64,000 nt of DNA, from the NCBI GenBank assembly GCA_963575745.1, contig CAUYUJ010018319.1, positions 134,501 to 198,500 on the forward strand, written 5' to 3'. Each line of letters begins with the position of its first letter. Positions within the stretch are counted from its first letter, which is position 1. This stretch comes from Prorocentrum cordatum. Its lineage: Eukaryota; Sar; Dinophyceae; Prorocentrales; Prorocentraceae. The position numbers and the translations under genes are program-made. Shown in pieces: positions 1 to 64,000 of this stretch. The notes under the pieces are model-generated. The model was not told where the DNA came from. It saw only the letters and a list, made by a program, of their open reading frames with translations, and made no database searches.

Positions 1-330
1 GCCTCTCCCTTTCCCCCCCCCCCAGACCCTCCTCCAGAAGTCTTAGACCCTCCTGGACTCTAGAAGCCTTCTCCTCCCCCTCGATCCCCTCTCCTTCCCA
101 TCTTTCTCCTCCGCCTCCTCCTCCTCCTCTTTCTCTTTCTCCTCCTTCTCCTCCTCCTCTTAATCTTCTGGATCCTCCTGCTCCTCCTCCTCCTCCTCCT
201 GCCAATCTGCTTGATCCTCCTGCTCCTCCTCCTCCTCCTCCTCCTCCTCTTCCTCCTCTTCTTATCCTCCTCCAGCCTCCTCCTTCTTCATCCCTTCTTC
301 TAAACAAGTCCTTCCTGAGTCCTTCCTGTC
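1..330. repeat. CT-rich low-complexity tract
   Basis: Nearly pure pyrimidine sequence built from CTC, CCT and TTC triplets, with short interruptions. No coding sequence is visible. On the minus strand it reads as a GAG-rich purine tract like those at 28.8 and 58.6 kb. Confidence 0.9.
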
Positions 331-429
331 GCCCCGCCAGACGTGTCCGTGGGGCCGACTGGGCGTCTCGCCTGAGGTTCCTTGACCACTGAAGACCCTG
401 CAGCTGAATGGGCAGTTTGCAGCACCTTC

Positions 430-680
430 AAGGATGGGGTACAGGGGTTTTCACAATATGGCTTTCGTTTGAGCACCGCGCACTGTAGTTTTCAAACGTT
501 GCAGAAGTATCCAAGATGGAGCACATATCGTTTTCAAATGTTGCTCTCGCCTTAGCGCCCCGCGCATTCGCGTTAAACGTTTGCAGCAGTTTCAAGAAGG
601 GCAGGGGATTGTGCATGGTTCCTTTTTAAAGTTGGACGTTCGTTTGAGGCTGGCTTTAGTTTGAAGGACAGGGTTTCGGG
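430..680 (+). repeat. Degenerate satellite units shared with 34.3-34.8 kb
   Basis: Two to three diverged units of roughly 90-110 bp. Each has a block like TTTTCAAAATGTGGCTCTCG, then CCTTAGCGCCGCGCACATTCG, then a GTTTGCAGCAGTTTCA-type block. The same blocks in the same order recur at 34300-34790, so this is a dispersed satellite family. No ORF of interest. Confidence 0.6.
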
Positions 681-829
681 ATATCAGCGGGGGCCTGAGT
701 TTCAAGATTTCTCTCAAGGATGCTGCGCCTTGCTCCTCTCCTTCTTTTTCATTATTAGCATTAGTGCTGTCGGTTTCAGTTATCTTCCCTCCTCCTCCTT
801 CTCCTCCCCCTTAAACAACGAATCCGGAG

Positions 830-1385
830 TAAGACATCCTTAGTCAGGAGTGCTTAGTCGGAAACCCTTAGTCAGGTTTCCTTACGGGGGGCTCCTTAAC
901 AAAGGAATGGCCGATCGTAAATCCGTATGTAACGCCGTTAGGAATGAATCCTTGTTCTTCAATCCCTAGTGAGGGGTATTACATGACGGATCCTTAGTAA
1001 GGGACCCTTCCAAAGGAACACATGCTTTGTATGCCTTAATCACGGATTTGTAATTCGAGCCCATCGTACATAATCCGTATTAAGGAAGTCTTCGTACGGG
1101 AGCCGTATTACTGAATCTTTAGTAAAGAGTTCACAGTAAGGAATCTTTTCGAAGATTTCTTTACCAGGGCACCCTTACTAAGGAATCCTTTCGTGCAGTG
1201 AATTTTGATTAATAGTGAATCATCATTCCCTTAATCGTGAATCATCGTTAGCCTTCGTTAGGAACCCTTTCCAAGACATCCTTCGTACGGAACCTCTTAC
1301 GGGATCCTTAGCAAAGGGGCATCTCACATAACGGATCGGGAACCCTTACTAATGATTCCTTGGTCGTGCTCTTTCGTAAGGACTC
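830..1385. repeat. AT-richer region dense in small palindromes of CCTTAGTAAGG type
   Basis: Short inverted repeats recur every few tens of bases: CCCT-AGTG-AGGG (964-975), CCTTAGTAAGG (992-1002), CTTTAGTAAAG (1117-1127), AATCTT-TTCG-AAGATT (1142-1157) and CCTTACTAAGG (1173-1183). Many half-copies such as CTTAGTCAGG lie between them. Base composition is clearly different from the GC-rich surroundings. No gene seen. Confidence 0.6.
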
Positions 1386-1480
1386 CGTAGAGCCCTGGCC
1401 CGAGGTCCCAGGGCATGAGGGCCAGTTCCGCAGCCCTCATTTTTTGCCTCACATCGGTGCTGCGATGTGCGACCACCCGT

Positions 1481-2875
1481 ATGAAGATTGCGCAATGGAA
1501 CCCTCTCTCTTTGAGCGATTATGATAGGCGACTCGCAGTGGCACAACAGCTACGCTTCGCTGATGTGGTGTTGCTTGCAGGTACTACGGTGAAGAAGCAG
1601 CGCGATGCACCTACGCACCACGACGTCTCCCTCCACGAGCAGTTCATTATGATCAAGTTTGGATGGCAGGGCCCCCGAGGAGCGATGGTCAACAAATCGT
1701 GTGGAGTGGAGATCTGGCTGAATCGGAGACGATTTCGACGGTCACAACTGGTGCACTTCTGGGCAGCCCCCCACGGGTTGCAATGACGACTGGGTGCGGT
1801 ACGAGTGAGATCAAGCCAACACGACTTCACCTTTGTGGTTAGCTATTTTCCCCCGAGGTGTACAGATGCCAAGGGCATTCCGAAGTATGAGGCGACGGTC
1901 AGGAAGCTGGTTGAACAGTTACAACTGATTACTGCGGGGACCCCTAATCGATCTACGATGATTGCGGCGACGGATCTAAATGATGGCTTGGGTATTCGGA
2001 GTGTCGACGGCATTCAGCAGGCAGTGGACAGTGAGTGTTTGGGACCTTACGGACGCAGCACAGAGCACCAGGCGGGCACCCACTACCGCGACTGGATGGA
2101 GCAACACAACCTGGCAGCGATCACGAGCTGGTATCCCTGTGGCCCGACATACTACGGCCACCGCAGTTGCAGCTATATAGATCACATGGTGATCTCCGCT
2201 CCTTGGATGGGCCGTGTGAAGCGCTGTGCTGTTGCGTACTCCCTCACACGACGGGTACGCGCGATCCCTAGTGTGGCTGTGCTGGATCACATGATTCTTG
2301 TTGCGGAGCTGGACTATGAGCTTACTTTCAGCGCGCCTGCCAACCACGGCGCACACTGGGACTACCTCTCATTGGGACGTGCGATGAATGACGAGGAGGA
2401 GGCACTCCAGTTCCGAGAGGAGGTGGAGGTGGCCCTTGCGCAACAATTGCACGACGACGGGTACCTGGAGGTGGGCGCCTGGATGCGCTCTCACACGCTC
2501 GGGACAGCCTGGGAGAAAGTGGTGGCGACGATACGCACAGCAGCCCAAGCACGGTACAGTACTACACGACAACACCGGCCGCAGTGGTACGTAGAGATGG
2601 CGAGAGAAAGGGAGGCGGCGCTGCGGGCTCGCACCAGAGCACGTGACGAGCTCGACGGCGACCTGGACAGCATCCGACGACTGCGACAGACGCCGTCCGA
2701 CGAGGAGGCGAAAGCAACACGACATGCAGAAATTATCCAGTTGGCTGTCAAGGGTCTGCCTGGGAAGGCTGTCGAGCACGCGAGTAGCTTGGGTCTCGCG
2801 CCTGACACGGCGGCAACAGTGCGCATTATGCGTTCGAGGTTTGTCGAGCCCCCCGCTCGCCAGAGCACCAGCTAG
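1481..2875 (+). pseudogene. LINE-A ORF, EEP (APE-like) endonuclease part
   Basis: N-terminal endonuclease/exonuclease/phosphatase domain of a LINE. The first Met of the domain is at 1481 and is followed by an IAQWN motif, the usual start of this fold. Later motifs are AATDLND (GDFN-like metal site, about 1970), SYIDHMVIS (about 2175) and VLDHMI (the final Asp-His pair, about 2285). One in-frame TGA at 1784-1786 splits the domain; reading continues in the same frame from 1787. The stretch 2350-2875 is the Arg-rich linker to the RT. The enzyme would nick genomic DNA to prime reverse transcription. The stop and the broken downstream frames mark it as a relic. Confidence 0.8.
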
Positions 2876-3830
2876 AGGACGCCTGCCCTGGAGGCCAACG
2901 AGATCACAGACGAGAGCGTGGTAAAGGCCATCAGGTCGTTTTCGGCAGAAGTTGCTGCTGGCCGTCGGGGCAACGCCCAGACTTGTACAAACAGCTCATA
3001 GGAGAGACTGGGGACAGGGTGGCCGTCGCCCTCTTCAGGAGTTGTGGCAAATTGCTAGCGCCTGGCCAAACCCCGCCAGAGCTACGGGCATTCATCGGAA
3101 GCAAAGATGGGTCTGAGGAAGCCTGGCCCGCGTGCTCTGCAGAGGCTATGCGGCGAATGGTCAGCAAGATCATGCTAGGCACGGGAATTGAAACACTAAG
3201 TGTGCATCTCTTGCTTCACCAGTTCGCGGTGGGAGCCAAGGCTGGCGTCGAGGTAATGCCACATCTAGTGCGCCAGTGGCGGGGCGATAGCGCCAACGAC
3301 CCAGACAAATTCATAATCAATCATGATGATGGCAACGAGCACAACGAAGTCGATCGACGCACGTTTCTCGCCCGCATGCGATCGCCCCAGGAATTCGCAA
3401 ATGACTGGAGCACATTAGCCTATAGACGTGGCCACGTACGTTTTTTACCGGGGCTGGACGATCGAGTCGCGCGCGGGCGGGCAACGGGGGTGCCCTCTCA
3501 TAGGGGCATGCTATGCTGTGGTCAAGCGCATGGTCCACGAGAGCTCGGGGTTGGTAGAGCTGCCACCGGGCGCCGTGTTGCATCTGCCTCGCATCGTGGA
3601 GCCGGTGTCCTCCGACGCAGCCCCGCTCTTTGCAGACGATGGTGTCATTGCTGGCTCGTCAGGTGAGGTGCTGCGAGCAGTGAGACACATGGAGAGAGTG
3701 ATGCCGTTGGTGGGGCCAAGATTTTCGCAGTTGCAGGTGGCGGAAGCCGCGGGTGGGGCTCAGCCAGCAGAAGACTTGTTACGCTTTGCGGCTGAAGTTT
3801 GCGACCCGATCTTGAACGGCAGTTAGGAGA
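2876..3830 (+). pseudogene. LINE-A reverse transcriptase (broken)
   Basis: RT blocks in at least two frames. From 2983 one frame carries the fingers and palm, including a QFAVGAKAGVEV block (QxGVxxGxE type, about 3220) and INHDDGNEHNEVDR (motif A region, about 3320). The frame then shifts. From 3428 a second frame carries GGQRGCPL (motif B, about 3475) and PLFADDGVIAG (FADD, motif C, about 3625). The catalytic Asp pair is kept although the frame is lost. It continues the endonuclease ORF upstream. Confidence 0.8.
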
Positions 3831-3907
3831 TACCGAAGTACCCAATCGGAGACGAGGCATTTTCGCGCGAGTATAGCGCGGCGCTTGCCACGAAGCAGAG
3901 ACGGACC

Positions 3908-4724
3908 TTGAATTTCCTTGCAGTGCTTGGCGACGCGCGCGCCACGTTCTACTTGATCAAGTTGTGCGCCAATGGCAGCCGCCTGAACTACATGATCCGG
4001 CCAACGCCGTGCAACGCCATGCTCCCGGCGGCGACAACTCTCGACGACGACGTTGCCGATGCTCTTTCCGTCGTGCGCGGGCGGGTGTTTTCGGCCGGGC
4101 GACTCGCCCGAGCCGCCTTTCGCGGTCAAGCAGGGCAGACTCGGCCTCCAGACGGTGGCAGAGCGCGCAGACGCGGCGCACGTCGCTTTCTGGTCTGCCA
4201 CCCGCGCACTCTGCGTCGGGATCCGCCCAGAGCACCGCGGTTTCGGCCAGGGCCGCGACCCGCTGCTGCGCGCGGCGATCGACTCGCTGGCCCCGAAACT
4301 GCCCGACGCGAGCGTGCTGCGCGAGGGCTCTGCTGTCGTGGTCACGCAATCCAAACTCAACGAGGATAGTGGCGCCTTCGACGCCCGCTTGTGGAAGGGC
4401 GCCGCCGAGGCTGCGGAGACAGTGCGCGTCGGCGCATTCTCAGCCCCTGGCGGCGGGCAGGAACTGGAAGGCGATTTCGCGACCACGGTTGCCCTTCGTC
4501 TGGGAGTCGACGTCGTGGATTGGGACGTCCCGTGCCCGCTGTGCGGGGAGTTGCTGGATTCAGGCGGCCTGCGCGCGCTGCCGTGTATGTCCGGGGGGGG
4601 GGGGTGCGCCAGGGCCCAGCGCAATGGAGTGCGAGACGTGTATGTCGATTTCTGCGAGCGGGCTGGGCTCCGTCCTCTGAGCGAAGCACCCCCGCATGCT
4701 GCAGGCGGTGCTCGGGCGGGATAG
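3908..4724 (+). pseudogene. LINE-A post-RT region with zinc-binding motif
   Basis: Continuation after the RT thumb in shifting frames. At about 3908-4010 one frame reads as a block typical of LINE connection regions (LGDARATFYLIKLC). From 4053 another frame runs to 4724 and ends with CPLCGELLD and a further Cys (about 4530-4590), a CPxC zinc motif usually found just before the C-terminal nuclease. A run of nine G around 4600 may be where the frame slips. Confidence 0.6.
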
Positions 4725-5220
4725 CTGGCGAAGGCCGGCGGACGTGCTGTGCATCCCCGCGCTAGCGTTGTCCAGGGGCCTCCCAGGCGGCTCGCGCGCG
4801 ATCGGAACCGAGCCGGTCTGTCTTGATTTCGCAGTCATCAATGGCTTGGGGGCGGGTCATTGGCAAGAGACACCTGCGAGGGCCTGCGCGGCAGCAGAGA
4901 AGTACGACCAGAGAAAGCGCTCCGACCAGAACGCAGAGCAGCAGTGCATGGCAGCTGGCTGCCAGTTCTGGCCGGTCGTCCACGAGACGCAGGGCGGAAC
5001 GTCCGCGGTGTCGTGCGCCGCGGTCTGGGCTGTCGCGGCGGCGGTGGGCGCCAGGGAGCGCTGGGGGCCAGCTTCTGTTCGGAGAGAGTTGCCCTCCCGC
5101 GTGGCAGCGGTGATAGCTCGCTGCGCGGCGCTGGCGCGCGGCGCGCCGCTGGCGGTCCGGCAGATCCTCGGGGCGCCCGCGCGCAGGGCGAAGTGTGAGC
5201 GAACCGCGCGTCCGGCCGCC
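4696..5220 (+). pseudogene. LINE-A C-terminal restriction-like endonuclease domain
   Basis: The frame beginning at 4696 contains RPADVLC, then LDFAVINGL (Asp), then an EKYDQRK block (Lys), then WPVVHETQGG (Glu). This D...K...E arrangement followed by GG resembles the PDDEXK-type nuclease at the C-terminus of R2-like and related LINEs. Together with the N-terminal EEP domain, LINE-A would carry two endonucleases, an architecture known from Dualen elements. The assignment rests on motif order only. Confidence 0.5.
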
Positions 5221-5227
5221 CCCCCTG

Positions 5228-5235
5228 TTGTTCTT

Positions 5236-5265
<30 letters not shown>
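5228..5265 (+). repeat. (TTC)n tract after LINE-A
   Basis: About twelve TTC units directly follow the LINE-A C-terminal domain. This may be the 3' tail of the LINE or an independent microsatellite. Confidence 0.85.
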
Positions 5266-5269
<4 letters not shown>

Positions 5270-5460
5270 CCCCATGTTATAGCACAGTGATATAGTACAG
5301 CGCCTGGCCACATGTCGCCCGGCGTGCCGGGAACGCGTCCCGCCCTTGACCGCTGGCCCTTGTGCGCCCCTCCTGCCTTGCCTAATTAGTCTTTGGCTAT
5401 CGGATCCCCCCTCTCCCTCTCCCTCTCCATGTCCCCTTCTTGCCCTTGTGTTTCTTGGCC

Positions 5461-5461
<1 letters not shown>

Positions 5462-5495
<34 letters not shown>
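5462..5495 (+). repeat. (TG)n microsatellite
   Basis: Sixteen near-perfect TG units within a C/T-rich non-coding region. Confidence 0.95.
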
Positions 5496-5794
5496 CCTCC
5501 TTCTCCCTCCCTGCTTGGCTTCCCCTCCTCGTCCCCCCGTCCGTCCGTCTGTTGGCCCGGTCTGTTCTTTCTTCTCTCTCCCATCAATCCCTCTCGCTCC
5601 TCGGCTCCTCGCTCTCCTGCCCGTTTCTCGTCCTTGCCTGGCTCGCTTTTCTTTGTTGGCTTGCCCCGCGGTCCGAATAAGAGTTGCGGCGCTGCCTGGT
5701 GAGGACCGTGGGCCTTGCCAAGTTTAGGCGGGACCGACGTTTTTTTTGGGGGGGGGGGGGATTTGTCGCGCTGGCCCTTGGGAGCGGGTCGATA

Positions 5795-5905
5795 CCTGTG
5801 GCCTCGTGGGGCCTCCTGGGGCCTCCTCGGGCTTCCTGGGACATCCTGGTGCCTCCTGGGGCCTCCCGGGCGCACCTGGGGGGCTTCTGGGGCTCCACCG
5901 ACACA
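5795..5905 (+). repeat. GGGGCCTCCT-type minisatellite
   Basis: About ten degenerate copies of a 9-12-bp unit close to TGGGGCCTCC. No gene is seen from 5266 to this point or beyond it to 5965. Confidence 0.8.
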
Positions 5906-5965
5906 GGCAAAACGCCGCCTGAGACATCCTCGCAATATGGGCCCCTTGGGGGACATGCGTGAAAC

Positions 5966-6055
5966 ACTTAGGGTTTAACCCTCATAAGAGGGGCAATATA
6001 CGGAAACATTTGTACATAGGGTTCGAACCCCAAGAGAGGGGCAACATATGGTCTA
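5966..6055 (+). repeat. TTCGAA repeat, units 1-2
   Basis: Two units of about 48 bp with a core like AGGGTTCGAACCCC, then AAGAGAGGGGCAACATA, then GGAACATTTGTACAT. Unit 1 has TTTAA in place of TTCGAA. Position 6019-6030 is the palindrome GGGTTCGAACCC, which matches the tRNA T-arm / pol III B-box pattern. Further units are at 7340-7640. Confidence 0.7.
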
Positions 6056-6130
6056 GGGCTTGGCCCCCCCCCCCCAATGCTGATGCCATTGGGCCCCCCC
6101 CCCGCGCGATGGTCCCCCCCGCCCCCCCAT

Positions 6131-6290
6131 GTGGGCGTGGCGTGGTGCTGCGCTGCGGTGCCCCCCTCCCCCCCCTGTGGATGTGGTGTGGTGCTGTGGT
6201 GGTTCAGAAGTGGGCGTGGCGTGGTGCTGCGCTGCGGTGCCCCCCTCCCCCCCCTGTGGATGTGGTGTGGTGCTCTGGTGGTTCAGAGGT
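6131..6290 (+). repeat. 79-bp tandem duplication
   Basis: Two almost identical 79-bp copies start at 6131 and 6210. Each begins GTGGGCGTGGCGTGGTGCTG and ends near GTGGTTCAGA. Their near-identity suggests a recent duplication. Poly-C blocks lie inside each copy. Confidence 0.9.
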
Positions 6291-6426
6291 CGTCGTCGTC
6301 GTCGTCGTCATCGTCGTCGTCGTCGTCGTCGTCCTCATCGTCGTCGTCGCCGTCGTCATCGTCGCCATCGTCGTCGCCGCCGCCGCCGCTGGCGTCGTCG
6401 CCGCCGCAGCCGTCGTCGTCGTCGTG

Positions 6427-6510
<84 letters not shown>

Positions 6511-6512
6511 TC
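6290..6512 (+). repeat. (GTC)n microsatellite
   Basis: Over 200 bp of GTC triplets with some GCC and ATC variants. All six frames stay open here only because of the repeat. Confidence 0.95.
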
Positions 6513-6591
6513 TGGGACCATACCATCTGGGGCGGGGGGGGCCAGGAATCCTGGGACCATACCATTTGGGGGGGGGGGCCGTGGCCAAGAG

Positions 6592-6615
6592 CCCTGGATC
6601 ATATATGATCCAGGG
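6592..6615. repeat. 24-bp perfect palindrome
   Basis: Positions 6592-6603 (CCCTGGATCATA) are the exact reverse complement of 6604-6615 (TATGATCCAGGG). It lies between two related copies of a GGGACCATACCAT / GGTATGG block (6511-6565 and 6645-6690). Confidence 0.9.
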
Positions 6616-6699
6616 TGTCGGGTGCCCACGTCCCCCCCCCAAATGATACGGGTCCCAGGGTTCCCACGTCCCCCCCAAATGGTATGGGGGGGTGGCTGG

Positions 6700-6855
6700 C
6701 GGCGACGACGACGGCAACGACGACGGCGACGACGACAGCGGCGACGACGGAGACGGCGACGGCGAAGACGAAGGGGAAGACGTTGACGACGACGACGACG
6801 ACGACGGCCACGACGACGGCGACGGCGGCGACGACGATTGCGAACACGACGACGA

Positions 6856-6891
<36 letters not shown>

Positions 6892-6905
6892 AAGACGACG
6901 ACGAT
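6700..6905 (+). repeat. (GAC)n microsatellite
   Basis: Degenerate GAC/GGC triplet repeat. It is the reverse-complement counterpart of the GTC array at 6290-6512, so the two could pair as a very large imperfect hairpin with about 190 bp between them. Confidence 0.9.
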
Positions 6906-6939
6906 GACGGCGCTACCTTTGCTGACGACTACGCCGGAG

Positions 6940-7260
6940 ACACGCACGCAAGCGCGCACGCGCCCGCACGCACGCACAAACACGCATACACACAACCACT
7001 ACGCAACACATCATACTACACCCAAAGGGAGGGGGACACGCACACACGTGCGCAAACCACCACATCACAGCACACCACCACACCACGCCACACTCACAGG
7101 GGGGGCGGGGGGGCTCGCACGTACGCACGCGCGCAAACCACCACACCACCACACCACGCCACACCCACGGGGGGGCGGCGGGGGGACACGCATGTACGCA
7201 CGCGCGCACGTGCGCAAGCCACCACACCACACCACAACACACCGCAGGAGGGGGCACCCA
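6940..7260 (+). repeat. CA-rich degenerate tandem repeat
   Basis: Units based on CACGCAC and CACCACACCAC, including three copies of a roughly 55-bp block that contains a G run followed by CGCACG, ACGCGCGCAAAC and CACCACACC. No gene. Confidence 0.75.
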
Positions 7261-7339
7261 TCATGGGGGGGGGGCTGGACACTATGCCATCTGGTGGGAA
7301 TGGAGGGGGAGGACAGACCCTGGACCATCTGCAGGAACA

Positions 7340-7406
7340 TGCGTACAATAGGGTTCGAGCGCCAAGAGAAGGGCAATCTACATATATATATATATATATG
7401 TATATG

Positions 7407-7450
<44 letters not shown>

Positions 7451-7640
7451 CGTATGTGAAAACAAGATTCAAGCTTCAAGAGAGGGGCGATCTACATGAA
7501 TATCAATCACACACGTAGGACTCGAGTCCCAGGAGAGGGGCAACATACAGGAACATATTTAAAACATGTCGGATTCGAGCCTGAGGAAAAGGGCAATGTA
7601 CAGGAACGTACGTAACACATAGGATTCGAGTTCCAAGATG
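7340..7640 (+). repeat. TTCGAA repeat, units 3-7
   Basis: Five further units of the repeat seen at 5966-6055, starting near 7348, 7467, 7518, 7570 and 7618. The core is AGGATTCGAGYCCCAAGAG, then GGGGCAAYATACAGGAACAT. A (TA)n block of about 65 bp (7381-7446) is inserted after the first of them. Confidence 0.7.
7381..7446 (+). repeat. (TA)n microsatellite
   Basis: Mostly TA dinucleotides with a few TG interruptions, inside the TTCGAA repeat array. Confidence 0.95.
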
Positions 7641-7649
7641 AGTGCGTCT

Positions 7650-9350
7650 GAGTGTGAGTGAGTCTGGGTGTGCTGAGTGAGGAGGAAGATGTGGAGGAAA
7701 ACGAGGAGGTGGGGTGTTCCAGCGCGGTCAAAGAAATAGCAAATACCCCATCTTAGGATGAAGGGGCAATGACGACGGCAGGGTTACTTTCGGCGTGCTG
7801 TAGCCCTGACCAGACCTTGGTCCTGGGGAAGGGTCCGGTCCAGGCTTCGGGAGGTCCACGTTGCGGGAGAATCACGACGTTGAAGTTTTTGGGAGGTTAT
7901 TGGTCGCCTCCAGGTGTCCGCAGAGGCCTTTGAGGGACCAACTGGGCCAACAACGTTCAAGCATTTTGCTTCGCCTTGTAATCAGCATGGGGCGACCTTC
8001 TTGCCAGGGTTGGTGCCCGCGAGGCCCCAGGAGCGCCTCGTGAGCGGTCTCCCAAACCGAAGTTCGAGTGCGATCCTTGCGTTGTTTCGAGCGCCCTTCC
8101 TCCCCCGGGGGTCTCGCGAGGGCCAGAATCGGCAGACGCAGTCTAAAGGCTTCGATCCCCGATCCCCACCGATCCTTCCCCCCTCTTTTGTCTTGGAGCT
8201 CCCAGTCTGTGCGGCGAGGCTACCTCTCACCTTGCGGTGCCATCCGCGCTGGGTCCTCCGCCCCCCTTTCAAACTTCGGAGGTCGTCCACTGACCACCTC
8301 GCCGATCCAGGCAGGGTCCAGCCTGGGCCCAGGACCGGCTTTGCCAGGATCGGTGAAGGTGCATAGTCGGCTGCGCGTAAGAGTGACCCTTCGCCGGAGG
8401 GACCTTTTGGCGCGGGCCCACGGGGGGTCTCCCCAGCACGGGCCTGCACGCTTGGGTTTGGCCTCCCTGCGGCCCCCTGGAAGCCGCGCACCAAAATGAT
8501 CCTGAGCAGCCGTGTTGCGTGCAAAGTGCTCCGTGGTGCCCACTCCCCAGTGTCGGCCATCGTGGAACTTCGGAGTCGTGCTGGCCCAGACCCTGGTTGT
8601 GTCTGCTTCGACATCGACGGGAGCGACATCGAAGGGGCGACAGGCAGCGGCAGAGAACGGGCGTGCCAACATTTCTGGAGGCAGATCCAGTCGACGGCTG
8701 TAGGGTCACTCCCTGCGCGGAGCCGACGCAGCTGGCGCCCCCCCTGCACCTGCCCATGTCCTGCGGTGCTGCACCGCGCCCTGCCGCCCACCTGTATAGC
8801 GCCTCCGGTCAACCAGCACCAGGAAGGCAGGCGGCGTCCCCACCTCCTATTGTCTTTTAGGCGAGGCGCCTGCGGCGAGCCGCCGCCGCCCCACCGGGTT
8901 TCTGGAAACGCCCAGGCGGCCAGACGTTGGGCCGAAGTCTCGCCAAGCTGTCGGACTGTGTGCTCCCCCAGCCGTTGTGGACCGAGCGTGTTCTCTGGAT
9001 GGCGGGTCGAGGGTGGAACCCAAGATGCTGTTTGGCTCAAACTGTCGCCATCCATGAGTTTTCCTCCGCAGCTCCGTTGCGGGCAAGTTGCGGCAGCGGG
9101 GCAAGCGATACATTCTGCGCCGACGCGAGCTCGCGCACTGCGGACGCAGCGCCCGGTTGCACGAAGTGGCATTCCAGAACCCAATCAGGGCGCCTCCCGT
9201 CGCACTCAGAGAGGTCCGGGAAGCTCGACCGCTGGAATCATTTGCGCGCGCGTCCTGCCGAACCGCCACAAGAAATTCCCAAACGGCGAAACAAGTGTCA
9301 TAACGCAGAACAATGTTAGCCAGCGTGGGCCCCAAACCGTGTGTTTTTAG
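7650..9350. other. GC-rich stretch without a recognised gene
   Basis: No domain could be recognised on either strand. The longest open frame is 400 codons on the minus strand (9184 to 7982). Its protein is Arg/Pro/Ser-rich with no motif I know, and frames on the plus strand (8496-9350) are equally long, so these are probably chance frames in GC-rich DNA. It could hide exons of a spliced gene. Confidence 0.4.
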
Positions 9351-9362
9351 GACTCCATTTGT

Positions 9363-9690
9363 TGCAATATGTGTGGCGCTGTATATATATATATATATGT
9401 ATGCACATATATGGATATATGATACAACTTGTGTAGAGCAACATATGTGGTGACATAGCTGTGGTGCAACATATGTAGTGCTGTATAAAGTGTGCCGTCT
9501 AATTTGGTGCAATATGTTGGCCAGTTTCGGCTGTGCAATCTATGTAGAGCAGTCCGTGTGGTGCAAGCTATGGCGCAACACATGTTGTGCAATTTATGTG
9601 CTGAAGTCCATGATGTGTAATATACGTTGTGCATTATACCTGCTGCAAGCTGCGTGGTGCAATCTATGCTGGGCAATCCGCTCTGCTGAA
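9363..9690 (+). repeat. Degenerate satellite with TGGTGCAAYMTATGT unit
   Basis: About 15 diverged units of 20-25 bp with cores such as GTGGTGCAACATATGTAG, GTGCAATCTATGTAGAGCA and GTGCAATTTATGTGCTG. A short (TA)n (9381-9400) lies near its start. AT-richer than its surroundings. Confidence 0.7.
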
Positions 9691-9717
9691 CTTGAAGTCG
9701 TCATCTCCACTGCTCGC

Positions 9718-9770
9718 GCAAACATCCCACCCACCCACCCGAAACTTGGTTTGCAAAACCTCTTAAGACC
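9718..9770 (+). repeat. R2 repeat, 5' fragment
   Basis: The first ~50 bp of the R2 family (CCCACCCACCC followed by AACTTGGTTTGCAAAACC). It is truncated by the GAC microsatellite that follows. Confidence 0.6.
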
Positions 9771-9771
9771 G

Positions 9772-10270
9772 ACTACGACGACACCGACTACGACGACACC
9801 GACGACGTCTCCGACGACTTCGACGACGACATCGACGCCGACGCCGACGACGACGAAGACGACGACGACGACGCCAACGAAGACGACGCCGAGGGAGGAG
9901 GAAGGACGACGACGGCGACAACGACGACAACGACGACAACGACGAGGGAGGAGGGAGGACGGCGACGACGCGAACGACGAAGAAGGAGAAAGGACGGCGA
10001 CGGCGACGACGACAACGACGAGGAAGGAGGGAAGACGACGACGACAACGACGACGACGACGACGGCGAAATAGGAGGGACGACGACGAGACGCCGACGAC
10101 GGACGACGACGACGACGAGGGAGGAGGAGGAAGGACGACCACGGCGACAACGACGACGGAAACGACCACGACGCCAAAGAGGACGACGACGACGAACACG
10201 AGGAAAGTCAGAGGACGACGTAGGCGACGACGACGACGACGCGGGAGGAAGGAGGGCGGCGCCGACGACG
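9772..10270 (+). repeat. (ACG)n microsatellite
   Basis: Nearly 500 bp of ACG/GAC triplets interrupted by GAGGGAGGAGG blocks. Protein-like frames here are repeat artefacts. Confidence 0.95.
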
Positions 10271-10271
10271 A

Positions 10272-10560
10272 CGCAAGAGCGCGCGCGCACGCTTTTGTTG
10301 AAAATCCGTGTTGCGAAACCTTGGGTTTTTGTAGGTTTTTTGGACGCACGATTTTGAAACCCTTCCGAAACCGATGGGTTTTGAAGGTTTTCGGCGTACG
10401 CGCGCGACGACGCGCGCGTCTGCACTTCGTCCCATTTTTGCAAAGCATTCTCGCGACGGCACACGCGCAAGGGCGTTCGACAGATTTCGACATGCGCGCG
10501 CGCGAAGCCCTTTTTAATAGCATTTTGTGAACATCTTGAAAAACGCGTTTTTTGTTCCCC
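10272..10560 (+). repeat. R1 repeat copy
   Basis: R1 is a ~280-bp dispersed repeat. Order of blocks: GCGCGCACGCTTTTGTTGAA, GTTGCGAAACC, a T-rich spacer, TTTTGAAACCCTTCCGAAACC, GTTTTGAAGG, then the GC palindrome GCGCGCGACGACGCGCGCG, CACTTCGTCC, TCGCGACGGCACACGCGCAA, GGGCGTTCGA, TTTCGACATGCGCGCG. Other copies are at 10618, 11563, 11935, 12860 and, inverted, at 58340. Confidence 0.75.
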
Positions 10561-10617
10561 CCTTTTTTAATATAAAGAAAGAAAGAAAAACAATTGAAAA
10601 ACAATAAAACAATCGCA

Positions 10618-10675
10618 AGAGCTCGCGCGGAAGCTTTTTTAGCAAATCAGTGTTGCGAAACCTTGTTTTTTGTAT

Positions 10676-10712
<37 letters not shown>

Positions 10713-10850
10713 TGAACTCGATTGCGAAATCCTTCCGACACCGAAGGTTTTTGAAGGATTTCGGCATGCGCGCGCGACGACGCGCGCGTGTGCACTTCGT
10801 CCTTTTTTTTGCAAGGGATTTGCGAAACACAGTGCTATGTTAGAACGAAC
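10618..10850 (+). repeat. R1 repeat copy with 35-bp T tract
   Basis: Shares GTTGCGAAACC, the T-rich spacer (here expanded to 35 T, 10677-10711), AATCCTTCCGACACCG, the GCGCGACGACGCGCGC palindrome and the CACTTCGTCC block with the copy at 10272. Confidence 0.75.
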
Positions 10851-11059
10851 ATGTCACCGCACATATATCAGGGGGGGTACCGGCCCGCTTGGGTGAATAT
10901 TTAGGATGGGCATGTGGTCATAATCGTACGTGATTTACATACCCGAGAGGGGTAGCGATAACTCCGCGGGGGGGGGGGTATATCCTATTCTGTTTTAAAA
11001 AAGAGAATGTATGTGGTGCAGGTAATTTCTGTTCGCAGTGAGTTGTCCACTCCACTGCT

Positions 11060-11330
11060 CGCTCCACCCACCCGCAACTGGGTTTGCAAATCTCATGCAG
11101 CGGCGATTGCGATGAGTGTTTGGCGCTGGCTGGTGCGTCTCTGCGGCCACCGCAGCCCGCGCATGCTGGCGCGCAGCGGCCAGGTAGCTTGGCGCGACGG
11201 ACGCGGCCGCGGTGGTGCTGACCGCTCGGCACATCCCAGCGGGCATTTGAGAAAGAGTCGGCGGCTTTGGTGGGTGCGGTATCATGGCAACGTCGACTAT
11301 TGTAGACACGGCGATTGTGATAGTAGCGTT
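11060..11330 (+). repeat. R2 repeat copy
   Basis: R2 is a ~240-bp repeat. It starts with CCCACCCGCAACTGGGTTTG, then GCGGCGATTGCGATGAGTG, TTGGCGCTGGCTGGTG, CTCTGCGGCC, GACGCGGCCGCGGTGG, TGACCGCTCGGCACATCCC, GAGTCGGCGGC and ends near GGTGCGGTATCATGGCAACG. Full copies are also at 12310, 13400 and 32740. Confidence 0.8.
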
Positions 11331-11439
11331 GTTGGTGACGATGCTGACAGCGACGACGGCACGGCCAATGACGGCGCCGACGCCAATCACGCTGACGACG
11401 ATGACGGCGTTTTCGCGTCGGTGATGAAGGTTTTGGAAT

Positions 11440-11603
11440 TCGAAATGCGCGCAGCAAGCGCGCAAGGGCGTCCGAACGATTTCGACATGCGCGCGCGAAG
11501 TCCGTTTGGTAGCAGTTTATCAAACTGCTGAATAACGTATGGTATTTTGAGAATTCACAGGAGCGCGCGCACGCTTTTGTTGAACATCCATGTTGCGAAA
11601 CCC

Positions 11604-11686
<83 letters not shown>

Positions 11687-11920
11687 CTTCTTCTTTGGGG
11701 GGGAAACACTATTATCGTATATATATGTATATAATGTTTTTAGACATTCAATTGTGACATCTTTCCGAAACCGAGGGTTCTTTTTTCCTCGAGGATTTTG
11801 GCATTGGCGCGCGACGACGCGCGCGTGTACTCCGCATGTTTTTTTGGCAGATAATTCTCGCGACGGCACGCGCGCAAAGGGCGTTCGATCGATTTCGACA
11901 TTCGCGCGCGCGAAGCCCAC
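11440..11920 (+). repeat. R1 repeat copies with 82-bp T tract
   Basis: The 3' end of one R1 copy (11440-11520) is followed by another copy from 11563. In the latter the T-rich spacer is expanded to 82 consecutive T (11605-11686) followed by CTTCTTC. The GCGCGCGACGACGCGCGCG palindrome is near 11807. Confidence 0.75.
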
Positions 11921-11934
11921 CCCTTTTTTTGCTT

Positions 11935-12100
11935 CGCTCGCGCGCAGTTTGTTGGTTTTGAACATCCGTGTTGCGAAATCTGTGTTTTTGTATTATTTGG
12001 ACTCGATTTTGAAATCCTTCTAAAACCGAGAGTTATTAAAGGATTTCTGCATTCGCGCGAGACGGCGCGCGCGTGTTTTTTTGGGCAAGGGGGTTCTTGA
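11935..12100 (+). repeat. R1 repeat copy (partial)
   Basis: Shares GCGCGCAGTTTGTTGG, TCCGTGTTGCGAAATC, GGACTCGATTTTGAAATCCT, GGATTTCTGCAT and GCGCGAGACGGCGCGCGCG with the other R1 copies. The non-repeat gap 12100-12300 holds nothing recognisable. Confidence 0.7.
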
Positions 12101-12309
12101 GCACTTTTGATTTTCGATGATCGAGTGTGCGCTCATTGTAGTTTTTTGCAGAGGATGGCGGGGGGGTCGATGCCGGTCGGCCTGGGATGGTATGGCATCT
12201 TAGGGGGAATCAGCGAAGGCTCACGATCATGCGTGCATTTCCGATCGAAACGCGTAACGGAGAAGCCTGGGGGGTGTGATGGGGGTAGGATCTAATTTCC
12301 TTTGAGAGA

Positions 12310-12560
12310 GGAGAACCCATGCGGCGGCGATTGCGATGAGTGCTTGGCGTTGGCTGGCGCACCTCTGCGGCCGCGCTAGCCCGCGCATGCTGGCGCGCGC
12401 AGCGGCCAGTATGGCGCGACCGACGCGGCCGCGGTGGCGTTGACCGCTGGGCACTTCCCAGCGGGCACTTCAGTGCGAGTCGGTGATTCGGGTGGGCGCG
12501 GTACCATTGCGACGCCGACAGCGGTTGGCGCGATTATGAGGGTAATGGGCGATGACGACG
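12310..12560 (+). repeat. R2 repeat copy
   Basis: Same block order as the copy at 11060, including GCGATTGCGATGAGTGCTTG, GACGCGGCCGCGGTGG and GGGCACTTCCCAGCGGGCA. A GAC-rich link and an R1-like copy follow, as they do after the R2 copies at 11060 and 13400. Confidence 0.8.
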
Positions 12561-12599
12561 GCAAGGCCAATGACGGCGCCGATGTTGATCGCGCCCGCC

Positions 12600-13140
12600 G
12601 GTAAAGATGACGATGTTTTCCTGTTGGCGATGGAGGTTTTTGGACGCGCGCGCGCGTCCGACGCGCGCGAGTGGCCCGCGGGCTATTCTGCGAAACGGGT
12701 CGCGCCCCCCCGCCCCCCGCCCTGGCGCGCGCGAGGGCGTTCCAATGAGTTCGACATGCGGCGCGAAAGGCCCGCCTGGCAGGATTCGATGGACAAGCTG
12801 GAATATGTGCGACAGCGTCCGTTCTTGAGGGATGTCGGCACGCGCGCGCGACGGCGCGCGCGCGTGCTTTTTGCAAGGCAGTCTTGCGACGGCCCGCGCT
12901 CGAGGGCTTTCGAACGATTTCGACGCGCGCGCGAGGTGCCAATTTGGAAACATACCATGTTCTTGTTGACTTTTTGCGCGAATTCGCAGAAGCGGGGGCG
13001 CGCATTTTTTGCATGTTTTCGTGATTCTTGATTTTGCAACCCCTGCGACGCCGGATTTTTTCGAAGGATTTCGGCATGCCCGCGCGGCGACGTGCGCGCG
13101 TGCATTTCGTTCAGTTTTTTTGTAAGGTTTGTTTTGAATG
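12600..13140 (+). repeat. R1-like repeat region
   Basis: Diverged R1 sequence with GCGCGCGCGTCCGACGCGCG (about 12648), GCGCGCGCGACGGCGCGCGC (about 12841), TCGCGA-like and GATTTCGACGCGCGCG blocks, and a final GGATTTCGGCATGC near 13068. Apparently two overlapping copies. Confidence 0.6.
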
Positions 13141-13399
13141 CTGGTGGTGTTTGATGCACGAGTATGTGCGCGCACTATTCGTTGCAGAGGATTAGGGGGG
13201 GCGAACTCTGCCCTGCCTGAGCCTGATATGGTGCGAGTTCATGTGTGGGCTGGGCGATGGGGCAGAATCACATGTAAATTGTTGCGCGACAAGGTGCGCC
13301 GATAGCCCGAGGGGGGAGGGGGGCAGTCTATGTGGCGTAGACTATGTTGTGCACTTGATTTTAACGAACGAGTTGGCGCATCTCAGGCTCTTGCAAGCA

Positions 13400-13960
13400 T
13401 CCCACCCACCCGCCCGCAACTTGGTTGGCAAAACCCATGCGGTTGCGATTGCGATGCATGCTTGGCGTTGGCTGGTGCATCTGCGGCCGTCCCGACCCTG
13501 GCGCGCGCGCGCGGCGGCCGGCAAGTTCTGGCGCCGCCGACGCGGCCGCGGTGGCGCTGGCCGCCGGGCGTGCCCCAGCGGGCTTTTCATTAGGGGTCGG
13601 CGAGCTGGGCGGTCGCGGCATCATGACAAAGCCGACGGCTGTAGACGCGATGATGATAGAGGCGATGCTGGTGGCGATGTTCGCACCGACGAAGGCGCGG
13701 CCAGCGTGGGCGCCGATGCTGATCGCGCCGACGACGATGACGGCGTTCCCGCGTCGGTGCTCATCAGGTTTTGGAAAGCGTTCGACGTGCGCGCGCGGCC
13801 GACGCGGGAGAGTGGCCCGCGCGGTTCGATGCGACGCGGACCGCGCGCCCCCCCCCTCCCACCCAGCGCGCGCGAGAGCGCGCGAATGATGTCGGCGTGC
13901 GGCGCCAGAGGCCCGTTCGGCAGAACCCAATGATGTTGCGAGACGGATGGTTTTCTGATG
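13400..13960 (+). repeat. R2 copy followed by diverged R1
   Basis: R2 blocks from 13400 to about 13650, then GAC/GATG-rich sequence, then an R1-like segment with GTTCGACGTGCGCGCG. This is the third of three R2-R1 composite units (11060, 12310, 13400), so the region looks like a decayed tandem array of a ~1-kb unit. The gap 13150-13400 shows no gene. Confidence 0.65.
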
Positions 13961-14039
13961 AATTTGCATCAGCTCGCGCGCAGTTTTGTTTTACTGGATG
14001 CCTGGTTTGTAGCATTCTATGGAACATGTGAGTTGCTTC

Positions 14040-14215
14040 GGGGGCATTCTAGAGGACATCTGGAGATGCCAGACGCTCGGCTCCTCCGTGACCGCGTTGG
14101 TTCGAGCAGGGGCTTCGGCCCCTCTGGGGTAGGCGCGCTTGTGCCGCGAGCTGGTGCTGGAAACGAGGTTTCGAGATAGCTGGCGCTTCTTCCCGCAGCC
14201 TCGCCAGATTCGGTG
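14040..14215 (+). repeat. R3 repeat copy
   Basis: Blocks GGGGGCATTCTAGAGG, CTGGAGATGCCAGACGCTCG, CTCCGTGACCGCG, TTGGTTCGAGCAGG, then the hairpin GGGGC-TTCG-GCCCC (about 14110-14123) and finally TTCTTCCCGCAGCCTCGCCA. The second copy is at 32515. TCTGG-AGATG-CCAGA and GGGGC-TTCG-GCCCC are potential RNA stems, and GGTTCGA resembles a B box, so a SINE-like origin is possible. Confidence 0.55.
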
Positions 14216-14468
14216 GTGGCGGAGCTAACAGAAGCTCCGCGCGGAGTGCTGGCGCGCATCAGGAGTGGGGCTATTCCACAGACCAAGATTTCGACGGCAA
14301 CGCGGTGGTCGGTGACTTCCCAGCAGAGAAGAAGCGACCCGCCTCAGCATCGCGGGGGATGAAGACGAGGACGGCGAACGGGGCGAGCGGCCCAGGCGTG
14401 ATTGCTGGCTGGCATGTTCCACCGCCCGTCGATCGACGATCGAGGAGCGGCGCGGGTGCGTTCGGAGG

Positions 14469-15825
14469 TTGAGGATCTGGTCCAAGGTGGCGACGTGGAT
14501 CTCGGTTCAACAGCGGGGTCTCCGCGCGTGCTGCGGCACAGTGGAGGGCGGCGATGACCAGACCCAGAGCATCGTTAAGGGTCTTGGCCAGAACGAGCTC
14601 GAGGGTGTATATGGCATAGAGAATGTTGTCGAGGCGCTCGAACAGGATATCGTGCCGAATCATGCGCGCGAGAAGTACCTGGATTTCGAGCGCGCCTTCT
14701 ACGGCTCGGAGCGCCAGGAAGTGGAGAGCTGGCAGCGGCTCTCTATGAATATTAAGAAGGCCTTTGACAGGCTGAAGAAGTTGCGGGCGACGCTGGGCGA
14801 CGTGCAGGGGCACCTCCTCGTCCGACGGGCGAAGTTGGACCGCGCTGAGCGCGTGGCGGATCCCGCAGACGTCCGGCTCCTTGGCTTGCGACGACGTGGG
14901 CGCTCGATGGGCTCCATGGCGACAGTTCGCTCGAGAAGACCACCGGGCGGTGCCAGGCCGACCGCTCGGGGCAAAACCGGGTGGCGAATGCGTTCCAGGC
15001 GGGTGGGCGAGGGGCCCGACGAAGTCGACGACCCGATCGCCCAGGCCCCGATGGCGCTCGAGGGCTCCGACCAGGAGGACTTGGCGGAGGAGGACATCCT
15101 CGACGAGGGCGAGGCCCTCGCGGTGCTGGCGGTGTGGCAGGCCGGGCCCGGAGGGCGCGGCAGCTGGCGGAAGACGAGGGGGATGGTCAGGGGCAGGAAG
15201 GCGCCCAGAGGCAACCGCGACGCCGGCGCGCCGAAGGGGGAGTCCGGACGCCGCGGCAAGGGCAACGTGGAGTACTGGAAGGAGGCGCGCAAGAATATCG
15301 AGGATCTCAAGAGGAGAACCCGTTGCCACCGATGTGATCAAGTGGGCCGCTGGACCAGAGAGTGCCGGAACCTTCCAACGCGGGAGAACGGCGCCGAGCA
15401 GGCCAGGGTTGTCTATCGCGCCGACGACTCGGAGGAGCCAGAGGATCTCCGCGCCTTCGAGCTGGGCGAGGAGCAGATCGCGGCCGCCAAAGCCGAGACC
15501 GCGGACCGCCCGCTTCTGCCAGGGCCCGAGAACGACGTCGCGAATGTAAAGAGCCGTGAGCGCCGCCTGCGTGCGAAGTCGCGCAAGAAGGCCGCGCGGG
15601 CCGACAAGGCCTCCAGCGCGGCGACCATTCCGTCGGCGCCCACGGAAATCGAGATGGGCCCGCCAAGGTTCCAGGAGTGCCTCGCGGAGGCCAAGACGCG
15701 CTTTGTGCATTATACACCGGCTCAGCTTCTGGGCAGCTTGGAGGGCATGGTCGATGCAGTGCGTCCTAGGCTAATCGTCGGGGATGCGATTGCGTTGCGC
15801 GGCCATGCTCTTCGAAGACTTGATG
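14469..15825 (+). pseudogene. Copia-2 gag with degraded zinc knuckle
   Basis: Part of a 713-codon open frame (14469-16610). The N-terminal third is helical and Glu-rich (about residues 20-120). A Gly/Arg-rich stretch comes next, then CHRCDQVGRWTREC (about 15328-15369). This is a CCHC knuckle (CX2CX4HX4C) whose His is replaced by Arg, so zinc binding is doubtful. Downstream, the frame is Glu/Lys-rich. It would be the capsid protein of an LTR retrotransposon, with the integrase of the same element further on. The mutated knuckle and broken downstream frames indicate a relic. Confidence 0.65.
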
Positions 15826-16610
15826 GATTATGTATCAGGTATGTCCCGTGTGTGAGCAGGGGCCTCACTTCGCAAATGGCCAGGCCACGCAGTCGAACTG
15901 GGTCGCTGAGTATCCTGTGGGCCTTGGGGGGAGAAGTGGTATGCTTAAGTTATGTATCGGGCCAGGCTGCTCCTGGACTCCATCGGGGGTCGTGGGCGCC
16001 TCCGAGGGGCTGCTGGCCCTGGGGGCTCTGGGAGTTGCTGTGGCCCTTCGCCGATCCTGGGGTATCCCCGAGACGAAGAAGCGGCGCCTCCCGCTTTGCG
16101 ATTTCGGCAGACAGTGCTTTCAAAAGCCCAGGGGGGCAGGGGCCAGCGCGCCCGAAGTGGCGTGCGTCTCTGATGATTCCATGGTGCAGGAAAAGGAGCT
16201 CGCGGCATCCTTTCTCGCCCTCACTGTCGGTTTGGCGGAGGCGCATCGGGCATCTCAGGAGAGACCGTTTCGAGGATTCTGACTGCACCGCCGCAGAGTC
16301 TGTTGTAGAAACCGATTTCGTCTCCGAGTTTAGCCGGTTCGAGAGCTGCGATGACCGCCAGTGCGCCGAGTGCGGGCGCGAGTGCGACGATTCCGAGTCC
16401 GCGCGGTTCATCGACTGCGACTGCGACGACCCGTTCAGGAATTCGGGGCCCTCGGGAACGACATCCTGGAACAGTTCGGGGACCTCGATGCGTCTTGGGG
16501 GGCAGGGGCCTGAGGGAACGACGGGAACTCCGACGCGAGCGAGTGAGCTGAACGACGTGAGCCCCAGCGACCCGCGGTCACTTGGGCCTCGAGATGCAGG
16601 CGATCAGTAA
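15826..16610 (+). pseudogene. Copia-2 region between gag and integrase
   Basis: One frame (15830-16282) contains CPVCEQGPHFANGQATQ and a small hydrophobic Gly/Leu stretch (GALGVAVAL). The gag frame itself runs on to 16610 with a Cys/Asp/Ser-rich tail (ECGRECDDSESARFIDCDCD). A protease would be expected here, but no clear DTG/DSG motif was found. Function unassigned. Confidence 0.3.
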
Positions 16611-16789
16611 GCGCTTCATAACCCCTCGGCGAATGCGGAGCACCGGGTTCAACCGAATCGCAGGTCTATGGGCGTGCTTCGCCCGCCGTGCGTTGCTGCT
16701 GCGCTGGCGCGCTTTGCGGGCGCAGGCGCTGTGATGCGGATTCCAGAGACCGCGGCGTTACCGCGACGTCCACGCCCCGTCGGAATCTG

Positions 16790-18941
16790 ACCTCCTGCTG
16801 GCGAACGAGTCGGGGGCAACGAGCAGCTCGGAGAATAGGCCAGTGCGTTGGTTGAAGTTGATTGCGGATGCAATGCCAGCGCGGAAGTCGAACCTCATGG
16901 ATTTGCGCAGCTTCTGGAAAATTCCACTATTGGATCCCCCACAGAACATGCGGGTGATCGACCTGCAGGATGCGGTGAGGCCGTGGGGTGGCAAGCTCTC
17001 CGAGGACGCGATTGATCCAATGGCGCTGACGAAGAGCTGGGGCAACGAGAAGATCATGTTCGGCAGCAAGCACCGCGGAATAACTTACGACGAGGCGTCC
17101 TGCAACGATCCCGACAATTGCAATTGGAGTCGGACATCGGCGGCGCACCTCAACGAGGCAATGATGCAGCTCACCCAGTACCGCGAGATACGGGAAGGCA
17201 CGACAGAGCACCGCGAGCGGGAACCTGGGGAGGACACCGGGAGCCGCCGACCGTGGACTAGAGCCAGGAGAACGAGCGCGCCCATGCGTCGCCCGGGCGA
17301 GAGGATGGCGGACGCGGCCCGAAACAGAGCCCCTTCGGACGGATTGCGGGAGGACGGAATGGTTTGAAGAAGTACGACAAGCAATGCAGGGCAGCTCGCA
17401 CCAGGACGCCGAGGGGACAAGGAGGATAACCATCTTGGAAGCAGGTGAAGTGGCGCGCCATAAGGGGCAAGCGCGCCGAGGAGATGCTGGGCGACGCCGC
17501 TATCCAGCGCCGGGAGCGGGCGAGCGACTTGGAGTGGATCTGCAAGTTTTATCTATGGTAAGGGGATCAGAGACATTGTCAGAGTTCTGGTGCGAGCCGG
17601 CGGAACCCGGGGCCCGGGAGATCATGGGCGGCGAGTGGAAGCACATCATGGGCGATTTGGTGAGCCACGTGCCCGAGCAGATCCAGTTTACCAGGAGCGG
17701 CGCGGTTGCTAGCACTTTCGCGGGGTGCAGCGCCCTTGACGACCTGACCGAGATCCCCTGGGAGACGATGGCGAGGGGCGTGCGCGCAAATCTCGGGCAC
17801 GCGGACCTTCGGACAACCACCTTTGTTTTAAAGATGGCGAAGGCCAAACCAGAGCTCTTGGACGCCGCGAGAAAGGTCAGCGAGATGTGCGACGTCTGTG
17901 GCGCCACGAAGCGCCCGAAGTCTACGCCGCCAGCGAGGCTGCCTGCGCCGGAAGGGTTCGAGTTCGACCGGGTGCTTGGGATGCACCTCGTTCGTGGACG
18001 CCACGTGGGACAACCGGGGCAAACCCGAGAACAAGACGACGCCGTGCCCCAATTTCGTCGACGGGGGCACTGGGGGGGAGATGGTCATCGGGCTCCCGGA
18101 CAGGGGGGGCGCGACGATCAGAGAGGCGCACCGCGGGCGCTGGCTGAGATTCCACGGAAGACCGAGGCGCATCATCATCATCAGCATCATCATCATCATC
18201 ATCCTCATCATCGGCGACCAAGAGAGCGGCATCATCCGGGGTGTCTTCGCAGATCGGGCGAGCGCAGAGGGCGCTGAACTGGGCCCGATTGGGGCGGGGG
18301 GCGAGTGCCTGGAAAGGGGGGGCCGAGATCGCGTGGCAGCTCTGGGGAGGACCTGCTGCTGCATCGGGCGGACCGAGGCGATCTTGAGTGCCGAGGACCA
18401 AGAGGAGCTGTTCGACGCCGTTAATTGCGCCGTGAACGAGAGAGGACCTGACCTCCGGGTGTTCGGCCGAGGGATTCATGTGCCTGAGGGGGCGCGCGAG
18501 GGCGACGAGGGCGCGGGCCTGGAGGCGGCGTCTCGCCGTGCGGCTGGAGACCGGGCCCTGGCGAGGGCGATCGGGTTGCGGCTCGCGGCCCGCGAGGCGC
18601 GCGCCTGGGAGTCCGTGCTGGACCGACTGGACAGGACCAAGAACAAGAGGAGTGCCCCATATCGTGGGGACTGGAAGCCCCGGGACAAAGTCTACTACTG
18701 GAGGCGGCAGGGCCCTGGGCGCGTGGCCTGGGAGCATTGGGGTGGGCCGGCCACCGTCGTCGGCGCCGACATTCAAGGGGGGGCCGGCGTTGCGCTGTGC
18801 AGTTGGAAGCAGCGGCGAGCGGTTGCGAACGCCGAGATGCAGGCCCATCGCTGCGCGACGGGCGCAGGGGGCGCGCGGAAGCCAGTTGGAGGCCGAGGGG
18901 GGCGCGAGGTGGAGGGTCTTCCTGACCAGCTGGCTGAGTAA
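16790..18941 (+). pseudogene. Copia-2 integrase (broken)
   Basis: Frames from 16843, 17384 and 17898 together read as integrase. NLGHADLRTTTFV (His, about 17793) and CDVCGATKRPK (CxxC, about 17888) give the HHCC zinc domain. Next come FEFDRVLGMHLV, where the first catalytic Asp is replaced by His, and RGRWLRFHGRPRRII in the core. A (CAT)n of about 30 bp (18173-18207) has expanded inside the core and encodes an Ile run. At the end, a DWKPRDKVYYWRRQ / GPATVVGADIQGG block is the C-terminal domain typical of dinoflagellate Copia elements. Frameshifts and the lost Asp make it inactive. Confidence 0.65.
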
Positions 18942-19286
18942 GTGCCATCGGCCCGTTTCGGTCCGCTAAACTGCTTGCCACCCCCTCTGTGTCGCGCGCG
19001 CGCCAAGCGCTCCTGGCTGTTCACGGTTACCACCTGACCCCCCCAAGTGATGTTTTTTACGGCAGTGCGCGTGCTGACTTTCCCATGGGGTGGAGGGCCT
19101 GTCGATTAGAAATCACAAACGTGCCCGTCGCTCGTGCTAACGCTACTAGTGCGCTAACCTACAAACATCGCGCCGCGATTGCGTCGCAATCGTAGCTGGC
19201 GGTTTCAGGCGCCCGCTTTGCCCCTTCGTTCGGGGGCCGAAACAATGATGGCAGTAGCTTCGTTTACAAAAAACGGGTGAGGCGTC
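18942..19286. other. Gap after Copia-2 integrase
   Basis: No gene seen. This is where Copia-2 coding similarity stops. If the RT/RNase H relic at 29.6-31.7 kb belongs to the same element, about 10.7 kb was inserted near here. Confidence 0.4.
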
Positions 19287-21302
19287 TTGGCATCGATCGC
19301 GGCCCTCATCGCCCCCATTGCTGCCGCTGTCGTCGTGCTCCTCCTCCCCCCCCGTCGCCGTTTGGGCTCAAGCGCCCCGCGTGTGCGCGGGTGCCAGGCG
19401 ACGCATGTCCGCAGGCAATGTAGCTCACACACGCACAGTCAGAAATGCGATCTGATAGTTCCAGCGGGCGATATCGACGCAGAGGTGCTGGAGGATATTG
19501 CTATGTTTATATATGAACAGAAGCTCGGCTCCCAATTTCACGATGGCAGGTTAACATATCGTGACGTTGCTCTGTTGATCAATGTTCTTATGGCTTCCAC
19601 CATTTGCGATGCGATGCCAAGCAAACCAGATGTGCGGAAACTGGTCGGCAGAGTAAAAGCTTTCGTGCGGGATCACACAGGGCAGGGTATCTTGAACCGA
19701 ACTCATGTCAGTGTGCAGGTGCTTCCAGCGCTGCTTGAAGAGTTTTGTGAAATCCGTCTCGGCGCCAGGGGGCTCGATTACATCAGAGACAATGTAGAAG
19801 TCCAGCCGCAACCCAAACGAAACGCACGAAAAAGATCCGAGGCAGAGTCTGGCGATGCTCTGGCGTTGCATCCAAGCGGCGTGCCTGCTTCAACCGCGGT
19901 TGAGTCCGTTGTAGACTGCAAAGATTTCAAAGAAGACGAACTGAGATTGGCACTTCTCCATCGAGATCAACAGTTACAGACGCTCACTCGGGAGGCCCAT
20001 GATTTGGCGAGAGCTCGCAACTATTATTTTGACAGGTGTCAGTTGCTAAAGCGCGAACTGGCAACTCAACGAGGAGAACGCGCATCGTTCGTGTCTCGGG
20101 TCAACTTTCGCCCTGGGCTACGACACATGAGCACTTTTGGCGGCTACAGTCTGGCCCTCAAACGAGCTCGTGGGCATGCCAGCGCGGAGGCGTCATTGGT
20201 TATTGCGTGTAGCAGCGTGGAGCATGGTGGGTTTTGAAAGAATTCAAAACAGATTGTCACGAGATACGAGCATAGGGCTTGCATAGTTCAGCGACTGAGC
20301 TCTACGTCCCACTACGAACACTTCGGTGCGGCTGCAATGGACCACGACAATTCAGCCGGAGCCCGCCCGTGTTTGGAGATCTTCGCATATGAAGGGGACG
20401 CTACGAGCCAAGAGGCGATCGATCAGAATAAAATCCACGTTGGCGTAGTGGGTTCAATATTAGACTTGCCTGGATCGGATGGTCAATGCGACGAGATCTT
20501 TGCATCATCATCACCTTGTGATTTGCAGCTGGTCGTGGATTCAACGGGGGCTGAGACGCGCGCGAATGTGCTCCAAGAGTTCGCGTCAATCGGCGCCCCT
20601 TCGTGGATTCAGCGGAAAAGGGAAACGGGGCGGCCAAAGCGAATTACGTTGTACCAGTTCGGATTGGATAATGGCCCTGACAATCGAGGTTTTGCATCCC
20701 ACGTCGTTGCGTCACTCGATGGCGTTATGAATGTCGTGGTTCACGTGTGCTGGTGCAATATGCACCAAATGCAATTGATATTGAACTCAATGCTGGTGGT
20801 ACTGGATGCTTTCAAGTGGGATTCCCATGAACTTCCTACAACATATTTTACGTCGGTGTCCTCGGTGTCGAATCTCTGGCGACGCCCTGGCGTTGGCAAG
20901 ACATTGTTGAACGTATGCTTAGACTTGCGACTATGCGGAGAACGGCAAGCGCATGCCGCGTTCGGTAGATTGCCTGGGCGGTGTTTGCGGGCCAGGTGGG
21001 GGTCAATAGATTGCGTCGAGAATGTGATTATCAAGTCAATGAAGTATCTTGGGGATGTCTTGTCACGCATTTGGCCATTGAAGGCGGCGGATGCCAAGCC
21101 AACAAGTGCGAAGAAAGTCGGGGCGGACGAGGATGCTGAATACAGTGCAAACCAGCGACGCTACCGCATGAATGCAACCAAGTGTGCCAACGACGTCTTA
21201 TGGAAAGCACTTCTTCTGATCTCGAAGGCAGCAAAGAAACCGTTGGTGAATATGTTGTTTGGATTCAAAAACGGAAAGCTGAATGCGACAAAAATGTGGT
21301 GA
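19287..21302 (+). CDS. hAT-like transposase-family protein, N-terminal and middle parts
   Basis: Two open frames in the same phase, 19287-20237 and 20337-21302, separated by one TGA at 20235-20237, so they were one ORF. The first half is a helical region with a coiled-coil-like stretch (about 19930-20080). The second half has a cysteine/histidine block, HVCWCNMHQMQLIL (about 20739), then NLWRRPGVGKTLLN, then PGRCLRARWGSIDCVENVI (about 20970). This CxxxH...W...RW pattern is what I associate with hAT-like transposases and with a family abundant in dinoflagellate predictions. The reading frame then shifts between about 21200 and 21300. Codon use is less GC-rich than in neighbouring LINEs. It may be a transposon or a domesticated gene. 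Confidence 0.45.
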
Positions 21303-22080
21303 AGAGCGCCTCGGATAAGCTAGAGTACATGGGGCATGCGCCCATGAGTATGTTCGTGTGCGCCAAAGCAAATCAGGTAATGGATGAGTTGGTGCACATG
21401 GTTTCGGATGCGTCTCTCGGCGATGGTGGGGTTTGGACGGAAGCCTTGGATATGCTGTCGCCCGCCCGTCGCCCCGAAGCAGCTGTTCTTATGTTGAACT
21501 TGATGTTTGTTGCGATCTCTTCGTGGCAGCGCAGAGTAATGGACGTGGTCCCCCGCATGCCGTATTTGTTGTTAAGGATGTTGGAATCTCCAAACAACCG
21601 TCGCGATCCTATTCGGGAGCACATTGCGAATCCACTTCTGACATCCGATGACTGTTGTCTTCGAACCTCCCGCTACTCATATGTTGCGTACAAGGTGACG
21701 CATGTATTACATAGCGACCTCGTTGAGACGCGACGTGCAGGAATCTGCCCTCCTGCGTTACATCAGTTTCTGCTCACGTGGAGGAGCCGTCTCAAGATGG
21801 ACACGCAACGCGGCGAAGGATGTATGCCAGTGTTGCAAAGCCTGACAAGTCGTGCACACAATATGGATCGAATGCTGGCCACAGCCCGCATGAGCTTGAA
21901 ACTTGGGAACCGCAATATCACTGTCGACGAATGTTGCGCGTGGGGCCGACAAGTTTCTGCAAGATTGGCCAGCGGGGCAGACGTGGATCGCCTCGCGCCG
22001 CCAGTCGTTGCTGCGCTTCGGGCTTGCCAACCGCCTGATTGCAGCCATGCCAGGACTGGGCCAGAAAAGAAACGGCTGAT
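21182..22080 (+). CDS. hAT-like protein, C-terminal part after frameshift
   Basis: Continues the preceding gene in another frame and overlaps it by about 120 bp. It is helical, with blocks such as YVVWIQKRKAECDK, PMSMFVCAKANQVMDEL and LSPARRPEAAVLML. No catalytic Glu could be placed with confidence. The coding character ends at a run of 24 C at 22081, which opens a low-complexity insertion. Confidence 0.45.
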
Positions 22081-22300
22081 CCCCCCCCCCCCCCCCCCCC
22101 CCCCTGACAGACTCACCTCCCGCCCAGTATCAGGCCTAGGCCAAGCCATGAGAATTTCCCAAACGAGCGTCTTATGTGCACTAGTTTTGGGAACAAGGGG
22201 CCGCATGAGGCCCAGTATCGGGGTGGGGCAGAATTTTTGAAAATCTGGGCGCTCCTTTTTGTTGCATATGTTCCCCAAAGGAGAACAAACGGGCCGCGAT

Positions 22301-22341
<41 letters not shown>

Positions 22342-22552
22342 GGCAAGACGAGCGGGGACAATGGGGCCACTAGAATCACCGAAGGAGGAGGAGGAGGAGG
22401 ACGAGGAGGACGAGGAGGAGGATGAGGAGGAGGAGGAGGATGACAATGAGGAGGGGGAGGACAACGTGGCCATTGAAATCCCCGAAGAAGGGGGATGATG
22501 ATGATGGGGAGGAAGAGGAAGAGGAGGACAGGGAGGGCACCGCCCCCCCCCC
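22081..22552. repeat. Insertion bounded by C24 and G38 runs, then GGA-rich repeat
   Basis: Consists of 24 C (22081-22104), 196 bp of ordinary sequence, 38 G (22301-22338), then GAG/GAC-rich sequence to about 22545. The C and G runs could pair. The segment GGGGCCACTAGAATCACCGA near 22363 and GTGGCCATTGAAATCCCCGA near 22466 are copies of one core, found again at 28982. The insertion interrupts a coding region. An intron with expanded homopolymers is an alternative. Confidence 0.6.
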
Positions 22553-22555
22553 ATG

Positions 22556-23151
22556 AGTTTTTCTCATGCAAGCTGCTGCGTTCATTTGCTTTGGCTGCTA
22601 AGAGAGTTGCTGAACATAGGGCTCGATGGGTCACCACATTTTCGATCGAGGGCGAGCTCGCGAAACTTGCTTGCGTTGTTGCTTGGCAGTGCGGCCATTG
22701 CTTGTGCGTGGCACCTGGTCAGATTGTGTCAAGTGAAGCAGGCGAGTTTTTCAAGATTCTGCAGCCAGTGCAATCGAGTCCCATATATGATTTCTTGGGT
22801 GACTTGGGGACTGCCGAAGGAGATGTACACAAAACTGTTATAGTGATGGAGCAGATGGAACTTTCTTGGTTCAACAGCGTTAGCACTCGTTCGGCTGCTC
22901 GGATCAATGTGGACAGCAAGGATTCCCACGATCTCAAGTGGGCTAAGCCGAATCACAAAAAGAAAGCAAAACCTGCCGAGGCCGAAGCTGAAGCCGACCA
23001 TGTAGACGGCGAGGGTCTTGACTTGGGCGCGCTGCTTGAGCAACTCACGGAATATGATGAGGTTGACCCTGCCGTCGCGGATCCAGCCCCGTATGCAGTG
23101 CCAGACGAGGGCGATGGCAACGACCATGACGACGGCCCCCTGGCTTGGTAA
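22556..23151 (+). CDS. Protein fragment downstream of the insertion, part 1
   Basis: Coding character resumes at about 22556 in the frame that stays open to 23151. Blocks: CVVAWQCGHCLC, GEFFKILQPVQSSPIYDFLGDL, then MEQMELSWFNSV, an Ala/Glu/Lys-rich linker (AKPAEAEAEADHVDGEG) and an acidic C-terminus. I do not recognise a domain. By position and style it is probably the continuation of the 19.3-22.1 kb gene. Confidence 0.4.
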
Positions 23152-23825
23152 AAGACATTGATGGCGGCGAAGTGGGGGCCGACGATGCCCCGAAAAATCC
23201 TGGCCCTGAGGCCGAGGTTGCTGTTGTGAATAAGCTATTCTTTTGGTTTTCTTCCCGAGCGAAAAAGAAGCGCGCAGTGCGACAGGTGGCCGCATTTGTA
23301 GAGCACAAGAAAGATATGTTGCGCGAGGCTCGGGCTCTGGCAGAACGGCGCGACGTGGATATTACAAATATGAGCGTGTCGCTCATAAAAGAACAAGGTG
23401 GCCCAAGTGCTTGCGTGTTGTTCGTCCAGTGGGTCGACGTGTCAACATGTAGAGCGAGACCGGCGACGGTCGACAGAGGGGGGGCCGTCAGCATTGTTGC
23501 ATTTGCTGCGCCTGTATCAACTTACGAGGGTTGGGAAGTGATCATCGCTAGTGTGCCTGTTGTGATGGCTCGTGTACCCGCCTCCCTACGCGACCGCGTG
23601 CCTCCGTGGTGTTTGAGGATGCTGCGCCATGCAGAGGCGCAGGAGTTTTCTGGCCCCCTTGCAGTTGTCGCAGGGCCCCATTGGATGACATACAATTGTC
23701 TCGTGTGTGACGCAGTCGATGGCGAGGGCGAGCCTGCAAACGGGCCCATTCCCAAGGATGCCGATCTGTACGTATGCAGCACTTGTTTCATACTCGCATG
23801 CCCAGTGCGCGATGGGGTGGTCTAA
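23145..23825 (+). CDS. Protein fragment, part 2, with CxxC pairs
   Basis: A 226-codon frame overlapping part 1 by 7 bp in a different phase, so a frameshift near 23150 probably separates two parts of one protein. It contains WMTYNCLVCDAVDGEG (CxxC, about 23685) and LYVCSTCFILACPV (CxxC...C, about 23768), which together resemble a zinc-binding C-terminus. Stop TAA at 23823-23825. After it, 23826-24110 contains no gene. Confidence 0.4.
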   Translation: MVKDIDGGEVGADDAPKNPGPEAEVAVVNKLFFWFSSRAKKKRAVRQVAAFVEHKKDMLREARALAERRDVDITNMSVSLIKEQGGPSACVLFVQWVDVSTCRARPATVDRGGAVSIVAFAAPVSTYEGWEVIIASVPVVMARVPASLRDRVPPWCLRMLRHAEAQEFSGPLAVVAGPHWMTYNCLVCDAVDGEGEPANGPIPKDADLYVCSTCFILACPVRDGVV

Positions 23826-24124
23826 AGATCCAGGGTTCGAATGGGATGAGGGTGTTTGTCCTTGCTGTTGCTGACTTGCCTGTCGTTCGGAGCGGCGGCG
23901 CCGCTGTCGCTGCGGAGAGAAACGACTAATCAACACGCCAACGCAGACAACGCAACACAACATCGCAAATGACTCAAACCCCACAACAACATCACTCAAA
24001 CAGAAAAAAACAATACGACTGTCTGCGAGGCGATAGAAACAGTTCTGCATGGTTTCGTTGTGAGTGTCTGGCGCGTTGCCTCGAGGATTAATCGGCCGCT
24101 CAGGGCACAACCAATCAGCACTTG

Positions 24125-24399
24125 CTTGCCATGCCGTGGCAAGGCGGGGGGGGTCTCCGGGGGTCTCATTGCCATCCGATGGCAATCAGTTGGCATGCAA
24201 CCCAGCTTGCCACGACATGGCAAGCACGGCCCATTGCCACCTCGTGGCATGCAAGGCCCATTGCCGCGCGGTGGCAAGCAGCCACATGATGCTGACGTTG
24301 CCACCAGATGGCAACCGCCCCCCTGATTGCCACAAGATGGCAATGGGAAGCTGCTTGCCATCGTGTGGCAATGGGCCCAGCTTGCCACGGCGTGGCAAT
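24125..24399. repeat. Array of nine TTGCCA-N5-TGGCAA palindromes
   Basis: Nine 17-bp inverted repeats start at 24126, 24169, 24207, 24234, 24261, 24298, 24327, 24355 and 24382. Seven have perfect arms TTGCCA and TGGCAA; those at 24234 and 24261 have one changed base each. The five central bases differ in every copy (TGCCG, TCCGA, CGACA, CCTCG, CGCGG, CCAGA, CAAGA, TCGTG, CGGCG). Centre-to-centre spacing is 27-43 bp and often 27-29. Linkers often contain GGCCCA or GGGCCCAGC. No ORF is conserved across it. Confidence 0.9.
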
Positions 24400-25077
24400 G
24401 GGTAGCGGGATCACTCGTCCAGGCCCAGCTTGGGAGCGCGAACATCGATGGATGTACGAGGTCCGTTGTCGCTCATCATTTGATTCCAGTGTGGTTGAGT
24501 ATTGTTTTTGCAGCCAGTCTGGGGCCCCCCCAACGAAAAAAACGCCCCCCCCCAAAAAACGCGAAACACAAACCATGATTCCGTGCTGGCATTGGCAAAA
24601 CCTGGAACGGAGGCCGCCCTAGAATGATGATTCTGATTGTCGCGGCAGACGCAGACCCCACCCGTCCTGGTCAGTTTGGTTTCTGTGAAGTGTCTGAATG
24701 TTGTTGCTGGTCCCTCGGTCGCCGGTCGTCGGTCGCCGCCGCCGGCGGTCGGCGGTCGGCGGTCGGCGCCGATGCCGTCGCCCGATCGAGCGGTTGGGCG
24801 GTCCGTCGGTCGGTTCGTGGTCGTCGTCGCCCCAAGGGGGGTGTAGCAGATTTGGGGGGGGGCCCGCCAAGTTGCCGAGGGGGGTGTAGCAGATTTGGGG
24901 GGGCCCCCCACATCGCCCCAAGGGGTGTGTGGCAGAGTTGGGGGGGCCCCCCCGTGACCCCCGTGGGCCCCGTTGCCATCTTGGCCCAAACCTTGGGGAG
25001 GTTGCCCCAGGCAGGCTTTCAGCTGCCAGAGGCTCGGCCGCGCACGTCTCTCAGAGTCTCGGCCACTTGCGTCGGCG
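24400..25077. repeat. CGGTC minisatellite and 50-bp G-rich tandem repeat
   Basis: 24710-24830 is a GGTCGGCGGTCGGC-type minisatellite. 24832-24960 holds three ~50-bp units with the block GGGGTGTAGCAGATTTGGGG, each ending in a C-rich run. No gene. The next coding region may begin at the Met codon at 25078. Confidence 0.7.
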
Positions 25078-26316
25078 ATGGCCGCGGCGGCCGCGGCCTC
25101 TTCTGGCGGCATCGTTGCACTTCCGCCGCCGTCGTTTTCCGAGGAGGGGAAATACAAAAACACATGCGAGCACTTCAAGGACTTCGTGGGCCACCACAGG
25201 TCCGACCAAGAATGCGCGAAGCTCCTGGGCGACCTCTACCTCAAGGATTCCAACTTCACTCTTGCGCTCGTCGACCCGCAGCAGGACAAATGGATGGTGA
25301 AGCGAGGGCTGGGCAACGAGGACAGGGCCAACAAGGCTGCCGCGATGTCTCGCAAGAAGTCGGTGGAGCAGATCGGCATGCTGATGAATATTCGGATGCC
25401 CCCTTGGACGATCGAGGCTGGAGAAGATGGCCTGGGGGAGATCATGCGCTGGGGTGCTCTCCTGGAGGGGGTGCACCAAGCTTGGCTCGCAGATGCGGAC
25501 AAGTCCAACAGGCTGGTGCAGCTCGCAGCCTACACGCCCATCAGGGGGTGCCGCAGGTACGACAAGAGGATGCCATTGCACGCACGGAGGTTTCTTGCAT
25601 TCCTCGGCAACCTCACACATTCGGAGGTGCTGCAAATCACAGTCATCGAAATGCTCAAGAGCACCGCTGAATGCGAAGCAGGCTTCCAGTGAAGGAAGGA
25701 AGCGATGGGATGGAATATTGGTGGTGGTATGACAACTGCCATGATGGGCGACAAGAAATGGGAGTACATCAGTGCACTGTACCCTAGGCGTTGGGATAAC
25801 TACCGACAGTACGAGGTATGCTCGTCGTTCTACCGCAGGTCCAACCAATGCCTCATACCCGATGGCTGCTCGAACGGCGGAGGCTGCACTGTGTGGGAGT
25901 ACATCGAGGTGCAGGTTGCCGACTTATGTGATGTGTCTCACCCCATCTTGAAGGCCAAACACACCATCTACCAGATGCTGAACACGATCTTCAAGGAGCT
26001 GCACGCCGAGTGCCCGCAGTACGTTGTGCCCGTTGCGATGCTCGTCGTGCCCAGGTTGGAGGCGGCTGGTCGGTGCAGCATATCGGCGGGCCTCGAGAAT
26101 CCAGCAGTGCCATCAAGGCTGCAACCAGCGGTGGCGACGTGGCTGCACTGGTCGAAAAACAAGCGAAGAAGGTATCGAAGGAGCTCGCGAGGGACCAGAA
26201 GAAGGTCGTCAGGGCAACGGCGGCGGCGGCGAAGGGAAAGGCCAAGGCAGCCAAGGCAAAGGGAAACGCAAAGGCCAATGCGAAACTCAGCGTTCAGAAG
26301 ACGAAGCTCAAGGTGA
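25078..26316 (+). CDS. Unidentified large protein, part 1
   Basis: Start taken at ATG 25078, where an Ala-rich N-terminus precedes SEEGKYKNTCEHFKDFVGHH. The frame is open to a TGA at 25690-25692 and resumes in the same phase at 25693, so the break is one stop codon. The second part is Cys-rich (CLIPDGCSNGGGCTVWEY, about 25850). From about 26090 the real frame seems to move to phase 0 (KKVSKELARDQKKVVRATAA, Lys/Ala-rich), and near 26320 to phase 2. Strong third-position GC bias over 3.2 kb suggests a true gene. I recognise no domain. Confidence 0.45.
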
Positions 26317-26319
26317 AGG

Positions 26320-28336
26320 CCTCGGCGGATTCGGACAGAGCTATCACTATCGAGACAAGGATCGGGCGGTGCCTTTCCTAACCCACTGGGATCACACCGA
26401 GGAGTACTTGATGAAGATCGACGGGGCGCAGCGGAATAAGCTCGCTGCATTCGAGGAGCTGGTGCTGGCCGCTGCCTTCGATGTCAAAGTGACGTTGCAC
26501 CCCCCTGGCCGCGTCGGTGACGGCAAAGTTTGCAAGGGATGGGGCGAGATGCGAAAGGCCTTCAAGGTGGAAGTCTACCGAACAGATGCCCTTGCTCCTC
26601 GGCCCAGCGACGTCGACTTCCAAGAGTGCGAGAAGGTCGAGTTCGTTCTCGTATCGGTGGAGCACTTGCTGGGCGTGGCCCGTGGGCTGCAGGGTGACAT
26701 CAAGTTGCTGATGGAAACGTTTCAGTGCACTATCTTGGACCAGCCGATGGAGATGAGCGTGGCCGTTGCGAAGTGCATGCGTGCGTCCATGATGCAGCTC
26801 ATGTCGGCGGTGATGGGTTCGGGTGGGTCTCTGGGGCGGGAAAGTTGCAAGCGAGATGTTGACGCGCATCGTCACCGACGAGGTGAATGCCATTGTCCCC
26901 GACAGCGTGATCAAGGCCATCGCCGACTTCGACGCCATCAGGGCCCGCCCCGACTCCCACAAGGAGGCGGAGGATTCCATTGGCATTAAACAAGTGGGTG
27001 GTGTGCCGACGAGCCAGGTAGTCGAGCGCTACCGCGACGCCATGTTCTTGCACTGCGCTGTCTGCCTGGGGGGCCAGAAGTTCTTGATCGCAGGCAACTG
27101 CGGTGGGGGCCAATATTATCTTGGCATCTTCTTGGAGAGCATGAACAAACTTGTTCCCGAGCTGCTGGCCATGAACGGCACTGCGATGAATTCGACCACG
27201 TCGATCTTCGATTCCCTGCGATCGTGGATGCGCTCGCAGTCCATCCGCGACGTCATGGATCAATTGATGTCCAAGGCTCTGGAGCTGGCCGCGAAGTGCG
27301 CGACCGTCGACTGGAAGGGCTACGTTGACAAACGGGCGAAGATCACGAAGCAGCTTAGCCAGCTCTTGCAAGCGAACAGGGTATACGACGCGTGCCTTCT
27401 TATTTCAAACGAGGTTGGGGAGTTGGTCACTCTGGGCGTCAAGGACCTATTCCCCCCAAAGGATCGCAACGATGTGATCCAGAAGTACATTGGGATATTG
27501 GATTCTAAGAACAAGGAGTCTGTCGACGCCGAGCTGATCAGCATGGACGTGTGTAAGGCTACAGAGAACTGCCTGAAGAAAGAGATGGCCCCCATAGTAT
27601 CACCTGGGTGCCAGGACTTGGTCTGCGCGCCGGTGGCGGGGAAGAGTTCTGCCCTCGCAGTCCGCGCGAACCCGCGGCGGTCCATCTCTGAGTGGTGGCT
27701 CGGCGTCTTGCAGTCAGAAAAATCAGATGCATCCGCGGCGGCAGAGGGCGACAAGATGTTCGCCGCCGCGTTCCCGACCTACGTCATGAAGAACTTGATT
27801 GCGTCCTTGGATGACTACTTCAGCTCGCTGGTGGCATCGGCCTACGCGTCCCAGGATGACCCGCATTCGATCGTTACAGTTGGCAGTGGTACGAAACATC
27901 GGTCAGATATTCACTTTAAAGAATCCGATGCCCCAAGCCGCGCGCTCTGGATATGTGGGGCAAGGTGCTGGACAGGACAGCGGCTGCCTCGGCCTCCAAG
28001 GCGACTCTCATGCCCATCGAGATGGTCGAAGGCGAGTTCCCTCATGAGCTCGTGGATGGCACTGTCGGCAGCGGCTGCCTCGACCTCTACTTGGACGGGG
28101 GCAGGGTCTGCAACGCGCGCAGATCCGACTGCTGCGTCGGCTGGCTGATCAAGCCCGTGAAGGAGCTCTCGGCCGACGTGCAGGAGGCGCTGGCGGCGGG
28201 CGTCGATGACGAGACCGCCGCCCCCGCCAAGCGCCCCAAGCTGATCATGAAGAAGGAGCAGGCGAAGTCCAAGCAGACGTCCGCCACGCACGACGTGTGC
28301 TGCGTGCGCTTCGAGGTCAAGGCCGTCGGGCCATAG
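26320..28336 (+). CDS. Unidentified large protein, parts 2-4
   Basis: Coding character continues from HWDHTEEYLMKID (about 26384) in phase 2 to about 26830. It then runs in phase 0 (MLTRIVTDEVNAIVPDS, from about 26855) to about 27930, and in phase 1 from 27953 to the stop TAG at 28334-28336. The middle part has CAVCLGGQKFLI and GNCGGGQYYLGIFLESMN. The final part is an Ala/Lys-rich tail with KRPKLIMKKEQAKSK, a possible nuclear signal. The shifts occur at Gly/Ala-rich codons and could be decay, sequencing errors or short introns. Function unknown. Confidence 0.45.
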
Positions 28337-28344
28337 CAAATTTG

Positions 28345-28632
28345 AGCCAACTTGAGTTAACAGTGGGGGGGGGGGGGGGGGGGGATGATGAGGAGGAGGA
28401 GGAGGACGATGATAATGAGCGAGATAACCAGGAGCAGAGGGGGGGTGAAGATGAGGATGGAGAGGAGGATGCGGGAGCCCCCAGGATGAGGAGGAGGACG
28501 AAAAGGGATGAGGAGGACCAGGAGGACGGGGCTCCCTCCTCCCTCCTCCCTCCTCCCTCCTCCCTCCTCCTCCTCCTCCTCCTTCCCCTCCCCATCCTCA
28601 TCCTCCCTCCTCCTCCTCCTCCTCCCCCCCCT
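28345..28632. repeat. G19, GAG-rich then CTCC-rich inverted low-complexity insert
   Basis: A G run of about 19 is followed by GAGGA-rich sequence to 28530, then CTCCTC-rich sequence ending in a C run near 28630. The two halves are roughly reverse-complementary, so the whole block could fold back on itself. Confidence 0.75.
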
Positions 28633-28819
28633 CCCGCGCGAGGCCCTGGGCCAGAACGGCGAGCTGGTCACCTACCGCTTCAAGAGGCCCGCGCTGGCCG
28701 TCAAGCAGCTGCAGCAGCAGCAGCAGCAGTGCTTTCGCTCGCAGACGCCGTTCGACTCGGCCGAGATCGCGCGCCCCGAGAAGCGCGCCAAGGCCTTGGG
28801 CGCGTGGGTGCTGAGGTAG
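28633..28819 (+). CDS. Short coding-like segment ending LGAWVLR-stop
   Basis: A 62-codon stretch with marked codon bias (GC-ending codons) between two low-complexity blocks: LVTYRFKRPALAVKQLQ, a (CAG)n Gln run, then FDSAEIARPEKRAKALGAWV and a TAG stop. It could be the true C-terminus of the gene ending at 28336, separated from it by the inserted repeat, or a separate exon. Confidence 0.35.
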
Positions 28820-28829
28820 GCGACGCGGC

Positions 28830-29065
28830 GGCGCGCCAGGGAGGGGGCGGAGGAGGAGGAGGATGAGAGGAGGAGGAGGAGGAGGAGGGGGAGGAGGAGG
28901 AGTAGGGGGAGGAGGAGTACGAGGAGGACAAGGACGAGGAGGAGGAGGAGAAGGAGGGGGAGGAGGATGAGGAGGACAACGGGGCCACTGGGATCCCCGA
29001 AGCAGGAGGAGGAGGAGGAGGAGGAGGAGGAGGAGGAGGAGGGGAAGGAGGAGGAGGAGGAGGAG
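28830..29065 (+). repeat. (GGA)n tract with GGGGCCACTGG core
   Basis: GGA-rich sequence containing GGGGCCACTGGGATCCCCGA at about 28981. This is the third copy of the core found twice in the 22.1-22.5 kb insert. Confidence 0.85.
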
Positions 29066-29171
29066 GACGCCGACCGTCGGGCCGCCGACCTTTGTTTTTT
29101 GCTTCTGACTCTGACGGGCAGGCGCGAGGCGCGACTGCGACGCAGTCGGTCGGGGGCCTGAGACAAGTGCG

Positions 29172-29360
29172 AAAACGTCGGCGTCGACGTCGTCGACGTC
29201 GACGTCGTTGTCGTCGTCGCCGCCGACGTCGACGTCGACGTCGGCGTCGTCGACGTCGTCGTCGACGTCGACGTTTTCGTCGACGTCGCTGTCGCCGTTG
29301 CCGACGTCGACGTCGACGTCGGCGTCGTCAGCGTCGTCGGCGCGTCGTCGTCGACGTCGT
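29172..29360. repeat. (GTCGAC)n palindromic microsatellite
   Basis: About 190 bp composed of GTCGAC, GTCGTC and GGCGTC hexamers. GTCGAC is self-complementary, so the tract can form cruciforms. The gap 29361-29640 shows no certain gene. Confidence 0.9.
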
Positions 29361-29639
29361 CAGGGGAAAGGGGGTAGGGGAATGGGAGGTGAGGGGGGCC
29401 TTTCTCCTCGTCCTCCTCCTCCCCCTCTGCCTCGTCATCTTTCCTGTAGCCAATGTGGCTCGCGCTCATTTTACATTGGTGCGTCTCGAAGGAGCGACGT
29501 GGTAGCGGAGCCGTGTGGTTGTGGGCCGCCAGATCCCCTCTTCTCCAACATCCCTAACTGGCCGAAGCCTGAGCGCGGCCAGCGAGGTGGCAACCGTCCT
29601 GGCGATAGAAAACGCCACGGCAGCACTTGCTCAAGCTGG

Positions 29640-31690
29640 GCCTTCCGGACGCGGAGGGCGGGTTGAGGTCGGCGCTGGCCGAGGATGCAGCGGGTGGCAG
29701 GCGCCGGGTGGAAAAGAAGTTAAGCTGGACAACCAGTCCCCGAGGAGAAGGAGCAGAAGAGCCACCCGACGCCCCCATGATCGGGAAGCCGCAGGCAGTG
29801 GGGGAGGGCGACTGGGCGAAGGGCCGCCGCCAAAAGGTCGGCCCAGGAGGCCTACGCGCCGGCCCCTGCTCCTCAGGGGCCCGAGGCGCCGAAGACTTCC
29901 GGTGGGCGATGCGCCCGAGATGCCGACGGCGGACGAGGCGGCGGAATCAATCTACCAGATGGTGGAGACAGCTTGCCCACCCACCAAGCCGGCGGCCAAG
30001 AGGAAGGCGGTGCACCTGAAGGACCTGGCGGGCGAGGAGAAGGAACAGTTCGTGGAGGCGAAGGGCGCGGAATGGAGCCGCGTCCGTAGCGCGAGCGTTG
30101 TCCACGTCGTCCCGCTCGACGAGGTAAACGACGTCAGGAGGGGGTGCGGCGGCGGGATCATGCCCAGCAGGCGCTGCTGCGCCTGGAAGCCGAAGGGCGG
30201 CCGTCGAGCGGCGAAGCGCCGTTGGGTCAGTCGCTGAGACAGGGGCCCCGACCTCGCTGACCTGGGACCTACTCGCCCATGATCTCGAAGGAGGCCTGGA
30301 TGATGAGCATGCAGTTGAACATGTCCACGGGCTTCGACGTCGAGCTGGTTAACGTCAGCTCCGCCTTCGTGAACGGGCGCAGGTGCCGGCGGAAGCAGGG
30401 CCCCCTGTGCAGTGCTATTGGCCGACGGAGTTCATGGAGCTGAACCCGAGAGCCTGCTGGAGGTGCTGGTCTGCGTTGATGGGCTGGGCGACGCGCCGCT
30501 GCAGTGGTGCAGGAGTTTCGCCGCGGAGGCGCTAACCGCGGGCTTCAAAATCATGTCGTGCGCCCCGTGCCAGCTGTATCTGCGCCAAGGTTGCAAGTGC
30601 TGGGGGCCGCTGGCACTGGCCGTGGGCGATGCCTGCGCAGGGGGAGATATGAGTACTTCGAGAAGGTGGTGGAGAAGGTCAAGAAGAGGTCCCCGTTCGG
30701 GAAGCATCGGGGGGGGGGGGGGGGGCAAGGGCGATTTCCTGGGAAAGCAGCTGGAGCAGTCACCCGACAAGTCAGTCAAGATCAATCAGAAGAGCATGGT
30801 GGAGGATATCGAGTTGATCAACATACCTGCGGGGCGACGCGCGATGATCGACGAGGCGCGCGACGAGATGGGGATCTCCGCGCTGAGGGCAGTGGCAGGC
30901 TCACTCAACTGTATCGACCGAGAGACGCGCCCGGACAGGAGTGGCCTGTTCTGGCTGCTGCAGAGCACGTTTCCGAAGCCGATGGCGTCAGATTTGTGGG
31001 GGGGGGGGGGGGGGCGCCGGGCGAGAATCGGCAGGGGCTTCTCCCGCGGGGGCCTCTGGATCAGGCCGATCGAGCTGAAGAGCATGGGTTTCTATGCGGC
31101 GGCAGACGCCGCGGGCGAGCGCGAAGGGCCAGGCGGGCCGGGCAGGCTGGGCCCCCACGGCTGGCGACCTGCGGATCTGCGACGGGCTGCGGGGAAAGAT
31201 CTCCCCAGTAGCTTGGGCGTCGCGCCGCCTCGCGCGGGGGGCCCCGAGTTCCTTGGCGGCTCGAGCGCTGGGCGTGGGCGAGGGCCTGGTGACTGACATC
31301 CATCTGAGGAGTCTTTGCGCAGTTGGCGTTTCATGGCCCGGGCGCCTGGGCGGCGCCCGAGGCAGGGCGGATCTTCCCGCTTGCGGTCGTGTGTGATAAC
31401 GAGTCCCTGTGCGATCGCCACCGCGACATCTCGGCAGGGTCCAGCAAGGGCCGAAGGATGGCGCTGGACATCGCTACCCTCGAGGAGAGCATGAAGGGGA
31501 GTGGAGCTGGGATTCGCCGGGTGGACGGCAAGCGCCACCGAATGTTTCGCTCGTGGGCAGAAGGTGCGCGCCTCCACGTGCACGGACCTGATTCCTTCAG
31601 CCTCTGTAGCTGAAGACAGTCTTTGTCGAATCTTGGAGATTGCCAGCGGGAGAGTGCCGATTCGCGCGCTGAACCTAAGATAGCGTAGCA
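29640..31690 (+). pseudogene. Copia reverse transcriptase/RNase H relic (Copia-2?)
   Basis: Several frames together give Copia RT order. EEKEQFVEAKGAEWSRV (about 30030) is the RT N-terminal block. GFDVELVNVSSAFVNG (about 30330) corresponds to the DVxxAFLxG motif A. VDGLGDAPLQWCRSF (about 30475) matches the YGLxDAPxxW motif. MVEDIELINIP and SALRAVAGSLNCIDRETRPD (about 30870) are the connection region. WASRRLARGAPSSLAARAL and VCDNESLCDRHRDISAGSSK (about 31395) are RNase H. The catalytic YVDD is not visible. It is heavily frameshifted. It would complete the gag-integrase relic at 14.5-18.9 kb if the two are one element split by an insertion. Confidence 0.6.
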
Positions 31691-32514
31691 GGTGCAGCAG
31701 CAAAAGCCCTCTTACCACCTAATAGATGTTGCATTTCCGCTGGCAGCGGACTGCCCGCGGGGTGAGACAGGCCCTCGCCGGCTCAAGGCAGAGAGACGCT
31801 AGGCGGCGCAATCTGCAGGATCATTATGATTGATTCTCGGCTGAGGCACCCAGATGCAGCAATCTACAATCGAGAAAGGCGACGAAAAAAAAACGTAGCG
31901 AGCCTAAGCGCAGAGCACGGCTCAGGTTCAGCAGTGTCCTTTACCACGCGCGCGGCCTCCAGGGCGAGGATCGGCACGCGTGGCGAGGGAGGGGCAAACG
32001 GTGACGACGAAGTCTGACTGCAGATCCACGTGGTCGCTATTGCTGACAGGCTTCGTGTCCAACGTCTCCACTGCCGCCGCCCTGAACTGAACGGCGGTCT
32101 TAATCTAGGGCTGGCTGCGGGCCACGTTCGCGGCAGACTGGTCAGAAAACTTGCGCCGCTGCTCCTCGATATTCTTCTTCGACGTCGAGCGCTGAGCACC
32201 ATCGCGCCCGCTGACGAAGAGAAACGCGCGCGCGGTCCTACTGGGAGGGATATTGCAGAAGGTTGAGTTCGTCATCGTCGAGGAGGACAGGGTGCTCAAG
32301 ATGCGCGAAGCGGAGAGAAAGAACACCACGAGTCACCAGGAGAGGGGCTTTCCGGAGACCGACGGCGGCAACAGGAACCCATATCAGCGCCTTGTGTGCG
32401 AGGCTTGGTCTTCGAATTCCCTGTGTGGGCCACTTTTAGGTTGCGGAGGGATGCTGGCCAGAGGTGTCTTGGAATCTAAAATCCTGGGGTGTGCGAGTTG
32501 CCCTGGAGGTTTCC
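31691..32514. other. No gene recognised
   Basis: A short stretch at 32253-32335 on the plus strand (KVEFVIVEEDRVLKMREAER) and one at about 32110-32200 on the minus strand (SKKNIEEQRRKFSDQSAA) have coding-like codon use, but neither could be assigned or extended. Confidence 0.35.
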
Positions 32515-32680
32515 TAAGGGCATCTAGAGATGCCAGACGCTCGGCCCCTCCGTGACCACGCGTTGGTTCGAGTAGGGGCTTCGGCCCGCGGCCCTTCGTG
32601 GGGGTGACACGCGTGTGCCATGATCTGACGCCGATAACAAAAACTCGAGGGGGCTGACGTTTCTTCCCGCAGCTTCACCA
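32515..32680 (+). repeat. R3 repeat copy
   Basis: Shares GGGCATCTAGAGATGCCAGA, CGCTCGGCCCCTCCGTGACC, GTTGGTTCGAGTAGGGGCTTCGG-type and TTCTTCCCGCAGCTTCACCA blocks with the copy at 14040. Confidence 0.6.
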
Positions 32681-32739
32681 TTTTCGGCATTATGTTGAAT
32701 ATCCGACGGCTTTCTGAAGAATTCGCAGGAACGCGCGCG

Positions 32740-33010
32740 TTATCCCACCCACCCGCCCGCGATTTGGTTTGCAAGCCTCATGCGGCGGCGATTGCGATGA
32801 GTGCTTGGCGCTGGCTGGTTTATCTCTGCGGCCGCGCCAGCCCGCGCATTCGCGCGCGCGCGCAACGGCCAGGTAATTTGGCGCGACCGACGAGGCCGCA
32901 GTGGTGCTGACCGCTCGGCACATCCTAGCGGGGTACTTGAATGTGAGTCGGCGGCTTGGGCGGGTGCGGTATCGTGGCAACGCCGACGGTTGCAGACGCG
33001 ATGACGATGG
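32740..33010 (+). repeat. R2 repeat copy
   Basis: Has the R2 block order (CCCACCCACCCGCC, GCGGCGATTGCGATGAGTGC, TTGGCGCTGGCTGGTT, CGACGAGGCCGCAGTGG, TGACCGCTCGGCACATCC). It stands alone here, not followed by an R1 copy. Confidence 0.75.
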
Positions 33011-34265
33011 TAGTGGCCACCGGTGCAACCTTGGAGGCCTTCATTGAAGATCGTCTTGGACCATCTTGAATGCTCCACTGCGCCTCATCCACGGCGCCTC
33101 CGCAATGTTTTTGTTGGTTGCGGGCAAACAGGCGAGCGTCCGAACAGACGTATTGAAACCTCACCCGTTTGAAGCAATGTTTGGCGTATTTGAGCCCGTC
33201 GGTGCACAACAACGCAAGACCCACATGACCTCTCCAAGCGCTCGTGGCGTCTGGTGTCTGGTCCATAGTGGCGTCACTGTGATGTAGTACCTGTGCAGTC
33301 GGGCTCATGGGGGAAGCTCCACATAGAACCATGGCATCATGTAAACCAACTTGGATTTTGAAAAGGCCCCTCTCGCATTCTGTGGCGGCCGTGCCCGGTG
33401 AGGCTTGCACGACGCCCGGGGAAGCTTATTCGGTTACCTCTTCGTGTGGAGTCTGGAATCCCCTCCCCCCCGCCTGCCGCAAGACACGGACACCGTTACC
33501 TTTACTGGGCGCGGGGTGTCTGTGCGGCGACCATGGCGTCGTTCCCTGTCCTGGTCCGCCCCTGGGCCCCATCCCCATTCCCCTTACATCTGAGACGCTG
33601 AGGCCTTATGGGGAGAAAGTGGCTTCGGGAGGGGGCACGTTATCACACGCCTGGTGATTCAGGCGATCGCAAGCACGGATCAAGAGGACGGTGGATTAGC
33701 GACGGGTCCCGTTTCTATGGGACATCACGGGTTTCCGATGCCGAGCGAGGCGGCATTGACCGCATTTGGGAAGGGCACCTCCCCCGATCCATAGATTTGG
33801 CGACCGCGCGCCAAATCCATGGTTCGCTAATACATGTTCGCGCGCCCCCGGGTGACCCCATTGGGTTCGTTGGGCCGCTTGCCAGATCAGGGACAGCTTC
33901 GTCCATACTTCGTTACAGCCTGTTGGCCTCATGTGTGCCGGCGGATATATTGGCGCTAGTTGCGTTGGGCGTTCTCTGTTGTCGCTCGTCTTGCCGCGAG
34001 TGCTCTCGTGCTTAGCGCATGCCAGTTTGGGGGCGAAGGGTGGCAGTGGAGGTGACGCTATACCCCACAGGGTTGACAACATCCAAGAACCTTTTTCCTC
34101 GATCCAAGATGCCTCCCCTTCCCCCCTCCTTTTCTCCCTCCTCGTCTTTCTCCTCCCCCCTCTTCCCCCTCCTCCCCCCTCCCCCATACCTTTTCCTTAT
34201 AGATGCCTCCTTCCTGCCGCACCTGCAGGCGTGTGAGTAGGTCGTGCGAGGCGTCACGCCTGATC
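33011..34265. other. No gene recognised; CT-rich tract near 34100-34200
   Basis: Open frames are short and without known motifs. 34100-34190 is a CCTCCCC-rich stretch. Confidence 0.4.
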
Positions 34266-34269
34266 TATC

Positions 34270-34800
34270 CTCACTGGTTACCGTCCCGAAACTTTGCGGA
34301 TGGAGGGGTGACGGTTTTCAAACTGTGGCTCTCGCCTTAGCGCCGTGCACGGTCGTCTTGAAGGTTTGAAGAAGATCCACGGTTGGAGGTAGGGATCGTT
34401 TGCACAATGTCGCTTTCGCCTTTGCGCCGCGTACGGATGGAGGGCGGTGCCTTTTTACGACGTGGCTCTCGCTTTAGCGCGCAGCAGTTTCAGGGATGGG
34501 GGGCGGTGCCTTTTCAAAATGTGGCTCTCGTTTCAGCGCCGCGCACATTCGACTCAAGTTTCAGCAGCGTTTTCACTGATGCAGGGCGGCTCCTTATCAA
34601 AATGTGGTTCTGGCTGTAGTGCCGCGTTTCAACAAGCTGTAGAAGTCGGCAACAGTTTAATTTGGATACATTTGCCGCGTTGAATTCGGCAGTTGTTGTT
34701 CAGTTTCACGGATGCAGCGGCACGTGTGTGTGTGTGTGTGTTTTCAAAATGTGGTTCTCGCCTTGGCGCCGCGCACATTCGTTTAACCAATTCTCCAAAC
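34270..34800 (+). repeat. Satellite of ~100-bp units
   Basis: Five diverged units with the blocks GTGGCTCTCGCCTTAGCGCC, GCACATTCG, TTTCAGCAG and CGGTGCCTTTTCAAAA. The same family is seen at 430-680. A (TG)n microsatellite (34725-34742) lies in the last unit. Confidence 0.7.
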
Positions 34801-34834
34801 AGTGCTTGCACTGAGCCTGGGGGCCCGTCTGGTG

Positions 34835-34995
34835 TCGTCGCCGCCCTGTTGCCGCCTCGTCGCAGCCCGTCGTCTGGGCTGGGTGCTGGTCTGGCGGCTA
34901 TGTCGCCGCCTCGTCGCCGCCTCGTCGCCGCCCGTCGTCAGGGCCAGTTGCCGCCGTCGCCATCTCGTCGCCGCCTCGTCGACGCCCGTCGTCGG
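34835..34995 (+). repeat. CGTCGCCGCCT minisatellite
   Basis: Repeats of CGTCGCCGCC / CGTCGTC, with two near-identical longer blocks around CTCGTCGCCGCCCGTCGTC. Confidence 0.75.
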
Positions 34996-34999
34996 GGCC

Positions 35000-35262
35000 T
35001 GCATTGCTTCGCATTGCTTCGTTTTGCATTGCTTTGCTTTGCATTGCTTTGCTTCTCATTGCTCTGCCTTGAATTTGCTTTGCTTTGCTTTGCATTCTTT
35101 GCATCGGTTTGCACTGCTCTGCATTGCTCTACATTGCTCACCATGGTTTCACATTGCTTTGCATTGCTTTTCAGTTCTTTGCGTTGTATTGCTTTGCATT
35201 GCGTTGCATGGCTTTGCATTGCTTTGCATTGCTTTGCATTGCTTCGCGTTGCTTTGCGCCAC
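35000..35262 (+). repeat. TTGCATTGCTTTGC minisatellite
   Basis: About 40 copies of 5-mers of TTGCA/TTGCT type arranged as GCATTGCTTT decamers. Open frames here (FALLCFALLC) are repeat artefacts. Confidence 0.9.
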
Positions 35263-35485
35263 AGAGATTGCACCACATGGGTTCTTCCTTTTTAAAATAG
35301 ATTATACCCCCATCACCCCCCCGCCGGCCTCGCGCAGTGCAACTTACATCTGATTCTGCCTCCTTGTCCATTGAGTTCATACCATCCCAGCCTGGCCAGA
35401 GTTCCCCCTCATCCTCTGCAAAAAATGCTATGCGCGCGCACTCGTTCATCAAGAATCATCAGTTTTCAATAAGCCATTTCAAAAC

Positions 35486-35500
35486 ATGGGACGACGAGCA
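35486..35500. repeat. LINE-B target-site duplication, left copy
   Basis: ATGGGACGACGAGCA immediately before the DinoSL. It matches 58301-58315 at 14 of 15 positions. Confidence 0.75.
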
Positions 35501-35522
35501 TCCGTAGCCATTTTGGCTCAAG
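35501..35522 (+). other. Complete DinoSL spliced-leader sequence
   Basis: All 22 positions agree with the dinoflagellate nuclear spliced leader (first base T, then CCGTAGCC...CTCAAG). It is not an SL RNA gene, because the sequence after CTCAAG is CTCAGG rather than a GT splice donor. It sits between the target-site duplication and the LINE-B 5' UTR, so it is a reverse-transcribed copy of a leader added by trans-splicing. Confidence 0.9.
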
Positions 35523-35625
35523 CTCAGGACCTGTCCTCATTAGCAAGGGGGAGCAGCGGCCCCCACAGTGCCCTTCGTTTGCCTGGCCAGACGAGGTTTC
35601 TTTTCGGCGTGTCGCGCGCGCGTGT

Positions 35626-36329
35626 GATGGTCCCTGACCCGCCCAAGGGGCCTCCTCGGCAGCCGCGTGACCGCCCGCATTCTCAGAGTGGTTACAAGAC
35701 GTGCTATGGCAAGAACTCGTGCGGCTACCAGTACAACCTGGTGGAGTGGAGCATGTGTTTTCGCTGTACGAAGTGGATTCGCGACGTTGCTGCTCGTGAT
35801 ACTGTCAAAGGGCCCCCGAGACCTTGGAGGACAGGTGAGCAGCAGGCCCAGGACGCGTGGCAGTTGGTGGACAAGAGTGGCCGAGGCCGCAAGGGTGGTT
35901 CCATGTCCGATCACGATGCTGCAAAACTGGGCGCCAGTCATTCCCCAAGCGGAGGCGCCTCTGCCAAGCCTGGTCCAGGGTTCGGCAAAGGGGGCGCTGC
36001 TGCGACAGGGCTGCCAAGCAGGAGTACTTGTCGGCATCTATCGAGCAGCTCACCTTGGCAGGACTTGGGCCCGAGCACCCGCTGGTCGTGGCAGCTAAGG
36101 CCCAGATCCCAGTCGTTTCCGCAGTGCCAGATGACCACCACGTCCAGACGCCTGGGATGCGTGTGCGTTCTCATCAGGACAAGTTGGCCCATGTCCAAGG
36201 CCAGCGTCAATCGGCGCAAGCTACGGAGGCGTCCATCAAACAGAAGCAGGCCGAGCTCGATCAGGACCTTGCCGAGTGCTTGGGGTCTCAGAAGAAATTG
36301 GCGGAATCGGTCAAACGTGGGGAGGAGGA
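35626..36329 (+). pseudogene. LINE-B ORF1, 5' part, with zinc finger
   Basis: First ATG after the leader is at 35626. Early in the protein is CYGKNSCGYQYNLVEWSMC followed by FRC (about 35702-35770), a CX5CX10CX2C arrangement like RanBP2-type or zinc-ribbon fingers found in ORF1 of dinoflagellate LINEs. Near 36000 the frame shifts (Gly/Ala-rich, GCTGCTGCGACAGGG). The next part is helical and charged (QSAQATEASIKQKQAELDQD, a likely coiled coil). It is cut at codon GAG 36325 by Copia-1 and resumes in frame at 52426. The likely role is RNA binding in the LINE particle. Confidence 0.6.
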
Positions 36330-36595
36330 ACTTTAAGGGTAGCTCTTTGGGAGATGTTATATAGAATCGGGAGTATAGCTCGCGCGCCGTTGCCTTTGGC
36401 TCAAGGCACGCGCGCCCTATTTGCCCGGACGCCGCGAGTGTTCGCTATGTGCTGGAAAGATCATTACATCGATCTCATCCTATCTTATCCGTCCGTTCTT
36501 CTTACTGAACAACCTCAGTACGATACCGGACGCTATTTGCCATCCGCTTCCCATGGAGTCGGATGCTAATTGACTTACCATAGTCACTTTCGACT
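36330..36595 (+). repeat. Copia-1 5' LTR
   Basis: 266 bp, paired with 52160-52425. It contains an imperfect hairpin GCGCGCCGTTGCCTT...AAGGCACGCGCGC at about 36383-36413 and a TGTTATATA element at 36355. Promoter and R region are expected here; I cannot place the transcription start. Confidence 0.9.
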
Positions 36596-36613
36596 TGGTA
36601 GCGGAGCTGGCCG
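36596..36613 (+). other. Copia-1 primer-binding site
   Basis: TGGTAGCGGAGCTGGCCG begins at the base after the LTR. TGG matches the CCA tail of a tRNA, and TGGTAGCGGAGC resembles the TGGTATCAGAGC-type sites used with initiator tRNA-Met. It confirms the LTR edge. The exact tRNA cannot be named without the host tRNA set. Confidence 0.65.
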
Positions 36614-36809
36614 CACTCTCGTGTGGTCAGCTCTTGCTCTTCCTATCCTCGCGCTACACGGCACGATGTTCGTGACCAACTACCACCCTGCGCCGCCACT
36701 CCCAGTACATTTACGAGGATCTATCCAAGAGCAAGAAGCAACGCGAGAGGTACGACGTCTAGACAACAACATTGGTACCATATACGCTTCATCACTGCGC
36801 TACTACTAG

Positions 36810-38087
36810 CCGCTCGGCAACGAGCCAAAAGCGCAGTACTTGAAGCAGAGGCGGGGGGACCCGCGAGATAAAGCGCCTCGGAGACTTGACAAGGCGCTAC
36901 CCCAGCGCGGCAACGCGCCTAATCACCACCCATATCTTCACAGCCTGGGGCTGGTTATATTCGCCATCATATGGTTCGCGCTGGGGGCAGCAATCGGACA
37001 CATGCGTCGTGGAGAGAACAGCACCGATGGGCAAACACATGGCCCATGCTGGGACCCTCAAGGCAACGTGCCTTTCCGCGAGTACGTTTATGAGGTCAAC
37101 GCGTGGCCCAACGTCACAAGCGGACGCATGACGCCACAGGCCCAAGCGGCCGCCATGCAACGCGGCCTGGGTGGCCTAGCGAGGACACTCGCCATGAGGG
37201 TACCACCTGACATTATAAACTATGGTGCTGACATCGATGGGGTCCACACCGACCCAGTGACCTACATCATGTTCCTCCTAAGCATGAAGTTCGAGCGCCT
37301 GGAAGATGAGCGCCAGCTCACTTCCGGCACGCAGCTCATCGACTTTCATGTGCCTCGCGGAGAACGAACCGATGTCACCCTTACCCGATTCGAAATGGCC
37401 CGACTTGAGGCACAGTCGGTGGGATTTGACCTTCCCAACTTCCAACTACTAACTACGATCCTATTCCGCGCCTTAGGCGTCGGCAACCAGCGAGCCATGC
37501 AACTCTTACAGCCACTCAATCACCAAATGCCCCGAACACAACAACAGTATGATGAGTTGCTGGAAAGGATGCGTTCGATAGGTCACTTATCGGAACGGTC
37601 TCCTGGCAATGTAGGATCCGTGTTTGGAAGGGGAAGAGGATCTGGTAGCGGGAATTTCTACACTACCTTAACCGCTGAAGCCCAGCCTGGAAACGGGCCC
37701 TCAAGCGCGTGGGCCGACGATCCTGGAGAATCCACTGCTCTACTAGCAGGGGATCGATCACAACCAAGCTGGGCAACCAGCCCTCCTTCCAGAGAACCTC
37801 AACCACACCGTTCCCTATGGGGTGAATCAAACCCCCTAACCGACGGTGTATCCACCTGCCTGGGAGACGACGATTTCGACTCCGGCACCGACACAGATAC
37901 CGTATCATCAGACGGTGTTGAAGCTTTAGATTGGTCAGATATCATGAATATGGAAAATGATAACCAGCGTGCTGAACACTTGTTTTGGTTACTGCAACAG
38001 GCAAAACGGAGGTGGGGGAGGTTCGCGCGAAAACCAGTGCGTCGTGTTAGGAGGAGGATGCGGAGGAGTTTCAAAGGAAAAGGGTAA
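36810..38087 (+). CDS. Copia-1 gag (capsid)
   Basis: Open from the codon after TAG 36807-36809. No ATG lies at the front; the first clear in-frame ATG is at about 37002, so the start is uncertain. A hydrophobic stretch LGLVIFAIIWFALGAAIGH (about 36946-37003) is unusual for gag. The region 37190-37600 (DPVTYIMFLLSMKFERLEDE, FDLPNFQLLTTILFRALGVG) looks like a helical capsid core. The end is basic (RKPVRRVRRRMRRSFKGKG), then TAA. The downstream frame restarts with a similar Lys/Gly-rich tract, so a frameshift at GGAAAAGGG (about 38077) joins gag to the next ORF. Confidence 0.6.
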   Translation, partial: PLGNEPKAQYLKQRRGDPRDKAPRRLDKALPQRGNAPNHHPYLHSLGLVIFAIIWFALGAAIGHMRRGENSTDGQTHGPCWDPQGNVPFREYVYEVNAWPNVTSGRMTPQAQAAAMQRGLGGLARTLAMRVPPDIINYGADIDGVHTDPVTYIMFLLSMKFERLEDERQLTSGTQLIDFHVPRGERTDVTLTRFEMARLEAQSVGFDLPNFQLLTTILFRALGVGNQRAMQLLQPLNHQMPRTQQQYDELLERMRSIGHLSERSPGNVGSVFGRGRGSGSGNFYTTLTAEAQPGNGPSSAWADDPGESTALLAGDRSQPSWATSPPSREPQPHRSLWGESNPLTDGVSTCLGDDDFDSGTDTDTVSSDGVEALDWSDIMNMENDNQRAEHLFWLLQQAKRRWGRFARKPVRRVRRRMRRSFKGKG

Positions 38088-40512
38088 AGGTAAACGGGGT
38101 CGGCGTAGGTTGAATGGACGAGGCATCGCGGCCTTCCTCCAGAAGCTCTCAGATGATCAGTATGATGAGATATTCTTCGGAGGAAAAGGCCGCGGCAAAG
38201 GCCGTGGAGATACCTCGGGCAAAGGCAGAGGTAGGCGGGGAAACCCGCGAGGTAGAGACGGCCAGATCCTAAAGTGCCATGAGTGTGATAGTACCGACCA
38301 TCTTGTGAGAGATTGTCCAGCGAAGGGAAATGGAAAGGGCAGATCGACCGAAGTCCATTTTGGCTCAAGTGAACAATTTATTGAATATCTGAGCCTCCAG
38401 GATTTTGAGGCCATGGAACAGATATTTTACACTTGGGTTAGCTGCATGGGCAACGTCGACGAGCTCGAGGCGTATGGCCATGGACTGTACGCGTACTACA
38501 TCGAGTACGTCCGCAGGTTCGTTGTCGGCAACAACGAGCTCGCTCCCGTGGATCAAGGAACGCTGGGAAACCAGTCTTTATCTTTCTTCGACTGGATGTT
38601 CGGGAACCCAGGCGACATCATGGCCTACGAGAGCAGTGACGAGGACGTCACTGCAGAGGCCTCGCCTTCAGAGGTTGATCGTGACCTCCAACCTCCACCC
38701 GACCTCATGCCTGGAAACAGGCCTACCTATCCTCGAAATCACGCTGAACTAATAGAAATGGAGTCTCAAGCGTTCGTTGCGGGCGTACCAGGGGGCCCAT
38801 TTATATCCCCTGGTTCGCTTGCTCCAGGCGAGTACGGACCCCGCGCACTACTGCAAACCCTCATGAGGATGCACGAGATATTAACCATAGCATATCCCGA
38901 GAGTCAACAAAGCATCGAAGCTGGTAACATGATGCTGCAGGACACTGACGCCTGCGACGACTCGGAGTTAGTGTTGGTAGCCTTGACTCTTATCGACAGC
39001 GTGCACCCTGAGGACGTGCAGAGGCATGTGTGGTACTCCCGAGGGAGATGGCGCGAGGCCCTTGAAAGGGCCATCGCCATGCGCGGCCAGGCTCTTCCTC
39101 CGCCAGGATGGGGTCTCCAGGCGGCGGGACTATGGCCCAATCATACTGCCATGCGCAACATTGCTGGGCAGCCTGTGCTCGGCAACGAGCCTGAGCCGAC
39201 AACCGTGCCGCCTACTCCGGGACAGCCAAGCGATGCTCAGACGCCGGCTACGCAGGGAAACCTGCCCGTCCCGGCTGCACCGATGGCCGTCATCATTGGC
39301 AATTCTACATCAGAAGATGAAGAGGGTGATGGTTGCGGGCTGTGCGAGGACGAAACCACAATCCTCATGATGGAGGTCACTGGTGAGGAAGAGGTGGACT
39401 TCGATCCCGACGAGCCTGGCGCGCCAACACCACCGGCACAAGCGCCAATTGCGCCGGGCTCCAGCCAGCAGGGAAACCTGCCTCTGTTAGACGATCCACC
39501 TGGGATCGCGCAGGAGCCTCCGCAGGAGCCCCCGCCGGCTCCCGCTCAGGCTGCATCGGCAGCCTTTTCTGATGAGCATGCCGGAAGGTCTCGTTCCCAT
39601 CCACGCCTCAGAGAAGAGCCCCATCCGCAGGCGCGGCTTCCTCGTGAGTGGAGGCAAGCTGGCCCAAAGGAACACGCTCTTAGGCGAGGGGGCGACTTGC
39701 TTCCTTATAATGACCCAAGGCGTCGGAAAGGGGAACATTCGGCCTTCGGCAAGGGCAACCCCGCCTATAGAGACGCTCAGGGAAAGTCCATGCGCGGTGG
39801 CTACCAGCTTGCGACGAACATTCGTACTGGTGAGATACAAGAAGTACGAACGCAGCTGCGTAACGTCATCGCAGCGCGCAAACTGTGCCGACCTCATGCA
39901 GTTTGTGGACCATGCTCAGAGCCGTTTCAGGAGCATAGGCCGGGTTGCCCTGTAGGGCTCAACGAGGGTTTGAGCCCGAACAGAGGCCGTACTCCTCATA
40001 AGGAGGGTCATCCACCGCTGATCCCGATGACTCAAGACGAGATCGCAGAGATTAATCGTCGTCTCGGGATCACGGTTCATATGAGGCCGACGGCCGAGGA
40101 GGTTAAGCATCCTCCGGCTCCGAGGGGACTGGTGCCCATGACCCAGGAAGAAAAGGATGCGCTCTTTAACCTTCCTGGAATGCGAGGAAACTCGCCCGGC
40201 GTTTCCAGCCAGTCCCAACGGCCAGAACCGACGGGCAACGATGACCAGAAGGCCCGGCGAGTTGCGGCAGATGAGGAACGTAGACGGACAGCAGAGAAAC
40301 GCACCCGCGAGGCAACTCGCCAGATGCTGATGGACCCCCAAAAGATCTACATGAAAGAGGCGAGGGCGAAGAAGCCCCCGCTTCCACTCCAACCGAAGGC
40401 TAAGAGTGAAACGCCGGCCCCTAGGTCGCTTTCGGAGGAGAGACCGAAGACGACAGCGCGCTCTGAGGAGCTTGGGTCAGATGTGCAGATGGAGGTGCCC
40501 CGCTCTATCTAA
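37957..40512 (+). CDS. Copia-1 nucleocapsid and long disordered region
   Basis: Real coding probably begins at about 38080 with a Gly/Lys/Arg-rich stretch. The zinc knuckle CHECDSTDHLVRDC (CX2CX4HX4C, 38275-38316) follows. The remainder is Pro/Glu/Gln-rich and largely disordered, with nine micro-hairpins read as GNxP motifs. A conserved-looking helical segment is at about 38760-39170 (AYPESQQSIEAGNMML, VHPEDVQRHVWYSRGRWREA). Position 38355-38369 equals the last 15 nt of DinoSL and is read as HFGSS. The knuckle implies binding of element RNA. Confidence 0.7.
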   Translation: MITSVLNTCFGYCNRQNGGGGGSRENQCVVLGGGCGGVSKEKGKGKRGRRRLNGRGIAAFLQKLSDDQYDEIFFGGKGRGKGRGDTSGKGRGRRGNPRGRDGQILKCHECDSTDHLVRDCPAKGNGKGRSTEVHFGSSEQFIEYLSLQDFEAMEQIFYTWVSCMGNVDELEAYGHGLYAYYIEYVRRFVVGNNELAPVDQGTLGNQSLSFFDWMFGNPGDIMAYESSDEDVTAEASPSEVDRDLQPPPDLMPGNRPTYPRNHAELIEMESQAFVAGVPGGPFISPGSLAPGEYGPRALLQTLMRMHEILTIAYPESQQSIEAGNMMLQDTDACDDSELVLVALTLIDSVHPEDVQRHVWYSRGRWREALERAIAMRGQALPPPGWGLQAAGLWPNHTAMRNIAGQPVLGNEPEPTTVPPTPGQPSDAQTPATQGNLPVPAAPMAVIIGNSTSEDEEGDGCGLCEDETTILMMEVTGEEEVDFDPDEPGAPTPPAQAPIAPGSSQQGNLPLLDDPPGIAQEPPQEPPPAPAQAASAAFSDEHAGRSRSHPRLREEPHPQARLPREWRQAGPKEHALRRGGDLLPYNDPRRRKGEHSAFGKGNPAYRDAQGKSMRGGYQLATNIRTGEIQEVRTQLRNVIAARKLCRPHAVCGPCSEPFQEHRPGCPVGLNEGLSPNRGRTPHKEGHPPLIPMTQDEIAEINRRLGITVHMRPTAEEVKHPPAPRGLVPMTQEEKDALFNLPGMRGNSPGVSSQSQRPEPTGNDDQKARRVAADEERRRTAEKRTREATRQMLMDPQKIYMKEARAKKPPLPLQPKAKSETPAPRSLSEERPKTTARSEELGSDVQMEVPRSI
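38355..38369 (+). other. 15-nt match to the 3' part of DinoSL
   Basis: CCATTTTGGCTCAAG is identical to DinoSL positions 8-22. That is exactly the piece left when a genomic DinoSL copy is trans-spliced again at its internal TAG. Here it lies inside an open frame just after the zinc knuckle. It could be a relict leader or chance. Confidence 0.4.
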
Positions 40513-40681
40513 AACCCCGAGGTCACCGACTAGAGCATTTCCAGCACAAAGACCCAACCCCTGACAGCCACCTCAGGAACCTGTAGAAGTACGTAGACGT
40601 CCGCCTAGTCGCAGCGGGTCTATCGCCAACAAGGCTAAGGCTTTCGAGCGCACAGGGTGCGCCCCTACGCCAGCCTCGCCT

Positions 40682-41835
40682 GTGGCGACGCGCTCCAAAA
40701 GGTCCGATGAAGGTGCCCTGTCTAGGGGCACCTGGGTGCCGACAATTAGGGGCAGCGCCAGCCGAGAATCACCGCGGGGAAACCCGCCAGGCGCTGCTGC
40801 TGCAGCTCCCTCCTCCTCGGGAGCCGCAGCCTCTTCGGCGACCGAGGCTCCTGTGCGGGGAAACCCGCCCGAGGAACAGCTGCGCCACCCAGAAGACACA
40901 TCCTTCACCGGTGGGAGTCAGACCGCGATCAGGGATAGACTTGCCCTGCGGAAGCTCCCACCGATACGTTCGGTGGATGAGGAATTCATGAGGAAGTGCA
41001 GGCGAGAAACTATTATCCCGAGCAAGAATCACACCCTCAAGCAACTGAGTAAGGCTCTCAGTAGGGTGTGTAGACACGCGCCTGACAAACCACACAATGC
41101 CGTATGGAGCCTGAACACCTTCGACGATCATGATGGCTGGATTTACCTCGTAAGCTCGTCCATGAGTATCCGTGGCACCACGGACATACGAGACATGATG
41201 GTTACAATCCCAGGCATGACGAGGCCAAAGTCATCGCCGCGAACCTATACGGCCGAACGGTGGACCAGCTGGCCGCCATCATGATGGAGGTGGTCCATGT
41301 CCGCGAACCAGACGGTGAAGAGAAACAACGCCTTCAGTCTAAGGTGTTAGTGCGGGACTCTGGCAAGTCCGACATCTTCATCCGGGCCTCTCAAGAGCAC
41401 TCGTGGACGCTGAAGGCTCCATGGTCGTTGTACAAGTACATCGTACTACACGACAACCCTGCTGGGAAACTGGCCCCATGCCCCGAGGTTGCCATGCATG
41501 GTGCTCGATGGACTGCCTTTGAAGGTACTATGTGGTATGGCCTTTCTTGTCGTTCCGAACACAACTCGAAGAAAAAGGGGACAGGCCGGTCACGCATCCA
41601 CTTTGCGCCGACGGTCCGCCGTCGCAGTGTGAACAGTGGGTGGGGCCCAGATTCCAACATCATCATCTTTGTGGACTGGCGTAAGGCCTTGAAGGATGGA
41701 ATAAAATTTTGTTGGTCTGACAACGGAGTCCTCTATCCGAAAGGACGGTATCATCGAACCGTACTACATTTCCCACGTGGAGGACCTTACCACGGGGAAG
41801 CAATGGCGCAACCCAGAGTATCTGGGATATCGTGA
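40682..41835 (+). CDS. Copia-1 Tpt1/KptA-like RNA 2'-phosphotransferase domain
   Basis: Tpt1 removes a 2'-phosphate from spliced RNA using NAD+. The domain spans about 40988-41835 over two overlapping frames (40682-41284 and 41260-41835, shift near 41250). Seen in order: LSKALSRVCRHAP (the SxxLSxxLRH motif with Arg-His, about 41044), FDDHDGWIYL (the dGY block), DIFIRASQEHSW (the IRAxQGHS motif, Arg and His kept, Gly to Glu, about 41372), MHGARWTAFEGTMWYGLSCR (the HGTxxxxWxxIxxxGL block, about 41494), GRSRIHFAP (the HIHFA block, about 41588) and FVDWRKALKDGIKFCWSDNG (the core strand and SxNGV, about 41668). Length of about 240 residues fits the family. Finding it inside a retrotransposon is odd. 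Micro-hairpin 41461 is inside the domain. Confidence 0.8.
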
Positions 41836-42215
41836 GGCACGCGTCTCCACCGCCATAATGTCGGCCCCTGGTAGGTGGACTGATGTAGGCAGTGCTAGTG
41901 TTAAGTACCAGTGGTCTCGCGACCAAGAGGGCGTCGACCCTCCTATGGTTTGCGGTCACAGAGAAGTTGGGGACCACTACAGCCCTGCCACGCTGGGAAA
42001 CCAGCCAGAAGTCCACCAGATCTTTATGATCACCGAGAGTGAGGCCGGAAGCGCGGCTCCAAGCCGCGCTCCAAGCCAAGGTCCTAGTGTCATATCTTGG
42101 CAGGCCATCAGCACCTCGGATCTGGACCAGATCGCGGCCGCTCTAAATCCTGAAAAAGTGGAGCAATTGGCGGATAGATTATCAGCAAGACCCCTGGGCC
42201 GCTGGCCAGGGAGCC

Positions 42216-43796
42216 ATGTCCGCCATGGTGACGCGTAATCGTCAGGCCATGCAGGGAAACCTGCCCATAAATGGATTCAGGAACGAGATGCCTGAGCCGC
42301 AGGGAGACCCGCAGACGTTCGGCCGCATTTTTGGAGGGCCTGCTCGATTCGAGCAGATGCATGGTAGCCCCTCGCATTGTATGCACACGCCGAGGGCCAT
42401 GACCCCAATGGCGACGCCACCTGCACAGTCTCCGTTCGGGACTCCTGGTCGCCCTGCCACGAGTGGCACCCTCATGGAGAGGATCGCAGCGGCCAGGGCC
42501 GAGCATGGTATAGCTCTCCTGAACATGATGCCGCCCGGCACTCCAACGAGTCAGCAGGGAAACCTGCCCGGCACTCCAAGCCATCATCGACTGTTTGCTG
42601 GACAAACCACAGTCGCTGGTGTGCCTGAAGACTACCGTGCAAGGGTGGCAGCTGCTGTGCAACAGGTGCAGAGTCACAACCTGCCTCGCCCGAGTGGTCA
42701 GAGGTGGAGGCCGGCCTGGTCCTGGGAGCCTGAGGGTCCCAATCCAAGGGATCCTGCTCGGCAACGAGCCTTCATCCCAGCCTTCAGTGCTCACCCGAGC
42801 ATGGCCCAGGGCCAGAGACCATCGCCAGCACGCATGAATCCGCCGCTGTACCCTGATGGGTCCAGAGTTCCGAACGAGTTTGTTCGCGAGATGGCGGATC
42901 AATTCCACGGCCTCACAAACGTGCGCTGTAGCGATCAGTCCATGTATCCGCACGTGGCCTTTATGCCTGCGCCGACGACGCCAGATGTGGCTGTCCAGCC
43001 TACTGCCCATTTGATATCGTCTGGCAGTAGAGGTGTGCCTGATTATATCAGGCAGACATGCCGCACCCAACAGGCGTGCTTCAGGCGCGGACAGGCCGTG
43101 CAGAACGTGCGTGATCAGTCACGTGCAGCCGCGCTTGAGGTTGCGAGGAACAGAGGCTCACCCATGCGAGGGAACTCGCCCGCTGCGACGCCTACAGCCT
43201 CCGCGTCAGCAGCTCCTCCAGTTGTGGCTGCCGTAGTGCCGGAGGTGCTAGATTCAGCAGGGGATCCCCCAGCGACCTTCATGCACTCCGAGACGGTCCT
43301 GGAGAGACAGCGGCGGGTATATCCCAGAGCAGCAGATGTGGAAGTTTTCACTGGGATGGAAGATACCTGCGCGGTATGCCTCGAGGAATTTCAGCCCAGG
43401 GAGAGTGTTTACCGTTTGAGGTGCAATCACTTATTCCATGAGGAGTGCTGGAATTCAAATGTGGTGGGCCACGTTGCAAATCAGCGCGAGGGAGACCCTC
43501 AGCAACCGCCGTGTGCTATCTGCCGAGCGCCTGGCATCATAGCGTCATCATTCCCATGGGCCCGCTCCTGCACTCAGGCTCCTGAGCAAGCAGCGAGGGA
43601 GCTGCGGGAGTTGAGGGGCATGGTGGAGGAGATGACAGCCAGGATGCTAGACAGGCAGACAGCTCAGCCCCAGCAGCAGGGAAACCTGCCGGAGGAGGTG
43701 AGGCCGCCGATGGAGACGGGATACTTCGATCAGCTTATCCCGATGACGGCGCCTCAGCAGGGAAACCTGCCTAACACCCCACAGGTGTCACCTTAA
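42216..43796 (+). CDS. Copia-1 ORF with RING-H2 finger
   Basis: A 526-residue frame from ATG 42216 to TAA. The first 370 residues are Pro/Gln/Ala-rich and disordered. The RING-H2 is at 43368-43523: CAVCLEEF, then RLRCNHLFHEECW (CxHxxHxxC), then PPCAIC. The zinc ligand order C3H2C3 is complete, with a longer than usual loop before the last CxxC. RING-H2 proteins usually act as E3 ubiquitin ligases by binding E2 enzymes. A short helical tail (PEQAARELRELRGMVEEMT) follows. Seven micro-hairpins lie within, one of them (42756) read as ARQRA instead of GNxP. The role in the element is unknown; altering host protein stability is a guess. Confidence 0.8.
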   Translation: MSAMVTRNRQAMQGNLPINGFRNEMPEPQGDPQTFGRIFGGPARFEQMHGSPSHCMHTPRAMTPMATPPAQSPFGTPGRPATSGTLMERIAAARAEHGIALLNMMPPGTPTSQQGNLPGTPSHHRLFAGQTTVAGVPEDYRARVAAAVQQVQSHNLPRPSGQRWRPAWSWEPEGPNPRDPARQRAFIPAFSAHPSMAQGQRPSPARMNPPLYPDGSRVPNEFVREMADQFHGLTNVRCSDQSMYPHVAFMPAPTTPDVAVQPTAHLISSGSRGVPDYIRQTCRTQQACFRRGQAVQNVRDQSRAAALEVARNRGSPMRGNSPAATPTASASAAPPVVAAVVPEVLDSAGDPPATFMHSETVLERQRRVYPRAADVEVFTGMEDTCAVCLEEFQPRESVYRLRCNHLFHEECWNSNVVGHVANQREGDPQQPPCAICRAPGIIASSFPWARSCTQAPEQAARELRELRGMVEEMTARMLDRQTAQPQQQGNLPEEVRPPMETGYFDQLIPMTAPQQGNLPNTPQVSP

Positions 43797-44875
43797 ATGT
43801 CTCCCCAGAGTGGGGGCGGGGCAGGGCTGGCACTGGGCCCTGAGCAGCTGCGTGAGTTGCGTGTTCGGCATTTCCAGACCCAAGTTGATAATGCGCACGC
43901 AACCTTTATGCTGGATGCCGAGAATCCTGAGACTGAGAGTGCGTCGTTGGACCTCTCAGATTCCTCAGTGGCAACAGCGGCAACAGCAGCCAGGGCCGTC
44001 GATTTCTCAGCTACGAACGAGGAGTTCGATGAGTGGTTGCAGTACAGGGATCACCTCACGAATGAGGGGTTGCAGGACATCGCCCTTCACTCGTATCTGA
44101 CGCTGACGAGACGCACCACCCGCGAGCAGTATAAGAGCATACGTGATGAGTATGCCAACTGGCGGGAGGAGCGTGACGCTCATGCTCAGAACGTGTCGTA
44201 CTTCCAGTGCATCGACCTGGCACGTGTGGCCGAAGGCAGGCCGGGTGCCAGCGTAGCGCGGGGAAACCCGCCAGGGAGTGCAACTGAATCGCGGGGAAAC
44301 CCGCCGGATGGCGCAGCTGGCACTTCAGAAACAGTGCACATCAAGCAGCCGAGTAAGACTTTCTTGGGCGATGGTGGAAACTCTATCCTCGTCGATGTAG
44401 GCTCGAAGATCAACATTACGGGAGAAAACACGAGCCGCAAGTTTGTCCAGGCTGCTGAGGCACACGGCCGTTCTTGTACGTTCGATCCCCGTTCTCGTTT
44501 GAACATCAACGGGGTGGCGAAGTGTCGGCCCCAGCGGATGCCGCAGGCACCTTCCGTATTGCCTGCGAGTGCCAGGGCTCGACCCAGGTCGATTCGTACA
44601 AGACGAACATTGTGTCAGGCTGTGGCAAAGACCTGCCAGCCATCCTAGGCCTCGATAGTATGCAGGACAAGCGCACTATTATTGTGCTCGAGCGAGGCCA
44701 GGAGAAGCTGATATTCCCTGGGAAGGGACAGGTCAAGATGGAGCTCCCCGAGGGCTCCAAGATCATGCCGACGACGAAGCTGCCATCAGGACATCTGTCG
44801 ATCAGGTGTGATCGATTTGGAGCTGCGGGCAACCCGCCTCGAGCTCAAGCAGCACGTCATTTCAGACGGTGCTGA
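43797..44875 (+). CDS. Copia-1 protease region (frameshifted)
   Basis: The frame 43797-44648 starts directly after the previous stop. It has a helical segment (FDEWLQYRDHLTNEGLQDIA), two adjacent GNPP hairpin motifs, then SILVDVGSKINITGENTS (about 44382), where DVGS is a plausible aspartic-protease active site of DxG type. Frame 44474-44875 continues with CGKDLPAILGLDSMQDKRT (about 44622), the ILG motif of retroviral-type proteases, and ends KMELPEGSKI...SGHLSIRCD. A shift near 44480-44520 separates the two. The protease would cut the polyprotein. Confidence 0.6.
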
Positions 44876-45722
44876 CGGGCGAGCCGACCCCGGCGCAGGA
44901 GCGCGAACAATGGCAGGGAAACCTGCCTCAGGGGTTGATGGAGACGCTCGCCAAAGCTATGGTGAGAGGCGATACATCGACGATCTTGAGACGTTCGATT
45001 GCTTCGTAGCCAGGACACTGGCCCAGCGTGGTGGAAGTGTACCCATGGACGCTGTACGGTCCCGCCGTAAGATAGTGATGGGGTACACGAACCGTGAGCT
45101 GCAGACAGTCAGTGACGCAAGGTCCAAGGGCGTGCTGAAGCAGCTGATGGATAATCCATCCATGCTGGCGGCATCTGCGGAGCAATCCGCCTCTGAGGCC
45201 ACGGCGCGCTGCAGTGCTGAGCTCCAGCATCTGAGGGAAGCCCAGATGCTGGCAGACATTGCAGGTACATCTTCTTTATCTTGAAGATGGCAGGGCGACG
45301 CTGCCCCCTCGTCGTCTTGCCTGATGGCCGGAAAGCCGGGGGGTAACAAGGACAGCGGGGCAACCTGCCTTAGCAAAAGAGCTTTTGTCATCGAAGATAC
45401 GAGAGAGGCTTGCGCCGACCTCCGCACCCGAGGTTATATCTGTGATCGTATTTCCCACAATGAGCTTATGACGACTGTGGGCGCAGATTACCTGGGTGCG
45501 GTGATCAGTGGAGATTACATTCTCATATGGATTAGTGCCCCGGGTGACTGGTATGTACGAACTCCAGGGAAGAGAGTGGCCCCACATTGGTCACGTATCC
45601 AACACCTTTTGATAAAAACCAGGAAGCCCCGTATGATAATCATAATATTTGGTCCCCCCCAGGATATGTTTGGAAGTTATCTCCAGTACGTGATACTCTG
45701 GAAGATCTTAAGTTGTCAGTAG
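44808..45722 (+). CDS. Copia-1 spacer ORFs of unknown function
   Basis: Two frames, 44808-45284 and 45324-45722. The first is helical with MGYTNRELQTVSDARSKGVL and ends at TGA. In the second, after AGKPGGNKDSG, comes CADLRTRGYICDRISHNELM and GDYILIWISAPGDWYVRTPG. I have the impression that this SHxELM and LWISxPxDW block is common in dinoflagellate Copia polyproteins, but I cannot name its function. Micro-hairpin 44913 is read here as AGKPA, in a different frame from the usual GNLP. Confidence 0.45.
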
Positions 45723-46951
45723 TACGGATGCGTTTGTGTCATTTCGGTATTCGGTTCAATATGCAAGACAGTACACCGAGTGGTACTTATATGCAGGTAG
45801 CTACATCAATACCGATTACCTCTAAGCTGTGGGCATGTACGTGCACATTGGCGATGCCACAACATGTGTTGGATTGGTACGGCCTAACGGTACGGCATGC
45901 TGAATGGCGAGCTCAGACACGTACCACACTCATCCGTCACCTGAACGACAAAATCCTGGGAAGCACCACCGCGCACGGAAACGTGCCTATATATTTGAAC
46001 ACCTATACACGTACGGACCACAACATCCATCACTACGTGACGACCAACAAGGGAGGACCGAAATGGTCTGATGTTACCCGACGTGTAACAATTAACCTGG
46101 ATACCAATGCGGTTATTCAGGATATCGCAGTAGCCGATCAACCAACAGGATCTGATTGGCATGCACCACTACCTGCAGGGGTTGCCAACATCAGCACACG
46201 GTTGTATTGGCAGCCCGAGGAACCGGTCTTGCTCGGAAACGAGCCTACTCAATCACCACAGAAACCTAGACGCGTCATCATAGATGACTGTCCTCTCCCC
46301 CCCCCGACTCTGGCGATTGACGCATGTGCCCACTCAACCACGACGATGGGCACGCAGGCCGGCGAACAAGACGAGCAAGTCTTACCTGCGGAATCGCGTA
46401 TCAAGCATAAGGGAAGGCTCAAAGCCGAAAAGGAAGCATGCATCAAGCCTCGCCGCATCAAAAAGCACGTTGAAGACGGAAACGACGATTGCGGCGACGA
46501 CTTGTCAGGACTCGGACAGGATCTTATGGCGACCTGGAGCGCTGACGTCCCTACTGAGCTGATAAGCTCCGATGAAGATGATGACCTGTTCCTTACCCTC
46601 CCCACATCTATGCCCGACGCGCGCGCTGACATACACAGCGTAGTCGCTACTCTATGCTATGGTCATAACAACTGCGTGGATATGTTGGAGCTTTGTGGCG
46701 GTGAGGGTGGCATTTCAGAGCTTGCCTTCTCAAGGGGACTCTCCTCAGGAGGCAACTTAGACAAGGCCACGTGTGTCGACCTGGGAGACCCCTCGGTGCA
46801 GCGGGCTGTAGATCACTACTTCGCAATATGCTACGTACGAGTTGCCATGCTACAACCCAGTTGCCGCGACACAGGACCACCATCCTACTACAACTACAAA
46901 GTCAATCGCAATACTTGGGAACAGCACCACAAAAAAAAATACCACACATAA
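45587..46951 (+). CDS. Copia-1 methyltransferase-like domain, N-terminal part
   Basis: After an unassigned block (MRLCHFGIRFNMQDSTPSG), a DWYGLTVRHAEWRAQTRT block and an acidic linker, the end of this frame has MLELCGGEGGISELAFSRGL (about 46681), which fits motif I (SAM binding, xxELxxGxGGxS) of C5-cytosine methyltransferases. CVDLGDPSVQRAVDHY (motif II region) and VAMLQPSCRDTG (about 46842, in the place of motif IV PPC, with Cys kept) follow. The frame ends after a run of nine A (46931-46939) and the domain continues in another frame. Cytosine methyltransferases have been reported in retrotransposons of Symbiodiniaceae. Confidence 0.5.
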   Translation: MVTYPTPFDKNQEAPYDNHNIWSPPGYVWKLSPVRDTLEDLKLSVVRMRLCHFGIRFNMQDSTPSGTYMQVATSIPITSKLWACTCTLAMPQHVLDWYGLTVRHAEWRAQTRTTLIRHLNDKILGSTTAHGNVPIYLNTYTRTDHNIHHYVTTNKGGPKWSDVTRRVTINLDTNAVIQDIAVADQPTGSDWHAPLPAGVANISTRLYWQPEEPVLLGNEPTQSPQKPRRVIIDDCPLPPPTLAIDACAHSTTTMGTQAGEQDEQVLPAESRIKHKGRLKAEKEACIKPRRIKKHVEDGNDDCGDDLSGLGQDLMATWSADVPTELISSDEDDDLFLTLPTSMPDARADIHSVVATLCYGHNNCVDMLELCGGEGGISELAFSRGLSSGGNLDKATCVDLGDPSVQRAVDHYFAICYVRVAMLQPSCRDTGPPSYYNYKVNRNTWEQHHKKKYHT

Positions 46952-48243
46952 CTTACTGTGGTAAAATTGCCGTTGCTCAAGATGATGCACGGAGGTGGTT
47001 TATGCGCGAACAACCCACAGGAACATGGGTGGATGACATTTCCCCATGGAAGGAACTTGCCAACCGACCACGCATCACAACCGTGCGCATTGATCAGTGC
47101 GCGACGGGACTCAAAGATACGGCTGGTGACTATATTAAGAAGCCGACAAATATCACCAGCAACGACGAGACGATTCTTAAACCTTTTGAGCGACTCAAAT
47201 GCAACGGTCAGCAGTTGCACGCACAACCGTGCAACAGAGAGCTTTCACTTGCACAAAAATACACTCGACGACTGCAGTCTGCCTTTGTGGAAGCCGTCTA
47301 TTTGGCGAAAGCAATTGACACTACGCGCGGAAACGCGTCTACACGTACCGCACATGCTTACCCTGCTGACCTTCCTGATCAAGCTGAACCGGGAGAAGGT
47401 ATGAGACGCGTCGGCGATCGTATCATCCCAAAAGTGGCTACATGCCCAGCATGCATCGACAATTTCCGAAAGGACAGTCCTAGCCACAACAGAGACCCTA
47501 CGCAGTGTAAGTATCATGATTATATCTCTGTTTATTGGCCATGTCCCGCATGCCAAAGGGATCTTACGAGAAGTGAAGGTGTTAAGAACCACCTCGATAC
47601 CGAACCTGGTAAATTTCGTTTTGCTGAACCGTTTAAACTTCCAGACGACCATGACCCCGAAGGTAAGACTGTGCCAGCTTGGTGGGAACCCTCACCCAAA
47701 CCTGGTGAGGGCCAAGCTTCAGCGTCAGGTGGCCGCCAAGGCGCACACGCCAGGCCACCGCGCCCACGATCCTTCGGGAACGCTGATCCGACATCTGGTG
47801 CCAGCAGTTACGACATTCTACGAGACGCCCCTGAGCGTGGAAACGCGCCTTCTGCGTCTTCTGGCGAACCGCCACAGGTAGCGGCCCGCCGTGGTCGCCT
47901 ACAAGGCGTACCACCACCACCAGATGCAGTTGACGAAGGAGACCGCCCGCGGAGAGCTACACGGAACCCTCTTGCCTCCACCGGCTCGGGGGCTCCACGA
48001 CTACCCGACTGGGCGAGATTTGATATCCAACGCAGTTTGCAAAATCTCCGTAGTCATGAACGTCATGTTGTTAAAAAGGAACTCCGTAAACTGCACCTAC
48101 GGTGGTATCATGCGAAGGAACCCAAGATGATGTTAATCCTAGACAAAGTGGGACTGGACAACGTTCGACTGAATATGATCAAAGAAGTTTGCGACACCTG
48201 TCGGGAATGCAGAGCATGGGGACGTCCAGGAAACTCAACATAA
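46940..48243 (+). CDS. Copia-1 methyltransferase C-terminal part and integrase zinc domain
   Basis: Continues after the A9 frameshift: ITYCGKIAVAQDDARRWFMR, EQPTGTWVDD (in the place of motif VI ENV), IDQCATGLKD, IKKPTNITSN. A Cys-rich block comes next (CPACIDNFRKD, CKYHDY, WPCPACQRDLTRSEGVKNH), which may be extra zinc fingers. A Pro-rich linker with hairpin 47835 leads to LHLRWYH (His 48094 and 48109) and CDTC (48190-48201), the HHCC domain of integrase. The frame stops at TAA 48241-48243; the integrase core resumes in the same phase. Confidence 0.55.
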
Positions 48244-49410
48244 CCTTCGGTGAGCCTTCCTGGAAATTGGCTCGATGAAGGCGAAATGGGTCTCATGTTG
48301 TACAAGAAACGAACCATATTCCACATTATGGATCGTTGTATTCGCCTGGCAGCAGGCCAAGAGATTTCCGACAGAGAACGTGGTGCTATACTCGACGCCT
48401 ACCACTACTGCTGGATTGCCTATCATAGACCCTTCAAAGTCTTGTACTCAGATGGGGAAGGCGCCCTGAACAATGATACCGCTAAGGCCATGATGGCGAA
48501 CAAGGGTACAACGCTCCGTATCCGAGCGCCTGGCCAACGCGCGACTTCAATCGAGTCGCGAAACGGTGTTCTCAGGGGCGTTCTCCACATGATTGAGGAA
48601 GAGCTGAACAGACACAACATCCTTGTTGTATTCACTAGAGTACTGGCTGAAGGCATCTTCGTCACCAGCGCCTTCACGTTTTACAACGGAGTATCGCCAT
48701 GCCAAGCGCACACTGGACGCCAGCCCTCCTTTCTTCCTGACCTCGACACCCTTGACTTTCCCAAGGGGCCCGAGACGTCAGGCCATGAACGAGAACGTCG
48801 TGTGAGGGAAGTTAGCCTAGAAGCAATAACTCAAGCCGCGGCTGTGGCCAAGACAAGTCGTGCTCTCAGGGCTAAAACGGCTCCAGATGGTGCTCGCCTT
48901 TACTCAGCAGGGGATCTGGTCGACTACCATCGACCCACTGCCACTAAGGGCGATCATGGAGGCTGGAACGGCCCATTCCCTGTGATCCGTAACGTGCCTG
49001 AAAGAGGACGCATCGTTGTCAAGGCAGGATCTCGTGAGGCAATTGGGATGTATCCTGATTCTCGTCACACGCTATACACTGAATGCCTCCTTGCACGGGA
49101 ACTTGGCATGGATAATATGGCCATGCAAACAGTTCTTACGTATGTGGCACACCTTGGTGCAGGGAAACCTGCCGAAGTCTTTGGCTACATCCCAGAGTAC
49201 AAGGGAAACCTCAATCTTTCAGACGACAGCAAGTTTCACCCGCGCGTACACCTTGCACTACAGTATCTCGTGCGAAATTATTTCCGAGTAGAACACGTAG
49301 TAGCAGTTAGACTGGCCAAAAGTGTGTCATGTCTACCTGCAGTAAAGTACGCCACTGGGTCTACGCTGATCCACTACGACAATGATGTTAGCCCAGCCTT
49401 CCACTTATGA
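48244..49410 (+). CDS. Copia-1 integrase catalytic core
   Basis: Same phase as the upstream frame, separated by one TAA. The catalytic triad is visible: Asp in FHIMDRC (48331), Asp in LYSDGEG (48451) and Glu in TSIESRNG (48553), the last two 34 codons apart, as expected for a DDE core. Downstream are FYNGVSPCQAHTGRQPSFLP (the sPyxxxxGrxP block of Copia integrases, about 48680) and GDLVDYHRP...GWNGPFPVI (about 48912), the C-terminal domain with W-GP. Integrates element cDNA in the nucleus. Hairpin 49159 is read as AGKPA. Confidence 0.8.
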   Translation, partial: PSVSLPGNWLDEGEMGLMLYKKRTIFHIMDRCIRLAAGQEISDRERGAILDAYHYCWIAYHRPFKVLYSDGEGALNNDTAKAMMANKGTTLRIRAPGQRATSIESRNGVLRGVLHMIEEELNRHNILVVFTRVLAEGIFVTSAFTFYNGVSPCQAHTGRQPSFLPDLDTLDFPKGPETSGHERERRVREVSLEAITQAAAVAKTSRALRAKTAPDGARLYSAGDLVDYHRPTATKGDHGGWNGPFPVIRNVPERGRIVVKAGSREAIGMYPDSRHTLYTECLLARELGMDNMAMQTVLTYVAHLGAGKPAEVFGYIPEYKGNLNLSDDSKFHPRVHLALQYLVRNYFRVEHVVAVRLAKSVSCLPAVKYATGSTLIHYDNDVSPAFHL

Positions 49411-49669
49411 GTGTGTGGGCACTGGCCTGAACTTTTCTCAAACCACTGGTAACACTCATTCCAGACTCATCCAATGCTTGACTTCACATGTTCCTTCCTT
49501 AGGATTTCACGACGACCTGGCCAAGTATCAGCACCCGGGCGCCACGTCTGGAGAACACGACTCGCCTGGAAACAGGCCTCCGCCAGACACCCCAGGTGCT
49601 TCATCGCCAAGTGAAGGCCGTCTGTCGACAATCTACGAAGTAACGAGGAACATAATATCGAAGCCATGA
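49382..49669 (+). CDS. Copia-1 linker between integrase and RT
   Basis: Overlaps the end of the integrase frame in another phase. Includes hairpin 49564, read as SPGNRPP, and ends VTRNIISKP. Probably disordered. Frame shifts near 49395 and 49665 flank it. Confidence 0.4.
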   Translation: MMLAQPSTYECVGTGLNFSQTTGNTHSRLIQCLTSHVPSLGFHDDLAKYQHPGATSGEHDSPGNRPPPDTPGASSPSEGRLSTIYEVTRNIISKP

Positions 49670-50544
49670 TGCTGGAAGAGTGGTACGATGAGTTACGTAT
49701 GGACCTTCATCCCACGACGACTACCGACGATTACCTCTACTGCGTCCCAACAACTATGCTGCCCGACCAATGTGTTTTGGTTTCAGCATCTGTGGACGAC
49801 GAAGATATCGTATTGTCGGAAACGCTTGGAGACGAGCCTGAACCACAAGAGCCCTGTCTAGTCTCTCTATGCTCAACCACACCTGACGAGGACTACTCTC
49901 TTGACAGTGATGAATATGGTCCCTATGTTGAGTTATGCTCTATATCAGAAATGTCAAAGGTAGTGTTGGATCAGACTCAACTTGCACAGCTCGACACTGA
50001 TATGGTCGCAACGATGCGAGTATATGTATCCTCTGCTGCTAAACGTGCTGTGGTAGTCAAGGAAGACGACCTACTCACCAAAGCCGACATAGCAGCACAC
50101 CCGAAAGAGGTTAGTGAAGCTTTGTGCACTGAACTCAAGATCTGGCTTGATAACCGGTGCTTTGAGATGTATGATTTATCCAAAGCTTCCAACATCATGA
50201 CCTCCAGATATGTATAAAAATGGAAGTTCGTGAAGGTAGGTACCGAGAACGTTAAAACCATCCGTCTCAGACTTGTCCTTCGTGGATTTATGGACACTGA
50301 GGCTTTCGATGTGGAAACCATCTCGGGAACCGCTCGAAGGCAGTCCCAGAGACTCCTAGCAAGTGAGGCGGCATGCCATCCAGAGTGGGTCTTAGCATCC
50401 ATGGATATCGACAAAGCATTCCTCAAGGGTTTGACCTATGAGGAACTTGCCCATGCCACCGGCGAGGAAACTCACATGGTTTGCTTCACTCTTCCACCGG
50501 GAAGTGCCCAGGTACTTCGTACACTGCCACTTTTCATCCTATGA
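49666..50544 (+). CDS. Copia-1 RT, N-terminal part
   Basis: One phase with a single TAA at 50215-50217. An acidic segment comes first, then AAKRAVVVKEDDLLTKADI and LCTELKIWLDNRCFEM (the region that begins Copia RT). After the stop come RLRLVLRGFMD, SGTARRQSQRLLASEA and ASMDIDKAFLKGLTYEELA with catalytic Asp 50404 (motif A), then LPPGSAQVLRTLP. The frame shifts near 50500-50540 into the next ORF. Confidence 0.75.
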
Positions 50545-51784
50545 CGAAAGCCGACATTGCCTCAGGTGCCTCAAGCCAGGAACGGGTACAAAGGACGCCC
50601 CCAGAGCGTTCTCTCTCAAGCTTCGTGCGACCACACGAGCTATAGGGCTTACGCCGACAAGTTATGACCCTGAATTTGAATTCAGCCAAGATTTGTTAAC
50701 GGCAAAACATGTCGATGACATTAATATGACAGGCCTAGAGAAAAATAAAGACGACTATATACAACGTGTCGAAAAGGTGTTTGGCAAATGCAAGCTTAAC
50801 AAACACTCATATACGAACTGCGCCGTTCGCTACACTAAGAATGACCAAGGGGATGTGATCATGGATCAGGACGAGTATATCAAACAACTACGTCCCATCA
50901 CGCACCCAGAACTTACAGGAGCGGCGGCCGATGCCAGAGCCACCAAACTCATCACCGACATGTTCGTCAGCTTGCGAGGAGCCCTCGCCTATGCCCTTCT
51001 TACTCAAGTCTGGCTCATGGTATATGTGGTCCCTCTTCAGAAAATCCAAGAGCCCGCCAACCTACAAGTCAGACGACTGAATGCTGTGGCGCGAAAGCTG
51101 ATCAGCAGCCCGAAACGCATCACCTTCCCTCGGATGAAGCCGACGAATGAAGTTGACATACACAGTGATTCGGGGTATCGTAAGCTCACCGGGGAGGAGG
51201 ACGATGAGACCAAGGGCTATGGCATACGCGGGGCCAACGTACTACGGCGAGGAAACTCGCCTCAAGGCAAATCCGTCGTCAACCTCTGTGACGGATTATG
51301 CAAATCACACCGGCTGCAGGTGAGGTCCAGCTATGCCGCTGAGGCACTTGCAGCTGCGCGCAACCTCGATTAGTGTTGCCCTACGCTCATCACTCTCCAC
51401 GAGCTCATGGCAGGGGCTCTGACTCCACGACAACTACGAGATATGCGTGAAGTTGGGGGCCTGGCTATTAAAGTACCCCTTACCATAGACGCAGCGTCGG
51501 TTTATACATCGCTGTCCAGCAAGGATCTTAAGATACCGACGGAACGGACCTTGCTTGGACATATTAGCTGGATACGTGGGCTCATGGATATAGGTATAGT
51601 GCATAATGTGCAGTGGTGTGATACTAGAGATATGACCGCAGATGGGCATACAAAGGGGAGCATCGATCGGGAGCTACTTTTGGAAGTGATGTCAGGCAAC
51701 CAGTCATTTAAGTATGACGTGAAGCAGTTTGTTCCCTTTCGGGGTCCTGAGGACAGAAACAAGCCTAAGTCTAATCAGTTATAG
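50438..51784 (+). CDS. Copia-1 RT C-terminal part and RNase H
   Basis: Continues with GTGTKDAPRAFSLKLR (about 50585) and AKHVDDINMTG (HVDD, motif C, Asp pair at 50714 and 50717). RNase H begins with VDIHSDSGYRK (Asp, about 51157) and has SSYAAEALAA (Glu, about 51328). After a single in-frame TAG (51371-51373) it ends with LTIDAASVYTSL, WCDTRDMTADGHTKG (final Asp residues, about 51617) and the stop at 51784. All catalytic residues I can place are present, so decay is limited to the stop and the upstream shift. Confidence 0.8.
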
Positions 51785-52159
51785 TCTGTCCTTGTTGCCC
51801 CCGCGGTCCAATTTGCCAGCATGGGCGCCTACTACAGAGGCGCCATTCTAGGTGCTCGGAAACGAGCCTTACATTTCACGCTTGGTAACGAGCCTGTTCA
51901 ATGCGATTCAGGCTCTTTGCCTTAATACCCGTTTGCTCGGTGAGGTATGGCCCGTTTGGCTTACCTCTAGCCGGGCCGATAGCCCTTTACCATTCAAGGG
52001 GTTGTCTCGTATTTGCGTGAAATGCCTTGCGAGGAAACTCGCCTTACAGTCTGGTGTTAAGCCAGTCTGTATGCATTGTTTTCTTGCAAACATTTGCGCG
52101 CGCGGCCTTTGTAGAGCCTAACGGCTGCGCGGCTATGCTCTCCGTCTCCTCCCCTCCCG
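51785..52159 (+). other. Copia-1 3' non-coding region
   Basis: Holds three micro-hairpins (51854, 51880, 52029) in non-coding sequence. The bases just before the 3' LTR are pyrimidine-rich (TCTCCGTCTCCTCCCCTCCC, about 52140-52158), where a purine-rich priming tract would be expected on this strand. Confidence 0.6.
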
Positions 52160-52425
52160 ACTTTAAGGGTAGCTCTTTGGGAGATGTTATATATACTCGG
52201 GAGTATAGCTCGCGCGCCGTTGCCTTTGGCTCAAGGCACGCGCGCCCTATTTGCCCGGACACCGCGAGTGTTCGCTATGTGCTGGAAAGATCATTACATC
52301 GATCTTATCCTATCTTATCCGTCCATTTCTCTTACTGAACAACCTCAGTACGATACCGGACGCTATTTGCCATCCGCTTCCCATGGAATCGGATTCTATT
52401 TGACCCACCATAGTCACTTTCGACT
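52160..52425 (+). repeat. Copia-1 3' LTR
   Basis: 266 bp, aligned without gaps to 36330-36595, with 12 substitutions. Followed at once by the target duplication GAGGA (52426-52430). Confidence 0.9.
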
Positions 52426-52866
52426 GAGGAGTTGCAGCGGCTTCGCCGCCGCGCCGTCCTTCACCGTGTGGGAGCTGATGGGAAGTCGGCGATCACGGGC
52501 TTGGTTGAGACCTTGTTTGGCCATTTCCCAGCAGGTTTCAAGTCGGCGAAGGCGGCCCAGTTCCAGTCGGTTGTGGACCTTCTGGGCGATCTGTCGGCGG
52601 CAGGGCTCCAATTCCAGCAGGAGGAGGAAACGCGCCAGAGACAGGAGGCCGAGGCGGCAGCCCAGCGGGCGGCTGCTGGCGGAGATGCATGTGATACTGG
52701 GGATACGTCGTCATCGGCGATCGACTCCAGGGTTGCCGAGGATTGCAAGCAGCAGCTCCGAGATCTCATGCAGGGTGGCAAAGCTGGGCAGTGTGAGGGC
52801 CTTTTCAAGACGATGCTGGAGTTCCTGGAGAAACCCCACGGCCCCCACCAAGCGCCCCAGGCGTGA
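52426..52866 (+). pseudogene. LINE-B ORF1, 3' part
   Basis: Resumes in frame after Copia-1 (LQRLRRRAVLHRVG). It has a helical region FGHFPAGFKSAKAAQFQSVV, a Gln/Glu/Ala coiled coil (LQFQQEEETRQRQEAEAAAQ) and ends CEGLFKTMLEFLEKPHG with TGA. Together with 35626-36329 it makes an ORF1 of about 380 residues. A G run of about 20 at 52978-52997 lies between ORF1 and ORF2. Confidence 0.6.
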
Positions 52867-53410
52867 CCCCCCAGCGCCTGCGGCGGCAGCCGCATCAGAA
52901 GGTCATCCTGTTCCTGGCGCTGGGGCTGGCCAAGTTCCAGGTGCTGATGCTCCGGCAGCTGCAGGTGATGGACCTCGGGGGGGGGGGGGGGGGGGGGTAA
53001 CATGTTCGGTGAGGTTTCGGAGGTGGCGCTGAGTTCTCCCTCGAGTTCTCCTTCGGCGCCTGGCTCCTCGGCGTGCACACCTGAGTTTTCGGCGGGCGCG
53101 AGAGGCGGGCCCGCCAGGACCGCGACCGTTTTGGAGGAGGTCGCGGGGGAGCAAGGCTCCCAGATTTGTGGCGGAGCTGGGGCCTTGCGAGGTGGGCTGG
53201 GGACTCGTGCCTGCCAGCCACTTATCCAGCCGCGAGCGTGTGCCCCCTCCCCATCGGCACTTCCAGCGGAGGGTTTCCCTCGGGATAGGCCAGCTCGGCG
53301 TCGCGTTCGTCCTGGGGTCTGGGGGGCCTGCTCATCTAGTGTTACCCCGTGGGGGGTGGAGTGCGACAAGGGCTCCAGGGTTTCGCGCGGACCTCTTTTA
53401 GAGCTGATCG

Positions 53411-54180
53411 ATGCTGTGGAGTCCGATTTGTTTTTGTTCCAGAAGCACCACCAGACTGAGTCTCAGCTGGCGGACGTTCAACGTGCTCTGCGGAAGGCAG
53501 GGCTCAATTCTTTGCGATCCCCAGCGGCGCCGTCGGGACGTTCGGAGTCTGGCACGTCGGGGGGGGGGGGGGGCGGCATGGTTGCACCGAAGATTTGGGG
53601 CCTCAAAGGCCTCGATGCACTACCCCCTGGAATTGCTCTACCTCCTGATCATCGGTTTCGGTTAGGTCTTTGGAGCGGGTTATCCACGGGCGGAGTCGTC
53701 GTCGGTTCAGTCTACCTACACACGGGGATCGGCTGCGGGGGACAAAACTCACCCTCTTTCACGACATCGGGGAAGTTCTCAGAGCGTATGGGATGCCCTT
53801 CGTATTGGGAGGATATTTTCAGTTTCCTGGTGAGCAGCTTATTGAGTCTGGGTGGCTTGGGGACCTCCAGGCTGATGTGATTTTCGATGCTGCTAATTGG
53901 ACGTGCCAGCTAGGAACATCTCGATCCTCAATCGACTATTTTGTTGTATCGAATGTGCTCAAGCCTTTTGTTGACCGTTGCTGTGTGGCGACTTGGTCGA
54001 CTTGCGCGAGGCCGCGCCGCCCAGTTGTGCTGGCGATCAGTGGCGGCCCCAGGCAGGTGACGGTACCCGGGCTGAAGAAACCGTCTGCGCTCCCGTTATA
54101 CCGTCCGATCGTGTGCGATCCCAGCCCGCTGGAAGGGGTGATCTCCGGGAGGTTTTCAAGAGCGGCAAGCGTTCAAAATA
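53411..54180 (+). pseudogene. LINE-B ORF2, EEP endonuclease part (degraded)
   Basis: Shifting frames. Recognisable are PFVLGGYFQFPGEQL (GDFN motif with Asp changed to Tyr, about 53795), TSRSSIDYFVVSNV (about 53918) and, less clearly, the N-terminal strand region near 53575. A C-terminal Asp-His was not found with certainty. Loss of the GDFN Asp means the nuclease is dead. Confidence 0.6.
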
Positions 54181-54181
54181 A

Positions 54182-55145
54182 GTGTTGGATACTGTCACCT
54201 CCCAGTGGGCTCAGATGGCAGAACTTATTTTAACTCGTGTACTCCAGGTGGAAGACGATCCACGATATCTAGGACGAGGAAGCCCCCCCAAGGTGGTCCA
54301 GGCCCCCCTGCTAGGCCCACCCGCGTCCACCCATCCCAGGGCCATCGGCGAAGGTTGGATGTCAGGAGGCGGCTTCAGGAGGCGGCCTCAGGATATCATG
54401 TACCTCTGGCATGGGCCGTGGCCCACCTTGGGGGGGTTACAGCAAGCTGGGCTGATTCTGAGGAAGTTGGTGAATTATGTGTCCCCTTTCACTGACTGCA
54501 AGCACTGGGCTTCCTCGAGGCTTAGGATATTGGCGGTCAACCCGGCTGCAACCTCGAAGCTCAACGAGTTGATCTGGCAGGTCCGCAAGTGGGCCCAAGA
54601 ACATGGGCATCATGCGGCCTCGGAGCGGGCCAGGGCTTGGCGGAACTGGGTGGCTGAGGCTCTTGCTGGCGGGGCTCGTCTGGGGCACAGATGCACCAAA
54701 GAGGTTCCCAAGTGGGCTACTTGTGGGCTCTCGCAGTTCTCAGGGCCATCAGGAGCCCCTCTGGGAGTCTTGGGAGAAGCCGAAGCTCGAGCTCAAAACT
54801 GGCATAAACATCTGGGAGTTGGACAAGAATTTCCTGACCCTGACTTTAGCTGCTGCGAAGACGAAAGCGAGCTCGAGCCCCCAACGCACGAGGAGCTCCC
54901 TGCCTTGATTAGGTCGTACAGTACGCACACGGCCGTTGGGGCATGTGGCCTGCATCTTCGTCATTGGTCTTTTCTGGACGAATGCGCTGTTGCAGTTTTC
55001 TTGTGCATCTGGCAGCAAATGCAGCGCTTGTCCCACGTGCCCAGGTGTTGGGCGCTGTTGCTCATCGCCCTCCTGCCCAAGCCGCCGCCAGACGGAGGGG
55101 ATCGGCCTATAGGTATCTTCCCGTGCCCTCTCAGAATGTGATCCA
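54182..55145 (+). pseudogene. LINE-B ORF2, connection and RT fingers
   Basis: A 319-codon frame ending with THEELPALIRSYSTHTAVGA and LLIALLPKPPPDGGDRPIGI (about 55050), the RT block with LxPKPxGxxRPI. The frame stops at 55141; the palm follows in another phase. Confidence 0.65.
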
Positions 55146-55264
55146 GATGGGCCCGCTGGAAAGTTGCTGGCCCCTGTGAACTCGATCGCCCTCGGAGCTT
55201 CTGGTTTGGAGATTCTGGGGCCTCATGTGACATTTGCGTTTGGAAGCAGAATTTCAAGGCGGAG

Positions 55265-56911
55265 TTGGCTAGGGGCCAGGGCAAGGCAGCAGGGTCTAAG
55301 CTGCTAGACTTGGTCAAAGCATATGAACACGTGCCTCATCATGTGCTTGCCGCTGCTGCCCGTGGACATAATTTCTCAGGGAGGACGTTGCGTTTCCTCC
55401 TGGCCACCTACAGCTTGGACAGGATGGTCTTATTCGAGATGATTGCGACAGAGGTGGTCCCGACGAATCGTACCATCGTCGCAGGTTGCAGTTGTGCTAC
55501 CTCGCTGCTGCGGCTCGTGCTCCTCTCCCCTGCTGACGCCGTGGTTCAGCTGTATGCTTCCGTCGACCTCGCGATTGTGGTTGGTGATTTGCAGCTTCAA
55601 AGGGTAGGGGATGCTTGGGAGGTGGCTCACGATCTCAAGGGTGCTGAGAACCTACTCACCTCCGAGCTGCTCCAGATCGGGCTCACCATACCGCTTCCCC
55701 AAAAGCACCTGACGGTCGTCGGTCAGAACCTTCGGAGCGTCGTTCGTAAGGTCGACCCGTCTTCGGCTAAGTTCTTGACCAGATCGGTACGTAACCTGGG
55801 ACTGGATTTCGGGGGAGGTCATCGTGTCTGGCATGCTGTTCGGGCTAAGCGGTTGGGCAAGATGTCTTCCAGGGCCTCTCGGTGCAAGCGTCTGGCTGAA
55901 GCTGGGGGCAAAACCATCAAGTTGGTCCAGACGGGCCTCAAACCTGGGATGCTATGGGGTGTCGGCGTGCATGGGACCAGTAACGCACATCTGTTGAGGG
56001 CTCGGCAGATAGCACGTGCTGGCTTCGTGTACAGGCACACTGGCAGGTCCTTGTCCCTCGATCTCATGGCCGCTGGCCGCCAGATCGACCCAGCCTACGG
56101 GTGCAATCGTGGGCCGATATACTACTGGATGCGCGCATTGTGGGACGGATGGGCGGCGAGATCTGACGTGGCTCGTCTTCTGAGCGGGGCTTGGGCTCGT
56201 CTATCGGCGCTCCCCGAGAATAAGGTTTGGTCCGACGTTCGTGGGCCTGCGTCGGCCCTTGTGGGCACGATGATACGTTTAGGTTGGGAGTTTTTGGGCC
56301 CTTTCCGCTGGCTGACCCATCGTGGCCCCGTTTCAATAAAGAAAATGTCGCCGCGAGATGGGGGTAGATTGGCCGGTGAAGCTACCGATCTTTGGGTTTG
56401 GCAGCAGGTCTTGGCGAAGCATGCGTCATGGGCCTCGCTATGTCCTCATCCTCCTCTCCTCGGGCCTCCGAGGTCCCTCCTCCTTCCCGCCTCGCTCAAG
56501 GGCCCCGATTGGACCCCTAGGCATCAAGGGCCCCTCAAGTGCTTTTTTTTCGGGAGCTTTTGGTCTCAAGAGAGGCTGTATGAAGCTGGTGGAGCGATTA
56601 ATCCTGAGTGCCTTGCGTGTAAGAGCGCCGGCTCCACTTGGCACCGTTTCTATGACTGCCCTGTGCGCGCTGAGTACCGTCGGGATTTCAAGGCAAGCTT
56701 TGCGCTGGCAGGTCAGATGCTAGAGTTGGCTGAGACGACAGCCGACCGCTCGCTGCTTTGGACTCGTTTTCTCGTCCCTGGTCCGCCCTGGCTGTTTCCG
56801 AGCCCCTGCCTCGAGGAGCGAGTGGTATGGGTCCTTCGGCCTGATTTGCTGCTCGATGTGCATGTGTGTTGGAGATGGCTCGGGTGTGCACGGGCAGTAT
56901 TGTCGTCTTAG
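55265..56911 (+). pseudogene. LINE-B ORF2, RT palm, thumb and zinc motif
   Basis: A 548-codon frame. LLDLVKAYEHVPH (motif A, Asp present, about 55303) and IVAGCSCATSLLRLVLL (motif B, about 55477) are good. Motif C is degraded: LYASVDLAIVV stands where YxDD should be (about 55552), so the RT is inactive. Next come LGLDFGGGHRVWH (thumb) and CLACKSAGSTWHRFYDC (CX2CX8HX4C zinc motif, about 56610). It is long and open, so the loss of function is by substitution rather than stops here. Confidence 0.7.
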
Positions 56912-58082
56912 GAGATGTGGTTGGGGGCTGTGCTCTCTCGGCTCTCAATGGAGGGGGGTCGCGAGGATGCGTGGGCCGCTGCACATGTTGTTTCAGACTG
57001 CGCCCGCAGCTGAGCTTTTCAGTTTCCCCATGGCCCTCCGCTATATGGGCCCTCAGCTGAAATTCTTCACCGACTGCAAGCCACTAGTGGATGTGTGGCG
57101 CCAGGGGTCAGGAGCTGGCACTGATGCTGGCGACCCCTTGGCCTACTTATGGATGGGGGTCTGGGAGTCTGGTGTCGGACCGTGGGGTGGAGGCGGTGGA
57201 GGTGACTCGTGTTAAGGCTCACTCGCCCGCGTCCGCCGTCGCGGATGGTGTGATCACGGCGTGGCAGCGCTACGGCAACGCTCAGGCCGTCACGTCTGCC
57301 AAGCGTGGTGCTGCAATGCATCCTGGCGCGAAGATGTTGCGTGATGCTCACCGTGCCTCGCGCGGGGCTGTCAAGATGGTCGCCAATTTTTGCACGCGTC
57401 TAGCAGTTGGGATAGGCAATGTCACCCCGCTGGATGCTCAGGCACAGGCGCTAGGCAGGGTCATCGGAACCATCGAGTGTGGGTTCGGCCCGCCTAGGCC
57501 GCATTCTCGGTTTGATCCAGCGGTCACCTTTTGCGACCTACGTTTTCGCTGCATGGTGTGTCTTCGGTCGGCGAAGTCCCGACTAACGTTGCGCCAGCTC
57601 AAGTGCCATGACAGGGCTGGCATGCACTCGCTCCATAGGACGGGGCCAGTTCTGTTCTGTTCTCTGTGTGGCGCGTATTCCGAGAAACGCAGCCAGGGTC
57701 TCTCTGTGGAGTGCTTGCCGAGACAGCGTCGGCTCGGCACTCAGGTGAGGGACTCTCGTTTCTATCGCCTTCAGAACCTGCTGAAGGGATGCCAGCCTAA
57801 CAAATCGAGTTTGTTTCTTGGGCCTCCGATTTTGCTGCGAAAGAGGAGGCTCGGCGAGACGGCTAGCATGCCGCCGTTTCCCTCGTTCCCTGAGACCTCT
57901 GGGGTTGGGAGTGGGTCGGACGCGGGGGCGGGGTGGACAGGGCAGGAGCCTCTCTCTCTCTTTCTCCTCCTGTAACCCAGGCTGTGCTGGCCTTGTGGGA
58001 GGACCTTTTTGGCCTCCCCACTGCCAGCGACTCGGACGACGACGACGACCTCCCCCGCATGGCGAGGAGCTGGGTCGAATAG
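56830..58082 (+). pseudogene. LINE-B ORF2, RNase H and C-terminal tail
   Basis: RNase H pieces in several frames: an AWAAAHVVSDCARS-like block near 56970, an FFTDCKPLVDVWRQG block (about 57063), then VTRVKAHSPASAVADG (about 57205), which matches the KxH region. The tail frame 57091-57975 ends with LFCSLCGAYSEKRSQGLSVEC (about 57655, a CxxC...C zinc block). A last segment in another phase, VLALWEDLFGLPTASDSDDD, runs to TAG at 58080-58082. Confidence 0.6.
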
Positions 58083-58105
58083 CGTCTCCGTCGCTGGCCT
58101 CACAC

Positions 58106-58260
<155 letters not shown>

Positions 58261-58300
58261 ATCAGGCTGGTACGCGTGCGGCTGGTCTTTGTCAGCGCAA

Positions 58301-58315
58301 ATGGGACGACGAACA
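58301..58315. repeat. LINE-B target-site duplication, right copy
   Basis: ATGGGACGACGAACA. It differs from 35486-35500 at one position. Confidence 0.75.
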
Positions 58316-58339
58316 TGCCGAAACCATCAAACACCCAAG

Positions 58340-58640
58340 GTTTCGTAAGGATTACAAGATCGAGAGTCAGTCACGAACACAAAAACAAACACATGGTCTC
58401 GCAAGAAGAGTTTTCCGAAAAAGCCTGCGCTGCGCCCGCGCTTTTGCGCGCACGTCGAAATCGCTCGAACGCCCTTGTGCGCGCGTGCTGTCGCAATAAT
58501 CCCTTGCAGCAAAGGGGCGGACGTGCACACACGCGCGTCGTCGCGCGCGTATGCCGAAATCCTTCACGAATCCTAGGATTCGCAAGGATTTCCAAAACGA
58601 GTGTCCCGACAACATTAAAACAAACCACATGATTTTGCAT
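58340..58640 (-). repeat. R1 repeat copy, inverted
   Basis: Reverse complement of the R1 family: GCGCGCACGTCGAAATCG, CTCGAACGCCCTTG, the GC palindrome GCGCGTCGTCGCGCGCG (about 58540), GCCGAAATCCTTC and GATTTCCAAAACGAG. It shows that R1 is dispersed in both orientations. Confidence 0.7.
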
Positions 58641-59035
58641 GGAGGAGGAGGAAGGATGAGACGAAGGAGGAGGATGAGGAGGAGGAGGAGGAGGAGGAGG
58701 CGGAGGAGGAGGAGGAGAGGAGGAGGAGGAAGAGGAGGAAGGAAGAGGAAGAGGAGGAGGAGGAGGAGGAGGGAGGAGGAGGAGGAGGAGGAGGAGGAGG
58801 GAGGAGGAGGAGGAGGAGGAGGAGGAGGGAGGAGGGAGGAGGAGGAGGAGGAGGAGGAGGAGGAGGAGGAGGAGAGGAGGAGGAGGAGGAGGAGGAGGAG
58901 GAGGAGGAGGAGGAGGAGGAGGAGGAGGAGGAGGAGGAGGAGGAGGAGGAGGGGAGGAGGAGGAGGAGGGAGGACGGGGAGGGGGGAAAGGGGGAAGGGG
59001 GAGGGGGGGGAGGGGGAGGGAGAGGGGGGAGGGGC
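58641..59035 (+). repeat. (GGA)n microsatellite
   Basis: Almost 400 bp of GGA/GAG triplets ending in G-rich sequence. All frames are repeat artefacts. 59036-59345 contains no gene. Confidence 0.95.
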
Positions 59036-59349
59036 AAGCTAGGTACGTTCGCGTCCGTACGTCCTACCCCTCCCTCCCATCCCTTACCATGGGGTAGATC
59101 TCCTCTCTATTCGCACAGTCGGATGTCGTAGCAGGGCATAGCATTACATGGCATAGCACGGTGTTGAATATCAACGCGTTTTCTGACGCCCCAAAGTGGA
59201 GGGGGGGCTTCTGCGGCCAAACAAATCAACGATTCGGCACCAAATTTGTAATCACTTCCGATGGTTGCTTCGGGGGGGCATTTTCTAGCTTTGGGGTCCT
59301 CTCGGGAAGGACCGGACACCATGCCGTGGCATGGCGCTGGAAATAATGA

Positions 59350-59545
59350 CGCCAGCGCTGCAGCGGGAGCACGATTTGGAACGCGCGGAAGCGCGGAAAT
59401 AAGTCCAGCGTTGCAGCGGGAGCACGGTTCGGAATGAGCGGAAGCGCGGAAACGGAACCAGCGCTGCAGGGGGAGCACGGTTCGGAACGAGCGGGAGCTC
59501 GAAAATGAGGCCAGCGCCTCAGCGAGAGCAGAATTTTGAAAAAGA
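59350..59545 (+). repeat. 53-bp tandem repeat, 3.7 copies
   Basis: Units start near 59352, 59405, 59458 and 59511. Each begins CAGCGCTGCAGCGGGAGCAC and contains GGAACGAGCGGAAGCGCGGAAA. An isolated ATGCC-GTGGCAT palindrome lies just upstream at about 59320. Confidence 0.85.
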
Positions 59546-59726
59546 ACACAAGTGAAAACCCAACTCGCCGACATCCTGTGTGGACAAAAGAATACACAAG
59601 GGGGGGGCCGAACACTCCGAGACAGATTCCGCCACAGACTCAGGGGAGAGAGAAGAGTAGTATTCATACCCATACGACCACCCGCCGGGTGATAAGGAGG
59701 TGAGGGGGGAGGGGGAACCAACGTCT

Positions 59727-60255
59727 CACTCAATCGATCTCGCTATCGATCTCACATTCGATCTCATCTCACTATCGATCTCACATTCGATCTCACAGTC
59801 GATCTCACATTCGGTCTCACATTCGGTCTCACTGTCGATCTCACAATCGATCTCACAATCGATCTCACAGTCGATCTCACATTCGGCCTCACTATCGATC
59901 TCACTATCGATCTCACTATCGATCTCACTATCGATCTCACTATCGATCTCACATTCGATTTCACATTCGGTCTCACTATCGATCTCACAATCGATCTCAT
60001 TATCGCTCTCACAGTCGATCTCACTATCGATATCACAATCGAACTCCCAATCGATCTCACAATCGACGCCATCATCATCATCATCATCGTCATCATCATC
60101 ATCATCATCACCATCATCACCATCATCACCATCATCACCATCATCAGCATCATCACCATCATCTCACAATCGATCTCACAATCGATCTCACTATCCATCT
60201 CACAATCGATCTCACATTCTGTCTCACTATCGATGTCACAATCGATCTCACAATC
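59727..60255 (+). repeat. 12-bp minisatellite (CGATCTCACTAT)n with (CAT)n block
   Basis: About 30 units of CGATCTCACWAT, each junction forming the palindrome ATCGAT. A CAT microsatellite interrupts it at about 60068-60165. Confidence 0.95.
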
Positions 60256-60560
<305 letters not shown>

Positions 60561-61660
60561 GCCACCGGCCGCCCGGAAGAGACACATTTGGTCCGGCCGC
60601 GCCTCAGCCACAGGGACACCGAGGGGACTTTCTCTCGCCCGCCCACGCAGCTTCGCCTCGCCCGCACGCACGGCACGCACGAACACGAAACCGAAATCGA
60701 TTTCCCGGTAGGGGGGCTCTCCGTTCCACATCGATCTCACCCCCTCACCTCCGATTGAATCATTGTGGAGGGGGGAGGGAGGGGGAGGGGGAGGGGAAGG
60801 GGGAGGGGGAAGGGGAGGAGGAGAAGTTCGGATGGCTGCCGCCCAGCGCCCCCCTGGCGCCCTCCCCCCTCCCTTCGTTTTGGAGGGCGCCGGCTGACTT
60901 CCTGCGCCAGGCCTTTGGTCGGGTCAGTCTCGGGCTGGGGTCGGGGCTCACGTAACGGGTCTCTTCGCTAACGGGGGTCAGCCAATCCCTTCTGGCTGAC
61001 CTGGGTTTGGGAGCCACGTCAGGCGTTCCAGAAAGTGCATCGCTCTCTAGCGTCGGAGGAGTTGTCCCCCCTTCCTCGGCGAAAGGCAGCGGAAGGGCGG
61101 CGGAAGGCGGCGGAAGCAAAACGAGAGGCCGCCTCCGCCGGCGGAAGGCGGCGGAATGTGGGCGGAAGGCGGCGGAAGTAAAATATGCGTCCCCAAGAGA
61201 TGACGACCTTTCTGGGTTCAGGGTTTCCCGAATCCGCCACGTGGAGCCGATTCCTCCTGTCTGCCCTCCGCTGGCCTGGGCTTCACAGTTGCGAAGCGGC
61301 CTGCCTGTTTTCGCGACATTTCCCCTGGTTGACCCGCGGTTGCGCTGACCCCGGGTAGTGGGTCCCCGATGGGGGTCTCCGCAGACTTCCGAGCGCCGGG
61401 GGGACATCACGAGGCAAAGGATCTCATGGGTTTTCGCACGGTGTTTGGATGCTTTTACATGTGCTTCGAATTTGTTTCGAGGGTTTCGGGGAGGTCTTTG
61501 GATGTTTCCGAAGGTTTATAAGGCTTTCAGCAAGTATTCAAGTCTGCTAAGGTTTTCGATCGCAATGGTCGCTTCGCCAGCAGCCTCCGCTCGGCGAGAG
61601 GTCGGAAACGGCGGTGCTGATGCCCCGACGGTACTCGGCATGTTCCAGGAGGTCGCGCAC
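60561..61660. other. GC-rich stretch without a recognised gene
   Basis: Contains G-rich GGGAGGGGGAGG runs (60760-60830) and a GGCGGAAGGCGGCGGAA minisatellite (about 61085-61185). No domain seen on either strand. Confidence 0.5.
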
Positions 61661-61668
61661 GCATCGCT

Positions 61669-61737
61669 GTCGGAAAACCAGGAGACGCGCGCAGCCTGCG
61701 GTGAACCGCCGCTTGCGCGTCTCCTGGTTTTCCCGAC
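61669..61737. repeat. 22-bp inverted repeat with 24-bp loop
   Basis: Left arm 61669-61690, beginning GTCGGAAAACCAGGAG, pairs with right arm 61715-61737, ending TCCTGGTTTTCCCGAC. The arms differ only by one extra base in the right arm. Directly followed by GGA-rich repeats. Confidence 0.9.
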
Positions 61738-61744
61738 GAGAGGG

Positions 61745-61920
61745 GAGGGAGGAGAAGGAGGAAGAAGAAGAGGAGGAGGAGGAGGAGGAGGAGGCGGAGG
61801 CGGAGACAGAGGCGGAGGCGGAGGCGGAGGCGGAGGCGGAGGCGGGGGCGGAGGCGGAAGCGGCGGAGGAGGATGAGGAGGAGGAGGAGGAGGAGGAGGA
61901 GGAGGAGGAGGAGGAGTGAG
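61745..61920 (+). repeat. (GGA)n and GGCGGA repeat
   Basis: GGA triplets with an internal GGCGGA hexamer array (61790-61870). Confidence 0.95.
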
Positions 61921-62087
61921 TGAGTGAGGCGATGCCGAATGCATGGGTGCAGAACAGGAGCAGAGGTAGGCAGTGGAAGGGGGGCGGGCGGCGGTGGCGG
62001 TGGGCAGTCCTGCTGGTCGTACTTTAGCGGGGCCACGGGCGCGCAGGCGCGCCCCGCTCGCCACTCCGACCGACCGAGCCGGACACG

Positions 62088-62119
62088 CACACACACACAC
62101 ACACACACGCACACACACC
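62088..62119 (+). repeat. (CA)n microsatellite
   Basis: About 15 CA units just outside the apparent end of LINE-C. Confidence 0.95.
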
Positions 62120-62850
62120 CGCGCAGGATTAAATGGGCCCTCTCTTAAGACTCTCTTAGCCGTCAAAACTTTAGGTGGACGGTGCTTGGCAGTACTATTT
62201 AGATATTCTAGCCTGTGCTTCGGGATCCTATTCACACAGGGCTTCCCAAGGCTGACAAGCTTGTACCGGGAGTACATGCCACAGCCGATACAGAACCATA
62301 CATTCAAGGTTGAATGAAGCTGCATCTGGTGAGTCTCGTGGACCCGACCCCCGCCAGGTGAAGCCGAACTTCTTCTGGAAGAGACCGAACAATTCCCCCG
62401 AGATTCTGAAGATCATAGCAACCACTATTCCGCCACTTACTCAGTTCAGACTGGCTGGCAGAGCTGCAACATCTCAAGCACGCATTACCAAGGTCTGATA
62501 TAACGTGTTCACAGACGCATCAATTTGGCCAGGGGGGTGAGGGACAGGGAGGGCAACTGGACCAGGCTGGGTTCCCTTCCTTCCGCTTCAGAACCAACAC
62601 ATATTTTTTGTTCAGTAGCATCGAGCGTCGCCCTTAACATACGTTGACGGATCGAACAGGCCTTCTTCTCAACCACATGGACATTATGACGAGTCTTCTC
62701 GACGACTCTACACTCATTAGCAGTAATCTCTGCTACCTGATCTGCACTGGCGTTAGCAAAACTGAGCCACTCAGGATAGCGGCCCTCCAACACAGCCTGT
62801 CCGTCCAGATGGGAGTTGACGAACATGAGCACTACAGAAGACGGGTCGCG
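62120..62850 (-). pseudogene. LINE-C RNase H C-terminal part and terminal zinc motif
   Basis: On the minus strand, frame 62832-62509 reads MFVNSHLDGQAVLEGRYPEW and ANASADQVAEI (the SH and NxxAD blocks of LINE RNase H), then a helical stretch (KACSIRQRMLRATLD). Further on, frame 62325 downward reads WFCIGCGMYSRYKLVSLGKPC (CxxC...C, as in the LINE-B tail). The frames differ, so the copy is broken. It ends near 62120. Confidence 0.65.
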
Positions 62851-63621
62851 GGATGCTAGAATTTCCTGGCCGAGTTTCTCCCACAGGTCCGACTCCTCGC
62901 CTTCGGGGTGAGATTCCTCTTATTGTACCACCCCGAGACAACTCCTGATTCATCACAGATGTCCACTAAAAGTCCTACCGAATTTTGGCACGCAATCACA
63001 AGAGTCCCCCACGACCAACAGTCTGCTGGACTCCCGGGAGGGGACCGTGCATAGTACCTGGCACGCACACACCGTCGTCATTGCTGTTGAAACTCTGGCG
63101 GCTCCAGGGGGGAGGACAAGCTTTACAACAGCGACTCCTACACGCCTCAGTCTGGGATCGACGGAGAAAATCCCCCCACTGGCATCACCAGCAACATACA
63201 TCGGTTCTGAAACGCTGCCTTCATCTAACGATCCGCTCCGATCTATTGGACCTCCGAACTTCCGTTCAAAGTCTCGAGCTGGTGCTGGTGTGTCTGCCCG
63301 TTTTTTTTGGTTGGTATGGTACCTCCCAGCCAGAAACATTCCGCCGTCTTCGTTATGCGAACAGCCCCACACACGATGGAACCTGGTTTCAGGCATTTTA
63401 CCACACTGGGGACACTCTTTGGGCATCTTTGATGGGGGCCCATTGGTGACGACTGTCCCTCGGCCATGTCCCCCCTGTTGCGCAAGCAACCATGAATTCT
63501 GACAAACGATGTCCATGGTGTACGTCACAAAGTCGGCGGATTGACTTGTCATAGCTGTACGTGTCCGCTCCACTTTCCAACGCCCCCCACAAAAGTTTTT
63601 GTTTGCCTGCTGCCCATACAT
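62851..63621 (-). pseudogene. LINE-C zinc motif and RNase H N-terminal part
   Basis: Minus-strand frame 63621-62953: CPQCGKMPETRFHRVWGC (CX2CX7HX4C, the zinc motif after the RT thumb), then a linker, then MYVAGDASGGIF (first RNase H Asp) with RRVGVAVVKL, and LLVVGDSCDCV (Asp of the second strand). The layout matches LINE-B 56600-57100. Confidence 0.7.
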
Positions 63622-64000
63622 TTTATACTTTCGGATTTAGACTCATTGATTAACTCTTTTGCCGTGCTGACTGAGCTGAACTATGAACATGCTTCAGGCG
63701 GGAAATTCCATTCGATGATTTCTCCTGTGTCACTCGGTCTTCGATCCCATGATTCGGCCGTCGTTGGGACCCAACCTGTTTCCAGAAGATACGAAATCAC
63801 AGCACTCAAAGGACCTCATATATGCCTGTGTCGTTGCCCTTGTTCCATGACCGACAACTTTTCCACTGTAGTTGGCCACACTCTTTTGACGGCTGGCTGC
63901 AGATTCTGATCTGCGAATTTGCTTGGCAACATACCTAGCATCGCCCATGAAGGTACAAAGGACAGCACTTTTGCACGCAACGTTGAGCTGTTGTTCCTTT
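63622..64000 (-). pseudogene. LINE-C RT thumb/connection region (runs off the window)
   Basis: A minus-strand frame 63948-63730 (MGDARYVAKQIRRSESAASR) and short open pieces before it. By position this is the end of the RT of LINE-C. No catalytic motif falls inside the window; the rest lies beyond 64000. Confidence 0.35.

Follow-up and report, generated by a model that had tools for sequence, protein, structure and literature searches.

Short sense-strand hairpins repeated along a Copia-type retrotransposon of Prorocentrum cordatum, a candidate RNA signal

In the dispersed packaging signals described for MS2, STNV and picornaviruses, numerous short stem-loops with a common recognition motif are scattered across the genomic RNA, coding sequence included (PMC6281560, PMC4836477, PMC3593212, PMC7793301). 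Gag-bound RNA elements of retroviruses and Ty1 are likewise stem-loops on retroelement RNA (PMC8396678, PMC7599994). Short inverted repeats that are situated partly in coding sequence and tolerated by the protein are described for mobile palindromes (Rickettsia palindromic elements and REP; PMC3733652) and for nematomorph mitochondrial coding palindromes (PMC6649704). The hairpins analyzed here have features of each: as read from element DNA, many similar stem-loops with a common recognition motif lie along the genomic RNA of a retroelement, partly in coding sequence where the protein tolerates them. Unlike viral packaging signals, they belong to an LTR retrotransposon, and their binding by a protein is putative. 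Their motif is very uniform relative to viral packaging signals, with eight fixed positions and two free pairs. GNRA tetraloops occur among Gag-binding hairpins, and the known retroviral and Ty1 signals cluster towards the 5' end; unlike those signals, the present hairpins come in ~40 copies over 15 kb, 3' end included. In shape they recall lambda-type boxB, a peptide-binding hairpin with a 5-bp stem and a GNRA-like loop, which differs in having a pentaloop and in being present just once or twice, on phage RNA. Unlike the mobile and mitochondrial palindromes, they are much shorter and sense-only, were observed here in a single retroelement clade, and have stems that vary from site to site but mostly persist at their positions.

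The Copia-type element spans positions 36330-52425 (16.1 kb) of the window, the whole stretch of 64,000 nucleotides that was analyzed; the host genome measures 4.13 Gb. The original prediction had drawn the element too small, as its LTRs reach 36330 and 52425. Its structural features are as follows.

36330..36595, + strand, 5' LTR, 266 nt, 95% identical to 52160-52425
36596..36607, + strand, probable primer binding site TGGTAGCGGAGC, adjoining the 5' LTR
41317..41733, + strand, Tpt1/KptA RNA 2'-phosphotransferase domain (matching part), PF01885 E 2.7e-15, PDB 7yw3 E 1.8e-5
52160..52425, + strand, 3' LTR, pairing with the 5' LTR; the 5-bp duplication GAGGA bounds the element

We take TGGTAGCGGAGC at 36596..36607 to resemble an initiator-tRNA primer site. 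The LTRs and a short target duplication (GAGGA in the window element, TTCAG in the C16822 copy) agree with a Ty1/Copia assignment, as does a Copia-type reverse transcriptase (RVT_2, PF07727) downstream of a presumed integrase, identified from domain order and motifs. PF07727 was found in the C1 relative (E 2.4e-11) and in several of the 112 protein relatives of the window element; searching Pfam with the ORF pieces for RT and integrase from the window element itself produced no match. An Rfam covariance-model search of 36300-52500 returned no matches at E<=1.

Both strands of the whole window were searched with the pattern GCNNGGNRACNNGC (GCNNG-GNRA-CNNGC), yielding 44 sense matches, 37 of them within 36812-52042, and no antisense match. 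All five pairs are standard in 36 of the 37, the exception being 42299 with an A-C mismatch. Two extra sites, 38562 and 47325, depart from the pattern in the final base alone (they end in GT); the 38 copies claimed originally, none of them inverted, are therefore correct within one or two. Between the LTRs there are 36 paired sites, whereas 300 dinucleotide shuffles gave 0.02 on average and never more than 1; the comparison with shuffled and antisense sequence came out in favor of the prediction. The arm pairs of the matching sites are of 14 kinds, or 13 without the mismatched 42299. When synonymous codons were shuffled with the protein preserved (500 times), the ten window ORFs had 26 observed hairpins, where the shuffles averaged 1.82 and peaked at 6, and three C1 ORFs had 28, where the shuffles averaged 0.86 and peaked at 3 (500 times). 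For 5-bp Watson-Crick stems with loops of 3-9, the excess over 100 synonymous shuffles is far greatest at length 4, and G..A loops of this length number 24 against 2.6 expected in the window ORFs and 36 against 2.1 in C1; loops of 6 and 9 (window) and of 6 (C1) likewise beat all 100 shuffles, by smaller margins.

In the 5-bp stem of the motif, the outer pairs are G-C and C-G, the loop is closed by G-C, and the two inner pairs are free; a GNNA loop caps the stem. With GNNA loops allowed, the window element contains 40 sense sites and no antisense site. Loops in the window lineage are mostly GNRA within this motif, not always as had been claimed: 37179 and 45009 carry GACA, 48344 carries GCAG, and the loops of C1 are mostly GCCA or GTCA. 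Nor are matches confined to the element, since seven lie on the + strand elsewhere in the window: the one at 13082 is paired and includes G-U, and the other six are incompletely paired. The sites within the element are listed below.

36812..36825, +, GCTCG-GCAA-CGAGC, head of element, directly 3' of stop codon
36851..36864, +, GCGGG-GGGA-CCCGC, GCGGA-GAGA-TCCGC in C16822
36905..36918, +, GCGCG-GCAA-CGCGC
37179..37192, +, GCGAG-GACA-CTCGC, non-GNRA loop
37685..37698, +, GCCTG-GAAA-CGGGC, G-U in all copies compared
37768..37781, +, GCTGG-GCAA-CCAGC, frame B
38235..38248, +, GCGGG-GAAA-CCCGC, RRGNPR, upstream of zinc knuckle
38562..38575, +, GCTGG-GAAA-CCAGT, GCTTG/CGAGC in F
38709..38722, +, GCCTG-GAAA-CAGGC
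39177..39190, +, GCTCG-GCAA-CGAGC
39252..39265, +, GCAGG-GAAA-CCTGC
39468..39481, +, GCAGG-GAAA-CCTGC, A-C mismatch in F
40182..40195, +, GCGAG-GAAA-CTCGC
40307..40320, +, GCGAG-GCAA-CTCGC, frame B
40774..40787, +, GCGGG-GAAA-CCCGC
40855..40868, +, GCGGG-GAAA-CCCGC
41461..41474, +, GCTGG-GAAA-CTGGC, within Tpt1 region; GCCGG/CCGGC in sisters
41992..42005, +, GCTGG-GAAA-CCAGC
42251..42264, +, GCAGG-GAAA-CCTGC
42299..42312, +, GCAGG-GAGA-CCCGC, degenerate, A-C mismatch
42554..42567, +, GCAGG-GAAA-CCTGC
42756..42769, +, GCTCG-GCAA-CGAGC, frame A
43166..43179, +, GCGAG-GGAA-CTCGC
43676..43689, +, GCAGG-GAAA-CCTGC
43757..43770, +, GCAGG-GAAA-CCTGC
44258..44271, +, GCGGG-GAAA-CCCGC
44291..44304, +, GCGGG-GAAA-CCCGC
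44825..44837, +, broken hairpin site, one base shorter than in both sisters and F
44913..44926, +, GCAGG-GAAA-CCTGC, aligned C1 site GCGGG-GCCA-CCCGC (alignment less certain)
45009..45022, +, GCCAG-GACA-CTGGC, non-GNRA loop
45177..45190, +, GCGGA-GCAA-TCCGC, variant
45355..45368, +, GCGGG-GCAA-CCTGC, G-U in all copies compared
45973..45986, +, GCACG-GAAA-CGTGC
46231..46244, +, GCTCG-GAAA-CGAGC
47325..47338, +, GCGCG-GAAA-CGCGT
47835..47848, +, GCGTG-GAAA-CGCGC, sisters and F end in CACGC
48344..48357, +, GCCTG-GCAG-CAGGC, loop GCAG
49159..49172, +, GCAGG-GAAA-CCTGC, AGKPA; C1 ortholog GCGGG/CCCGC
49564..49577, +, GCCTG-GAAA-CAGGC
49824..49837, +, GCTTG-GAGA-CGAGC, C1 ortholog GCGGG-GTCA-CCCGC
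50462..50475, +, GCGAG-GAAA-CTCAC, decayed; CTCGC in both sisters and F
51247..51260, +, GCGAG-GAAA-CTCGC, near RNase H region; C1 ortholog GCGTG-GCCA-CACGC
51854..51867, +, GCTCG-GAAA-CGAGC, 3' untranslated
51880..51893, +, GCTTG-GTAA-CGAGC, 3' untranslated; broken in C636 and F
52029..52042, +, GCGAG-GAAA-CTCGC, 3' untranslated

C1, a relative in the same genome (~67% identical in aligned blocks), has 35 sense and no antisense GNNA-loop hairpins, 25 of which share one stem; as the C1 family relies chiefly on GNYA loops and a single stem, its recognition would have to differ or be loose. A copy of the F family (82-86% identical) has 37 sense and no antisense hairpins (36 GNNA loops and one GCAG) with 11 left arms, and sites failing there include 39468 (mismatched), 36905 (loop ACAA) and 51880 (broken). 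Among the three sisters, intact sites number 40 in the window copy, 37 in C636 and 32 in C16822. Genome-wide, in counts that pool element and non-element copies, the exact C1-type hairpin occurs 6,421+6,868 times and the reversed pattern 182+191 times; within the 100 places listed, each of the five clusters (18, 19, 18, 20 and 19 sites) keeps to one strand. Seventeen 10-kb samples of one contig, with some bases masked, contained no paired strict GNRA hairpin, and in this small sample the family looks element-specific.

Between F and C636, which are 15% apart, stems are identical at 32 of the 39 comparable sites and differ at 9/390 against 722/4395 in flanks (p=1.8e-18), a 7-fold lower divergence; F differs from the window copy at 9/380 against 729/4271 and from C16822 at 12/390 against 742/4396. 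C1 and the L033-L034 copy differ at 2/350 in stems, both changes being between G-C and G-U, against 140/3720 in flanks (p=3.9e-4), and private changes in the three sisters amount to 17/400 in stems against 494/4649 in flanks. At four-fold degenerate sites, 1/58 differ in stems against 455/1736 outside (F versus C636, p=8.6e-7), and in the second family pair 0/116 against 185/2429 (p=3.0e-4). Part of the C1 figures could come from homogenising conversion. By both the stem/flank and the four-fold comparisons, conservation acts on the nucleic acid independently of the protein code, and the frozen stems and silent sites indicate selection on the hairpin rather than on a GNxP peptide.

Both-sided stem changes separate the window element from its C1 orthologs at 49159, 49824 and 51247, at 44913 (alignment less certain) and partly at 38235; further ones occur at 36851 (C16822) and 38562 (F). 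Each of the two free pairs takes all four Watson-Crick types. Across the 40 window sites, 32 are all Watson-Crick and eight contain G-U, the number originally reported. Five of the eight (38562, 41461, 47325, 47835 and 49824) carry a changed base private to the window copy among the three sisters, marking recent decay. G-U is found in all three sisters at 37685 and 45355, and at 51880 in the window copy and one sister, with a mismatch in the other. Single stem transitions from Watson-Crick pairs in the three sisters led ten times to G-U and twice to A-C (p=0.034 versus background); the excess is small, and in DNA, too, G-T is milder as a mismatch. In a context of +-100 nt, the inner pair tested reaches a probability >0.5 at 30/40 window sites but at just 17/35 C1 sites.

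Selection on an RNA hairpin, one of two origins put forward in the original prediction, is strongly supported by the sense-only orientation, four-base G..A loops, conserved stems, frozen silent sites and both-sided changes. That a nucleic-acid hairpin is under selection is nearly certain, and its working form is very probably the sense RNA. We favor, with a probability of roughly 0.7, 35-40 selected hairpins on the genomic RNA that serve as putative repeated protein docking sites and would amount to a previously undescribed RNA signal required by the element. The genomic RNA of this 16-kb Copia-type clade would carry 35-40 copies of one short hairpin, and its shape, defined by the outer GC pairs, the closing G-C and the G..A loop, would be recognised by one RNA-binding protein, most likely the Gag or nucleocapsid that the element encodes. 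If bound along its full length, the RNA might be marked and compacted for packaging into a particle, in the way that dispersed packaging signals work in RNA viruses, although we propose only tentatively that the element's protein packages or compacts it.

Alternatively, the working form might be DNA, either a hairpin in single-stranded plus-strand cDNA or a DNA binding site, with a role in a step such as nuclear import, strand transfer or integration. The sense-only orientation is equally expected of plus-strand cDNA, and G..A tetraloops are stable in DNA too. A double-stranded site, however, would be expected in both orientations, where three elements have no antisense copy, and would need no pairing of the free positions; the preference for G-U over A-C also argues, weakly, against DNA, and we consider this reading unlikely.

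New hairpins arise partly through base changes where the encoded protein tolerates them, and in the C1 family also by small duplications and short-tract copying. The second origin proposed originally, a mobile hairpin seed, would have a 14-15-nt palindrome copy itself within the element, with homogenisation rather than selection keeping the copies alike. C1 provides the part that stands: its hairpin at 16723 shares ~36 nt with 13906 and is missing from a sister copy, a 30-nt hairpin-bearing unit differs in copy number between C1-family copies, 16 pairs of hairpin flanks match at >=17/30 bases against 1.23 expected, and one stem recurs in 25/35 hairpins. In the window lineage, however, the same flank threshold gives 0 pairs against 0.49 expected, and clean 14-15-nt presence/absence was seen at 0/39 comparable sites between C636 and F (three more sites fall inside one 1502-nt gap); the C1 hairpin itself sits in a longer copied tract. 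Hairpins were gained or lost without length change at 37179, C1 18659, C1 22854 and, by protein alignment, 50462. The predicted 15-nt in-frame insert (xGNxP) finds no support. Since 32/39 stems are equal in C636 and F yet differ between sites, mixing between sites, which would erase such differences, is argued against, and self-copying appears improbable as the cause of the likeness.

Another reading makes the hairpins targets or holders in a cycle of RNA breakage and repair, in which the loop would be cut and resealed with a 2'-phosphate, which the element's Tpt1/KptA would remove so that reverse transcription passes. Both the window element and C1 encode the Tpt1 domain, and a 5-bp stem with a short loop would be a plausible ligase substrate, but the F copy examined keeps 37 hairpins with the 1502-nt gap at the window's Tpt1 position, and a scan of that copy for two Tpt1 motif strings found none; we consider such break repair very unlikely.

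The predicted xGNxP frame, taken from the longest open frame, is common (30/40 window sites) but not exclusive, the other two frames holding six and four; the AGxPA frame is used at 26/35 C1 sites. In the RT region the last long frame ends at 51781, upstream of the sites at 51854, 51880 and 52029. If the selected feature were the peptide, xGNxP here and AG[PST]PA in C1, serving perhaps as a linker or processing site, the hairpin would be a by-product of its codons. Such selection would suit this frame bias but is scarcely credible given the sites in other frames and past the last frame, the loss of the hairpin signal on synonymous shuffling, the frozen silent sites and the x residues that vary together with their pairing partners; as sole cause it is refuted by the synonymous shuffles and both four-fold-site tests. 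At the RNase H site, in the 40/113 protein relatives caught by a search pattern, an N or H after RG is followed by T, A or S in 13/13 cases against 8/27 of the others, as pairing with an Arg CGN codon would demand.

The hairpin array lies in a Copia-type retrotransposon, within an assembly of 4.13 Gb. The element spans 16.1 kb in total and is bounded by long terminal repeats (LTRs) that are 95% identical, with a GAGGA target duplication and, adjoining the 5' LTR, a sequence resembling a primer site. Its features, in window positions, are the following:

36330-36595, 5' LTR
36812-52042, sense strand, hairpin array
41317-41733, Tpt1/KptA RNA 2'-phosphotransferase domain
about 43362-43526, RING finger
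52160-52425, 3' LTR

The window copy is old, with 12 mismatches over the 266 LTR positions and interrupted reading frames. Pfam places the Copia reverse transcriptase family PF07727 in its relatives. A DNA search located at least 39 sisters at 92 to 96% identity, two of which (C636 and C16822) were fetched for comparison. A third family, F, was reached at no fewer than 140 places via the protein relative P0032, and the copy studied (L035+L036) shares 82 to 86% identity with the window element over the blocks that align. C1, a more distant relative on contig C1 at about 2045.4-2061.8 kb, shows about 64 to 69% identity in long aligned blocks; its family, reached via the protein relative P0001, holds at least 84 genomic places, and a sister 95 to 97% identical to it (L033+L034) was used for comparison. 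By these figures the clade is abundant in the genome. All comparisons were made within this one assembly on few copies, namely one F copy out of at least 140 places, and C1 itself plus one out of at least 84. A second protein query, with 46705-48240, returned one relative only, and no relatives were confirmed in viral contig and genome contig collections. Close EukProt relatives (identity up to 89%), P0004 and P0092 among them, are labelled Pyramimonas sp., where contamination or mislabelling is possible.

Within the array, GCNNGGNRACNNGC has 37 sense matches, 36 of them fully paired, against an expected count of 0.02 and a maximum of 1 in 300 shuffles; there are no antisense matches. With GNNA allowed in the loop and either C or T at the final position, the window element holds 40 sense and no antisense hairpins; 37 are intact in C636 and 32 in C16822. 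The F copy carries 37 in sense (36 with GNNA loops and one with GCAG) and C1 carries 35, with none in antisense in either. Twenty-five of those in C1 share the stem GCGGG/CCCGC, and their loops are mostly GCCA and GTCA. The background genome sample was scored for strict GNRA hairpins exclusively. No known RNA family of the Rfam type was found for the hairpins.

The peptides encoded at the hairpins (GNxP, AGxPA) offer an alternative, namely that selection on protein alone maintains the array. In a first shuffle of synonymous codons, ten window frames hold 26 hairpins against a mean of 1.82; the gag frame and one other were omitted there as overlapped by longer frames. In the open frames, hairpins with five Watson-Crick pairs and 4-base loops number 45 in the window and 72 in C1, compared with 15.5 and 25.6 in synonymous-codon shuffles. 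Most of this excess consists of G..A loops (24 versus 2.6 in the window; 36 versus 2.1 in C1), mainly carried by stems that begin with GC and have G-C as closing pair (22 and 24, respectively). Smaller margins over all 100 shuffles are seen at other loop lengths: 6 (23 versus 12.9) and 9 (28 versus 12.0) in the window, and 6 in C1 (26 versus 16.8).

Divergence points the same way. Going by LTR divergences, much of the difference among the three sisters arose after insertion, so weight was placed on F versus C636 and on C1 versus L033-L034. Between F and C636, 9 of 390 stem positions and 8 of 156 loop positions differ, compared with 722 of 4395 in flanks (p=1.8e-18 for stems, p=3.2e-5 for loops), with a slight bias toward low stem divergence because sites were picked when at least one compared copy was intact. 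Stems are identical at 32 of 39 comparable sites, and three of the seven others have a weakened pair on the C636 side. Stem differences are similarly few between F and the window copy (9/380) and between F and C16822 (12/390), while loops in the latter comparison (17/156) fall hardly below flanks (p=0.049). C1 and its sister, 3.8% apart, differ at 2 of 350 stem, 2 of 140 loop and 140 of 3720 flank positions, and both stem changes are between G-C and G-U.

Silent positions are nearly frozen. At four-fold degenerate third positions, F differs from C636 at 1 of 58 in stems versus 455 of 1736 outside, from the window copy at 2 of 54 versus 460 of 1729, and from C16822 at 1 of 56 versus 444 of 1724; one of the five F frames in these counts sits in element flank, and the window copy adds no flank to the alignment. 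The corresponding values for C1 and its sister, in hairpins, are 0 of 116 versus 185 of 2429. The peptide is therefore not a sufficient explanation, and reading frames, silent sites and codon shuffles together rule it out as the sole cause. Nor is mixing between sites sufficient, since sites of the window family keep their own stems. We conclude from these alignments and null models that selection acts on the sense-oriented hairpin array.

G-U pairs had been taken as a further sign of selection on RNA; they proved to be mostly decay of the old window copy, which is why divergence was used as the test instead. Across sites, all four Watson-Crick types occur at each of the two free pairs. Within the window clade, 36851 (GCGGG/CCCGC versus GCGGA/TCCGC) and 38562 (GCTGG/CCAGC versus GCTTG/CGAGC) changed on both sides, and window and C1 carry hairpins with different stems at aligned sites 49159, 49824, 51247 and, with less certain alignment, 44913. 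Site 38235 has a 4-bp version in C1. Counter-examples are 39468 in F (A-C mismatch), 51880 (broken in C636 and F) and 36905 in F (loop ACAA).

Loop type may follow reading frame. C1 sites in the AGxPA frame have mostly GNYA loops, coding Pro, Ser, Thr or Ala at that place; those near the element ends, outside this frame, have GCAA (7815), GAAA (23407), AAAA (23374, where the sister has GAAA) and GCTA (23426). This suggests, on small numbers, a preference for GNRA wherever coding permits it, with GNNA as the least that is required. The base 3' of the stem is C at 38 of 40 window sites in any frame, and the base 5' is A or T at 30 of 35 C1 sites. In the public protein relatives P0007, P0031 and P0011, the same RNase H site or its vicinity holds additional repeats such as HGNV and RGNA, whose codons, going by protein sequence, could pair.

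A mobile hairpin seed inserting as a clean 15-nt unit was also proposed, and no such insertion was seen in the copies compared (window sisters, F and C1). At aligned coding places, other differing hairpins sitting in poorly aligned linkers, a hairpin occurs in window or C1 alone without length change at 37179, C1 18659 and C1 22854, and protein alignment gives the same at 50462; these hairpins were thus gained or lost through base changes. C1 hairpin 16723 arrived together with roughly 36 nt of sequence that also occurs at 13906, and the sister is without it. A 30-nt hairpin unit of the C1 family is present 2, 3, 3 and 4 times on contigs C1, C2, C83 and C159, respectively. Flanks of window hairpins showed no tract sharing. 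At 7923-7966 of sequence L010 stand tandem 15-nt palindromes (GCGGA-TCCT/TCCC/TCTC-TCCGC) with loops outside the family; the sister copy is shorter there by one unit.

A Copia-type cycle requires recognition and packing of a long RNA. The hairpins would work as RNA, and a single shape-reading protein may dock on them, presumably for packaging or compaction of the element RNA. Docking fits better than a local signal, since the hairpins are spread along the full length of the RNA and reach both its ends. A zinc-knuckle Gag is encoded by the element; its PF00098 matches are weak and fall under the curated cut-off. The boldest reading, which we hold tentatively at a probability of about 0.4, takes the whole genomic RNA as a series of about forty hairpins on which protein docks by shape, forming an assembly code within coding sequence. 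Frame would here be traded against loop type, one lineage combining GNxP with GNRA loops and another AG[PST]PA with GNYA loops. To our knowledge, no clearer case would exist of a retrotransposon coding sequence that carries dozens of hairpins, nearly identical and each conserved in its own right. The array makes it possible to test directly whether dispersed packaging signals, as found in RNA viruses, also serve retroelements, and the compromise between hairpin and reading frame is a model for the evolution of RNA signals inside genes. Those viral signals are the closest analogue in the accessible portions of the literature searched, which did not show such a cis-acting RNA architecture for LTR retrotransposons. 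The open-access portions likewise contained no such hairpins in dinoflagellates or retrotransposons, which is not proof of absence, and the word hairpin is absent from the accessible text of De Mendoza et al. (PMC5890265).

Loop editing, an idea from C16822, was rejected, as overall loop A-to-G change is not raised (13/107 versus 323/3786, p=0.22). In that copy (L031+L032), six hairpins have a private A to G at the final loop base, where the background of 129/3786 predicts about 1.4 in 40. A link between the hairpins and the Tpt1 domain (PF01885, E about 3e-15; PDB 7yw3; also at about 2658-3077 of L010) is weakened by the F copy, which is without this region; the literature search on Tpt1 with retrotransposons gave no such title among the matches listed.

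The RING finger, with matches to PF17123 and PF13639, belongs to the same region of the element (L010:3603-6809). The stretch VDMLELCGGxGGIS (window about 46670-46950), conserved in C1, resembles a methyltransferase cofactor motif; Pfam gave nothing convincing there. Directly before the 3' LTR, 52140-52159 is C/T-rich on the sense strand and not a purine tract. Just upstream of the element, 35502-35522 is an exact match to the dinoflagellate spliced leader, and the leader-like TTTGGCTCAAG occurs in both LTRs (36395-36405, 52225-52235) and in the gag region (38359-38369).
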